Positions 1-42,682 of a stretch of DNA of 42,682 nt are shown piece by piece. Position 1 is the first letter of the stretch; every line of letters starts with the position of its first letter. The notes under the pieces are model-generated. The model was not told where the DNA came from, searched no databases, and saw only the letters and a program-made list of their open reading frames with translations. The position numbers and the translations under genes were made by a program. This stretch comes from Alphaproteobacteria bacterium (GTDB lineage Bacteria; Pseudomonadota; Alphaproteobacteria; Micropepsales; Micropepsaceae), in the NCBI GenBank assembly GCA_016792565.1, contig JAEUMK010000004.1, positions 1 through 42,682 of the forward strand. The letters are read 5' to 3'.

Positions 1-161
1 TCGGCATGGCCGAGCGGACTCCAGTGCGCGGTTTCGCCGCGGCGGTGGACGATCGTGAAGGCGCCCGGCAGGCGGCCCGGCTCGAGGTAGCGTTCCTTCA
101 GGAACCGGTCGATCTTGGCGAGGCGGGCCGGGTTGAGGCCGGAAGCGGCGGCAGACGTCAT
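1..161 (-). CDS. Serine hydrolase (beta-lactamase family), N-terminal fragment
   Basis: Only the first 53 codons lie in the window; the gene continues leftward past base 1. The ATG is the complement of 159-161, with an AAGGAA ribosome-binding site about 7 bases upstream. The visible peptide starts MTSAAASGLNPARLAKIDRF, then has a PGxxxxIVHRRGE stretch and ends in SPLGHA. This matches the N-terminus of class C beta-lactamase-like esterases and serine hydrolases: a helix leading to a central strand. The catalytic SxxK motif would lie outside the window, so activity cannot be judged. The gene is divergent from the capsule export gene at 351 and is probably unrelated to the capsule locus. Confidence 0.65.
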   Translation of the reverse strand, partial: MTSAAASGLNPARLAKIDRFLKERYLEPGRLPGAFTIVHRRGETAHWSPLGHA

Positions 162-350
162 GGCGGGTTCCTTGAAGAGTGCCGCAGTTTCCCCACAGCT
201 TGGGCGTTGCGGCAAGGGGGATCGCCTCCGGCCTGCATGGACCTTTCGCAGCGGACATGCCTACACTAATTCTTTACCACGACGCGCCGAGTCTGGGTCT
301 GCTGGTCCCGGCGCCTCGTCAGCGCGCCAATTCGACACGAGCGGGTTCAC
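162..350. promoter_or_regulatory. Divergent intergenic region, serine hydrolase / kpsD-like gene
   Basis: This 189-base gap separates two divergent genes and should hold both promoters. An AT-rich patch at about 262-277 (CTACACTAATTCTTTACC) is the only low-GC stretch and is the likeliest core promoter for the rightward export gene. I could not find a convincing -35/-10 pair with correct spacing. No gene is visible in it. Confidence 0.35.
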
Positions 351-1535
351 ATGAAGGTCAAGCTTGTCGCAGCGACGATAGCCCCGCTGCTGGTTGCCGC
401 GTGCGGCAGTCTTCCGTCATCGGGGCCGACCGTCTCGGAGGTCCGCGGCGGCGCGCAGCACGATGATGTGTCGCAGTATCTCGTCGTCGATATCGACGGC
501 CGGGCGCTGGATCAGTTGTCGACGCGCCGCGATGCCGGCCTCTACGACAGTTTCGGAACCGATTCGGGCGCGCCGTCGCTTCACATCGGCGTCGGCGATG
601 TCGTCGCGGTGACGATCTGGGAGGTGGGCCCGGGCGGCCTCTTCTCCGGCGCATCGCCATCCTCGGCGGTCGCTGCGGCCGCGGGCGCCGAACAGAGCGG
701 CTCGCAGACCTCGACGATTCCGGCGCAGGTCGTGGGCAGCGACGGCGCAATCTCCATCCCGTTCGTCGGCCGGGTCCGGGTAGCCGGCATGACGCCGCAG
801 GGCGCCGAAGCCGCCATCCGCTCGGGCCTCCAGGGCAAGGCGATGGAGCCGCAGGTCCTGGTCTCGGTCACCAACAATGTCAGCGGCACCGTCTCGGTCA
901 TGGGCGAGGTGACGGGCGGCGCCCGCATCCCCCTCAGCCTCCGCGGCGACCGCATCCTCGACGTGATCGCCGCCGCCGGCGGCATCAAGACGCCGGTTCA
1001 CGACACGACGATCCAGCTGACCCGCAACGGCCGGACCGCGGCGGTGCCGCTCAAGGCCCTGCTCGACGATCCGCGCGAGAATGTCTACGCCCTGCCGGGC
1101 GACCTCATCACCGTCTCGCGCGAGACCCGGAAATTCGTGATGCTGGGCGCCGCGGGCGACAACAATGAGGTGCCGTTCGAAGCCGCCTCGCTGTCCCTCA
1201 TCCAGGCGATCGGCAAGTCGCGCGGCCTCGTCGACAGCCGGTCGGACGCGGAAGGCGTCTTCGTATTCCGCTACGAGCCCGCCGAGATCGCCCGGGCCCT
1301 CGACCCGCGCAGTCCGCTGTCGGAGCTCGGCGGCATGGTGCCGGTGGTCTATCGCCTCGATCTGTCCGACGCGCGCGGCTATTTCAGCGCGCAGCGCTTC
1401 GCGGTGATGAACGGCGACGTCATCTACGTCTCGAACGCGCCGCTGAACGAACTCCAGAAGGTCTTCAGCCTGTTCGGAACGCTGACCTCTCCGATCCTCA
1501 GCGGCGCCGCCGTCTACAACGCCACGAAGGACTGA
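351..1535 (+). CDS. Polysaccharide export outer-membrane lipoprotein (KpsD/Wza family)
   Basis: This 394-residue protein should form the outer-membrane/periplasmic channel through which capsule or exopolysaccharide leaves the cell. It begins with a lipoprotein signal (MKVKLVAATIAPLLVAACGS) with the lipidated cysteine at residue 18. A polysaccharide-export domain follows (about residues 75-175, including LHIGVGDVVAVTIWEVG and GSDGAISIPFVGRV). After it come SLBB-like soluble ligand-binding repeats (GEVTGGARIPLS...RILDVIAAAGG; YALPGDLITVSRE). The length is typical of alphaproteobacterial members. The ATG has only a weak GAGCGGG ribosome site. It is followed after 12 bases by a glycosyltransferase gene. 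I leave the symbol empty because KpsD and Wza subtypes cannot be separated by eye. Confidence 0.9.
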   Translation: MKVKLVAATIAPLLVAACGSLPSSGPTVSEVRGGAQHDDVSQYLVVDIDGRALDQLSTRRDAGLYDSFGTDSGAPSLHIGVGDVVAVTIWEVGPGGLFSGASPSSAVAAAAGAEQSGSQTSTIPAQVVGSDGAISIPFVGRVRVAGMTPQGAEAAIRSGLQGKAMEPQVLVSVTNNVSGTVSVMGEVTGGARIPLSLRGDRILDVIAAAGGIKTPVHDTTIQLTRNGRTAAVPLKALLDDPRENVYALPGDLITVSRETRKFVMLGAAGDNNEVPFEAASLSLIQAIGKSRGLVDSRSDAEGVFVFRYEPAEIARALDPRSPLSELGGMVPVVYRLDLSDARGYFSAQRFAVMNGDVIYVSNAPLNELQKVFSLFGTLTSPILSGAAVYNATKD

Positions 1536-1547
1536 AGGCCGGCGCGC

Positions 1548-3317
1548 GTGACCGCCGTGCGGCGTTCGCGCGAGCCCGTCTGGCTGGAAGTCGAGGCGGA
1601 AGGGGCGCGCGGTCCGGGCTGGGTCGAGCTGCGCTATGCGGCGAGCTTTCTCGTGCCGGCGGTGCGTCCCGTGCTGCGGCTCGTCCTGCCGGACGGCGGC
1701 GAGGACACCATCATTCTTCCGGCCCCGGTCTGCGGACGCGGCGTCTGGCGAGGCTGGCGGCCGAGGGGCGCACGGCTCGCCATCGATCCCGGGCCGGGCG
1801 TTCCGCCCGACCGTTTTCGCATCGAGCAGATATCGCGCCTGGCGCCGGTTGCGCTGGTGCTCCGGCTGCTGCGGGCGCCGCGCTCAAGCCTGCTGGGGCT
1901 GCTGCACCATGTGGCGGGCAGACGGGACTCGGCCCGCCGCCGCCTGGCGGCGGCGCTGAACGACGAACCGCTCTCAAGCTATGACCGCTGGCGCGCCGCG
2001 CGGCGGCGCCCCCCGGAGCCCGAGGGTCTCGACCGCCCGCGGCCGGAGGCGCTGGCCGGCCCGCCGATCGTCTTCGCCGGAAGCGACCCCGCCCATCCCG
2101 GCTGGGGGGCGACACGCATCAGCCTGGAGCGCCAGTCCTGCCCGGCCTGGCGGCTGACTCTGGACGGCACGGCCGGCGATGACGCGCTTGCCCATGTCGC
2201 TCTGGCGGCGGGAGACCGGCTGGCCCCGGAGGCCGTCGCCACACTGGTCGAGGCGTTCGCCGCCGAACCCGGACTACGGACGGTCGCCTTCGACGCCGAC
2301 GAACCCGGACCGGGCGGTACGCGCAGGCCGCTCTTCGCCTGGCCGGGCGAAGCGGACGAGGCGCCGTGGCGCGCCACGCGGCCGCCCGGCGGCCCCTCGA
2401 CCGGCTTCATCCATCTCGGCCGCGTCCTGCTGCATCGCGCCGCACCATCGGTCCCCCCCGTCGCGCCTCGGCTCGCCCGGAAAGCCGCCAGTCCCTGCCC
2501 CCCGGTCGACATCGTCATCCCGACCCGCAATCGCGCCGACCTGCTCGGCCGCTGCCTCGCCAGCCTCCTGGAGCGGACGGCCTATGAGCGGCTGAGAATC
2601 ATCGTCGCCGACAACGACAGCGACGAGGTCGCCGCGCGGCGCCTTCTGGACTGGGTTGCGGCCGACCCGCGCGTCCGGGTCGTACCGGCGCCCGGCGCGT
2701 TCAACTATGCCGCCATCTGCAACGCCGCGGCCGGGCAGGGCGAGGGCGAGATCGTCGTCTTCCTCAACAACGACGTCGAAGCGCTCGACCCGGGCTGGCT
2801 GACGGCGCTTGTCGACCTCGCCGTCCGGCCCGGGGTCGGCGCCGTGGGGGCGAAGCTGCTCTATCCGGACGGAACGATCCAGCATGCCGGAATCGTGCTC
2901 GGCCTCAACGACGCCGCCGGACACCTCTATCGCAGGGCCCCCGGCGGCGCGTCCGGCTATGGCGGCGCGCTTGGCCGCTGCCGCCGCGTCTCCGCGGTCA
3001 CCGGCGCCTGCCTGGCGGTCCGCCGCGATCTGTTCGAGGCGGTTGGCGGCTTCGACGCATCCGCCTTTCCGGTCGAGTACAACGACATCGACCTCTGCCT
3101 TCGTCTCGGCGAGCGCGGTTTCGCGACGATGTGGACCCCGCAGGCGGTCCTCTGCCATCTGGAATCCGCCAGCCGCGGCCGGCCCGGCCCTACGGGCGTG
3201 CAGCGGCACGCCGAGCAGCGGGCCGCCTTCGTCGCGCGCTGGCGCGATCGGATCGTCAACGACCCCTTCTACCATCCGGCGTTCTCGCTGGCCTGCGAAA
3301 CGCCACGCCTGTCGTGA
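1548..3317 (+). CDS. Glycosyltransferase family 2 with long N-terminal region
   Basis: This 589-residue protein starts at GTG 12 bases after the export lipoprotein, so the two are probably co-transcribed. The GT2 (GT-A fold) domain occupies about residues 315-585. VDIVIPTRNRADLLGRC begins it, IIVADNDSD is the nucleotide-binding loop, and FLNNDVE (N407-N408-D409) is the DxD-equivalent metal/nucleotide site. The later YNDIDLCLRLGERG segment matches the catalytic-acid region of rhamnosyl- and other GT2 enzymes. The first ~300 residues have no motif I recognise; they are Arg/Pro-rich and may be a second substrate or localisation module. The enzyme probably adds one sugar of the capsule repeat; donor and acceptor are unknown. 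The gene converges with kpsT, leaving 3 bases between the stop codons. Confidence 0.88.
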   Translation: MTAVRRSREPVWLEVEAEGARGPGWVELRYAASFLVPAVRPVLRLVLPDGGEDTIILPAPVCGRGVWRGWRPRGARLAIDPGPGVPPDRFRIEQISRLAPVALVLRLLRAPRSSLLGLLHHVAGRRDSARRRLAAALNDEPLSSYDRWRAARRRPPEPEGLDRPRPEALAGPPIVFAGSDPAHPGWGATRISLERQSCPAWRLTLDGTAGDDALAHVALAAGDRLAPEAVATLVEAFAAEPGLRTVAFDADEPGPGGTRRPLFAWPGEADEAPWRATRPPGGPSTGFIHLGRVLLHRAAPSVPPVAPRLARKAASPCPPVDIVIPTRNRADLLGRCLASLLERTAYERLRIIVADNDSDEVAARRLLDWVAADPRVRVVPAPGAFNYAAICNAAAGQGEGEIVVFLNNDVEALDPGWLTALVDLAVRPGVGAVGAKLLYPDGTIQHAGIVLGLNDAAGHLYRRAPGGASGYGGALGRCRRVSAVTGACLAVRRDLFEAVGGFDASAFPVEYNDIDLCLRLGERGFATMWTPQAVLCHLESASRGRPGPTGVQRHAEQRAAFVARWRDRIVNDPFYHPAFSLACETPRLS

Positions 3318-3320
3318 CCC

Positions 3321-3971
3321 TCAGAACGTCCGCCGGTAGTGCTCGATCGCCGTATCGACGTCGTCGAACAGCGTCAGCTTGCCGTCCTTCAGGATCGCAC
3401 CGCGATCGCAGAGCGACTTGATTGCGCCGATGCCGTGCGAGACCAGCATCAGCCCGCTGCGCTGGCGCCGTTCCAGGAGCGCCTGCGTGCACCTGGCGGT
3501 GAAACGCTCGTCGCCGACCGCCGTCACCTCGTCGATCAGGTAGAAGTCGAACTCGATCGCCATCGACATGCCGAAGGCCAGGCGCGACTGCATGCCGGAC
3601 GAATAGGTCGAGACGGGGGCGTCGATATAGGCGCCCAGCTCGGCGAAATCGATGACGAACTCGGTCACGTAGCGCGGGCTGACGCCGTAGATGTTGGCGA
3701 CGAAGGTCAGGTTCTCGCGTCCGGTCATGCCCGGGTGGAAGCCCTGGTTGAAGGCGAGCGGCCAGGACATGGACGCGCCGCGATAGATGCGGCCGCGATC
3801 GGGCTGCTCCGTTCCCGCGATGATCCGCATCAGCGTCGACTTGCCCGCGCCGTTGAGGCCGAGGATGCCGTAGGCGTGCCGCGTGTCGAAGACGGCCGAA
3901 ACGTCGTCGAGCACCACCTTGCGCACGCGGTTCGCGCGATAGGTCTTGCGGACATTGGTCATGCGGATCAT
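3321..3971 (-). CDS. kpsT: Capsule polysaccharide ABC transporter ATP-binding protein (KpsT type)
   Basis: This 216-residue ATPase should power export of the polysaccharide across the inner membrane. Walker A is GLNGAGKST (residues 38-46), the ABC signature is YSSGMQSR (123-130), and Walker B with its D-loop is LIDEVTAVGD (145-154). The switch histidine lies in LMLVSHG. The short form, without the C-terminal carbohydrate-binding extension of Wzt, fits the KpsT subgroup, as does the N-terminal KTY...VLDDVSAVF stretch. It is the last gene of the leftward operon, 10 bases after a KpsE-like gene. The expected partner, a KpsM permease, is not in this window, so the transporter must be completed from elsewhere. 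Confidence 0.92.
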   Translation of the reverse strand: MIRMTNVRKTYRANRVRKVVLDDVSAVFDTRHAYGILGLNGAGKSTLMRIIAGTEQPDRGRIYRGASMSWPLAFNQGFHPGMTGRENLTFVANIYGVSPRYVTEFVIDFAELGAYIDAPVSTYSSGMQSRLAFGMSMAIEFDFYLIDEVTAVGDERFTARCTQALLERRQRSGLMLVSHGIGAIKSLCDRGAILKDGKLTLFDDVDTAIEHYRRTF

Positions 3972-3981
3972 GACGGGCCGG

Positions 3982-5262
3982 CTACACGAACCTGTTGCGC
4001 GCGAAGGCGACGAGCCCGGTCAGCGCCGCCCAGGCGAGGAAGGGCGCGACGATGCCGGCCAGCCCATACCAGAAGCGCGGCGGCGCGGTCGCTTCCTGCG
4101 GCAGAGAGGCTTCCACGAAGGTGTTGATGTAGACGCGCCGCCGGTCGGCGGACAGCCGGGCGCTTTCGAGCGCGGCGACCGCGGCGGCATAGCGCCGCTC
4201 TGCCACCTGGTTGTCGAGTTCGAGCGCGTCGAACCGCGTCAGCGCCGCGGAGAGGTCGTCCGCGCCCTCGGAACCCGCCATTTCGGCGGTGATCTGTGCG
4301 ATCTGGGCGTCCAGCGCCTCGATCCTCGCCCGCACGGGGCGGAGCTGCGGCGCGCTGGCCGCGAGGCCCGCGCTCATGCTTCTCAGCTGGCTTTCGGCCT
4401 GCGCCCGCTCGCTGCGCAGAACGGTCAGCACCTCGTTCAGCCCTTCGGCCGAGGCGCTAGGATCGAGCGTGCCTTCGACGTTGCGCAGCGCCTGCAGCTT
4501 GCCGCGCGTCTCCTTGAGGCGCGTCTCGGCCCGCGCCAGTTCGGCTTCCGTGTCGGTCAGCAGATCGCCGGAGGCGCGCGACGACATCGCATTGACCATT
4601 TCCTCGCTGTGACGGGTGATCGCCTGGGCGATCGCCAGCGCATCCTCCGGCGTGAAGGCATGCACCGTCACCGTGACGAGGCCGGATCCCGATTCCATGC
4701 CGATCTTCACGTGACGCCGCCAGTAGCGGACCAGCTCCTCGATCGGTGCGCCGGCGTCGAAGGCCGACAGGAAGTCGACGCCGTCGCGGGAGAACATCTG
4801 GCGCAGGTTGAGCTCGCGGTCGATGGCCTCCACCAGCGTGCGGCTCTTCACGAAATTGGTGACGACCATCGTGTCCTGCGCCTGCGACAGCTGCGCCAGG
4901 CTGGCGACCGAGCCGAGCGAGGCCATCTGTTCCAGCGACGAACGCTCGCCGCTGCGCACCGCAAAGCGCACTTCGGTTGCGTACTGGCCGGCGGCGACGA
5001 GGCCGAAATAGACGACCGAGAGGACCGCCGGCACGAGGAAGACCAGGAGGAAGCTGACGCGGACGAATACGCTCATCCAGCCGCCGCCGCTGGCGATCGT
5101 GCCGCGTGGCCGCAGGATGGCGGGAAGCGAGGAGACGGGCAGCGATTCGTCGCGCGCCAGCCGGGCGGCACGCCGCATCAGCGCAGAAGCCGCCGTTCCC
5201 CGGCGCAGCACGACATCGCGGGACTGTGGCCGCTCGCCGGTGTCGCCTTCGATGCTTGCCAT
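3982..5262 (-). CDS. Capsule export inner-membrane protein, KpsE-like (copy 1)
   Basis: This 426-residue polysaccharide co-polymerase/exporter component has a cytoplasmic N-terminus, a first membrane segment at about residues 62-90 (FVRVSFLLVFLVPAVLSVVY), and a large periplasmic region rich in coiled-coil helix. A second membrane segment lies near the C-terminus (about 398-420, YGLAGIVAPFLAWAAL). The periplasmic part has YATEVRFAVRSG, AFTPEDALAIA and the RFDALEL segment shared with the other two copies in this operon. KpsE proteins bridge the KpsMT transporter and the KpsD channel. The adjacent kpsT, 10 bases downstream, makes this copy the best candidate for the true KpsE partner. ATG start at the complement of 5260-5262. 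Confidence 0.88.
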   Translation of the reverse strand: MASIEGDTGERPQSRDVVLRRGTAASALMRRAARLARDESLPVSSLPAILRPRGTIASGGGWMSVFVRVSFLLVFLVPAVLSVVYFGLVAAGQYATEVRFAVRSGERSSLEQMASLGSVASLAQLSQAQDTMVVTNFVKSRTLVEAIDRELNLRQMFSRDGVDFLSAFDAGAPIEELVRYWRRHVKIGMESGSGLVTVTVHAFTPEDALAIAQAITRHSEEMVNAMSSRASGDLLTDTEAELARAETRLKETRGKLQALRNVEGTLDPSASAEGLNEVLTVLRSERAQAESQLRSMSAGLAASAPQLRPVRARIEALDAQIAQITAEMAGSEGADDLSAALTRFDALELDNQVAERRYAAAVAALESARLSADRRRVYINTFVEASLPQEATAPPRFWYGLAGIVAPFLAWAALTGLVAFARNRFV

Positions 5263-5420
5263 GGGCGAAATCGACCTTCCTCAGCGCCCGGCAACGAAGC
5301 ACCGGCCGACGCAGACGAACAAGGATACCTTATCGGGGCGCCGGCAGCCAAGCGCGCCACCGTCCCGTTGCGGGACGCTAGGCGCCGAATGCGGCGGCTT
5401 TCCGGCGGCGGCCACGGCGT
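5263..5420. other. Gap between KpsE-like copy 1 and GT4, with a hairpin
   Basis: This 158-base gap is the longest inside the leftward capsule operon. It contains a perfect inverted repeat CGTCCCG-TTG-CGGGACG at 5361-5377, about 45 bases past the stop of the upstream glycosyltransferase. There is no T-run after it on either strand, so it is not a standard intrinsic terminator. It could be an mRNA-processing hairpin or the edge of a second promoter serving the KpsE-KpsT pair. I see no small gene here. Confidence 0.35.
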
Positions 5421-6761
5421 TCAGCGGGAGAGATGCGAGCCGTACATGGCGACCACGTCCGCCGCCATGTCGCGCACGCGGCGCGCATAGTGGGTCGCCC
5501 GCGACATCGCGTGCACGCCGTCCGGCGCAGCGGCCAGACGTCCGAGCAGACCCGCCAGCGCCGCCGCATCGCCGCGTTTGACGGCGTAGCCCGTGCGTCC
5601 CTCGTCGATGAATTCCGTGAGGCCCGCGACATCGGAGACGACGACCGGCGTGTGCGTCGCCAGCGCCTGCAGCAGGATCAGCGGGCTGTTCTCGTACCAG
5701 GTCGAGGGAATGACCAGCAGATCGATGTCTGCCATCAGATCGGCCAGCCGGTCCGGCGCGAATGTCCCTTCGAAGGCGACGGCCTGGCCGGCGGCGAGCG
5801 CCCTCAGCCGGCGCGCATGGGCAGGGTCCTGCGCCTCGTCGCCCCAGATCCGCAGCGAGAGACTGGGCGCGGCGGCGCGGGCCAGCGCGTCGAGCAGGAT
5901 GTCGACGCCCTTGTGCGGCGCGAGCTGGCCGATATAGCCGAGCCGCAAGGCCGTCCGGTCGGCCGGCGGCGGCTTGGCGCGGCGATCGATGTCGATGCCG
6001 AAATGGCTGAGTCGCAGCGGCGCGGGAAAGCCGTTCGCGGCATAGGCGTCGCGCAGGAAGGTGCTGGGCGCGATCGCTTCGCGATAGAGCCCGAGCGCGG
6101 CGCGCAGGACATCGGGGCGCGCGATGATGTCCGCCGGGCGCAGCGATCCGGCTCTGAATCCCGGCCGGATCGATCCCGCCAGAGCGAGCGCCCGCGCCGC
6201 GAGCGGACGCACGCCGGCGCCTGCGAGGAAGCGCGACATTCCTCCCGCGCCCGGCTGGCCGCCGGCGGCCTTCAGGTGGCAGGCAATGCAATTGGCGCGC
6301 GACGGGCTCGGTCCGCCGCACAACGCGCCGCGATCGGTCTCCAGCTTGTTGGTCAGGCAGAAGCCGAAGAAGTCGGTCAGGGTCGCGAAGACGGGAATCT
6401 CCAGCGCCCTGGCGGCGTCCAGAAGCGCCGCCGTGTGATTGATCAGGTGGCAGACATGAATCGCATCGGGCCGGAGCTGGCGCAGGATGCGCTCGTGAAC
6501 CCAGCGCATGATCGGCTGGTCGTAGGTCTCGGCGATGTCGCGGTGCGGAACGGCGTTCTTGTCGATGCTGAGGACGTCGATGCCCTCCCACGCATACGAG
6601 TCGACCAGCCGTTTCTGCCGCGGCTCGCCCTGGAAGGTCGCGCTGACCACGGTCACCTCATGGCCCAGGGCGACAAGTTCCCGCGCCAGCGACAAGGTAT
6701 AGGCCTCGGTGCCGAAATAGTGCGCTGGGAAGAAGCAGTGGACGAACAGCGCGATCCTCAC
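5421..6761 (-). CDS. Glycosyltransferase family 4
   Basis: This 446-residue GT-B enzyme starts at GTG, overlapping the upstream glycosyltransferase stop by four bases (GTGA), so the two are translationally coupled. The N-terminal acceptor domain begins MRIALFVHCFFPAHYFGTEAYT and has a cysteine cluster (LCGGPSPSRANCIACHLK) seen in a subset of GT4 enzymes. The C-terminal donor-binding domain shows LGYIGQLAPHKGVDILLDA and PSTWYENSPLILLQALAT, where the usual EGFGxxxxEA becomes ENSPLILLQA: the first Glu is kept and the second is replaced by Gln. GT4 enzymes are retaining transferases that use nucleotide sugars. It probably builds part of the capsule repeat; the sugar is unknown. Confidence 0.87.
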   Translation of the reverse strand: MRIALFVHCFFPAHYFGTEAYTLSLARELVALGHEVTVVSATFQGEPRQKRLVDSYAWEGIDVLSIDKNAVPHRDIAETYDQPIMRWVHERILRQLRPDAIHVCHLINHTAALLDAARALEIPVFATLTDFFGFCLTNKLETDRGALCGGPSPSRANCIACHLKAAGGQPGAGGMSRFLAGAGVRPLAARALALAGSIRPGFRAGSLRPADIIARPDVLRAALGLYREAIAPSTFLRDAYAANGFPAPLRLSHFGIDIDRRAKPPPADRTALRLGYIGQLAPHKGVDILLDALARAAAPSLSLRIWGDEAQDPAHARRLRALAAGQAVAFEGTFAPDRLADLMADIDLLVIPSTWYENSPLILLQALATHTPVVVSDVAGLTEFIDEGRTGYAVKRGDAAALAGLLGRLAAAPDGVHAMSRATHYARRVRDMAADVVAMYGSHLSR

Positions 6762-8074
6762 GGCGCACCTCGCCGCGCGGCATCGCCGAGCAGCCGCTCG
6801 ATGTCATCGACATAGGCATCGAAGTCTGGGCGGCGGGCCGGCGTCTTGCGCGCGGCCTGCACCGGGCCGCTGGCGCCGGCGAGGCGCGCGAGGATCGCGG
6901 CGAGACCGGCGGCATCGCCCGGAGGGAAGACCTCGCCGCCTTGTCCGCCGGCGATCTCGGCTGCGAGGCCCGGCATGTCGGACGCGACGACATAGCGGCC
7001 GCTCTCCAGCGCGGCGAGCAGCGTCAGCGGACGGTTCTCGTCCCACAGCGAGGGCAGGACGACGATGTCCGCCTCGCCGAGCAGCGCGCCGAATGCCGCG
7101 TTGGCGACCGCAGGGCGCAGCGAGACCCGCGCGTTCCCGGCGGCCCGCGCCACGATCGCCTTCGCATAGGCCGCGTCCGGACCCGCCGGTCCGGCGACGA
7201 TCGCGCGCAGCTTCAAGGTCACGGGCAGGGCCTCAAGCGCATCCAGGAAGACGTGGGCGCCCTTGTGCGGCGCCAGCGTCCCGAAGAATCCGGCCGTCAG
7301 GACCGGGCCGACGGCGCGCGGCGGCACGTCCAGGCCCGGCGCGCCGTGGCCCTTCACGACCACCCGGACCGGGTCGGCGCCGGCCAGCACAAGCATGTCG
7401 CGAATGCGGGCCGATCCGGCGAGGATCGCGGTCGCGGCGCGCAAGCCGTCCGCCGCCGCCGTCCGGCGGGCCTGCGCCGCACGTGCCCGGGCCGCGGCGC
7501 TGTCGAGGCCGGGTACGAGCCGCGCCAGTGCGGCGCGCGCGGCGAGGATCGGGCGGGCCCGGCCCCGCGCGGCGTCGATTCTCTCGGCATGAACCAGGCA
7601 GTTGCCGCCATCCGCATCCGGCCCGGGACAGGGCCCGCCATCCTCGAACGCGCCGATCGCAACCGGACAGGCGAGGTGGAAGTCGGTCGCCGTCACGACC
7701 AGCGGCGCGACGCGGGCCAGCCGCGGCAGAGCGCGAAGGCCGAACTGGCGCATGTGAAAGACATGGATGACGTCCGGCCGGAACGGCGCCATGACCGCAT
7801 CGAGCTGCGCTTGCGCCTCGGGGCAGACAAACTCGTCGCGCAGGCGCGACGCCAGCCCCAGGCGTCTGGGACGGCGCGTCGCGATGCGCGTGACGGCGAC
7901 GCCCTCGACCCGATCCTCGCGGACCGCCCGCCCGGCCGCCTGCAGCGGATCGGCGGCGAAGACCCGGACCTCATGTCCCTTCCCGGCCAGTGCCTGCATC
8001 GTCCGTAGGCAGAGGATTTCCGTGCCGGTCTGAAAGTCCGGCGGAAACTGATGGACGAGGGCGGCGATGCGCAT
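6758..8074 (-). CDS. Glycosyltransferase family 4
   Basis: This 438-residue GT-B enzyme resembles its downstream neighbour. It begins MRIAALVHQFPPDFQTGTEI, has DVIHVFHMRQFGLRALPR and a cysteine-containing loop (HLACPVAIGAFEDGGPCPGP) in the acceptor domain. The donor domain has GFFGTLAPHKGAHVFLDAL and PSLWDENRPLTLLAALES. The start and cysteine loop are so similar to those of the 5421-6761 enzyme that the pair probably arose by duplication. The donor motif DENRPLTLLAALE departs from the canonical EGxxxxxxE spacing. The gene lies 6 bases after the next upstream glycosyltransferase. Sugar specificity cannot be read from the sequence. Confidence 0.87.
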   Translation of the reverse strand: MRIAALVHQFPPDFQTGTEILCLRTMQALAGKGHEVRVFAADPLQAAGRAVREDRVEGVAVTRIATRRPRRLGLASRLRDEFVCPEAQAQLDAVMAPFRPDVIHVFHMRQFGLRALPRLARVAPLVVTATDFHLACPVAIGAFEDGGPCPGPDADGGNCLVHAERIDAARGRARPILAARAALARLVPGLDSAAARARAAQARRTAAADGLRAATAILAGSARIRDMLVLAGADPVRVVVKGHGAPGLDVPPRAVGPVLTAGFFGTLAPHKGAHVFLDALEALPVTLKLRAIVAGPAGPDAAYAKAIVARAAGNARVSLRPAVANAAFGALLGEADIVVLPSLWDENRPLTLLAALESGRYVVASDMPGLAAEIAGGQGGEVFPPGDAAGLAAILARLAGASGPVQAARKTPARRPDFDAYVDDIERLLGDAARRGAP

Positions 8075-8080
8075 CGGCGT

Positions 8081-9433
8081 TCACGCTGCGAAGACGAGCG
8101 CCGGCGGAAAGCCCGCCATCGGGTCGGCCGCCTCGCCCAGGATGTCCCGATAGAGGGCGTCATAGGCCGCGGTCATCGTCTGGACGCCGTATGCGGCATG
8201 CGCGATCGCCGCATTGCGCGCGCCGAGCGATGCGGTGCGCGCCGGATCGTCCAGCAAAGCGATGATCGCCGCGGCGCTCGCCTGCGGCGTTTCCCCCAGC
8301 GTTTCGTCCGATTGCAGGATCTCGGGCAGCGCGCCGATCCGGTTGCCGGCGACCGCCAGCCCCATGCTCATGGCGAACGGCGTCACCTGGCCGAAGCTCT
8401 CCTTCCAGACCGGCGCGACGAAGATGGCGAACCGCCGGTAGATGCCGGGCAGGCTGGCATAGGGCACCGGACCGGTGAAGTGGAACTGCCCCCGGACGCC
8501 GGCCGCGCGGACGCGCTGTGCGAACGGCGCGAACAGCGAGCCGCCGCCGACGATCACGGCGCGGGTGCGCGGGCGCGCCTTGCAGACGTCGATCAGGATG
8601 TCGATCGCTTCCGGGCGCAGCTTGTCGGGCTCCAGGCGATAGACCATGCCGATCGACCGCGCCGCATCGGGGTCTGCTCCGGCGGGCGCGAAGCGGTCGA
8701 GTTCGATGCCGGGATGTATGACCCGCGACGGCGCGACTCCCGCGCCGAAGGTCCGGCGCACATAGTCGGAGACGAAGACTGTCTCCGCGATGGCGCCGCT
8801 CGCGATGGGGGCGACCGGCGTGTTCACGTTGAGGACGACCCGCGCCCCGATCGCGGCGGCCGCCGCAAGAACGCTCTCGTACCAGGGCTGATCGACGTCG
8901 CCCCAGTAGTGGATATGGACGATCTGCGGTGCAAAGCCGGCGATCGCCGCGGTCGCGGTCGCGACGGAGGCGTTGTGCGGGATGACCGAGATCGCGGCGC
9001 CGGCGTGCCGGCCGGAGGGCGGCAGCGCCGAAGTGAGAACGCGCATGTCGTAGCGCTCGCCGAGCGCCGTCAGGATGTCGAAGATCAGCTGCGTCGAGCC
9101 GCCGACGAAGAGATTGGGGATGGCGTGAAGGACTCGCGGCCGGGGACGCCGGCCCTCGGCGGCCGGCACTGGCGTACTGTAGAGAACCGGCTTGGCGACG
9201 GCGAGGGCGCTGATCCCCCGCCACAGCGCGGCGGCCAGCGCGCCCGGCGAGAATCGCGCCGTCCAGAGGCCGCGGGCCTCGCTCCAGCGCGGAATGAGGC
9301 TCGTTTCCCAGGCCATGCGCAGAAAGCCCGGCAGCGCGCGCGCCCGTCTCAGCGCCCGCCACGCCAGACGCATCGCGGTCAGTGCCTTGCGGGGCAGCGC
9401 CCGCCAGCCGGTGGCCGGAGTCGCGGCCGTCAT
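8081..9433 (-). CDS. Glycosyltransferase family 4
   Basis: This 450-residue GT-B enzyme has an unusual N-terminal extension of about 95 Arg/Ala/Trp-rich residues before the first Rossmann strand (RPRVLHAIPNLFVGGSTQLIF). The extension has basic and hydrophobic stretches that could place it at the membrane. The acceptor domain has QIVHIHYWGDVDQPWYE; the donor domain has GMVYRLEPDKLRPEAIDILI, FHFTGPVPYASLPGIYRRFA and PVWKESFGQVTPFAMSMGLAV, with the ESFGxxxxFA form of the nucleotide-sugar motif. A gap of 24 bases separates it from the upstream KpsE-like gene, consistent with one transcript. Its sugar donor is unknown. Confidence 0.87.
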   Translation of the reverse strand: MTAATPATGWRALPRKALTAMRLAWRALRRARALPGFLRMAWETSLIPRWSEARGLWTARFSPGALAAALWRGISALAVAKPVLYSTPVPAAEGRRPRPRVLHAIPNLFVGGSTQLIFDILTALGERYDMRVLTSALPPSGRHAGAAISVIPHNASVATATAAIAGFAPQIVHIHYWGDVDQPWYESVLAAAAAIGARVVLNVNTPVAPIASGAIAETVFVSDYVRRTFGAGVAPSRVIHPGIELDRFAPAGADPDAARSIGMVYRLEPDKLRPEAIDILIDVCKARPRTRAVIVGGGSLFAPFAQRVRAAGVRGQFHFTGPVPYASLPGIYRRFAIFVAPVWKESFGQVTPFAMSMGLAVAGNRIGALPEILQSDETLGETPQASAAAIIALLDDPARTASLGARNAAIAHAAYGVQTMTAAYDALYRDILGEAADPMAGFPPALVFAA

Positions 9434-9457
9434 CGAACGACCGTCATCGCCCGGCCG

Positions 9458-10654
9458 TCATTGCCGGTGATCCATCGTCCCTGCGGCGAGCAGCGCCAGG
9501 ATCGCCCACAGCACGGCCAGCGTCGCGAACAGCTTGCCGGACGTCCAGAAGGGGCGCGGCTCGACCTCCTCCGCCGCCAGCGTGGGTGGATCGAACACGG
9601 TGAGGTAGAGATGCCAGCGCTCGACCTCGGCCTGCGTGCGCAGCAGCGTCAGTTCCGCGCGGCCGAAGGACTTCTCGGCGAAGGCGCGCTTCAGTTCCAG
9701 CGCGTCGAACCGCGAGATCAGCACCGGCAGCCCCTCCGTGCCGCCCGTCGGCACCAGTTCGGCTTCCAGCGCGGCGATCTGGTCGTCGAGCGCCGACAGC
9801 CGGGTGCGCAAAGCCCTGACCTGGGGTGCCGAGGGCGACAGCGACGTCAGCGCCGCCTCGAGCTGCGCCGACAGGGCTGCGCGCTGGCCCCGCAATTCGT
9901 AGATCAGATCCACCGCCTGCGCGCCGGCGTCGTTGGGATCCAGCAGCCCGGCCTCGCGCCGGAAGGCCTCCAGCTCGCGGCGGGCATCCTCCAGCGCCTC
10001 GGCCGCGCGCTCGCGGTCCTGCTCCGCGACGCGCAGCGCATCGCGCCGGGAATCGTCGAGCAGCAGGTTGAGCATCGTCTCGCTCTCGAGCATCGCCGCC
10101 TGGTTCAGCGTCAGCGCGTCCTCGGGCGAATAGGCCCGGACCTTCAGCGTCACCACGCCCGACACCGGATCGACGCTCGCCGACACCTTGTCCGCCCAGT
10201 AGGCCGCCACCGCGTCGGCGTCGGCGTCCTCGGCCAGGCGCGACAGGCTGTCGATATCGGGGCTGCTGTAGAGCGCGGCGACGTCCAGCGTGCCGCGCAG
10301 CCGCTCGACCAGCGCCCGGCTGGGCAGGAAGCGCACCAGGATGCTGCTTTCCTGATTGACGTTTAGCGCGGCCACCGCGCCGACGGCGCCGCCGAGCGAG
10401 CCTCCGCCCGGACGGTTGACGTCGCCGCGCACCACGAACTGCGACTGCGCCTCGTAGAGCGGCGAGGCGAAGGCGAGGAGATAGACAAGAACCGCCAGCG
10501 CCGGCGCGACCACCAGCGCGCCGAAACTCGCCCACAGGCCGCGCACGAAAGGCCGCCACAGATCCGGCGGCTCCGGCATCTGCACATGATCCGGCCGCCG
10601 CGGCTGCAGCGCCCCGCCGTCCGCCGGCCGCATCAGGTCCCGGACGTGGTTCAT
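9458..10654 (-). CDS. Capsule export inner-membrane protein, KpsE-like (copy 2)
   Basis: This 398-residue protein has the two-membrane-helix layout of the KpsE/Wzz-type co-polymerases. The first helix is at about residues 38-64 (FVRGLWASFGALVVAPALAV) and the last at about 370-392 (LFATLAVLWAILALLAAGTM). The periplasmic part contains YEAQSQFVVRGDV, AYSPEDALTLN, long charged coiled-coil stretches rich in Glu, Arg and Ala, and the same RFDALEL segment as copy 1. It is shorter than the other two copies. It sits between two GT4 genes rather than next to kpsT, so it may be a chain-length or assembly regulator, or belong to a second export route. Confidence 0.85.
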   Translation of the reverse strand: MNHVRDLMRPADGGALQPRRPDHVQMPEPPDLWRPFVRGLWASFGALVVAPALAVLVYLLAFASPLYEAQSQFVVRGDVNRPGGGSLGGAVGAVAALNVNQESSILVRFLPSRALVERLRGTLDVAALYSSPDIDSLSRLAEDADADAVAAYWADKVSASVDPVSGVVTLKVRAYSPEDALTLNQAAMLESETMLNLLLDDSRRDALRVAEQDRERAAEALEDARRELEAFRREAGLLDPNDAGAQAVDLIYELRGQRAALSAQLEAALTSLSPSAPQVRALRTRLSALDDQIAALEAELVPTGGTEGLPVLISRFDALELKRAFAEKSFGRAELTLLRTQAEVERWHLYLTVFDPPTLAAEEVEPRPFWTSGKLFATLAVLWAILALLAAGTMDHRQ

Positions 10655-10687
10655 GGCGTCGCGCCCGGCATAAGGCGGCGGTGAGGC

Positions 10688-11950
10688 TCAGAGTGCGGCA
10701 AGCAAGCCCTCGATCCGGTCGATATGCCCGGCCCAGGTCATCGCATGGGCCGCGGCCGGGTTCAATTGCGCGGCCTCTGCCGCCGCCCGCCCGCCGGCGA
10801 TCGCGGCGGTCCAGCCATCGACGTCATGCGGCGAGACCAGCCGCACGCGGCCGCCCCACAGCTCGCGATAGATGGGGGTGTCGGCGGCGATCACCGGCGT
10901 GCCGCAGGCCAGCGCCTCGGCGACCGGCAGGCCGAAACCCTCGGCGAACGAGGGCGACAGCACCGCCTCGGCCCCCCGCATCAGCAGCGCCAGGGCGGCG
11001 GTCGTCAGACCGGGCGCCTCGAGCACCAGCCGGGCAAGCGGGCCGGGCGCATCGAGCGCCGCGAACACCGCCTCGTTGCGCCATCCGCGCCGTCCGGCGA
11101 TGACGAGGCGCGGCGCGGCGTCACCCAGTTCCGCCGCCAGCCTGCGCCAGACTGCGAGCAGCAGCGCGTGGTTCTTGCGCGGCTCGATCGTCCCGCAGCA
11201 CAGGAAATAAGGCCGGGCGCCCGGCGGGCGCGGCGCCGCCCCGGGACGGAACGCGTCCTCGGTCGGCAGCCGGGCGGTGAGGATCGGCGGCGGCGCCGTG
11301 CCGGATTTTTCGAGAAAGTCGCGCAGCGCCGCTCCGACCGTCCCGGCGGGCACCAGAAGCGCCCGCCCATGCCGCGCCGCGGTGATCAGCCGCCGCCGGT
11401 GCAAGGCGTCCTCGCCGGCCCGGAAGAAGTCGGGATGCTCGATCGGCAGCAGGTCGTAGATCATGAAGGCCGCCGCGACGTCGCGCCGCCGCGACAGCCA
11501 GTCGAACCGATCCGGGCGTTCCAGCCGGAACAGGCCCGCATGCAGATAGCGCGCGCCCTGCGGCAGCGCGCGCTCGGGCGTGCGCCAGGCGCCGCCCAGG
11601 AGGCCCGGTGCAAGTCCGGCCAGCCGCCGCAGCGGCCATCCCGGCCGGGCGGTCCGCCGCGCCGGCTTGGCGCCGGTATCCACGAACGCGAAGACGGCAG
11701 CCGCCTCGGCCGCCGTGTCGCCGCCGCTCGCCGCCTCGCGCCAGTGCTGCGCTGCGGCTCCGGCGATCGCCCGTCGCGCGGCGGCCGAGACCAGACGCGG
11801 TCCGGCCGGCGTCACCACCACGCCGCCCGCCCGGTCGTCGAGCCGCGTCGCATAGCCCAGCTCCATGCGCTCGATGCCGGTCGGGCGCTCGAACCGCAAT
11901 CCGGTGATGAGGCGCGAGACGTCGACGGCGGTGAGGCCTGCGCCCGCCAC
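10688..11950 (-). CDS. Glycosyltransferase family 4 (mannosyltransferase-like)
   Basis: This 420-residue GT-B enzyme starts at GTG (complement of 11948-11950), with GGGGAG about 9 bases upstream. It begins with a V-D-V-S-R motif followed by TGIERMELGYA, typical of GT4 enzymes that start with a D-x-S/T strand-loop and a TGI acceptor loop. The donor domain has FLCCGTIEPRKNHALLLAVW and the full motif SFAEGFGLPVAEALACGTPV, with both glutamates of the EGFGxxxxE pair, followed by AADTPIYRE. This is the most canonical GT4 of the operon and resembles mannosyl/rhamnosyltransferases of O-antigen loci; that specificity is only a suggestion. The next upstream gene ends 5 bases before its start. Confidence 0.87.
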   Translation of the reverse strand: MAGAGLTAVDVSRLITGLRFERPTGIERMELGYATRLDDRAGGVVVTPAGPRLVSAAARRAIAGAAAQHWREAASGGDTAAEAAAVFAFVDTGAKPARRTARPGWPLRRLAGLAPGLLGGAWRTPERALPQGARYLHAGLFRLERPDRFDWLSRRRDVAAAFMIYDLLPIEHPDFFRAGEDALHRRRLITAARHGRALLVPAGTVGAALRDFLEKSGTAPPPILTARLPTEDAFRPGAAPRPPGARPYFLCCGTIEPRKNHALLLAVWRRLAAELGDAAPRLVIAGRRGWRNEAVFAALDAPGPLARLVLEAPGLTTAALALLMRGAEAVLSPSFAEGFGLPVAEALACGTPVIAADTPIYRELWGGRVRLVSPHDVDGWTAAIAGGRAAAEAAQLNPAAAHAMTWAGHIDRIEGLLAAL

Positions 11951-11955
11951 CCGAC

Positions 11956-12921
11956 CTAGCTCCCCTCGACCGCGGCGAGCGCATCGGCCACGGCGTCATA
12001 GATGTCGAGGTCCCGCCCGATGAGGTCGCGCACCGCCGCTTCGCGCCGCAGGGCCGGGGCGAGCGGGTTCGGCGGCCGCGAGCCGGTCCGCCCGAACAGG
12101 CGCGGTTCGCACTCGCAGACCGCGGCGACGAGGGCGACGAACGGCTCCATGGCGCTTTCGATGCCGACGGCGTCGAAATACGACAACGTATCCAGCGCCT
12201 GCGCGATCGCATCGCGCTCCAGCGTCTCGTCGCGATGCAGGAGCGTCAGCCGCTTGGTCAGCGGATCGCTCAGCGCCTCACGCTCGCGGGCGCCCAGGCT
12301 GTCCAGCGCGGCCGCCAGACGGCGGGGCGCATCCGGATCGCCGGCCGACTGCGGCGGCATCACCATCGCGAAAAGCTGATCGGCGGGATCGGCCAGGACC
12401 GCCGTCAGCCGGAAGCCCTTGTTGCGCAGAAACGGCTCGACGGTTCTGAAGTGGACCGGCCCGCCGATGAAGAGCGATGTCGTGAACCGCAGATCGATGC
12501 AGGCCTTGCGCGTCTCGTGGGGAATCTGCTGGGCGTCGGGATAGGACATGTGGAAGGCGGACGCGAACGGCGCGGCGGAGATCGACTGCGCGGCGTCGTG
12601 GCAGTCGAAAGTGAAGAGCTTCGCCTCGACATAGGCGCGCGGGCCGCGCCGGACATAGAGCAGCAGCCCGGTGTCCTCGTCATAGAGTCGCACGTCGCGG
12701 GCCGACGACAGGCCCGGCAGGGCGCTCTCGAACAGTTCGAAGCCGCAGAGCCCGGTGTCGTGCAGCCCGGCATCGACCATGTTGCTGTGGACGAGCGAGG
12801 GCGCCACGACCGCGCGCTTCTTGTCGGCGATCGCCAGCACGCGGGGTTCGCGCGAGGGATTGTCGGGCAGCAGCCAGCCGGAGATGTAGTCGCCCCGGTC
12901 TTCGTCGATGTTGAACTGCAT
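11956..12921 (-). CDS. Unrecognised capsule-locus protein with N-terminal beta-sandwich-like domain
   Basis: This 321-residue protein starts 4 bases after the stop of KpsE-like copy 3, so it is clearly in the operon. No signal peptide or membrane helix is visible. Residues ~1-100 (DYISGWLLPDNPSREPRV...GLHDTGLCGFELFE...DVRLYDEDTGLLLYVRR) follow the GW-x-D-x4-P-x-V ... D-x-G-x4-GFE ... V-R-x-x-D-x-TG pattern. That pattern occurs beside glycosyltransferases in many proteobacterial polysaccharide proteins and is probably a beta-sandwich. Residues ~120-321 are mainly helical and I do not recognise them; SLFIGGPVHFRTVEPFLRNK and DPADQLFA could be part of a nucleotide- or sulfate-donor fold, but I see no catalytic signature. 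A role in repeat modification or enzyme scaffolding is inference from position only. Confidence 0.75.
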   Translation of the reverse strand: MQFNIDEDRGDYISGWLLPDNPSREPRVLAIADKKRAVVAPSLVHSNMVDAGLHDTGLCGFELFESALPGLSSARDVRLYDEDTGLLLYVRRGPRAYVEAKLFTFDCHDAAQSISAAPFASAFHMSYPDAQQIPHETRKACIDLRFTTSLFIGGPVHFRTVEPFLRNKGFRLTAVLADPADQLFAMVMPPQSAGDPDAPRRLAAALDSLGAREREALSDPLTKRLTLLHRDETLERDAIAQALDTLSYFDAVGIESAMEPFVALVAAVCECEPRLFGRTGSRPPNPLAPALRREAAVRDLIGRDLDIYDAVADALAAVEGS

Positions 12922-12925
12922 CGCC

Positions 12926-14290
12926 CTAGCTCAGCTGCTGGCGTGCGGTCGCCACCGACAGGGTGAACAGACCCCACAACAGAAGCGCCGCCGCGAAGAC
13001 CGTCAGCGCATTGGCCAGGGTATCCGGCCCCGACGTCTCTTCCGGCAGGAAGGGCGGCGCGAACACCGCCAGGTAGCTGGCCTGGCGTTCGGCCTCCAGC
13101 CGGGCGCGCTCAAGTCCGTCCAGCGCGGTGCTGTAGAGCACGGACGACAGCCGCCGCTCGGTCTCGGCCGCTTCGAAGGCCGCCAGGTAGTTCGCCGCCG
13201 CGTCGGCGCTGCCCGTGGCGTCGGTCAGCGCTGCCTTGGCCTTTGCGATTTCGGCGTCGATCGCCGCGATGCGCTTGCGCAGGCTGCGGATCTGCGGCGC
13301 ATCGTCGGCGAGGTCCGGCGCTGACATCCGCAACTGGACGTCGAGCGCGACCCGGGCCGAGATCAGCTGAAGCAGCAGTTCCAGCGCGCTCTTCGCCTCT
13401 GCGACCGGGTCGATGAGGCCGCTCTCGGCGCGCATCGCCCGCATCGCGGCTTCGGCCGCGAGATAGCGATGCTCGGCCCGGCCGACCTGGTCCTCGGCGG
13501 ACGACAGGCGGTCGCGCCGGCCGCGTTCCGCCATGCGGTTGACCAGTGCCTCGCTCTGCCGGATCGCCCGCTCGGCGATCGCCAGCGCATCCTCGGGCGT
13601 GAAGGCGGAGACCTGCAGGACGATCAGCCCGGTATTGATGTCGATCGCCGCCGTCACCGACGAGCGCCAGTAGCGGGTCAGAACCTCGATCGAGGCGTTG
13701 GCCGGCAGGCGCTGCAGCCAGTCGGGTCCGCCGCTGCGGAAGCGGTCGCGCAGCCAGCTGTCCTCGTCGAGCGCCGCCACGATGTCGCGGCTCTTCAGGA
13801 AGTTGGCGACGACGAAGGCATCGTTCGACCGTGTGCCGGTGATCGCGCCGAGCGCCAGGGAGGCGATCTGCGACGCCCGCGCTCCGGTCGCCAGACCTTC
13901 CGGGTTCGAGGACCGTCCGCGCCCGTCCTTCGCCGATTCGCGGCGGCGATCGGCGCTCGGCGAGGGCAGGGCGTCCATGACGCCGGTCGCCAGGTAGGCT
14001 TCGACCAGCGGCCGGTCGAAGGCCCCGCGGACGGCGAATCGCGCCTCGGCCGTATAGGTCGGTGCTGCGGCGAGCAGGCCGTAGAGCGCGGCGGCCGCAG
14101 CCGGCGCCACGACGCAGAGCAGGAAACTGCCCCGCATGAAGCGGTCCCAGTCGAAACCGAGGAACCGCTCCCGGACGGTCGGGCGCGGCGCCTGCTGTTC
14201 CAGGGCACGACGCGTGAGCGATCCCGCGCGCGCCGGTTGCCGGGGCCGCGCCGTGAAGAGGCTGAGTCCGCCGGGCTTGCCGTCGGTCAT
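12926..14290 (-). CDS. Capsule export inner-membrane protein, KpsE-like (copy 3)
   Basis: This 454-residue protein is the first gene of the leftward operon and the longest of the three KpsE-like copies. A 55-residue basic N-terminus leads into a membrane helix at about residues 57-77 (GSFLLCVVAPAAAAALYGLL). A periplasmic region with YTAEARFAVRGAFDRP, AFTPEDALAIAERA and coiled-coil stretches follows, then a C-terminal helix at about 423-446 (LTVFAAALLLWGLFTLSVAT). An insertion rich in Ser, Arg and Pro (about residues 105-135) distinguishes it from copies 1 and 2. It shares with copy 1 the NFLKSRDIVAALD-type segment (NFVKSRTLVEAID there). ATG is the complement of 14288-14290, with GGAG about 11 bases upstream. 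Its function is inferred as polysaccharide co-polymerase/export. Confidence 0.86.
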   Translation of the reverse strand: MTDGKPGGLSLFTARPRQPARAGSLTRRALEQQAPRPTVRERFLGFDWDRFMRGSFLLCVVAPAAAAALYGLLAAAPTYTAEARFAVRGAFDRPLVEAYLATGVMDALPSPSADRRRESAKDGRGRSSNPEGLATGARASQIASLALGAITGTRSNDAFVVANFLKSRDIVAALDEDSWLRDRFRSGGPDWLQRLPANASIEVLTRYWRSSVTAAIDINTGLIVLQVSAFTPEDALAIAERAIRQSEALVNRMAERGRRDRLSSAEDQVGRAEHRYLAAEAAMRAMRAESGLIDPVAEAKSALELLLQLISARVALDVQLRMSAPDLADDAPQIRSLRKRIAAIDAEIAKAKAALTDATGSADAAANYLAAFEAAETERRLSSVLYSTALDGLERARLEAERQASYLAVFAPPFLPEETSGPDTLANALTVFAAALLLWGLFTLSVATARQQLS

Positions 14291-14507
14291 GCGATGTCGG
14301 AACTCCGGCAGGCGGGGGACGGCGTCCGGCTCATGGTGTCCAGATGCCGTGCGCCGTCGCCGGGGTCAACTGCCGTGCCGCTCGCCCGGCCCGAGCCTGA
14401 GCCAAAAGGTCCCACACCGGCGGCGCTCGTTGTGTTGGCTACGCCGATGGGCTTGGCGTAGTGTCGCGTGGTTTCGGCAGGGCCGGGTTGGGGACGGACA
14501 GGCACCT
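14291..14507. promoter_or_regulatory. Divergent control region between capsule operon and T6SS
   Basis: This 217-base region separates the first capsule gene (leftward) from tssK (rightward) and must hold promoters for both operons. It contains an inverted repeat CTACGCC-9 bases-GGCGTAG at 14439-14461, 46 bases before the tssK ATG. I found no sigma-54 -24/-12 pair and no good sigma-70 pair. The ribosome site for tssK is GGACGGACAGG just before the ATG. No small gene is evident here. Confidence 0.5.
14439..14461. repeat. Inverted repeat upstream of tssK
   Basis: CTACGCC (14439-14445) and GGCGTAG (14455-14461) are perfect complements across a 9-base spacer. The position fits an operator or a leader stem-loop for the T6SS operon. 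In DNA this GC-rich, 7-base repeats can occur by chance. Confidence 0.4.
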
Positions 14508-15851
14508 ATGACGTCATCGCGGCGAGTCGCATGGTCGGAGGGGATGTTCCTCAGGCCGCAGCATTTCCAGCAGCAGGAACGGTTTCTGGAAAGCGTGCTC
14601 GAGCGCCGGACCATGCCGCTGCGTCCGCACGCCTGGGGCATCACCCAGATATCGGTGAACGAGGATCTTCTGGCGGTCGGCAAGTTCGGCCTGCTCAACC
14701 TGACGGCGGTCATGCCCGACGGCACGGTCGTCAACGCCCCGGCCGACGCCGAACTGCCGCCCCCCATCGACATCCCGCCCGATACGCGCGGCGCCGTCGT
14801 CTATCTCACGCTGCCGCCGCGCCAGCCCGGCGCCCAGGAATTCATGCGCGCCGCGTCGGCGACCGGCGCCGTGCGCTATGCGGTCGCCGAGCAGGAGGCG
14901 ATCGACAGCTTCTCGGCCAGCCGCAATGCCGAGGCGATCGACACCGCGCAGCCGAATCTGAGGCTCGGGATATCCACCGAACAGACCGACGGCCGGGTTC
15001 TTCTCAGCCTCGCCCGCATCCTGGAGCGGCGCGATCAGCTGGTCGTCCTCGACCGCACCTATATTCCCTCCTCGTTGGTTCTGGAGGCGCATCCGGCGCT
15101 GGCCGGAATCGTGGAGGACATCGGCGGCCGTGCGGCGGCGCGCGCCGACGAGCTGGCCAAGCGGGCCGTCGCCAAGATCGAGGCGGGAACCGAGACGCTG
15201 ACCAGCTTCTTCATGCTGCAAGCGCTCAACCGCTGGACGCCGCTGTTCAAGCATCTGCGGACCTGCTCGGGACACCATCCCGAGACGCTCTATGCGACGC
15301 TCCTGCAGGTGGCGGGCGAGATGGCGACGTTCAGCACGGCGGCGCGGCGCCCCCCCGTCTTCCCGGATTACGACCATCTCGATCTGCGCCGCTGCTTCGC
15401 GCCGGTCATCGATTTTCTGATCAATGCGTTCTCGATCCAGTTCTCGCAGGCCGCCGTGCAGCTCGACATCGAGATGCCTCAGCCGGGGGCCTATATCTGT
15501 CCGATCCGCGACCGAAATCTCTTCCGCACCGCGACGATCTTCATCGCCGTGTCGGCCCGCCGCCCGCCCCAGGAAATCGCCGAGCGCTTCCCGGCGCAGA
15601 TCAAGATCGGCTCGGTGACGCAGATGCGCGAACTGGTGCGGGCCGCGGTCGGCGGCATCGCGATCCGGCACGTGACCACGCTGCCGCCGCAGATGCCGGC
15701 CTTCCACGAGCTGACCTATTTCCAGCTCGATCAGAGCGGACCGGAATGGCGCGATATCGCCTCGACCGCCCCGGCCATGGGCTTTGCGGTCGCCGGCGAC
15801 TGGCCTGAACTCAAGCTGGAGGCCTGGGCGGTGAAGAGGGCAGGCGGGTGA
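14508..15851 (+). CDS. tssK: Type VI secretion baseplate protein TssK
   Basis: This 447-residue protein links the T6SS baseplate to the TssLM membrane complex. The start is set at ATG 14508, because the family hallmark RVAWSEGMFLRPQHFQQQ begins at residue 6; an open frame reaches further upstream without conserved sequence. Length and the PDG...LPPPIDIP, YPHYDHL-like (VFPDYDHLDLRR) and C-terminal AVKRAG features match full TssK. GGACGGACAGG serves as ribosome site. It is the first gene of the rightward unit. Its stop overlaps the tssL start (GTGA), so TssK and TssL are probably translationally coupled, in line with their physical contact. Confidence 0.95.
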   Translation: MTSSRRVAWSEGMFLRPQHFQQQERFLESVLERRTMPLRPHAWGITQISVNEDLLAVGKFGLLNLTAVMPDGTVVNAPADAELPPPIDIPPDTRGAVVYLTLPPRQPGAQEFMRAASATGAVRYAVAEQEAIDSFSASRNAEAIDTAQPNLRLGISTEQTDGRVLLSLARILERRDQLVVLDRTYIPSSLVLEAHPALAGIVEDIGGRAAARADELAKRAVAKIEAGTETLTSFFMLQALNRWTPLFKHLRTCSGHHPETLYATLLQVAGEMATFSTAARRPPVFPDYDHLDLRRCFAPVIDFLINAFSIQFSQAAVQLDIEMPQPGAYICPIRDRNLFRTATIFIAVSARRPPQEIAERFPAQIKIGSVTQMRELVRAAVGGIAIRHVTTLPPQMPAFHELTYFQLDQSGPEWRDIASTAPAMGFAVAGDWPELKLEAWAVKRAGG

Positions 15852-17296
15852 GCGGCGAGGGCGGCGACAAGGGCCGCGAGCGCACGATCGTCGTGCGGCA
15901 GTCGCCGCTGTCCCAGATCAGGCGCGCGCAATCCCTGCCGCAGCAGCCGCCGGCCGGCGAAGCCGCGGCGCCGCCGTCGCCCGACGTCACGGCGTTCGGC
16001 CCGGCTCCGGCCGCCGCCGCCGACGCGCCGCCGCCGCTCCAGGCCGCCGCCGCGCCGGTGGATCTGACCCCCGACTTCGAGCCGGACATCAGCCTGCCGC
16101 CGCTCAGCGTGCGCAATCCGCTGGTCTGGCTTGCCTCGCGGGTGCTCGTCCGTCTGGCCGGCATGCGGACCGGCCAGATGCCGGTCACCACGCCCCAGTT
16201 CCACGCCGAGATGGTCGAAGCGATCGCCGCCTACAAGGACGCCATCGTCGATATCGGATACGACGCGGAAACGGTCGACCATGCGACCTATGCGGTCGCC
16301 GCGACCGTCGACGACGTGATGCAGAACATACCCCAGGTCCAGGGTTTCGAGTGGGCGCGCCGCTCGATGGTCGTGCAGACCTTCAACGAGAATATCGGCG
16401 GCGACCGCTTCTGGGCGACGGTGGACGAACTGCTCCGCCGCCCGTCCGGCCGCGACGAGTTGATCGAACTCTATCATGCCTGCGTCGCCGCCGGTTTCCT
16501 CGGCAAGTACCGTCTGACCGGCCGTCAGGATCGCGGCCTGGCCGATCGCATGGCGGCGATGCACGCCGAACTCGCGCGCACCATCCCGAAGACCGGCGAG
16601 CCGCTGGTGCCGCACTGGAAGGGTGTGTCGGCGCCGGTCAAGCGGATCGGCCTGGTCGGCCCGCTGCTCGCTTTCGCGGCGCTCTGCGCCTGCCTCCTGC
16701 TGGGGGCGTATGCCTTCTTCCTGTTCACCCTTTCGGACCGGACGAGCGATCTCGGCACGCGCCTCGCCGGCCTGCACGACCCCGCCGCAGTGCTCGTCAT
16801 CGAGCGCAATACGCCGCCGCCGGTCGCCGAACCGCCGGTCGTGACCTCCTCGCGCCTCGACCGCATCCGCACCGCGCTCGCCGACCAGATCACCGCCGGC
16901 ACGGTGGCCGTCGAACCGATCGGGCCGCGCATCCGCATCACGACGCGCATCGGCGGCCTCTTCAAGCCCGGCTCGGACCAGCTCAACCCCGACCATGTTC
17001 CCTTCATCGCGGCGATCGCGAAGTCGCTGGATCCCGAACAGTGCCGCATTCTCATCGTCGGCCACACCGATGCCGACAAGCTCTCGAGCACGCTGAAGTT
17101 CCCCGACAACCAGGCGCTCTCCGAGGCGCGCGCCAGGTCCGCGGCCGGCGAACTCGGCAAGGGTCTGAAGGACGCTGCCCGGATCGACACCGAGGGGCGC
17201 GGCGCGAACGAGCCCCTGGTCAAGGAGACCGACGCCACGGCCAAGGCGCAGAACCGTCGGATCGAGATGTTCGTGCCGTTGCGCGAAGGCGAGTAG
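15848..17296 (+). CDS. tssL: Type VI secretion membrane protein TssL with OmpA-like domain
   Basis: This 482-residue protein starts at GTG, overlapping tssK by four bases. An Ala/Pro-rich N-terminal tail (about 1-85) is followed by the cytoplasmic DotU/IcmH domain (about 90-260: FHAEMVEAIAAYKDAIVDIG, ARRSMVVQTFNENIGGDRFW). A single membrane helix follows at about 268-291 (LVGPLLAFAALCACLLLGAY), then a periplasmic OmpA-like domain at about 375-480 (ILIVGHTDADKL, NQALSEARARS, NRRIEMFVPL) that can bind peptidoglycan. TssL and TssM form the inner-membrane core of the T6SS. In Agrobacterium the TssL N-terminus is threonine-phosphorylated by PpkA and bound by Fha. This tail has threonines (for example ERTIVVRQ), so a similar switch is plausible but unproven. 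Confidence 0.95.
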   Translation: MSGEGGDKGRERTIVVRQSPLSQIRRAQSLPQQPPAGEAAAPPSPDVTAFGPAPAAAADAPPPLQAAAAPVDLTPDFEPDISLPPLSVRNPLVWLASRVLVRLAGMRTGQMPVTTPQFHAEMVEAIAAYKDAIVDIGYDAETVDHATYAVAATVDDVMQNIPQVQGFEWARRSMVVQTFNENIGGDRFWATVDELLRRPSGRDELIELYHACVAAGFLGKYRLTGRQDRGLADRMAAMHAELARTIPKTGEPLVPHWKGVSAPVKRIGLVGPLLAFAALCACLLLGAYAFFLFTLSDRTSDLGTRLAGLHDPAAVLVIERNTPPPVAEPPVVTSSRLDRIRTALADQITAGTVAVEPIGPRIRITTRIGGLFKPGSDQLNPDHVPFIAAIAKSLDPEQCRILIVGHTDADKLSSTLKFPDNQALSEARARSAAGELGKGLKDAARIDTEGRGANEPLVKETDATAKAQNRRIEMFVPLREGE

Positions 17297-17303
17297 GGCG
17301 GCC

Positions 17304-20300
17304 ATGACCTATCTGATCGAAAGCCTTCTGGGCAGGTTCGCCATCGGCTCGGCCGCCGTGATCCTGATCGGCGTGCTGATCTGGTATGCCGGCCCGCTGC
17401 TCGAACTCGGCGGCTATGCGCCGCTGGAGTCCGAGTGGATCCGCTTCGCGCTGATCGGCGCCGTCGTCCTCGTCTTTGCGCTGGTCATGCTGGTCTCGTG
17501 GCTCCGCGCCCGCCGCCGCAGCGCCGCCCTTCAGCAGGGCCTCACCTCGGCCGAGGAAGGCGCCAAGGAGGCGCAGATCCTGTCGAAGCGCCTCACCGAG
17601 GCGCTCGCGACCCTGCGCCGGATGGGCGCCAAGTCCAGCAAGTCCGATTATCTCTACGCCCGCCCCTGGTACATGATCATCGGCCCGCCGGGCTCGGGCA
17701 AGACGACCGCGCTCGTCAATTCCGGCCTCAAGTTCCTGATCTCCGACGACGGCGCCGCGCAGTCGCTGCAGGGCGTCGGCGGCACCCGCAATTGCGACTG
17801 GTGGTTCACCGACGACGCCATCCTGGTCGATACCGCCGGCCGCTACACCACCCAGGACTCGGACGCCGAACGCGACCGCAAGGCGTGGTTGTCCTTCCTC
17901 GCGCTGCTCCGCCGCAACCGCCCGGCGCAGCCGCTGAACGGCGTGATGATCGCCTTCGGCTTCGACACGCTGATGAACGCCACCGGCGAGGAGCTCAAGC
18001 GCCACGCCGGCATCATCCGCCGCCGCCTGAACGAGCTCTACAAGGAGCTCGGCGTCCGCCTGCCGGTATATGTCTGGCTGACCAAGGCCGACCAGGTGCC
18101 CGGCTTCGTCGAGTTCTTCGACGACCTCTCCGCCGACGGCCGCCGCGAGGTGCTGGGCGCGACCTGGAAATGGGACGGCGCCAAGCCGCTGCCGGTCGAG
18201 GCGCTGCTGGAGGAGTTCGATCTCGCGGTGAAGGCGCTCAGCGAGCGCACCCCGGGCCGCCTCCAGGGCGAGGCCGACGCGCAGCGCCGCAGCAAGGTGC
18301 TCGGCTTCCCCGTCCAGATGGCCGAGGCGCGTATGCGCCTGGCGACTTTCTTCGGCACCATGTTCGAGGCCAATCCGCTCGAACCGACCCCGGCCTTCCG
18401 CGGCTTCTACCTCACCAGCGGCACCCAGACCGGCGCGGCGATCGACCGCCTGCTCGGCATCATGTCGCCGGCCCGCGTCGCCGCGCCGCGCCGCGGCCGC
18501 GCCAATGTCGGACGGGCCTACTTCCTTCAGCGCCTGCTGCAGGACGTGATGTTTCCGGAGGCCGGGCTCGTCACCGCCGATCCCAAGGTGCGGGCCCGGC
18601 GGCGTACGGCCCTCGTCGCCGGCCTCGCCCTCTTCGGCGCGCTCACCGTGGGCATGCTGGTCCTCTGGTTCCTCGCCTATCAGCGCAACAGCGCCCTGCA
18701 GGACGGGCTGGCCGCCGCGGTCGATCCCTATGTCGAGGCGCGCGGCAAGACCGGCATCGACCTCGCCCGCGTGAAGGTCGACGACCAGGCGCTCGAGGCC
18801 ATCGTCGCCCCCCTCGACCTGTTGCGGGCCTTGCCCGGCGGCTACGGCGAGGGCGCGGGCGAGGGCAACGCGTTCGGCGATCTCGGCCTCGGCCAGACCC
18901 ATGCGCTCAACGCCTCGGCCGTCGCCGCCTACCGCCAGGGCCTCTACCGCTTGCTGCTGCCGCGCCTCATCCTCCAGGCCGAGGCGGCCGTCGTCGCCGA
19001 GCAGGAAGGCGATTGGCGCAAGCTCTACGAGGCGCTGCGCATCTATCTTCAGATCGGCGCGACGCCGGACGGCGTCACCGCCTCGGGCCTGCGCGACGCG
19101 GCCGGGGTTCGCTCGTGGTATTTGCGCCGCTGGACCGAGAAGGACTTCCCCGGCGACGAAAACAAGGAGTTGCGCGATCGTCTTGCTGCGCATCTCGACG
19201 CCATGCTGAGCGATCCCAACGGCCTGCTCGACGCCGTCGCGCGGATCGAGTCGCGCACGCCGGGATCGGACAAGAAGGGCCCGGCGGTCGACTGGGATCT
19301 CATCAAGTCGGCGCAGGATACGCTGGCGGGCGAATCGCTCGAGGACCGCGCCCTTACCGCCATGGAGGCCGCCGCCGCCGGCAATGCCGAGTGGGTGCTG
19401 CGCGACCAGATGCTCGCCGTCCAGCAGAAGGCCTTCACGACCGACCTCGCCTCGGTGACCGTGCCGTTCCTCTACACCCGCGCGGGCTACGAGACGATCT
19501 ACGTCAAGTTCAGCAACGACATCCTCGCGCGCATCCAGGACGAGCAATGGGTTCTGGGCGAGGCCGGCCGCCAGGCGGCGGTCGCGGTGCAGGCCCCGGT
19601 CCTCAAGCGCGAACTCGCCGAGGCCTATTCCAAGGCCTATATCGACCGCTGGATCCAGGTCCTGCGCGGCGTTGCGCCGCTGCCGCTCAAGGGCGTCGGC
19701 GACGCGGTGGAACTGACGCGCAAGCCGCAGCCCATCTCCACCTTCCTCGCCGCCGTGGTGAAGGAAACCAATCTCGTGCCGGACGACCAGCAGGCGGGCG
19801 CCGAGGGCCAGGCCGGTGTTGTCATCACCAAGCGCTTCGGCGAGTTGACGCTCTACATGAATGGCGTCGGCGATGCGCCGGGCGAGGTCAAGCGCCTTGA
19901 AGGCGCCCTCGAAAACGTCCGCAACGCCATGCAGGGCGGCGGAGGCGGCGGCGGAGGAGGCGGAGGCGGCGGCGGAGGCGGTGGCGGCGACGCGCTCGCC
20001 CAGGCTGTCGCCGAACTGGCGGCCGCCGTGCAGTCGATGCCGGGCGATGCCGGAGCGATCGGTGCGGGCCTCACGGATTCGGCGGGCGACACCGCCGCCG
20101 ATCAGGCGCGCAACGCTCTTTCCAGCGCCTACAAGGACGAGATCCTGCCGGTCTGCCGCGCCGCCACCAAGTTCTATCCGTTCGCCTCGGGCGGGGGCGA
20201 CATCCCGGTGACCGAGTTCCAGCGCATCTTCGGTCCCGGCGGCGTGCTGACCGCCTTCATCGACAATCGCCTCGCGCCCTATGTCGATACCAGCGGCAAG

Positions 20301-20828
20301 ACCTGGAAACCCAAGGCCGGCGACCCGGTCGCCCGGACGCTCTCGTCCAGCGCCGTCGCCTCGCTCCAGCTCGCCAAGAACATCTCCGGCGCGATGTTCC
20401 TCTCGCCCTATGGCGTCGGCGGGCTCGGCTTCCGCATGCAGGTGGAGGTCGTCTCGATCGGTCCCGACGTCGCATCGGCGAAGCTTTCGCTCGGCGGCCT
20501 GCAGAGCGCCGACCTTGCGGCCAAGGGGGCGGTCGCCACCCTTGAGTGGATACCGGGACCGGGCATGGACACGACCTCGCTGGTCATCGCCCCACGCGAC
20601 CCTGCGCTCGCGCCGCTTTCCTTCCAGCCGCCCAACGGCATCTGGTCGATCTTCCGCCTCCTGGACAGCGGCAAGTGCCAGCCCTGCACCTCGAAGACCC
20701 GCAACTATACGTTCGGCCAGGGCGGGCTCTCGATCACGCTGAACTTCACCGTGCCGGGCAGCCCGCCGTCGGGCGAAGCCTTCGACAAGACCAAGCTCTG
20801 GAAGTTCAAGTGTCCGGCGGCTTTGTAG
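17304..20828 (+). CDS. tssM: Type VI secretion membrane ATPase-like protein TssM (IcmF)
   Basis: This 1174-residue protein is the large inner-membrane component that spans to the periplasm. Two membrane helices lie at about residues 10-34 and 50-70. A cytoplasmic NTPase-like domain has Walker A GPPGSGKTT (127-135) and the DTAGRYTTQD segment. A third helix lies at about 433-457 (ALVAGLALFGALTVGMLVLW). The long periplasmic region ends with the conserved IcmF C-terminal beta domain (NYTFGQGGLSITLNFTVPGS). Residues 878-895 are 18 consecutive glycines, unusual for this family and likely a flexible linker between periplasmic subdomains. Walker A is intact, so ATP binding is possible. It lies 7 bases after tssL and overlaps tagF by 19 bases. 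Confidence 0.96.
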   Translation: MTYLIESLLGRFAIGSAAVILIGVLIWYAGPLLELGGYAPLESEWIRFALIGAVVLVFALVMLVSWLRARRRSAALQQGLTSAEEGAKEAQILSKRLTEALATLRRMGAKSSKSDYLYARPWYMIIGPPGSGKTTALVNSGLKFLISDDGAAQSLQGVGGTRNCDWWFTDDAILVDTAGRYTTQDSDAERDRKAWLSFLALLRRNRPAQPLNGVMIAFGFDTLMNATGEELKRHAGIIRRRLNELYKELGVRLPVYVWLTKADQVPGFVEFFDDLSADGRREVLGATWKWDGAKPLPVEALLEEFDLAVKALSERTPGRLQGEADAQRRSKVLGFPVQMAEARMRLATFFGTMFEANPLEPTPAFRGFYLTSGTQTGAAIDRLLGIMSPARVAAPRRGRANVGRAYFLQRLLQDVMFPEAGLVTADPKVRARRRTALVAGLALFGALTVGMLVLWFLAYQRNSALQDGLAAAVDPYVEARGKTGIDLARVKVDDQALEAIVAPLDLLRALPGGYGEGAGEGNAFGDLGLGQTHALNASAVAAYRQGLYRLLLPRLILQAEAAVVAEQEGDWRKLYEALRIYLQIGATPDGVTASGLRDAAGVRSWYLRRWTEKDFPGDENKELRDRLAAHLDAMLSDPNGLLDAVARIESRTPGSDKKGPAVDWDLIKSAQDTLAGESLEDRALTAMEAAAAGNAEWVLRDQMLAVQQKAFTTDLASVTVPFLYTRAGYETIYVKFSNDILARIQDEQWVLGEAGRQAAVAVQAPVLKRELAEAYSKAYIDRWIQVLRGVAPLPLKGVGDAVELTRKPQPISTFLAAVVKETNLVPDDQQAGAEGQAGVVITKRFGELTLYMNGVGDAPGEVKRLEGALENVRNAMQGGGGGGGGGGGGGGGGGGDALAQAVAELAAAVQSMPGDAGAIGAGLTDSAGDTAADQARNALSSAYKDEILPVCRAATKFYPFASGGGDIPVTEFQRIFGPGGVLTAFIDNRLAPYVDTSGKTWKPKAGDPVARTLSSSAVASLQLAKNISGAMFLSPYGVGGLGFRMQVEVVSIGPDVASAKLSLGGLQSADLAAKGAVATLEWIPGPGMDTTSLVIAPRDPALAPLSFQPPNGIWSIFRLLDSGKCQPCTSKTRNYTFGQGGLSITLNFTVPGSPPSGEAFDKTKLWKFKCPAAL
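19935..19988 (+). repeat. (GGN)18 tract encoding polyglycine in TssM
   Basis: Eighteen successive glycine codons, GGC, GGA and GGT mixed, encode residues 878-895 of TssM. It is a G-rich imperfect triplet tract and could be prone to replication slippage, always in multiples of three when whole units change. Confidence 0.9.
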
Positions 20829-21595
20829 GCGGCGACGCCCCCGTTGCCGCTTTCGTCTTCGGCAAGATGCCCGCCCACGGCGACTTCGTCAGCCGCGGCC
20901 TCGATGACGAGACGATCGAGGCGGGCGACGCGGCGGTGGCGGCGGCGGTCGATCTCGCCGCGCTGCGCTGGGACTTCGAGTGGGACGACATCTATGTCGA
21001 AACGCCGGTCTGGCGCTTTCTCGCCTCGCCGGGTGCGCTGGGCCGCGATTGGCTGGCGGGCGTCTTCATGGCCTCGGTCGACGCCGTCGGCCGCCAGTTT
21101 CCCATGCTCGCCGGCTTTTGCGCGCCGACGCTGGCCATGCTGGCGCGGCCCGACGCCACCTCGGCGGCCCTGGACGAGGCCGAGGCCATCGCCCGCGCGG
21201 CCCTCATCGACGCTCTGCCCGTCGATGAGGTGCAGCGCCGTCTGGCGGATGCGGCCGAGCGGGCGTTCGGCGATGCGGCCGCGGCGGCCGGCGATCCGGT
21301 CGCCGTCTTCGCCGGCCGGATGCTGCGCCATCTTGAATCGCCGCCCTGGGCCGCTCAGTCGCTCTGGTGGGTCGCCGGCGGCGGCGAGGACCAGACGCTG
21401 CGGCTCGAGGGTGCGCTGACCGGCGAGGGCCTGTCGCCACTGTTCCGCCGGGCGCCCGCCCCGGACGATGGCGGCTCCGATGCCGGCGCCCCTGCGACGC
21501 TTGTGCCCGGCGACGGCGGCGGCGATGCTGATACATTGTGCGGCGACGCGGACCTGCCGGAGGGATCGGCGGCGGACTCCGGATCTGGTGAGTGA
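20810..21595 (+). CDS. tagF: Type VI secretion regulator TagF (ImpM)
   Basis: This 261-residue protein starts at GTG 20810, inside the last codons of tssM (19-base overlap). The hallmark FGKMPAHGDFVSRGLDDE appears at about residue 17, followed by WDFEWDDIYVETPVWRFLASPG and the GVFMASVDAVGRQFPMLAGF core. TagF proteins are post-translational repressors of T6SS assembly and act together with the threonine-phosphorylation pathway through Fha. The last ~60 residues are acidic and glycine/aspartate-rich (DDGGSDAGAPA, GDGGGDADT) and probably disordered. In Agrobacterium TagF and PppA are fused; here they are separate neighbours, 7 bases apart. Confidence 0.93.
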   Translation: MSGGFVGGDAPVAAFVFGKMPAHGDFVSRGLDDETIEAGDAAVAAAVDLAALRWDFEWDDIYVETPVWRFLASPGALGRDWLAGVFMASVDAVGRQFPMLAGFCAPTLAMLARPDATSAALDEAEAIARAALIDALPVDEVQRRLADAAERAFGDAAAAAGDPVAVFAGRMLRHLESPPWAAQSLWWVAGGGEDQTLRLEGALTGEGLSPLFRRAPAPDDGGSDAGAPATLVPGDGGGDADTLCGDADLPEGSAADSGSGE

Positions 21596-21602
21596 GGCGG
21601 CG

Positions 21603-22361
21603 ATGAGAAACCTGAAGTTCCGCACCACGCACGAAACCCATCCCGGGTTGCGGCGGCGCGAGAACGAGGATGCCGTGGCGATCCACGAAAGCGGTCATTT
21701 CTGGGCCGTCGCGGACGGCATGGGCGGACATCTCCATGGCCGCTTCGCCAGCGACACGGTGACGCGCCGCCTGTCGGAGATCGTCACGACCGGGGTCTTC
21801 GCCGAAGACGTCTCCGAGGTCCAGCGCGCCGTCAACGCCGCCAATCGCATCGTCTACGACCGGGCCCGGATGCAAGGGGTCACGATCGGCACGACGCTCG
21901 CCGCCCTCTACACCGACGGTGCGCAGGCCGTGTGCTTCTGGGTCGGCGACAGCCGCGTCTATCGCTTCCGCGACGGCGTGCTCGAGCAACTGACCCGCGA
22001 CCACACGCAGGTGCGGCATCTCCTCGACACGCGGCAGATCTCCGGCGAGGAAGCCAAGAACCACCCGATGGGTCACGTTCTGACCCGCGCCATCGGCGTC
22101 GACGAGGTCGTGCGCCTCGACATGCGGGCGGTCGATGTCGAGCCCGACGACATCTTCCTGATCTGCAGCGACGGCCTGACGGCCTGCGCCGAGGAATTCG
22201 ATATCGTCGCCGCCTTGCGCGAGGCCGGCGGCCTGCGCGCCTGCACCCGCCTGCTCGATCTGTGCCTCGAACGGGGCGCACCCGACAATGTCAGCATCAT
22301 CTCGGTCATCTGCGACGAGGTCACGGCCGTCGAGGATGTCCCGGCGGTGGCCTGGGGGTAG
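21603..22361 (+). CDS. pppA: PP2C-family protein phosphatase PppA
   Basis: This 252-residue Ser/Thr phosphatase should remove phosphate from T6SS proteins phosphorylated by the downstream kinase. Start ATG 21603 follows tagF. PP2C metal-binding motifs are all present: RRRENED (residues 17-23, D23), VADGMGGH (36-43, D38), WVGDSRVYRFRDG (D116), ICSDGL (D190) and APDNVS (D228). No membrane helix is visible, so it is cytoplasmic. In Pseudomonas and Agrobacterium, PppA opposes PpkA by dephosphorylating Fha or TssL. Gene order tagF-pppA-ppkA, with 3 bases before ppkA, supports the same regulatory module here. Confidence 0.95.
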   Translation: MRNLKFRTTHETHPGLRRRENEDAVAIHESGHFWAVADGMGGHLHGRFASDTVTRRLSEIVTTGVFAEDVSEVQRAVNAANRIVYDRARMQGVTIGTTLAALYTDGAQAVCFWVGDSRVYRFRDGVLEQLTRDHTQVRHLLDTRQISGEEAKNHPMGHVLTRAIGVDEVVRLDMRAVDVEPDDIFLICSDGLTACAEEFDIVAALREAGGLRACTRLLDLCLERGAPDNVSIISVICDEVTAVEDVPAVAWG

Positions 22362-22364
22362 AGC

Positions 22365-24731
22365 GTGAGCGGCGAGCCCGACGATCCCAAGGACGGAACT
22401 CCGGACGAGACGACGGTCGTTCTCCCGCTGGACGGCCGCGCCGCGGCGGCCGGCCCGTCCGGCGGCGACGACGAGGACGAACGCACGCGCATCATGCCGG
22501 TCGGGCCGGCGGCGCCGTCGCCGCGTGCGCCGGCGCCGGGCGTCGGCGTCTGGGATCAGGTCGCCGCCGCCGTCGACGGCGATCTGGCGGCCGGCACCGT
22601 GCTCGGCAACTACCGGGTCGAGCGGCTGATGGCCCGCGGCGGCATGGGCGCCATCTACACCGGCGTCAACGTCCACAACGCGGCCGAGCGCGTCGCCATC
22701 AAGACGATCCTGCCGGGCGCCTCGGCCGGCGACCGCTTCGAGAAGATGCTGCTCGACGAAGCCAACGCGCTCATGCGCGTGCGCCACGATGCCGTCGTGC
22801 CGTACCGCACCTATGGCCGGGTCGGCGAGCACGGCGCCTACTATCTCGTTCTGGAGTTCATCGACGGCGAGCCGCTTGACGATTTCTACGGCCGCCGTCC
22901 CCTGTCGGAAAAGGAACTGTTCGCCCTCGGCAGGCGTCTCGCCGCCGGGCTTCAGGCGGCGCACGAAGAAGGTCTCGTGCATCGCGACGTCGCGCCCGAC
23001 AATGTCCTCCTGCCCCAGAGCCAGCTCGACAAGGCGACGCTGATCGATTTCGGCATCGCCAAGATCGGCGAGGTGGACGGGCAGTCCGACATGCAGTTCG
23101 CCGGCAAGCTCAGCTACGCGGCGCCCGAGCAATTCGTGCCCGGTGCCCGCATCGGTCCGCACACCGATGTCTACAGCCTGGCGCTCGTGCTCGCTGCTGC
23201 GGCGCGCGGCAAGCCGGTCCCGATGGGAACGTCCGTCGCCGCCGCGCAGGACGCAAGGCGCGCCGTGCCGGATCTGGCCGGCGTGCCGCCGCGCATCGCC
23301 GGCGCGCTGGAGAGGATGCTCGAGCCGCATCCCTCCGATCGCCCGCAGTCGATGCGCGAGGTTCTCGGCCTTCTCGACGCGGCCGAGCGCGCGCCGGCCA
23401 GCGCGCCGGTCCCGCCGCCGGCGGCGCCTGAGGCGTCCAGGGCCGCACCGCGGGCGGCCGGCAAGGTTGCCGGCAAGGCGGCCGGCATCCGCCGTGTGGA
23501 ACGGCCGAAGGACGAGCACCCAAAGCGCCGGCGGAGCGGCAGTCTGACGTCGGTCCTCGTCGCCGTCGTCCTCGGCGGCGGCGTCACCGCCGCCCTGATG
23601 TATTTCGAGGAGGAGATTTTCGGCCGTCCGGCAGGCAATGGCGGTACGACCCAGACGGCCGCGGCGACTCCGGCGCCGTCGCCCGCCCCCACGCCGTCGC
23701 CCCAGCCGACGCCCGTGCCGACGCCCCAGCCAACGCCCCAGCCCACGCCCGAACCCACCGCGGTGCCCTCGCCGACGCCGCTACCGACGCCGGCGCCGCT
23801 ACCGACGCCGCTGCCGATACCAGTGCCGTCGCCCATGCCGACACCGGACCCGACGCCGCTTCCGACGCCGCTACCAACGCCGCTACCAACCCCGGCGCCG
23901 ACGCCGCTGCCGACGATCGCGCCGACGCCCCAGCCCACGCCCGAACCCACCCCGTCGCCGACGCCGGCACCGACGCCGTTACCGACGATTGCGCCGACGC
24001 CCCTGCCGACTCCCGAACCATCGCCGGTTCCCTCGCCGTCGCCCACCCCGGCCAATGCCGGCTCCGCGATCAGCCCGGCGATCGCCGAACGCTTCGCGGC
24101 GCTCGACTGCGCATGGATCCGTCTGGAAGGCCCCACCGGCGGGCCGCCGGCCGTTTCGGTCCTTGGTCTGTGGGGCGATGCCGCCAAGGTCCAGGCGGCG
24201 GCCGACGCCTCCGCCGCCGAGGCCGGCGCCGCCTTCGTTCTGAAGGGCGATGCCGTCGCGGCGCGCCATTGCGGCCTGCTGACCGGCCTGAAGCCCTATT
24301 TCTCCGGGGCGGCGGCTCCGGTCGTTGCCAGGCCGGCGGCGACCGGGCGGCCGGACCGGACCTCGGAAGCCGCGTTCACGCTCGATCCGGCGTTCCCGCA
24401 CTTCTATGTCCTGCTGGTCGATGGCGGCGGCGTCGTGCGTCCGGTGATCGAACTGACCGATGCCGCAAAGCTCGCGCAGCGCGTCGCGCAGGGGGTCGTT
24501 TTCGACGATGGCGGCGGGCGCTATCGCCTCACCTTGCCGCCGTATTCGGCCTCCGCCTCGGCGGCCTCGCACATGATCGTCGCCGTGATGTCGAGCGAGC
24601 CTCTGCCGGAAAAGGCATTCGGCGGCGCCGGCGGGTCAGGCGTCAAGGCTTGGTCGGCGGCGCTCGCTGAGGCGTCCGGCACGGTGAAGCTGCGGGTCGA
24701 TGCGGCCCAATACGTCCAGGCGCCCCCCTAG
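22365..24731 (+). CDS. ppkA: Membrane Ser/Thr protein kinase PpkA with proline-rich stalk
   Basis: This 788-residue kinase starts at GTG, 3 bases after pppA. An N-terminal tail of ~78 residues precedes the kinase domain (about 80-345). The glycine loop is [10 protein letters not shown], the ATP lysine is in VAIKTIL, the catalytic loop is HRDVAPDN (D208) and the metal loop is DFG (D228). A membrane helix at about 393-414 is followed by a 128-residue Pro/Thr stalk (435-562). A ~225-residue periplasmic C-terminal domain contains [20 protein letters not shown] and [15 protein letters not shown] do not recognise it. The catalytic loop has Ala where most kinases have Lys (HRDLKPEN), as in HRDISPDN-type bacterial kinases. 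PpkA triggers T6SS firing through phospho-dependent Fha recruitment. The periplasmic part is a likely envelope sensor. Confidence 0.93.
23667..24050 (+). repeat. Proline/threonine (PTP) codon-repeat tract in ppkA
   Basis: These 384 bases encode residues 435-562 as a nearly unbroken X-P dipeptide run ([12 protein letters not shown] style) with Thr, Ser, Ala, Leu, Gln, Glu and Val at alternate positions. Within it a 72-base unit beginning [12 protein letters not shown] occurs at residues 511 and 535, showing internal duplication. A rigid polyproline-type rod in the periplasm is the expected structure. Confidence 0.92.
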
Positions 24732-24735
24732 GGGG
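24724..24735. repeat. Perfect palindrome at ppkA/PAAR convergence
   Basis: CCCCCTAGGGGG overlaps the ppkA stop codon and lies 9 bases beyond the stop of the convergent PAAR gene. It is symmetric for both transcripts, so it might slow or end both, but no T-run follows on either side. Confidence 0.4.
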
Positions 24736-24743
24736 CAGGCTGC

Positions 24744-25016
24744 TCAGCCGCCGATCATGACGGTCGGCCAGCCCATCACGATCGCGCCGCCGTGACCGGC
24801 GATGTCGGTGATCCGCGCCGCCGGCAGCATGCTGATCATCACCGTCCCCGAGCCCTTGGCGATCGGCCCCCCAGGCGGAATGCACATGCAGATGTCGGTC
24901 GCCCGCGCCGCCGGCAGGCTGCCGATCAGCGTCTGGACCTGCTTGACGACCGAGATGACGCCGGCCGCGCAGACCGGGCAGGCGATCGGGTCGGTGAGGC
25001 GGGCGGCGAACAGCAT
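24744..25016 (-). CDS. PAAR-domain spike-tip protein
   Basis: This 90-residue protein is a minimal PAAR cone that sharpens the VgrG spike. Three PAAR-type repeats are readable: AARLTDPIACPVCAAG, LPAARATDICMCIPPG with IAKGSGTVMIS, and LPAARITDIAGHGGAIVMGW with PTVMIGG at the end. Cys13, Cys16, Cys48, Cys50 and the histidine of GHGG are potential zinc ligands; PAAR proteins bind one zinc near the tip. There is no N- or C-terminal toxin extension. The gene is last in the leftward vgrG unit, starting 16 bases after fha, with GAGGACG as ribosome site. It converges with ppkA across 12 bases. Confidence 0.92.
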   Translation of the reverse strand: MLFAARLTDPIACPVCAAGVISVVKQVQTLIGSLPAARATDICMCIPPGGPIAKGSGTVMISMLPAARITDIAGHGGAIVMGWPTVMIGG

Positions 25017-25032
25017 GGCGTCGTCCTCGTTC

Positions 25033-26253
25033 CTAGAGATGCCGCGTGAAGGCTTCGCGCAGTTCGTCCTCGATCAGCTCGTCCAGCTTGGCGCCGTCCG
25101 ACTCCAGCAGCCGCGCGTGTTCGCGCTCCAGCTCGTCCCACCAGGCGGCCTTGCTTGAGCCCGGGATGATTTTCATCATGCCGCCGCCGGTTTCGCGCTG
25201 CTTGATCTTCTGCGGCGACAGCCGCTCCACGATGCTGCGCACCGCCTCGTTCATCGCCGTCAGCAGGCGTTCCTCGTGCCGTCTGACGTCGTCGAACGAA
25301 CGCAACGCGGCCGACGGGCCGGGCAGGTCGCCCTCGCGCGGCGCAATCAGGCGCTGCATCGCCTCGTCGGCCGAAGCCGCGAATTTCAGCGGATTGTTGT
25401 CGGCGAGGCGGATGACGGTCCGTTCCAGCCCCAGCACGGATTTCATCTCGCCCTGCCGCTTGAGCAGGTCGTACAGTCCGTGGACCAGCACGCGCAGGCT
25501 GCGGCCCGCTTCTTCAAACCCCTTTGAATCCTCGGCCTTCAGAAATCCCGCCGGCAAAGCCGCCCCCCGCCCGAACCCCGCCACGGCCTCATCCTCGGAC
25601 GAATACGCCGTGTTCGGACGAACGGACGGTACGTCCCGCACAGGCGCCTGAGGCGCTGCGGCTGCTGCAGCCGTCATCGCAGGCGCTGGTTCTGCCGGTG
25701 CTGCATCGTCCTGCCACGCGCCCCACGAGAAAGCCGACGTCGATGGGCTGGCGGTTGCTGCCGGCTGGAACGCGCTGTCTAACGGACTGGTCTCCTGACG
25801 AAGCGGCGTGCGCACGACATCTTCAGCGATGGGTTCAGGCTTGGATCCGACGCTGGCCCAGTCGCTTGCTCCCCAGACGTCGGCGTCTACGGCAGGAGCT
25901 TCGTCCTGCTCGATGGCCGCCAGATGCGCCCCAGCGCCGTCGATCCGGACCGAAAGTTCATAGTGTCCGATGGCAATGCGGTCGCCGTCCGAAAGGGGGG
26001 CTTCGCGATTCGCGCTGTCGATGCGCGCGCCATTCAGGAACGTCCCGTTTCGACTCTTGTCGCGCAGGAAGAAGGCGCCGTCGCGAAACCGGATTTCTGC
26101 GTGGACTGACGAAATCAGCTTCTGAGGATCGGGGAATTGCCAGTCGACATCGGCGGCGCGACCGATCTGAATCCCTTTTCGGTCCAACACCTGGATGAGG
26201 GGGTGGCCGTTGGGGAGGGCGTCCTGGTTTTCTATCTTCAGAGTCAAGCGCAT
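25033..26253 (-). CDS. tagH: FHA-domain T6SS regulator (TagH/Fha)
   Basis: This 406-residue protein reads threonine phosphorylation made by PpkA. The N-terminal FHA domain (about 1-104) has QIGRAADVDW (R32), ISSVHAEI (S48-H51), SRNGTFLNG and LSDGDRIAIGHYEL, with the phosphopeptide-binding Arg, Ser and Asn in place. A ~120-residue linker, less GC-rich and rich in Ala/Pro/Ser, joins it to the helical C-terminal T6SS domain (about 220-406: LRVLVHGLYDLLKRQGEMKS, FDDVRRHEERLLTAMNEAVR, WWDELEREHARLLESDG). I chose the ATG at the complement of 26251-26253 because MRLTLKIEN is the usual family start. An in-frame ATG 42 bases upstream (complement of 26293-26295) overlaps the preceding stop as ATGA and is a real alternative, giving 420 residues. 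Confidence 0.92.
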   Translation of the reverse strand: MRLTLKIENQDALPNGHPLIQVLDRKGIQIGRAADVDWQFPDPQKLISSVHAEIRFRDGAFFLRDKSRNGTFLNGARIDSANREAPLSDGDRIAIGHYELSVRIDGAGAHLAAIEQDEAPAVDADVWGASDWASVGSKPEPIAEDVVRTPLRQETSPLDSAFQPAATASPSTSAFSWGAWQDDAAPAEPAPAMTAAAAAAPQAPVRDVPSVRPNTAYSSEDEAVAGFGRGAALPAGFLKAEDSKGFEEAGRSLRVLVHGLYDLLKRQGEMKSVLGLERTVIRLADNNPLKFAASADEAMQRLIAPREGDLPGPSAALRSFDDVRRHEERLLTAMNEAVRSIVERLSPQKIKQRETGGGMMKIIPGSSKAAWWDELEREHARLLESDGAKLDELIEDELREAFTRHL

Positions 26254-26291
26254 AGGAACAACATCGAACGCGGGCGCGCGGCGATCAAGCG

Positions 26292-26867
26292 TCATGCAGA
26301 CGGGAGTCCGCTGCAGGCAAGCTGATTTCCGCGCTCCAGGAAGGCGGACTTGGTGTCGGCGATCAGCGCCGGCTGGACCCGGACGGCGGCGAGGGCCACA
26401 GCCGCCGCGACCATGCGGCCGCACAGTTCGGGGGCCGGCGGCACCTGCTGCGGACAGCCCGGCGCGGCGAGCGAGCCGCCCGACAGGAAGACGGCGAGCG
26501 CCAGCAGGGCCTCGGGGCTGGCGTACTCGGCGGCGCCGGCCGCCTCGAAGGCGACCCGCCGGCGTTCGTCGACCGGATCGTCCAGCCAGGCCGCGACGGC
26601 CGAGGACGCGGCGGTGTCGGCCGGGCGCAGGCGGACGGCGCGCGCCGTCCGGCCGAGGCAGTCCCTGCCCCAGGCGACCGCCACGCGGCGGGGCAGGGCG
26701 GCCGCCAGGAAGGCCAGCGCGTCATCCAGCGCCCCCTCGGCGCGCAGCCGCGCGAAATAGATCTCGGGCGGCTCGTCCTCGATCAGCGCGGCCGCTCCCC
26801 GCTCGCTCAGCTTGACGAAATCGGCCACCTGACCGGCCAGCGACCATTGCACGGCATCCCACATCAT
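26292..26867 (-). CDS. T6SS-associated protein of unknown function (possibly DUF6931)
   Basis: This 191-residue, mainly helical, Ala-rich protein lies between vgrG (11 bases upstream) and fha in a tight leftward unit. It begins MMWDAVQWSLAGQVADFVKL and has IYFARLRAEGALDDALAFLA, followed by ALPRRVAVAWGRDCLGR. The EAGxxxEALxFLAxALPRREAVWW-like pattern recurs in small proteins coded beside fha and vgrG genes; I think this family is DUF6931, but I have not verified that. No signal peptide or membrane helix is visible. Its place between spike and FHA genes suggests a cytoplasmic accessory role in spike loading or phospho-regulation; nothing in the sequence shows a reaction. Confidence 0.75.
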   Translation of the reverse strand: MMWDAVQWSLAGQVADFVKLSERGAAALIEDEPPEIYFARLRAEGALDDALAFLAAALPRRVAVAWGRDCLGRTARAVRLRPADTAASSAVAAWLDDPVDERRRVAFEAAGAAEYASPEALLALAVFLSGGSLAAPGCPQQVPPAPELCGRMVAAAVALAAVRVQPALIADTKSAFLERGNQLACSGLPSA

Positions 26868-26878
26868 CGCTGCCTCCG

Positions 26879-28747
26879 TCAGTTGATCATCACGGTGCCG
26901 CCCTTGGCGACCAGCATGCCCGTGCCGTCGATGATCGTGGTCGGCCCGGTCACCTTGGCCATGCTCATGCCCTCCACCGTCACCATGGGCGCCTTGATCG
27001 TGATGCCCGACTGGTTGATCACGATCGAACTGGCGCCGACCTTGAGTTCGATGCTCTGCATCGCCTCGGTCGTCTGCGAGCCGGCATCGATCTTGATCGC
27101 GTGGTTGCCCATCGTGATCTTGAGCGTGTCGTTGCCCTTGTCGAACGTCGTCGTCCGGTCGCCCTTCTGGATCGTGCGGGTCTCGTTGTTGGTGATCGTC
27201 GTCTTGAGGTCGTTGAGGATCTCGACGGTCTGGTCCTTCTGGGCGTGGATGTAGATCTCCTCGCTGCCCGCCTTGTCCTCGAATCGCAGTTCGTTGAAGC
27301 CGCCGCCGCCCTTGGAGGAGTCGGTCTTGATCGTCGACTTCGTCTTCTCGCCCGGCAGGCTGTAGGGCAGATCGTTGCGGCCGTTATAGACGCACCCGGT
27401 GACCAGCGGGCGGTCGGGATTGCCGTCGATGAACTCGACGATCACCTCCTGCCCGACGCGCGGCGTGAAGAGCGCGCCCCATCTGGCGCCGGCCAGGCCC
27501 TGGGCGACGCGGATCCAGCACGAGCTCTTCTCGTCCCTGGAGCCGTAGGTATCCCAGTGGAAGGCGACCTTGATGCGGCCGTATTTGTCGGTCTCGATTT
27601 CCTCGCCGCCCTTGCCCGTGACGATCGCGGTCTGCGCCCCGATGATGCGCGGCCGCGCGGTATCCAGCGGCATCCTGAACGGCGTGTCTGCGGGGATCGC
27701 CAGGATATCGACCCGCGGCGGGCCGCCGCCCATGGCGCCCGAGTGATAGCTGTCGCCCTGGATCCGGTGGCGCGCTTCGAGCACGACATAGTCGGCGTTC
27801 TCGCGGTCGATCTGGTGCTCGGTAAGCGAGAACTTCGATCCGGCGATCAGGCCGACCGCATCGCCCGACGCGCTCACCACATGGCGCAGCGCCCGGTCGG
27901 CCTCCAGGCGGACCTTGGCGTAGCGCGCGCCGGTCGTGCGGTCCGCGAAGCCGCCGGGGTGGTCGAGCTTCTCGACATCGTCGCGATCGTGCTTGGAGGG
28001 AGCGGCTTCCTCCACCTTCATCGGCTCGGGCGTCTCGAAGTTGAAATCGGTGAATTTCCGCTTGGCCGTGCCGAGGCCGACATGGGGCGACCATTCGTCG
28101 AGATGGTCGCGCTCGCGGAACGCCTCGCCGGCCGGTCCCGACGGGACGTAGGGCAGCGCGTCGTAGCCGGTCGCCGTCTGGTGGATGGACTTGCGGTCGG
28201 CGATCACCAGGCGGTGGCCGTTCGTGTCCATCCTGAAGAAGTAGAAGATGCCTTCCTCTTCCATCAGCCGCGAGAGAAAGTCGAAATCGCTCTCGCGGTA
28301 CTGCACGCAGAAGACCCGCTTGGGGTAGGAGCCTTCGAGCGTGATGTCGCGGCGATTGAGGCCGCGCCGGTTGAGAACGTCCGAGATGATTTCCGGGACC
28401 GACATGTCCTGGAAGATCCGGGTGTCGGTATTGCGCGACAGGAACCAGAACTCCGGTCTCAGCGTGAGGTGGTAGACGAACCCGCCGCGATCGGTGCCGC
28501 CATAGGTCAGCCCGGCGCAGAGGCCGTGGAAGGAGCGCACCACGCCCGCGTCATTGTGGTAGGACGCCGAACACGGCTTGCCCAGCAGGTCCTTCGGGTC
28601 GATGTCGGGCGACTCGGACAGCGCCGCCACCCGGTACTCGAACGGCGCCCCGATGCGCTCGAAGGCGTTGAGCGACATGAACAGCAGCCGGTCTTCGCCC
28701 AGCGGTGTCGTCAGCCTGGCGGTTCTGGTGTCCTGGGTCGGGGGCAT
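26879..28747 (-). CDS. vgrG: VgrG spike protein (TssI)
   Basis: This 622-residue protein forms the trimeric puncturing spike. The ATG at the complement of 28745-28747 is preferred because GGAG lies about 9 bases upstream and TARLTTPLGEDRLLFMSLNA is the usual gp27-like start; an open frame extends a further 35 codons without conservation. The gp27-like part (about 1-370) contains RFEYRV-type (APFEYRVAALSE), YRESDFDFLSRLMEEEGIFY and related motifs. The gp5/OB domain follows (about 385-480: GRIKVAFHWD, WGALFTPRVGQEVIVEFIDG, NPDRPLVTGCVYNGRNDLPY). A beta-helix tail ends at GMLVAKGGTVMIN. No C-terminal effector domain is present, so the spike must carry cargo through PAAR or adaptors. It is the first gene of the leftward unit. 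Confidence 0.95.
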   Translation of the reverse strand: MPPTQDTRTARLTTPLGEDRLLFMSLNAFERIGAPFEYRVAALSESPDIDPKDLLGKPCSASYHNDAGVVRSFHGLCAGLTYGGTDRGGFVYHLTLRPEFWFLSRNTDTRIFQDMSVPEIISDVLNRRGLNRRDITLEGSYPKRVFCVQYRESDFDFLSRLMEEEGIFYFFRMDTNGHRLVIADRKSIHQTATGYDALPYVPSGPAGEAFRERDHLDEWSPHVGLGTAKRKFTDFNFETPEPMKVEEAAPSKHDRDDVEKLDHPGGFADRTTGARYAKVRLEADRALRHVVSASGDAVGLIAGSKFSLTEHQIDRENADYVVLEARHRIQGDSYHSGAMGGGPPRVDILAIPADTPFRMPLDTARPRIIGAQTAIVTGKGGEEIETDKYGRIKVAFHWDTYGSRDEKSSCWIRVAQGLAGARWGALFTPRVGQEVIVEFIDGNPDRPLVTGCVYNGRNDLPYSLPGEKTKSTIKTDSSKGGGGFNELRFEDKAGSEEIYIHAQKDQTVEILNDLKTTITNNETRTIQKGDRTTTFDKGNDTLKITMGNHAIKIDAGSQTTEAMQSIELKVGASSIVINQSGITIKAPMVTVEGMSMAKVTGPTTIIDGTGMLVAKGGTVMIN

Positions 28748-28902
28748 GCGGCGGGTCTCCGGCGCGCAGTCGGCGCGCCGACTATGGAAACATAAAGGCG
28801 ACCGCCATGCACCATGCCACGGGCCGGGGCCTTGAAGGCGGCGGCCCCGCATGATCGAATCCTGACGCGCCTTTTCGGGAGGCGGCGGGGGAGGGTGTGT
28901 CG
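28748..28902. promoter_or_regulatory. Divergent vgrG / tssA control region
   Basis: These 155 bases separate divergent vgrG and tssA and should hold both promoters. They contain a perfect 16-base palindrome (28768-28783), an AT-rich patch just beside it (28784-28797, ATGGAAACATAAAG), and a stem-loop at 28825-28849 (CGGGGCC ... GGCCCCG, 11-base loop). A leftward -10-like CATAGT overlaps the palindrome edge. The strong GGGGGAGGG at about 28887-28895 is the tssA ribosome site. Confidence 0.5.
28768..28783. repeat. Perfect 16-base palindrome, candidate operator of the vgrG unit
   Basis: AGTCGGCGCGCCGACT is fully self-complementary and lies 20 bases upstream of the vgrG ATG next to an AT-rich patch. 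Its place between a likely leftward -10 and the start codon is typical of a repressor site. No known regulator consensus is recognised. Confidence 0.55.
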
Positions 28903-29958
28903 ATGAGCCTTGACGTCGAAGCGTTGCTGGCGCCGGTGTCGGACGAGGAGCCGGCCGGACCCGACCTCAGCTATGACCCTGATTTCAGGCGCATTTCCCG
29001 CGAACTCGATGCCGCGCTCGAAAAGGAGCGGCCGGGCGATGATCCCACCGTCGGCCCGGCCGTCGACACGGCCGTCGCGCTGCTCGGGCGCTCCAGGGAC
29101 CTGTGGATCGCCTCGCACGGCTTCTGCTTCTCGCTCTACAGCGGCGATCTGACGCGATGCGTCGGCCTGCTCGAAGCGATGGCCGGGATCGCGGAACGGT
29201 TCTGGGACACCTGCCATCCGGCCCTCGACGAAGGCTCCGACCCGGCCGGCGGCCGCCGCGAGGCCTGCAACCAGATCGCCAGCATCGGGCGCGCGGTGAA
29301 GCACCTCGACCGGCTCTACCTGCCGCCTTTGCGGTCGAAGGGCCGGATCTCGTTCAAGGACATTGTCGGCGGCGCCGATCCGAGCCATCGCGCCGCCCAG
29401 CTGATGGGCCAGATGCCCGAGCCGCTGCGCCGGGCGATCGACGAATCGACGCTCGAGGACTGGCAGGCGCTCGCCGACACGCTGACGGCGATGGCCGCCG
29501 CCTCGACCCGCCTGGCGGCCGCCTTTGCCGATCATGTCCCGGGCCAGGGCCCGGACCTGTCGGCGTTCGACCAGCAGGTCGCGCGCATGAACGAGTTCGC
29601 GCAAGCCGTGGTTGCCAGGAAGTCGCCGGTTGCCGAAGCCGAAGCGGGCGATGAAGGCGCCTCGTCCGGCGGCGGCGACGCGGAGGGCTATGCCGGCCCG
29701 TCGCTGTCCGGCCCGATCCGCAGCCGCAGCCAGGCGCTCGCCCAGCTCGAGGCGGTCAAGGCGTTCTTCGCGGCGACCGAACCCTCCAGCCCGCTGCCGC
29801 TGCTGATCGATCGCGCCGTGCGTCTGGCCGGGATGGATTTCATCCAGATCCTGCAAAGCCTGGCGCCGACCGGCGTCGAGGAGGCCTCGCGGGTGCTGGA
29901 ACCGTCGCCGGGATCGGCCGACGCGTCGGGCGGCCAGGACTCGTCGGAGACCTACTGA
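28903..29958 (+). CDS. tssA: Type VI secretion protein TssA
   Basis: This 351-residue protein caps or primes the growing sheath-tube. The ATG at 28903 is chosen over an in-frame GTG at 28897, because the GGGGGAGGG ribosome site ends 7 bases before the ATG but only about 1 before the GTG. The ImpA_N domain (about 1-130) shows the family signature GPDLSYDPDFRRISRELDAA. A middle helical region (SLDDWQ-like TLEDWQALADTLTAMAAAS) and a disordered Glu/Gly/Ser-rich linker follow (AEAGDEGASSGGGDAEGY). A short C-terminal segment (SRSQALAQLEAVKAFFAATE, SPLPLLIDRAVRLAGMDF) matches the short class of TssA. It opens the second rightward unit. Confidence 0.93.
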   Translation: MSLDVEALLAPVSDEEPAGPDLSYDPDFRRISRELDAALEKERPGDDPTVGPAVDTAVALLGRSRDLWIASHGFCFSLYSGDLTRCVGLLEAMAGIAERFWDTCHPALDEGSDPAGGRREACNQIASIGRAVKHLDRLYLPPLRSKGRISFKDIVGGADPSHRAAQLMGQMPEPLRRAIDESTLEDWQALADTLTAMAAASTRLAAAFADHVPGQGPDLSAFDQQVARMNEFAQAVVARKSPVAEAEAGDEGASSGGGDAEGYAGPSLSGPIRSRSQALAQLEAVKAFFAATEPSSPLPLLIDRAVRLAGMDFIQILQSLAPTGVEEASRVLEPSPGSADASGGQDSSETY

Positions 29959-30104
29959 GCCAAAGACCCTGACGGCGCCGCGGTGGCGCATGTGTCGCAG
30001 GCGAAGCGCTTGCAGGAATGGCCCGGGCGAGCAATCCTCCCGGCGCATTCCCGACAGGGCGGCGCTCCCTTGCCGCCCGTGGAACCCTGCCAGGGAGAGA
30101 TGAC
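29959..30104. other. tssA-tssB gap with two stem-loops
   Basis: This 146-base gap is the longest within the tssA-tssH unit. It contains GGGCGGC-8 bases-GCCGCCC (30057-30078) and CCCT-GCC-AGGG (about 30085-30095); the second overlaps the AGGGAGAG ribosome site of tssB. A weaker stem GCGCC/GGCGC lies at 29975-29989. These could set relative translation of TssA and the sheath genes, or mark a separate promoter. No convincing small gene is seen. Confidence 0.4.
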
Positions 30105-30614
30105 ATGGCCAAGAGCGGCGCCCGCTTCATCAAGGGCAATCGGCCCCCGCGAGTACACATCGAGTACGAAGTCGAGACCTACGGGTCGCGCGAGAAGATC
30201 GAATTGCCCTTCATCACGGGCGTCCTCTCCGATCTGTCGGGCAAGTCCGAGGTCGCCAAGAAGGAACTTTCGGAGCGCGATTTCGTCGAGTTCGACGTCG
30301 ACAATTTCGAGGATCGCATGAAGGCGATCGCCCCGCGCGCCGCCTTCGTGGTCGACAACACGCTGAGCGGCGAAGGCAAGCTGGGGATCGACCTGACCTT
30401 CAACTCGATGAAGGACTTCACCCCCGGCCGGATCGCCGAGATGGTGCCGGCGCTGAAGAAGCTGCTCGACGCCCGTCAGGAGCTGTCCGACCTGATGACC
30501 TACATGGACGGCAAGGACGGGGCGCAGGGCCTTCTGGAGAAGGTCCTCAACGATCCTGAACTGCTCAAATCGCTCACGTCGGCGCCCAAGCCCGACGCCG
30601 AGCCCAAAGCCTGA
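30105..30614 (+). CDS. tssB: Type VI contractile sheath small subunit TssB
   Basis: This 169-residue protein pairs with TssC to form the contractile sheath. The ATG at 30105 follows CAGGGAGAG and gives the expected N-terminus MAKSGARFIKGNRPPRVHIE. Conserved TssB segments include EIPFITGVLSDLSG-like (LPFITGVLSDLSG), KELSERDFVEFDVDNFEDRM and NTLSGEGKLGIDLTFNSM with DFTPGRIAEMVPAL. The C-terminal tail is Pro/Lys-rich. It is followed after 17 bases by tssC. Length and motifs are normal; I see no deviation. Confidence 0.97.
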   Translation: MAKSGARFIKGNRPPRVHIEYEVETYGSREKIELPFITGVLSDLSGKSEVAKKELSERDFVEFDVDNFEDRMKAIAPRAAFVVDNTLSGEGKLGIDLTFNSMKDFTPGRIAEMVPALKKLLDARQELSDLMTYMDGKDGAQGLLEKVLNDPELLKSLTSAPKPDAEPKA

Positions 30615-30631
30615 CCACCGGGAGCGCATCG

Positions 30632-32122
30632 ATGTCGGAAGCGAAACGCGAAGAAGGCAAAGAAGCCGGGTTGGCAACGGGCGGCGACGACTTTGCGGCG
30701 CTGCTGCAGAAGGAGTTCAAGCCCAAGACCGACCGCGCCAAGGAGCGGGTCGAGGCGGCGGTGCGCACGCTGGCCCAGCAGGCGCTCGACAACGCCAAGG
30801 TCGTGGGCAGCGACGTGTTCGCCACGATCGACGCCCTCAAGGCGGAACTCGATCGCAAGCTGAGCGAGCAGATCAATCACATCCTGCACAACCCCGAGTT
30901 CCAGCAGCTGGAATCCTCGTGGCGCGGCCTGTCGTATCTCGTCGACAATTCCGAGACGGGCAAGGACGTGAAGATCAAGGTGATGAACATCACCAAGTCC
31001 GAACTCGGCAAGATGTTCAAGCAGTACAAGGGCCAGTCCTGGGACCAGAGCCCGCTGTTCAAGAAGGTCTACGAGGCCGAGTACGGCCAGCTCGGCGGCC
31101 AGCCCTACGGCACGCTGATCGGCGACTATTACTTCGATCACACGCCGCCGGACGTCGACATTCTCGCCGGTCTCGCCAAGATCGGCTCGGCTGCGCACGC
31201 ACCGTTCATCTCGGCGGCCGGTCCCTCGCTGATGGGCATGGACAACTGGCAGCAGATCGTCAATCCGCGCGATCTGGGCAAGCTGTTCGACACGATCGAC
31301 TACGCCGAGTGGCGCGCCTTCCGCGAATCGGAAGATTCCAAATACGTCGCGCTGGCGATGCCGCGCTTCCTCTCGCGCCGCCCCTACGGCGCCAAGAGCG
31401 AGCCGGTGGACGAGTTCGCCTTCGAGGAGGATTCGGGCGGCGGCGACGCGTCGAAATACGCCTGGAACAACGCCGCCTACGCGATGGCGGTGAACATCAA
31501 CCGTTCGTTCAAGGACTATGGCTGGTGCTCGCGCATCCGCGGCGTCCAGTCCGGCGGCCTGGTGGAGGACCTGCCCTTCGCCACCTTCCCGACCGACGAT
31601 GGCGCGGTCGACATGAAGTGTCCGACCGAAGTCGCGATCAGCGACCGCCGCGAGGCCGAATTGTCGGCGGCCGGCCTGCTGCCGCTGATCCATCGCAAGA
31701 ACACCAACGCCGCCGCCTTCCTCGGCGCGCAGTCGGCCCAGAAGCCCAAGCGCTACGAGGATCCGGCCGCGACCTCGAACGCCAATCTGGCCGCGCGTCT
31801 GCCCTATCTCTTCGCCAGCTGCCGCTTCGCGCACTACCTCAAGTGCATGGTGCGCGACTGGGTGGGCAAGTTCGCGGACGCCGCTTCGCTGGAGCGCGAC
31901 CTGAATTCCTGGGTTCAGCAATATGTCGATCAGCAGCCCGACAGCTCGACCGAGGAAACCAAGTCGCGCCAGCCGCTGCGCGACGCATCGATCGTGGTGA
32001 CGGCCGACGAGGAAAACCCCGGTTACTACAAGGGGGCGTTCCGCTTCGTACCGCACTATCAGCTGGAAGGCATGGACATCGGCATCTCGATGGTCTCCCG
32101 CCTTCCCAAGGGCAAGAATTAG
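30632..32122 (+). CDS. tssC: Type VI contractile sheath large subunit TssC
   Basis: This 496-residue protein is the main sheath subunit. Family segments are clear: the N-terminal TssB-interacting helix region (DFAALLQKEFKPKTDRAKER), NPEFQQLESSWRGLSYLV, LIGDYYFDHTPPDVDILAGL, FISAAGPSLMGM, WRAFRESEDSKYVALAMPRF and the C-terminal VVTADEENPGYYKGAFRFVP with QLEGMDIGISMVSRLP. The C-terminal PHYQLEGMDI region is where ClpV gains access after contraction. The gene follows tssB directly and precedes hcp by 66 bases. It is full length and canonical. Confidence 0.97.
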   Translation: MSEAKREEGKEAGLATGGDDFAALLQKEFKPKTDRAKERVEAAVRTLAQQALDNAKVVGSDVFATIDALKAELDRKLSEQINHILHNPEFQQLESSWRGLSYLVDNSETGKDVKIKVMNITKSELGKMFKQYKGQSWDQSPLFKKVYEAEYGQLGGQPYGTLIGDYYFDHTPPDVDILAGLAKIGSAAHAPFISAAGPSLMGMDNWQQIVNPRDLGKLFDTIDYAEWRAFRESEDSKYVALAMPRFLSRRPYGAKSEPVDEFAFEEDSGGGDASKYAWNNAAYAMAVNINRSFKDYGWCSRIRGVQSGGLVEDLPFATFPTDDGAVDMKCPTEVAISDRREAELSAAGLLPLIHRKNTNAAAFLGAQSAQKPKRYEDPAATSNANLAARLPYLFASCRFAHYLKCMVRDWVGKFADAASLERDLNSWVQQYVDQQPDSSTEETKSRQPLRDASIVVTADEENPGYYKGAFRFVPHYQLEGMDIGISMVSRLPKGKN

Positions 32123-32188
32123 CCGCAAAGGCCGTTCACACTGAGTGCCGGCCGCGAGGTTCGCGGATCAAATTGGAGGATTTAGGCA
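32123..32188. promoter_or_regulatory. tssC-hcp gap with hairpin next to the hcp ribosome site
   Basis: CCGCGA-GGT-TCGCGG (32152-32166) is a perfect 6-base stem with a 3-base loop, ending 7 bases before the strong GGAGG ribosome site of hcp. The following stretch ATCAAATTGGAGGATTTAGG is much less GC-rich than the flanks, so the start region should be open. The layout suits differential expression of the abundant Hcp relative to TssC, through mRNA processing or stabilisation; this is inference. Confidence 0.45.
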
Positions 32189-32674
32189 ATGGCTTCGGAC
32201 TATCTGCTTGAGATCGAAGGTATCAAGGGTGAGTCAGGGGACAGCAAGCACAAGGAGACGATCGAAGTCTCCTCGTTCTCGTGGGGGCTTTCCAACGCGG
32301 GTTCGTTCCAGTCGGGCGGCGGCGGCGGCGCCGGCAAGGCGAGCTTCCAGGACGTCCACTTCACGACGACGGTGAGCAAGGCCTCGCCCATGCTGGCGAC
32401 GTTCTGCGCCACCGGCAAGCACGTGAAGAAGGCGACGCTGTTCGTCCGCAAGGCCGGCGGCAAGCAGGAAGACTTCTACACGATCGTGCTCGAAGACCTG
32501 CTCGTCTCGTCCTACCAGAGCGGCGGCCACGAAGGCAGCGCCAGCCTGCCGACCGACCAGTTCTCGCTCAACTACGCGAAGATCGACTTCGGCTACAAGA
32601 TGCAGGATTCGAAGGGCGGCGTGACCGGCCCGACGAACTTCAAGTACGACATCAAGGCCAACAAAACGCTCTGA
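32189..32674 (+). CDS. hcp: Hcp tube protein (TssD), copy 1
   Basis: This 161-residue protein forms the hexameric rings of the inner tube. It begins MASDYLLEIEGIKGESGDS and has the family core TIEVSSFSWGLSNAG, SFQDVHFTTTVSKASPML, ATFCATGKHVKKATLFVRKA, FYTIVLEDLLVSSYQSGG and DQFSLNYAKIDFGYKM. A glycine-rich surface loop (SGGGGGAGKA) is typical of many Hcp1-like proteins. The strong GGAGG ribosome site and less GC-rich leader suggest high expression. This is the more canonical of two tandem Hcp genes and probably the main tube subunit. Confidence 0.96.
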   Translation: MASDYLLEIEGIKGESGDSKHKETIEVSSFSWGLSNAGSFQSGGGGGAGKASFQDVHFTTTVSKASPMLATFCATGKHVKKATLFVRKAGGKQEDFYTIVLEDLLVSSYQSGGHEGSASLPTDQFSLNYAKIDFGYKMQDSKGGVTGPTNFKYDIKANKTL

Positions 32675-32706
32675 TCGGATTTGGGTTCGGGTAGATCGGG
32701 CACAAC

Positions 32707-33183
32707 ATGGCGGGTAGCGACTATCTGCTGGTGATCGACAAGGTGCGGGGCGAATCCAAGGATCAGGATTTCCCCGACTCCATCGAGGTGAAGGGCTGGT
32801 CGTACGGTGCGATCAGCCCCACCGACCCGGTCAACAAATTGGCGACCGGCCAGCCGCAGTTCTCCGATCTGACGATCGTCAAGGGCGTGGACAAGACCTC
32901 GCCGCATCTGCTCGAGCGGCTGGGCCGGAACATGGTCGCCGACACCGCGGCGCTGATCTGCCGCAAGTCGGGCGGCGACGCGCACGGCTATCTGCGCATC
33001 GAGATGAAGAAGGTGCGCGTGCGCTCGGTGAGCGTGAAGGCGGCCGAAGCGGCGGGCATCATGCCGGTCGAGACGCTCGTCCTGAGCTACCAGAAGATCA
33101 AGTGGATCTACAAGGAACAGGCCGCGCAGGGCTCGATGAAGGGCGATGTCGAGTACGAGTACGACGCCGCAGCGAACAAATGA
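32707..33183 (+). CDS. Hcp-like tube protein, diverged copy 2
   Basis: This 158-residue Hcp-family protein lies 32 bases after copy 1. It begins MAGSDYLLVIDKVRGESKDQ and keeps the Hcp outline: SIEVKGWSYGAISPT, PQFSDLTIVKGVDKTSPHLL, AALICRKSGGDAHGYLRIEM and ETLVLSYQKIKWIYKEQ. It lacks the glycine-rich loop of copy 1, has a KVRVRSVSVKAAEAAGIMPV insertion-like stretch, and shares only the fold pattern, so the two are old paralogues. It could form mixed or cap rings, act as a carrier for a specific effector, or be an alternative tube. Its terminal EYEYDAAANK parallels the KYDIKANKTL end of copy 1. It lies 28 bases before tagJ. Confidence 0.9.
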   Translation: MAGSDYLLVIDKVRGESKDQDFPDSIEVKGWSYGAISPTDPVNKLATGQPQFSDLTIVKGVDKTSPHLLERLGRNMVADTAALICRKSGGDAHGYLRIEMKKVRVRSVSVKAAEAAGIMPVETLVLSYQKIKWIYKEQAAQGSMKGDVEYEYDAAANK

Positions 33184-33211
33184 GGCGGTCCGGCCGCCCG
33201 AGGGAGGCGTC

Positions 33212-34003
33212 ATGCCGTCGCCAGATGAACTGATCCGCCAGGGCGACGTCGCCGGCGCCCGCGCGGCACTGATCGACGAGGTGCGGGCCCGCCCGGACGA
33301 CCGCCGGGCCCGCATGTTCCTCAGCCAGGTGCTGATGGTGCTGGGCGAGTGGGATAAGGCGCTCACCCACATGAAGGCGATCGCCAATCTGTCGCCCGAG
33401 GCGATGACGCTGTTCACCGCCTACGACCGCGCGATCGCTGCCGAGAAGCAGCGCGAGGCGGTGTTCGCCGGCAAGGCCGCGCCGCAGCCGCTGGTCGAGG
33501 CCGCGCCGTGGTTCGCCGATCTGCTCGGCGCCATCGCCGCCGAGGCCAGGGGCGACGCCGCCACCGCCGCGTCGCTGCGCACCAGCGCCTTCGACGGCGC
33601 GCCCGATACGCCGGGCGAGGCCGACGGGACGGCCTTCACCTTTCTCGCCGACGCCGACGCCCGCTTCGGGCCGTCGCTGGAGGTCATCCTCGACGGCCGC
33701 TACGGGCTGGTGCCGTTCGAGTCGGTGACCGAACTCACCTGCGATGGCGTCACGGATCTGCGCGACCTCGTCTTCCTGCCCGCGCGGCTTACGCTGAGGA
33801 CCGGGCAGGCCGGCAACGTCTTTCTGCCGGCCCGCTATCCGGGCGCCGCGGTCGACGAAGACCCGCTCGTCAAGCTGGCGCGCAAGACCGAGTGGGTCGA
33901 CCACGGCGATCTCGGCAATGCCGGGCGCGGTCAGCACCTTCTGGACGCCGACGGCGCCGAGATCTCGTTGCTCGCGCTGCGCCGCCTGACCTTCGCCGCC
34001 TGA
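33212..34003 (+). CDS. tagJ: Type VI accessory protein TagJ (ImpE family)
   Basis: This 263-residue protein begins at ATG 33212, preceded by AGGGAGG at 5 bases; an open frame extends upstream without conservation. The N-terminal tetratricopeptide-like helices (PSPDELIRQGDVAGARAALI, RRARMFLSQVLMVLGEWDKA) and the C-terminal ImpE domain (LDGRYGLVPFESVTELTCDG, DLRDLVFLPARLTLRTGQAG, VFLPARYPGA) match the SciE/ImpE family. In Pseudomonas the homologue HsiE1 binds the N-terminus of the TssB sheath protein and is thought to modulate ClpV access. It is coded between hcp2 and tssE; 4 bases separate it from tssE. Confidence 0.9.
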   Translation: MPSPDELIRQGDVAGARAALIDEVRARPDDRRARMFLSQVLMVLGEWDKALTHMKAIANLSPEAMTLFTAYDRAIAAEKQREAVFAGKAAPQPLVEAAPWFADLLGAIAAEARGDAATAASLRTSAFDGAPDTPGEADGTAFTFLADADARFGPSLEVILDGRYGLVPFESVTELTCDGVTDLRDLVFLPARLTLRTGQAGNVFLPARYPGAAVDEDPLVKLARKTEWVDHGDLGNAGRGQHLLDADGAEISLLALRRLTFAA

Positions 34004-34007
34004 CGCC

Positions 34008-34529
34008 ATGGCGAAGTTCCGGCCGAGCCTGCTCGATACCCTGCTGGCGGGATCGCGCGCCTCGGCCGAGGATCCGGAGGTGCAGTCGGAGACGCTGTTT
34101 CCCGGTCTCAGGCTCTACAGCCTCGACCGGATGTCGGAAACCTCCTTCCTCGACACGCTGCGGCGCGACCTCTCCTGGCTGCTGAACACCGTCAGGCTCG
34201 AGGAGACCGACGATCTCTCCGCCGCGCCGGAGGTCGCCCGCTCGGTGGTCAATTTCGGGATTCCCGACTTTGCGGTGCGGACCTACGCGCAGGTCAACGT
34301 CTTCGAGGCCGCCGCGACGCTCGCCGGCACCATCCGGACGTTCGAGCCGCGCATCGATCCGCGCTCGCTGTCGGTCAGGGGCGAGAAGACCATGCGCGAC
34401 GACGTCGTGCAGGCGCTGGTCTTCCATATCGCGTGCAATGTCGGGCAGGATCAGGATCCGCTGCGCGCCGGGTTCAAGACGGAGATCGACGTCGAAACCG
34501 GGGACGCGCGCCTCGAGCAAAGAAGGTAG
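34008..34529 (+). CDS. tssE: Type VI baseplate protein TssE (gp25-like)
   Basis: This 173-residue protein is the gp25-like baseplate wedge component. The core RRDLSWLLNTVRLEETDDLS, ARSVVNFGIPDFA and the signature TIRTFEPRIDPRSLSV are present. The E-P-R of TFEPRI is the diagnostic tripeptide needed for sheath polymerisation in phage gp25 homologues. The C-terminal strand DPLRAGFKTEIDVETGDARL closes the fold. It starts 4 bases after tagJ and ends 7 bases before tssF, within one transcript. Length is normal for the family. Confidence 0.95.
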   Translation: MAKFRPSLLDTLLAGSRASAEDPEVQSETLFPGLRLYSLDRMSETSFLDTLRRDLSWLLNTVRLEETDDLSAAPEVARSVVNFGIPDFAVRTYAQVNVFEAAATLAGTIRTFEPRIDPRSLSVRGEKTMRDDVVQALVFHIACNVGQDQDPLRAGFKTEIDVETGDARLEQRR

Positions 34530-34536
34530 GCCCCGC

Positions 34537-36435
34537 GTGGATCCGCGTCTCGTCGAGTTCTACGATCAGGAACTCAAGCATCTGCGCGAGACGGCGCGCG
34601 AGTTCGGGGCGGCCTATCCGACGCTTGCCGCGCGCCTCGGCGTCAATGCGCCCGGCGAGGCCGACCCCTATGTCGAGCGGCTGCTCGAAGGCGTCGCCTT
34701 TCTCGCCGCGCGCGTGCAGCTGAAGCTCTCGGACGAGTTCCCGAAATTCACCCAGCACCTGATCGACGCGATCTACCCCCATTATCTGGCCCCGACGCCC
34801 TCGATCGCCGTGCTTTCGTTCGAGCCCAAGGCCGGCGATCCGGCGCTCGACGAGGGCCTCGTCATCGCCCGCGGCACCGCCTGCCGGATCCCGGCGCCCG
34901 AGACCAAGCGCGCCGACTGCGTCTTCACCACCGGGCACGACGTCCGCCTCTGGCCGCTGAAGGTGACGCGGGTCGAGTACCTGGCCAACCGCGCCGCCGT
35001 GGCGGTGGCGGCCGGGGAGTCGGGCCTGACCGGCGAGGGCGGCATCCTCGTGCGCATCGAGGCGACCGGCGCCATGCCGCTGTCGGCGCTGGCGATCGAC
35101 GATCTGACCTTCTACCTCGGCGGCGCCGAATCCCTCGCCGGCCGCATCTACGAGCAGCTGGCCGGAAACGCCACCGGCGTCGCCGTCGCCTCGATCGACG
35201 GCCGCCGTCACGTCGTCCGGGCCGGCGGCGCGGAACGGGTATCGACCCCCGCCTTCGCGGACGACGCCGCGCTGCTGCCGCTCGACGGACGCTCGTTCCG
35301 CGGCTACCGCATCCTGCAGGAGTATTTCGCCTGCCCCGAGCGCTTCCAGTTCGTTCGCCTGTCGGGCCTGCGGGCCGCGCTGTCGCAGGTGAAAGGCAAG
35401 ACGGCCGAGATCCTCGTCTCCACCTCCAGCGTCGACAAGCGCCTCGCCGGCGCGCTGAACGAGGGCGCGATGCGCCTTTTCTGCGCGCCGGCGATCAACC
35501 TCTTCGAGAAGCGCTGCGATCCCGTGCTGCTGGACAGCGGCGAGCACGAGTTCCGCATCGTGCCCGAGCGGATGCGGCCGCTCGACCACGAAATCTACCG
35601 CCTGCTGGAGGTTTACGCCGAGGCCGGCGCCGGCCGGCCGCGCCGCACCTATCATCCGATCTATCGCGCCGAGCCGCGCCTGCGCGAGGGCCAGGAGAGC
35701 AGCTTCTACACGGCGCGGCGCGTGCCGACGCGCCTCTCCGCGCTGCATCCCGCGCAGCGCGCCTCCGACTATGCCGGCACCGATCTGTGGCTGGCGCTCG
35801 CCGATCCGCCGTCGCCGCGCGGGCAGCCCGACCAGCTGAGCGTCCGGGCGCTCTGCACCAATCGCGACATCGCCGACACGCTGCGCGGCAGCGGCGCCCA
35901 GCTCGAATTCCAGCTGGCCGACGCCTCCTATCTCAACGCCATCAAGGCGGTGCTGCGGCCGACCCGGCCGCGCCTGCCGGTCGGCTTCGAGGATGCGCGC
36001 CTGCTGGACGGCGGCCGTTCGGGCGGCGACCGCTTGTGGCGGCTGATCAGCCATTTGAGGCCCAACTACGAATCGCTGTTCGCCGACGACGCGGCGGCGG
36101 CGCGCTTGCGCGAGCACCTCACGCTCTACGCCCGGCTGGACAACCCGACCGACAAGCAGCAGATCGACGGCCTGACCGGCGTGCGCGAGGGCCCGGTCTT
36201 CCGCCGCGTGTCGTCCGCCGATCCGCTCGCCTTCGCGCGGGGCCGCCGTCTCGAGCTGACGCTCGACGAGCGCAGCTTCCCCGATGGCGGCGCTTTCCTG
36301 TTCGGCCAGGCGATCGACCTGTTCCTGTCGGAGTTCGTGTCGGTCAATTCCTTCGTCGCGACCGAGCTCGTCACCCCGCAGCGGGGCCGCATCGCGGCGT
36401 GGGGTCCGCGCCGCGGCGAACGGCCGGTCATATGA
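34537..36435 (+). CDS. tssF: Type VI baseplate protein TssF
   Basis: This 632-residue baseplate protein starts at GTG 34537, giving VDPRLVEFYDQELKHLRETA, the expected TssF N-terminus; GAAGGTAGG is the ribosome site. An open frame continues upstream through tssE but is not conserved. Conserved segments are GEADPYVERLLEGVAFLAAR, LSDEFPKFTQHLIDAIYPHY and RGTACRIPAPETK. Others are RILQEYFACPERFQFVRLSG, INLFEKRCDP, TIQF-like YHPIYRAEPR and LFLSEFVSVNSFVATEL at the end. It overlaps tssG by four bases (ATGA), so TssF and TssG, which form one wedge, are translationally coupled. Confidence 0.96.
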   Translation: MDPRLVEFYDQELKHLRETAREFGAAYPTLAARLGVNAPGEADPYVERLLEGVAFLAARVQLKLSDEFPKFTQHLIDAIYPHYLAPTPSIAVLSFEPKAGDPALDEGLVIARGTACRIPAPETKRADCVFTTGHDVRLWPLKVTRVEYLANRAAVAVAAGESGLTGEGGILVRIEATGAMPLSALAIDDLTFYLGGAESLAGRIYEQLAGNATGVAVASIDGRRHVVRAGGAERVSTPAFADDAALLPLDGRSFRGYRILQEYFACPERFQFVRLSGLRAALSQVKGKTAEILVSTSSVDKRLAGALNEGAMRLFCAPAINLFEKRCDPVLLDSGEHEFRIVPERMRPLDHEIYRLLEVYAEAGAGRPRRTYHPIYRAEPRLREGQESSFYTARRVPTRLSALHPAQRASDYAGTDLWLALADPPSPRGQPDQLSVRALCTNRDIADTLRGSGAQLEFQLADASYLNAIKAVLRPTRPRLPVGFEDARLLDGGRSGGDRLWRLISHLRPNYESLFADDAAAARLREHLTLYARLDNPTDKQQIDGLTGVREGPVFRRVSSADPLAFARGRRLELTLDERSFPDGGAFLFGQAIDLFLSEFVSVNSFVATELVTPQRGRIAAWGPRRGERPVI

Positions 36436-37406
36436 GCGGCGAGGGGCGCCCATCGGCCGATGTCTTCGGCCTGCTGCGGGACCTCGAGCGCGAGTCGCCG
36501 GGCAAGCCGCGCATCGGCAAGTCGCTGCGCGCCGAGGACGACATCGTCCGCTTCTCCCAGGCGCCGCATCTGTCCTTCGCCCCCGCCAGCCTCGACCGGC
36601 TGGATGCGGCGGGCGGGCCGGTGCCGCTGCGCATCTTCTTCATGGGGCTGCTGGGACCGATGGGTCCGATGCCCCTGCAGATGTCGGAGATCGCGATCTA
36701 CGAGCGCGGCTACGCCAAGGAGCGGCCCTATGGCGCGTTCCTGGACGTCCTCTCCAACCGGATGGTCCAGCTCTTTTTCCGCGCCTGGGCCGATTCCGAA
36801 CCGATGGCGCACCAGGACCGGCCGGGCAGCGACGTGTTCCAGCACTTCGTCGGGGCGCTGGGCGGCCTGGTCGATGCCGCGCCGCACGACGAGCCCGACC
36901 GGGTGCAGCTTGCCCTCATGGGGTTCGCTGGCCAGACGGCCGCCCGGCGCAATCCCGGCGCGATCTGCGATACGGCGCGCGCGCTGCTCGGCGTCGAGGT
37001 CGACATCGACGAGTTCGTCGGCGTCTGGCGCGACCTCGATCCCTCCGACGCGACGCGGCTGGGCGGTGCCAATTGCGGCCTCGGCCGCGGCGCGACCTCG
37101 GGGACGGCGATCTACACCGTCCAGGACACCTGCCTCGTCCGGCTGAAGTTCCGGCGCTTCGCCGATTTCGAGGCGCATCTGCCGGACGCCGCCGGTTTCG
37201 ACCTGGCGGCGCGGGTGCTCGCCGCCCTGATGCCGGCGCATCTGGACTGGCGGCTCGAATACGAACTCGACCGTTCCGAAACGCAGCCCGCCCGCCTCGG
37301 CGGCGCGACGCGGCTCGGCTGGACGGGATGGATGGGAAAGCAGGACGAGGGGCCGCCGCGGCGCGACCTTCGCCTCTCTCCCCCTGGGGCAATGCGCGCA
37401 TTCTAA
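36432..37406 (+). CDS. tssG: Type VI baseplate protein TssG
   Basis: This 324-residue protein completes the TssEFG wedge. It begins MSGEGRPSADVFGLLRDLER at the ATGA overlap with tssF. Family segments are PRIGKSLRAEDDIVRFSQAP, LSFAPASLDRLD, RIFFMGLLGPMGPMPLQMSE, NRMVQLFFRAWADSEPM and GFAGQTAARRNPGAICDTAR near the centre. The later LGRGATSGTAIYTVQDTCLV matches the C-terminal beta region. The final DLRLSPPGAMRAF tail is short. A 56-base gap with an inverted repeat separates it from tssH. Confidence 0.95.
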   Translation: MSGEGRPSADVFGLLRDLERESPGKPRIGKSLRAEDDIVRFSQAPHLSFAPASLDRLDAAGGPVPLRIFFMGLLGPMGPMPLQMSEIAIYERGYAKERPYGAFLDVLSNRMVQLFFRAWADSEPMAHQDRPGSDVFQHFVGALGGLVDAAPHDEPDRVQLALMGFAGQTAARRNPGAICDTARALLGVEVDIDEFVGVWRDLDPSDATRLGGANCGLGRGATSGTAIYTVQDTCLVRLKFRRFADFEAHLPDAAGFDLAARVLAALMPAHLDWRLEYELDRSETQPARLGGATRLGWTGWMGKQDEGPPRRDLRLSPPGAMRAF

Positions 37407-37425
37407 CCGGGATGCGGCGGACTTA

Positions 37426-37441
37426 GACTGCCTGGGCAGTC
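37426..37441. repeat. Inverted repeat between tssG and tssH
   Basis: GACTGCC-TG-GGCAGTC is a perfect 7-base inverted repeat 21 bases upstream of the tssH ATG, just before the GAGGGAAGGACG ribosome region. It may be an operator or a leader hairpin giving tssH its own control. Confidence 0.45.
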
Positions 37442-37462
37442 GCGAGGGAAGGACGACAGGAT

Positions 37463-40102
37463 ATGGCGGACATCAGCCGGGGCGCGCTCTTCGGACGCCT
37501 CAATCCCACGGCTCTCAAGAGCCTGGAGAACGCGACGACGTTCTGCAAGATGCGGGGCAATCCCTATGTCGAGCTGGTGCACTGGCTGCACCAGATGCTG
37601 CAGGACCAGCGCAACGACCTCGCCGCCATCCGCTCGAAGTTCGGCATCGACGATGCCCGCCTCGCCCAGGACGTGGTCGAGGCGCTGAACGCGCTGCCGC
37701 GCGGCGCCACCGCGATCTCGGACTTCTCGCCCCTGATCGAGGAACTGGCCGAGCGCGCCTGGATCTATGCCTCGCTCGCCTTCTCGGCCGCCAAGGTGCG
37801 CACCGGCCATCTGGTCGTGGCGGCGCTGAAGACGCCGTCGCTGCGCAATGCGCTGCAGTCGATCTCGCTGGAGTTCCGCAAGATCAACGCCGAGACGCTG
37901 AGCGCCGAGTTCGCGCAGATCGTCGCGCCGTCCTCCGAGGCCGACGTCGCGGCGTCGAGCGCCCCGGCGGGCGACAGCGGCGACGGCGCGGGCACGCTCG
38001 GCGGCGGCGGGGACGGCAAGGCGCTCGCCCAGTATTCGATCGACCTGACCGAGAAGGCCCGCAAGGGCGAGATCGAGACGATCATCGGCCGCGACGCCGA
38101 GATCCGCCAGATGATCGACATCCTGCTGCGCCGCCGCCAGAACAACCCGATCCTCACCGGCGAGGCCGGCGTCGGCAAGACGGCGGTCGTGGAAGGCTTC
38201 GCCAAGCGCATCGTCGACGGCGACGTGCCGCCTTCGATGAAGGACGTCTCGCTGAAGGTGCTCGATATCGGCCTGCTTCAGGCCGGCGCTTCGATGAAGG
38301 GCGAGTTCGAGAAGCGTCTGCGCGCCGTCATCGACGAGGTCGAGGCGAGCGAGAAGCCGATCATCCTCTTCATCGACGAGATCCACACGCTGGTGGGGGC
38401 CGGCGGCACGGCCGGCACCGGCGATGCCGCCAATCTGCTGAAGCCCGCGCTGGCGCGCGGCAATCTGCGCACCATCGGCGCCACCACCTGGGCCGAGTAT
38501 CGCAAGTACATCGAGAAGGACCCGGCGCTGACCCGCCGCTTCCAGGTGGTCAACGTCAAGGAGCCCGAGACCGCCGTCGCGGTGGCGATGATCCGCAACG
38601 TCGCCAAGGGCATCGCCAAGCATCACGACGTCATCGTCCTCGACGAGGCGATCGCCGCCGCCGTCGTGCTCTCGCAGCGCTATGTTCCCGCCCGCCAGCT
38701 GCCCGACAAGGCGGTGAGCCTGCTCGACACCGCCTGCGCCCGCGTGGCGGTGAGCCAGCATGCGACGCCGGCCGCGCTCGAAGACGCCAAGCGCCGCATC
38801 GAGATCCTCGACATGGAAATCGAGATGGCGACGCGCGAGCGCCAGTCCGGCTTCACGACCGGCGAGAAGCTCGATGCTCTCGCCAAGGACAGGGACGAGG
38901 CGAGCGCCCGGGTCGCCGAACTCGAGGCCCGCCTCGCCAGCGAGAAGGCCGCCATCGCCAAGATCGCGACCGCCCGCGACGCGCTGGTCAAGAAGCGCGA
39001 GGCCGGCGAGGACGACACCGCCGAACAGGCGGCGCTCGACGCGGCGCTGGAGGAATCGCGGACCGCCCAGGGCGACAGCCCCATGGTGTTCGCCGCCGTC
39101 GACCGCGACGCCGTCGCGGCGATCGTCGCCGAATGGACCGGCGTTCCGATCGGCCGCATGGTCAAGGACGACTTGAAGGCCATCCTCACCATCGCCGATC
39201 GCCTCAAGGAGCGGGTCATCGGCCAGGACCACGCGATGGACGCCATCGCCAAGCGGCTGCAGACCAGCCGCGCCAAGCTGGACAATCCCGACAAGCCGAT
39301 CGGCGTCTTCATGCTGTGCGGCCCCTCCGGCGTCGGCAAGACCGAGACGGCGCATGCCCTCGCCGACCTCATGTATGGCGGCCAGAACAGCCTGATCGTC
39401 ATCAACATGAGCGAGTTCCAGGAGGCGCACACCGTCTCGACCCTCAAGGGCGCGCCGCCCGGCTATATCGGCTACGGCGAGGGCGGCGTCCTCACCGAGG
39501 CGGTGCGGCGGCGGCCCTATTCGGTCGTCCTGCTCGACGAGATCGAGAAGGCGCACAGCGACGTCCACGAGATGTTCTTCCAGGTCTTCGACAAGGGCCA
39601 CATGGAGGACGGCGAGGGCCGGATGATCGACTTCCGGAACACGCTGATCCTGCTGACCTCCAATGTCGGCACCGAGGTGATCGCGACCGCCTGCGAGGAC
39701 GAGGAGACGAAGCCGGATTCCGAGGCGCTGGCCAAGGCGCTCAGGCCCAAGCAGCTGGAGAAGTTCCCGCCGGCCCTGCTGGGACGCCTCGTCACGATCC
39801 CCTACTTCCCGCTCAGCAACCAGATGCTGGGCTCGATCGTGCGCCTCCAGCTCGACCGTATCGTGAAGCGGGTCGCCGCCAACCAGGGCATCGAGCTGAA
39901 ATACGGTCAGGACGTCATCGACCTGATCGTCAGCCGCTGCACCGAGGTGGAGAGCGGCGGGCGCATGATCGACACGATCCTGACCAATACGCTGCTGCCG
40001 CAGATCAGCGTCGAGCTGCTGACCCGGCAGATGTCGGGCACGCCGGTGAAGTCGATCACGGTCAGGGCCGAGAACGGCTCGTTCGCCTACGACTACGCCT
40101 AG
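37463..40102 (+). CDS. tssH: Type VI sheath-recycling AAA+ ATPase TssH (ClpV)
   Basis: This 879-residue hexameric ATPase disassembles contracted sheaths. An N-terminal ClpV-type domain (about 1-165, [40 protein letters not shown]) replaces the usual Clp_N, and a Gly-rich linker follows. AAA domain 1 has Walker A GEAGVGKT (233-240), the Walker B region [16 protein letters not shown] and the [20 protein letters not shown] segment. A middle coiled-coil domain (about 440-550) is followed by AAA domain 2 with GPSGVGKT (620-627) and [15 protein letters not shown]. The pore loop is [12 protein letters not shown], and a C-terminal D2-small domain closes the protein. Both ATPase sites look intact. It is the last T6SS core gene of the rightward unit. 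Confidence 0.97.
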
Positions 40103-40196
40103 CTCCGGCCGGGCGGCGGGGCGGGCCGGCGCTCTCGCCAAGGGGGCGGCGGTGGACTACGATTTGCCGGGGACGGAACGCGCATTGGGGGAAACC

Positions 40197-41111
40197 GTGA
40201 TCGGTCGCATCGTGTTGGCGGGGGTGCTGGTTGTGGCGGCGTCGGCCGGCGTCGCCGAGGCCAAGAAGAAGCCTAAGCCGCCCGAACAGACCTGGCGCCT
40301 GGTGCTCTACAAGAGCGGCGGCTATGGCGGCGACGCGCTGGACGTCATCGCCGACGTGCCCGAACTCGACGATTACGGCTTCGACGACAACGTCTCCTCG
40401 TTCCAGGTGATCGACGGCTACTGGCAGCTCTGCGAGGGCGAGAACTACACCTCGACCTGCGTCACGGTCGGGCCCGGCGCCTATCCCGACCTCGGCGCCA
40501 TCGGGTTGCGCAACAATGCGCTCGAGTCGGTGCGCCGCATGCAGCCGCCGGGCCCGCCGCCGCCGCCGCCGCGCCCCGATCTCACGCGCAAGGCCGAGGC
40601 CCGCGCCAGCTACGACGCCACCATCGAGGGCGAAGGCGAGGCGCGCATCGTCAACGAGGTCGCCTTCCGCGGCATCACCGTGCGGGTCACCGTGAAGAAC
40701 GAAGGCAGCGTCGCCGCCGAGGCCTCGACCCTCAAGATCGAGCCCGGCAAGAAGATGGCCGACGTCGCCAGCTACATCACGGTCGGCGAGCACGAATGCG
40801 GCGAGGGCCAGGTGCCCTGGCCGGCCAAGGAGGGCCGCCAGACGACCTGCGCGCCGCTGCAGAAGGGCGAGATCGTCGCCAAGGCCGAGGGCGGCGCCGC
40901 CAATTGCGCCATCCCCAGGCTGGAGCCGGGCGGCAGCGCCCGCTGCGTGGCGGTGTTCAGCGTGCTCTACAATTATCTCGTGCCCCAGTTCGGCGACTGG
41001 CATGTCGTGGCCACCGCCGATGCCGGCAACCGGGTCAAGGAAGAGAACGAGAAGAACAACGGCGCGGGCGAGCAGATCCGCGTCAAGGGCGACGACCTGC
41101 CGCCGCCGTGA
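40197..41111 (+). CDS. Secreted protein with beta/gamma-crystallin-like and CARDB-like domains
   Basis: This 304-residue protein starts at GTG 40197, chosen because GGGGGA lies 5 bases upstream and a clean signal peptide then begins the protein (residues 1-22, cleavage after AEA); an earlier in-frame GTG at 40152 would bury the signal. Residues 33-114 form two Greek-key motifs (LYKSGGYGGD...FDDNVSSFQV; YWQLCEGENYTSTC...RNNALESVRR). The first has an intact D-D-x-x-S-S calcium motif at 63-68; in the second (N106-N107-x-x-E110-S111) Glu replaces Ser/Thr. A Pro-rich hinge (117-127) leads to a CARDB-like beta domain (about 150-297: ITVRVTVKNEGSVAAE). Six cysteines may form disulfides. It lies 94 bases downstream of tssH on the same strand. 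Function is unknown; calcium binding and envelope location are inferred. Confidence 0.8.
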   Translation: MIGRIVLAGVLVVAASAGVAEAKKKPKPPEQTWRLVLYKSGGYGGDALDVIADVPELDDYGFDDNVSSFQVIDGYWQLCEGENYTSTCVTVGPGAYPDLGAIGLRNNALESVRRMQPPGPPPPPPRPDLTRKAEARASYDATIEGEGEARIVNEVAFRGITVRVTVKNEGSVAAEASTLKIEPGKKMADVASYITVGEHECGEGQVPWPAKEGRQTTCAPLQKGEIVAKAEGGAANCAIPRLEPGGSARCVAVFSVLYNYLVPQFGDWHVVATADAGNRVKEENEKNNGAGEQIRVKGDDLPPP

Positions 41112-41142
41112 CGGCGGCAGGAGCGGCAGGCAGGAGGGCGGA

Positions 41143-42024
41143 ATGGCGGCCTTGCGTTCGGCGTTCGATTTCGCGCGCTTCTTTCTGGATGTCGGCTGGG
41201 CGAGCGGGGAGTACGCCTCGAAGATCGCCTTCGATCCCATGTTGCGACGGCTCGCGCCGCGCGCGCCTTCCGCACGGCCGGTGCTGACGCTCCCCGGATT
41301 CGGCGGCCCCGAGATCTCGCTCCAGCCGCTCAACGCCTTCCTCAACCGCCAGGGCTTCGCCGCCGAAAGCTGGGGCCTCGGCACCAATCGCGGCCCACGC
41401 CACGCCGCCGCCCTGCCCGAGATGATCGAGCGCCTCGCCCCCAAGCTGAAGCGCATGGCCGACAAGGGCGGCGCCAGGGTGTCTCTGGTGGGCCAGAGCC
41501 TCGGGGGCATCTATGCCCGCGAGATCGCGCGCGAGATGCCCGACCTCATCGATCGGGTCATCACGCTGGGCAGTCCGGCCTATCTGCGCCGCGACGGGCT
41601 GGAGCACCTCAACGCCATGCTGCCCGTCGCGATGCGCCTGATGACCGGCAAGCGGACCGAGGATCACCTCGAAGACCATCCGGCCGAGCGGCTGCACGCG
41701 CCGCCGCCGGTGCCGCTGGTCGCCATCTACAGTGCGTTCGACGGCGTCGCCGCCGAGGCGGCGACCGCCATTCCCGCCGGCGAACTGACCATCGAGGGCG
41801 GCTTGCCGCGCGAGAATATCGAGATCGTCGGCTCGCATTGCGGGATGGCGGTCAACCCGGTCGTTCTGCTGGCCGTCTGCGACCGGCTGCTCGCCGATCC
41901 GGCCGCCTGGACGGCCTATGACGCGCGCGCCTATCTCAGTCCGGTGGGCAGGGCCCTGGCGCCGGTCTTTCATCCAGGCCTGCGCCACGCCGCCTGGCAG
42001 CGCTTTCCGCGGCGGCCGAAATAG
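41143..42024 (+). CDS. Alpha/beta hydrolase (lipase/esterase type)
   Basis: This 293-residue protein starts at ATG 41143 behind AGGAGGGCGG. The alpha/beta-hydrolase fold is shown by the first strand and oxyanion region (VLTLPGFGGPEISLQPL), the nucleophile elbow LVGQSLGG (Ser119), a likely acid at Asp200 (IYSAFDG) and a likely base at His232 (GSHCGM). VITLGSPAYLRRDG follows the elbow, as in triacylglycerol-lipase-like and PGAP1-like hydrolases. No signal peptide is visible, so it is probably cytoplasmic. It lies 31 bases after the crystallin/CARDB gene and may share its transcript. A T6SS phospholipase role is possible from position, but the same protein type is common as a housekeeping hydrolase. 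Confidence 0.85.
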   Translation: MAALRSAFDFARFFLDVGWASGEYASKIAFDPMLRRLAPRAPSARPVLTLPGFGGPEISLQPLNAFLNRQGFAAESWGLGTNRGPRHAAALPEMIERLAPKLKRMADKGGARVSLVGQSLGGIYAREIAREMPDLIDRVITLGSPAYLRRDGLEHLNAMLPVAMRLMTGKRTEDHLEDHPAERLHAPPPVPLVAIYSAFDGVAAEAATAIPAGELTIEGGLPRENIEIVGSHCGMAVNPVVLLAVCDRLLADPAAWTAYDARAYLSPVGRALAPVFHPGLRHAAWQRFPRRPK

Positions 42025-42037
42025 GCGGAAATCCGCC
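42024..42037. repeat. Hairpin immediately after the hydrolase stop codon
   Basis: GGCGG-AAAT-CCGCC forms a short stem directly after the stop codon. A T-run occurs only about 20 bases later (42056-42061), too far for a classical intrinsic terminator, but this may still protect or end the upstream transcript. Confidence 0.35.
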
Positions 42038-42092
42038 AGCATTGCTGCACCGCGATATTTTTGTTGCATTGCAACATAAACCTCCCTATCTG
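42037..42092 (+). promoter_or_regulatory. Phasin promoter with two GCATTGC palindromes (candidate PhaR-type operator)
   Basis: Two palindromes share the core GCATTGC: CAGCATTGCTG (42037-42047) and TGTTGCATTGCAACA (42062-42076), with centres 27 bases apart. Between and after them lies the only strongly AT-rich stretch of this region (ATATTTTTG, CATAAACC). A weak -35 TTGCAT (42064-42069) and -10 TATCTG (42087-42092) are spaced 17 bases apart, so the second palindrome would cover the -35. Alphaproteobacterial PhaR repressors are known to bind TGC/GCA palindromes upstream of phasin genes; assignment to PhaR here is inference. Confidence 0.5.
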
Positions 42093-42160
42093 TCTCTCAC
42101 GGCGCGCGCGGGACTTCCCGGTTCGGCGCCCAAGAAACGCAAGAGACGATGGAGAGTGCT

Positions 42161-42682
42161 ATGGCCCCCCGTACTGTGAAGACGACTGCCAAGAAGACCG
42201 CCGCGAAGGTCAAGACCGCCGCCAAGGCCGCCCCCAAGGCCGCCGAGAAGGCGATGGACGCGTCGTTCGTCGCCAAGGCGCGCGAGGCGATCGAGGATCG
42301 CGTCGAGACGCTGACCGAGGGCGCGAAGGCCGCCTGGGAAAACGTCCAGGACCGCGTGAAGGCGGTTCGCGAGAACGCCGGCGACGCGCTCGGCGTCGTG
42401 CGCTCGTCGCTGGAAGTCGCCGGCGCGGGCCTGCGCGACGTCAACCTGAAGGTGATCGAGTTCGTCCAGGCCGACGCCAACACCTATTTCGACACCTTCA
42501 AGAAGGTCGCGGCCGCGAAGTCGGTCAAGGAAGCCTTCGAGATCCAGTCGGCCTATGTCCGCTCGCAGTTCCAGACCAGCGTCAAGAACGCCCGCACGGT
42601 CGGCGAACTGGCCGCGGAAGCCGCCAAGGGCGCCTTCAAGCCGGTCCAGAAGGGCTTCGCGAGCCTGCGCAAGGCCGCCTGA
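42161..42682 (+). CDS. Phasin (polyhydroxyalkanoate granule protein)
   Basis: This 173-residue protein coats PHA granules or acts in the associated stress response. The ATG at 42161 is chosen because GGAGAG (42151-42156) sits 4 bases before it; an in-frame ATG at 42149 would add MESA and overlap that site. Residues 1-35 are Lys/Ala-rich (TAKKTAAKVKTAAKAAPKAA), like the DNA-binding tails of PhaF/H1-type phasins. The remainder is an amphipathic helical phasin domain with FVAKAREAIEDRVETLTEGA, FVQADANTYFDTFKKVAAAK and EIQSAYVRSQFQTSVKNART. The stop codon occupies the last three bases of the window. No PHA synthase gene is present nearby in the window. Confidence 0.9.
   Translation: MAPRTVKTTAKKTAAKVKTAAKAAPKAAEKAMDASFVAKAREAIEDRVETLTEGAKAAWENVQDRVKAVRENAGDALGVVRSSLEVAGAGLRDVNLKVIEFVQADANTYFDTFKKVAAAKSVKEAFEIQSAYVRSQFQTSVKNARTVGELAAEAAKGAFKPVQKGFASLRKAA

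Follow-up and report, generated by a model that had tools for sequence, protein, structure and literature searches.

A Sec-exported protein joining a beta/gamma-crystallin domain to a CARDB domain is encoded behind tssH at the T6SS cluster of an alphaproteobacterial genus

The window, by which we mean the whole analysed stretch of 42,682 nucleotides, corresponds to a single contig in the 3.07 Mb Micropepsaceae assembly GCA_016792565.1. It carries a T6SS cluster whose last core gene, tssH (TIGR03345, 1236 bits against 885), is followed after 94 bp and on the same strand, as the initial annotation had stated, by a gene for a protein with a crystallin and a CARDB domain (Table 1). The rest of the cluster comprises tssK, tssL, tssM, tagF, genes for a PP2C phosphatase and a kinase, tagH, a DUF6931 gene and vgrG (the last three on the minus strand), together with tssA, tssB, tssC, two hcp genes, impE/tagJ, tssE, tssF and tssG; tssC, tssF and tssG were identified in the window without a profile, from their place in the cluster and from a gene order that the congeners share. 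The system as a whole (14523-40102) includes threonine-phosphorylation parts (kinase, PP2C, FHA, TagF), an OmpA-type TssL and two divergent Hcp genes. Upstream of it (351-11950) lie polysaccharide export and glycosyltransferase genes. On its other side, the pair of hydrolase and phasin genes (41143-42682) is kept in another genus too (G012, 53% and 41% identity), which suggests a role around polyhydroxyalkanoate granules.

Table 1. Positions of the crystallin-CARDB gene, its parts and its neighbours in the window.
Feature	Coordinates	Strand	Details	Basis
T6SS cluster without tssH	14523..37406	mixed		profiles and conserved order
tssH (clpV)	37463..40102	+	last core T6SS gene upstream	profile TIGR03345
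TCGCCA-N17-TACGAT element	40135..40163	+	probable gene-specific promoter	conserved in three of four species
crystallin-CARDB gene	40197..41111	+	304 aa, GTG start	translation, Pfam, third-position GC
Sec signal peptide	40197..40262	+	MIGRIVLAGVLVVAASAGVAEA; type I, no lipobox	sequence; also in three orthologues
beta/gamma-crystallin domain	40299..40541	+	residues 35-115, two Greek keys	Pfam, alignment, AlphaFold, Foldseek
proline-rich hinge	40545..40580	+		sequence; low AlphaFold confidence in that segment
CARDB-like domain	40674..41063	+	residues 160-289	Pfam, alignment, orthologues
alpha/beta hydrolase gene	41143..42024	+	goes with the phasin gene, not with the T6SS	Pfam
phasin gene (Phasin_2)	42149..42682	+		Pfam

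The crystallin-CARDB reading frame is real and had been delimited correctly. Its third-position GC amounts to 94%, and the GTG start is directly preceded by GGGGGA, both of which are kept in the closest orthologue. An alternative in-frame GTG at 40152 is unlikely to be the true start because it lies inside a conserved upstream element. Against the orthologue of the congener G003 we obtained a dN of 0.23 and a dS of 0.51 (ratio ~0.46) and, judged by this comparison, the gene is under purifying selection; the corresponding ratios were ~0.13 for tssH, ~0.21 for tssE, ~0.27 for the hydrolase gene and ~0.58 for hcp1.

The predicted architecture agrees with the initial description of a signal peptide, a crystallin-like domain with one intact and one degraded calcium motif, a polyproline hinge and a CARDB-like domain. 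The signal peptide is typical, with cleavage between AEA and KKK, and a lipobox is absent from all four orthologous proteins (that of the window and those of the congeners G002, G003 and G004). The hinge (PPGPPPPPPRPDL) separates the two domains, both of which exceed their Pfam cut-offs in the window protein and in the three others, so that the same crystallin plus CARDB plan is found in all four.

The crystallin half matches Crystall PF00030 with an E-value of 1.3e-17 (64.1 bits, cut-off 25). In an AlphaFold model of the mature protein, computed with a four-sequence alignment, this half was moderately confident (pLDDT ~71-81) and the second half poor, and Foldseek matched the first half to crystallins (2bv2, E 1.8e-7, TM 0.84 by target length); a crystallin fold, whose absence would have spoken against the initial reading, is thus predicted. 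The canonical calcium motif is N/D-N/D-x-x-S/T-S (PMC3551895). Motif 1 (DDNVSS, residues 63-68) is canonical here and in the other three orthologues, whereas motif 2 (NNALES, residues 106-111) departs from the consensus by a Glu in place of Ser/Thr at position 5. The orthologue of G003 has NNRLES, and those of G002 and G004 carry the canonical NNELSS. Since Glu at this position is common among crystallin domains of related bacteria, the change is best read as a lineage variant and not as decay of the window gene alone. Similarly, the Y-x4-Y/F-x-G signature is fitted by the first key (YKSGGYGG) and not by the second (CEGENYTS) in the window protein, while the second key fits it in two orthologues (YPDKNYGG).

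An Inhibitor_I36 (SMPI-type) reading, in which a crystallin-like fold would serve a secreted protease inhibitor or toxin, would accommodate the weak I36 similarity that we observed (E 0.031 in the window protein, reaching 3.1e-5 in an orthologue), although such similarity is expected anyway if I36 shares the fold. The window protein stays below the I36 cut-off (14.6 versus 21.1), the crystallin score is far higher in every orthologue and no toxin domain is present; we therefore rejected this identity and consider it most improbable.

The second half matches CARDB PF07705 with an E-value of 4.9e-8 (33.5 bits, cut-off 22.7), and the three orthologues score 36.9, 22.9 and 30.9 bits. It ends in D-x-G-x-x-V-x-E-x-N-E-x-N-N, as is typical of CARDB, and differs from PF07705 by a cysteine-bearing insertion with four conserved cysteines (201, 218, 237 and 250), which are invariant across the four orthologues. 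Modelled alone, the C-terminal half was beta-rich (pLDDT 64.5, pTM 0.68); Foldseek returned no convincing neighbour for this model (the top matches had an rmsd above 8), and the best match of the C-terminal profile to PDB sequences had an E-value of 0.25. The CARDB assignment is consequently one of sequence profile, valid in all four orthologues. Identity to the two distant orthologues amounts to 65% and 58% for the CARDB half but to 40% and 41% for the crystallin half, which marks the CARDB half, as far as alignments tell, as the more constrained part of the protein.

Upstream of the gene, a TCGCCA-N17-TAnnnT element occurs with identical spacing in three species, and G004 has a degenerate version alone. 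A scan of 214 kb of genus DNA on both strands found the pattern three times, in each case ahead of the crystallin-CARDB gene, a count that measures specificity and not significance as the pattern was drawn from the same alignments. The window copy scores 8/12 against the sigma-70 consensus and was not picked up by a promoter scan at a 9-of-12 threshold. These observations suggest a weak gene-specific promoter. Between tssH and the gene no terminator-like site was found on the plus strand, and the upstream RNA structure was no better than that of shuffles.

Within the 96 genomes of the family examined, full-length orthologues are restricted to the congeners G002, G003 and G004 besides the window genome, so that four of the five congeneric species examined have the gene. 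An alignment-based search matched three congener loci, including that of strain SO-S41 (AP024629), which is a cultured forest-soil strain (PMC8297455); a single-sequence search of genome contigs gave no matches. Beyond these, the C-terminal profile matched G013 weakly and in part (E 7.6e-4), plasmid records matched the crystallin domain alone, and among 385 class and 398 phylum genomes the window genome was the sole match to the C-terminal profile. Across the family, class and phylum genomes we thus found no CARDB domain of the window type outside the genus.

All four gene-bearing species share the order tssG, tssH, crystallin-CARDB gene, hydrolase, phasin. The gene directly follows tssH in three of them, and in G004 the two are separated by an inserted gene for a PCuAC copper chaperone (L032, 10835-11371, minus strand). 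TssH relatives are found in five of the 96 family genomes, four of which encode the crystallin-CARDB protein, compared with none of the other 91; the fifth, G005, has a 53% identical TssH and no such gene. The naive Fisher value of this co-occurrence is 1.5e-6, with the four carriers being close relatives. The remaining congener, G001, lacks tssH, tssC, tssM and the crystallin-CARDB gene. It has pp2c and tagH as immediate neighbours of the hydrolase and phasin genes (L068, G001:C44, 6611-10138), and the T6SS core and the crystallin-CARDB gene have therefore apparently been lost from an ancestral cluster. The remnant retains phosphorylation-pathway parts only. Because roughly a single gain and a single joint loss within one lineage would explain this history, and the loss may have been a single contiguous deletion, the linkage between gene and T6SS is suggestive only.

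The survey of homologues proposed by the initial annotation accordingly gave a divided answer. Full-length homologues do adjoin tssH and are not mostly located away from T6SS genes; they belong to a single genus and to about two events, and the crystallin-only homologues are not linked to a T6SS. Elsewhere in the class, the closest TssH proteins reach only 50-55% identity. The crystallin and CARDB profiles had no match when run on 16 other alphaproteobacterial T6SS loci (14 around the nearest TssH relatives plus those of G005 and G050), none of which has a crystallin gene nearby. Crystallin matches were present in 16 of 56 non-congeneric relatives, in genomes without TssH.

Several of these relatives encode exported proteins that combine a signal peptide and a crystallin domain with CVNH or PAN (L016, L006, L029, L005 and L010), and some genomes have several crystallin copies. 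CVNH and PAN domains are generally carbohydrate- or protein-binding modules. The window protein differs from them in its partner domain, CARDB, and in its T6SS neighbourhood, but otherwise looks like the same plan with CARDB as the binding module, an analogy that favours reading it as an exported binding or adhesion protein. Microbial exported beta/gamma-crystallins such as the Yersinia crystallin YPO2884 and vibrillin are likewise exported or multidomain proteins with two-Greek-key domains and N/D-N/D-x-x-S/T-S motifs (PMC5650977, PMC3551895). Compared with these, the window protein has one crystallin domain fused to CARDB, an altered motif 2, a T6SS neighbourhood and a genus-restricted C-terminal domain. 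In the openly licensed literature searched we found neither a crystallin-CARDB pairing nor a T6SS-linked crystallin-fold protein, although each domain by itself is known.

The protein is thus probably a binding or adhesion protein that is exported to the envelope and stabilised by calcium, and the question is whether it works with the T6SS. It might have no functional tie to the secretion system at all, having come to lie there by chance and having been co-deleted in one species. This is a possibility of some weight, although we think it doubtful: the gene probably has its own promoter, the equally syntenic hydrolase and phasin genes are not T6SS genes, the crystallin-only proteins of the family are independent of T6SSs, and the insertion in G004 shows that adjacency to tssH is not strict, whereas in no genome of the family (96), class (385) or phylum (398) was the gene found apart from a T6SS. 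Several points weigh directly against a link: the upstream element suggests transcription apart from the T6SS operon, the joint loss could have been one deletion, the co-occurrence, being that of one lineage, is not independent evidence, and G005 has a TssH but no such gene. A working link is nevertheless plausible, and we hold a role connected with the T6SS to be slightly likelier than none.

If there is such a link, the protein could guard its producer in the periplasm against its own or foreign T6SS effectors. Like immunity proteins of the Tli/Tsi type, it is exported and has its gene at a T6SS locus, and its signal peptide, its neighbourhood and its faster evolution than tssH (dN/dS ~0.46 versus ~0.13) would fit such armour. 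It differs from them as a large modular binding protein without a cognate effector gene next to it: its neighbours are the core gene tssH and the hydrolase gene, and the latter stays beside the phasin gene without T6SS or crystallin-CARDB gene in G001 and G012. Genes for immunity proteins commonly move together with changing effectors, but the crystallin-CARDB gene holds the same position in four species. With no effector gene next to it and a hydrolase gene that is kept where the T6SS is absent, a specific immunity function is disfavoured and we regard it as unlikely. The same persistence disfavours an effector-immunity pair of the hydrolase and the crystallin-CARDB protein.

None of the four gene-bearing genomes has a PF12790 (T6SS-SciN) match for tssJ, and an exported beta-rich domain might conceivably replace this missing structural part on the periplasmic or outer-membrane side. 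Such a role appears very improbable. Other TssJ-negative systems (G005, G224 and G357) have no such gene nearby, the lack of a lipobox means that there is no outer-membrane lipid anchor, and no TssJ structure was among the matches listed for the C-terminal model. Agrobacterium, moreover, secretes Hcp although no TssJ homologue has been identified for its T6SS (PMC3702570). With neither a PF12790 match in the genome nor a lipobox in the protein, TssJ identity itself was rejected.

We tentatively prefer, at somewhat less than even confidence, a Sec-exported soluble binding protein of the envelope or surface that helps the T6SS on its contact or envelope side. Its gene, lying where the T6SS cluster ends, would be transcribed from a promoter of its own. 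Located in the cell envelope, the protein would bind calcium through motif 1, and its crystallin domain would form a rigid, protease-resistant module. The hinge would then present the immunoglobulin-like CARDB domain, probably stapled by two disulfides; this half, being the better conserved, would probably be the working half and bind a partner or glycan. Its contribution might be adhesion to neighbouring cells or wall reinforcement, for example, and would not be that of an injected effector or specific antitoxin. The gene seems to be retained only in the lineage carrying this T6SS. In a bolder and rather improbable version, this calcium-responsive exported protein, specific to the genus, would have become an accessory dedicated to a T6SS without TssJ, where it would steady the contact with the target or brace the envelope while the machine fires; we found no description of a crystallin-fold T6SS accessory family in the openly licensed literature.

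As one gene-bearing species is cultured and completely sequenced (strain SO-S41), the T6SS link is testable. Without such a link, the protein would be another case of crystallin modules serving as building blocks of exported bacterial proteins. If the link is functional, a calcium-dependent exported accessory would have been added to a TssJ-less alphaproteobacterial T6SS, a type of system in which the connection between the machine and the outer envelope is poorly explained.
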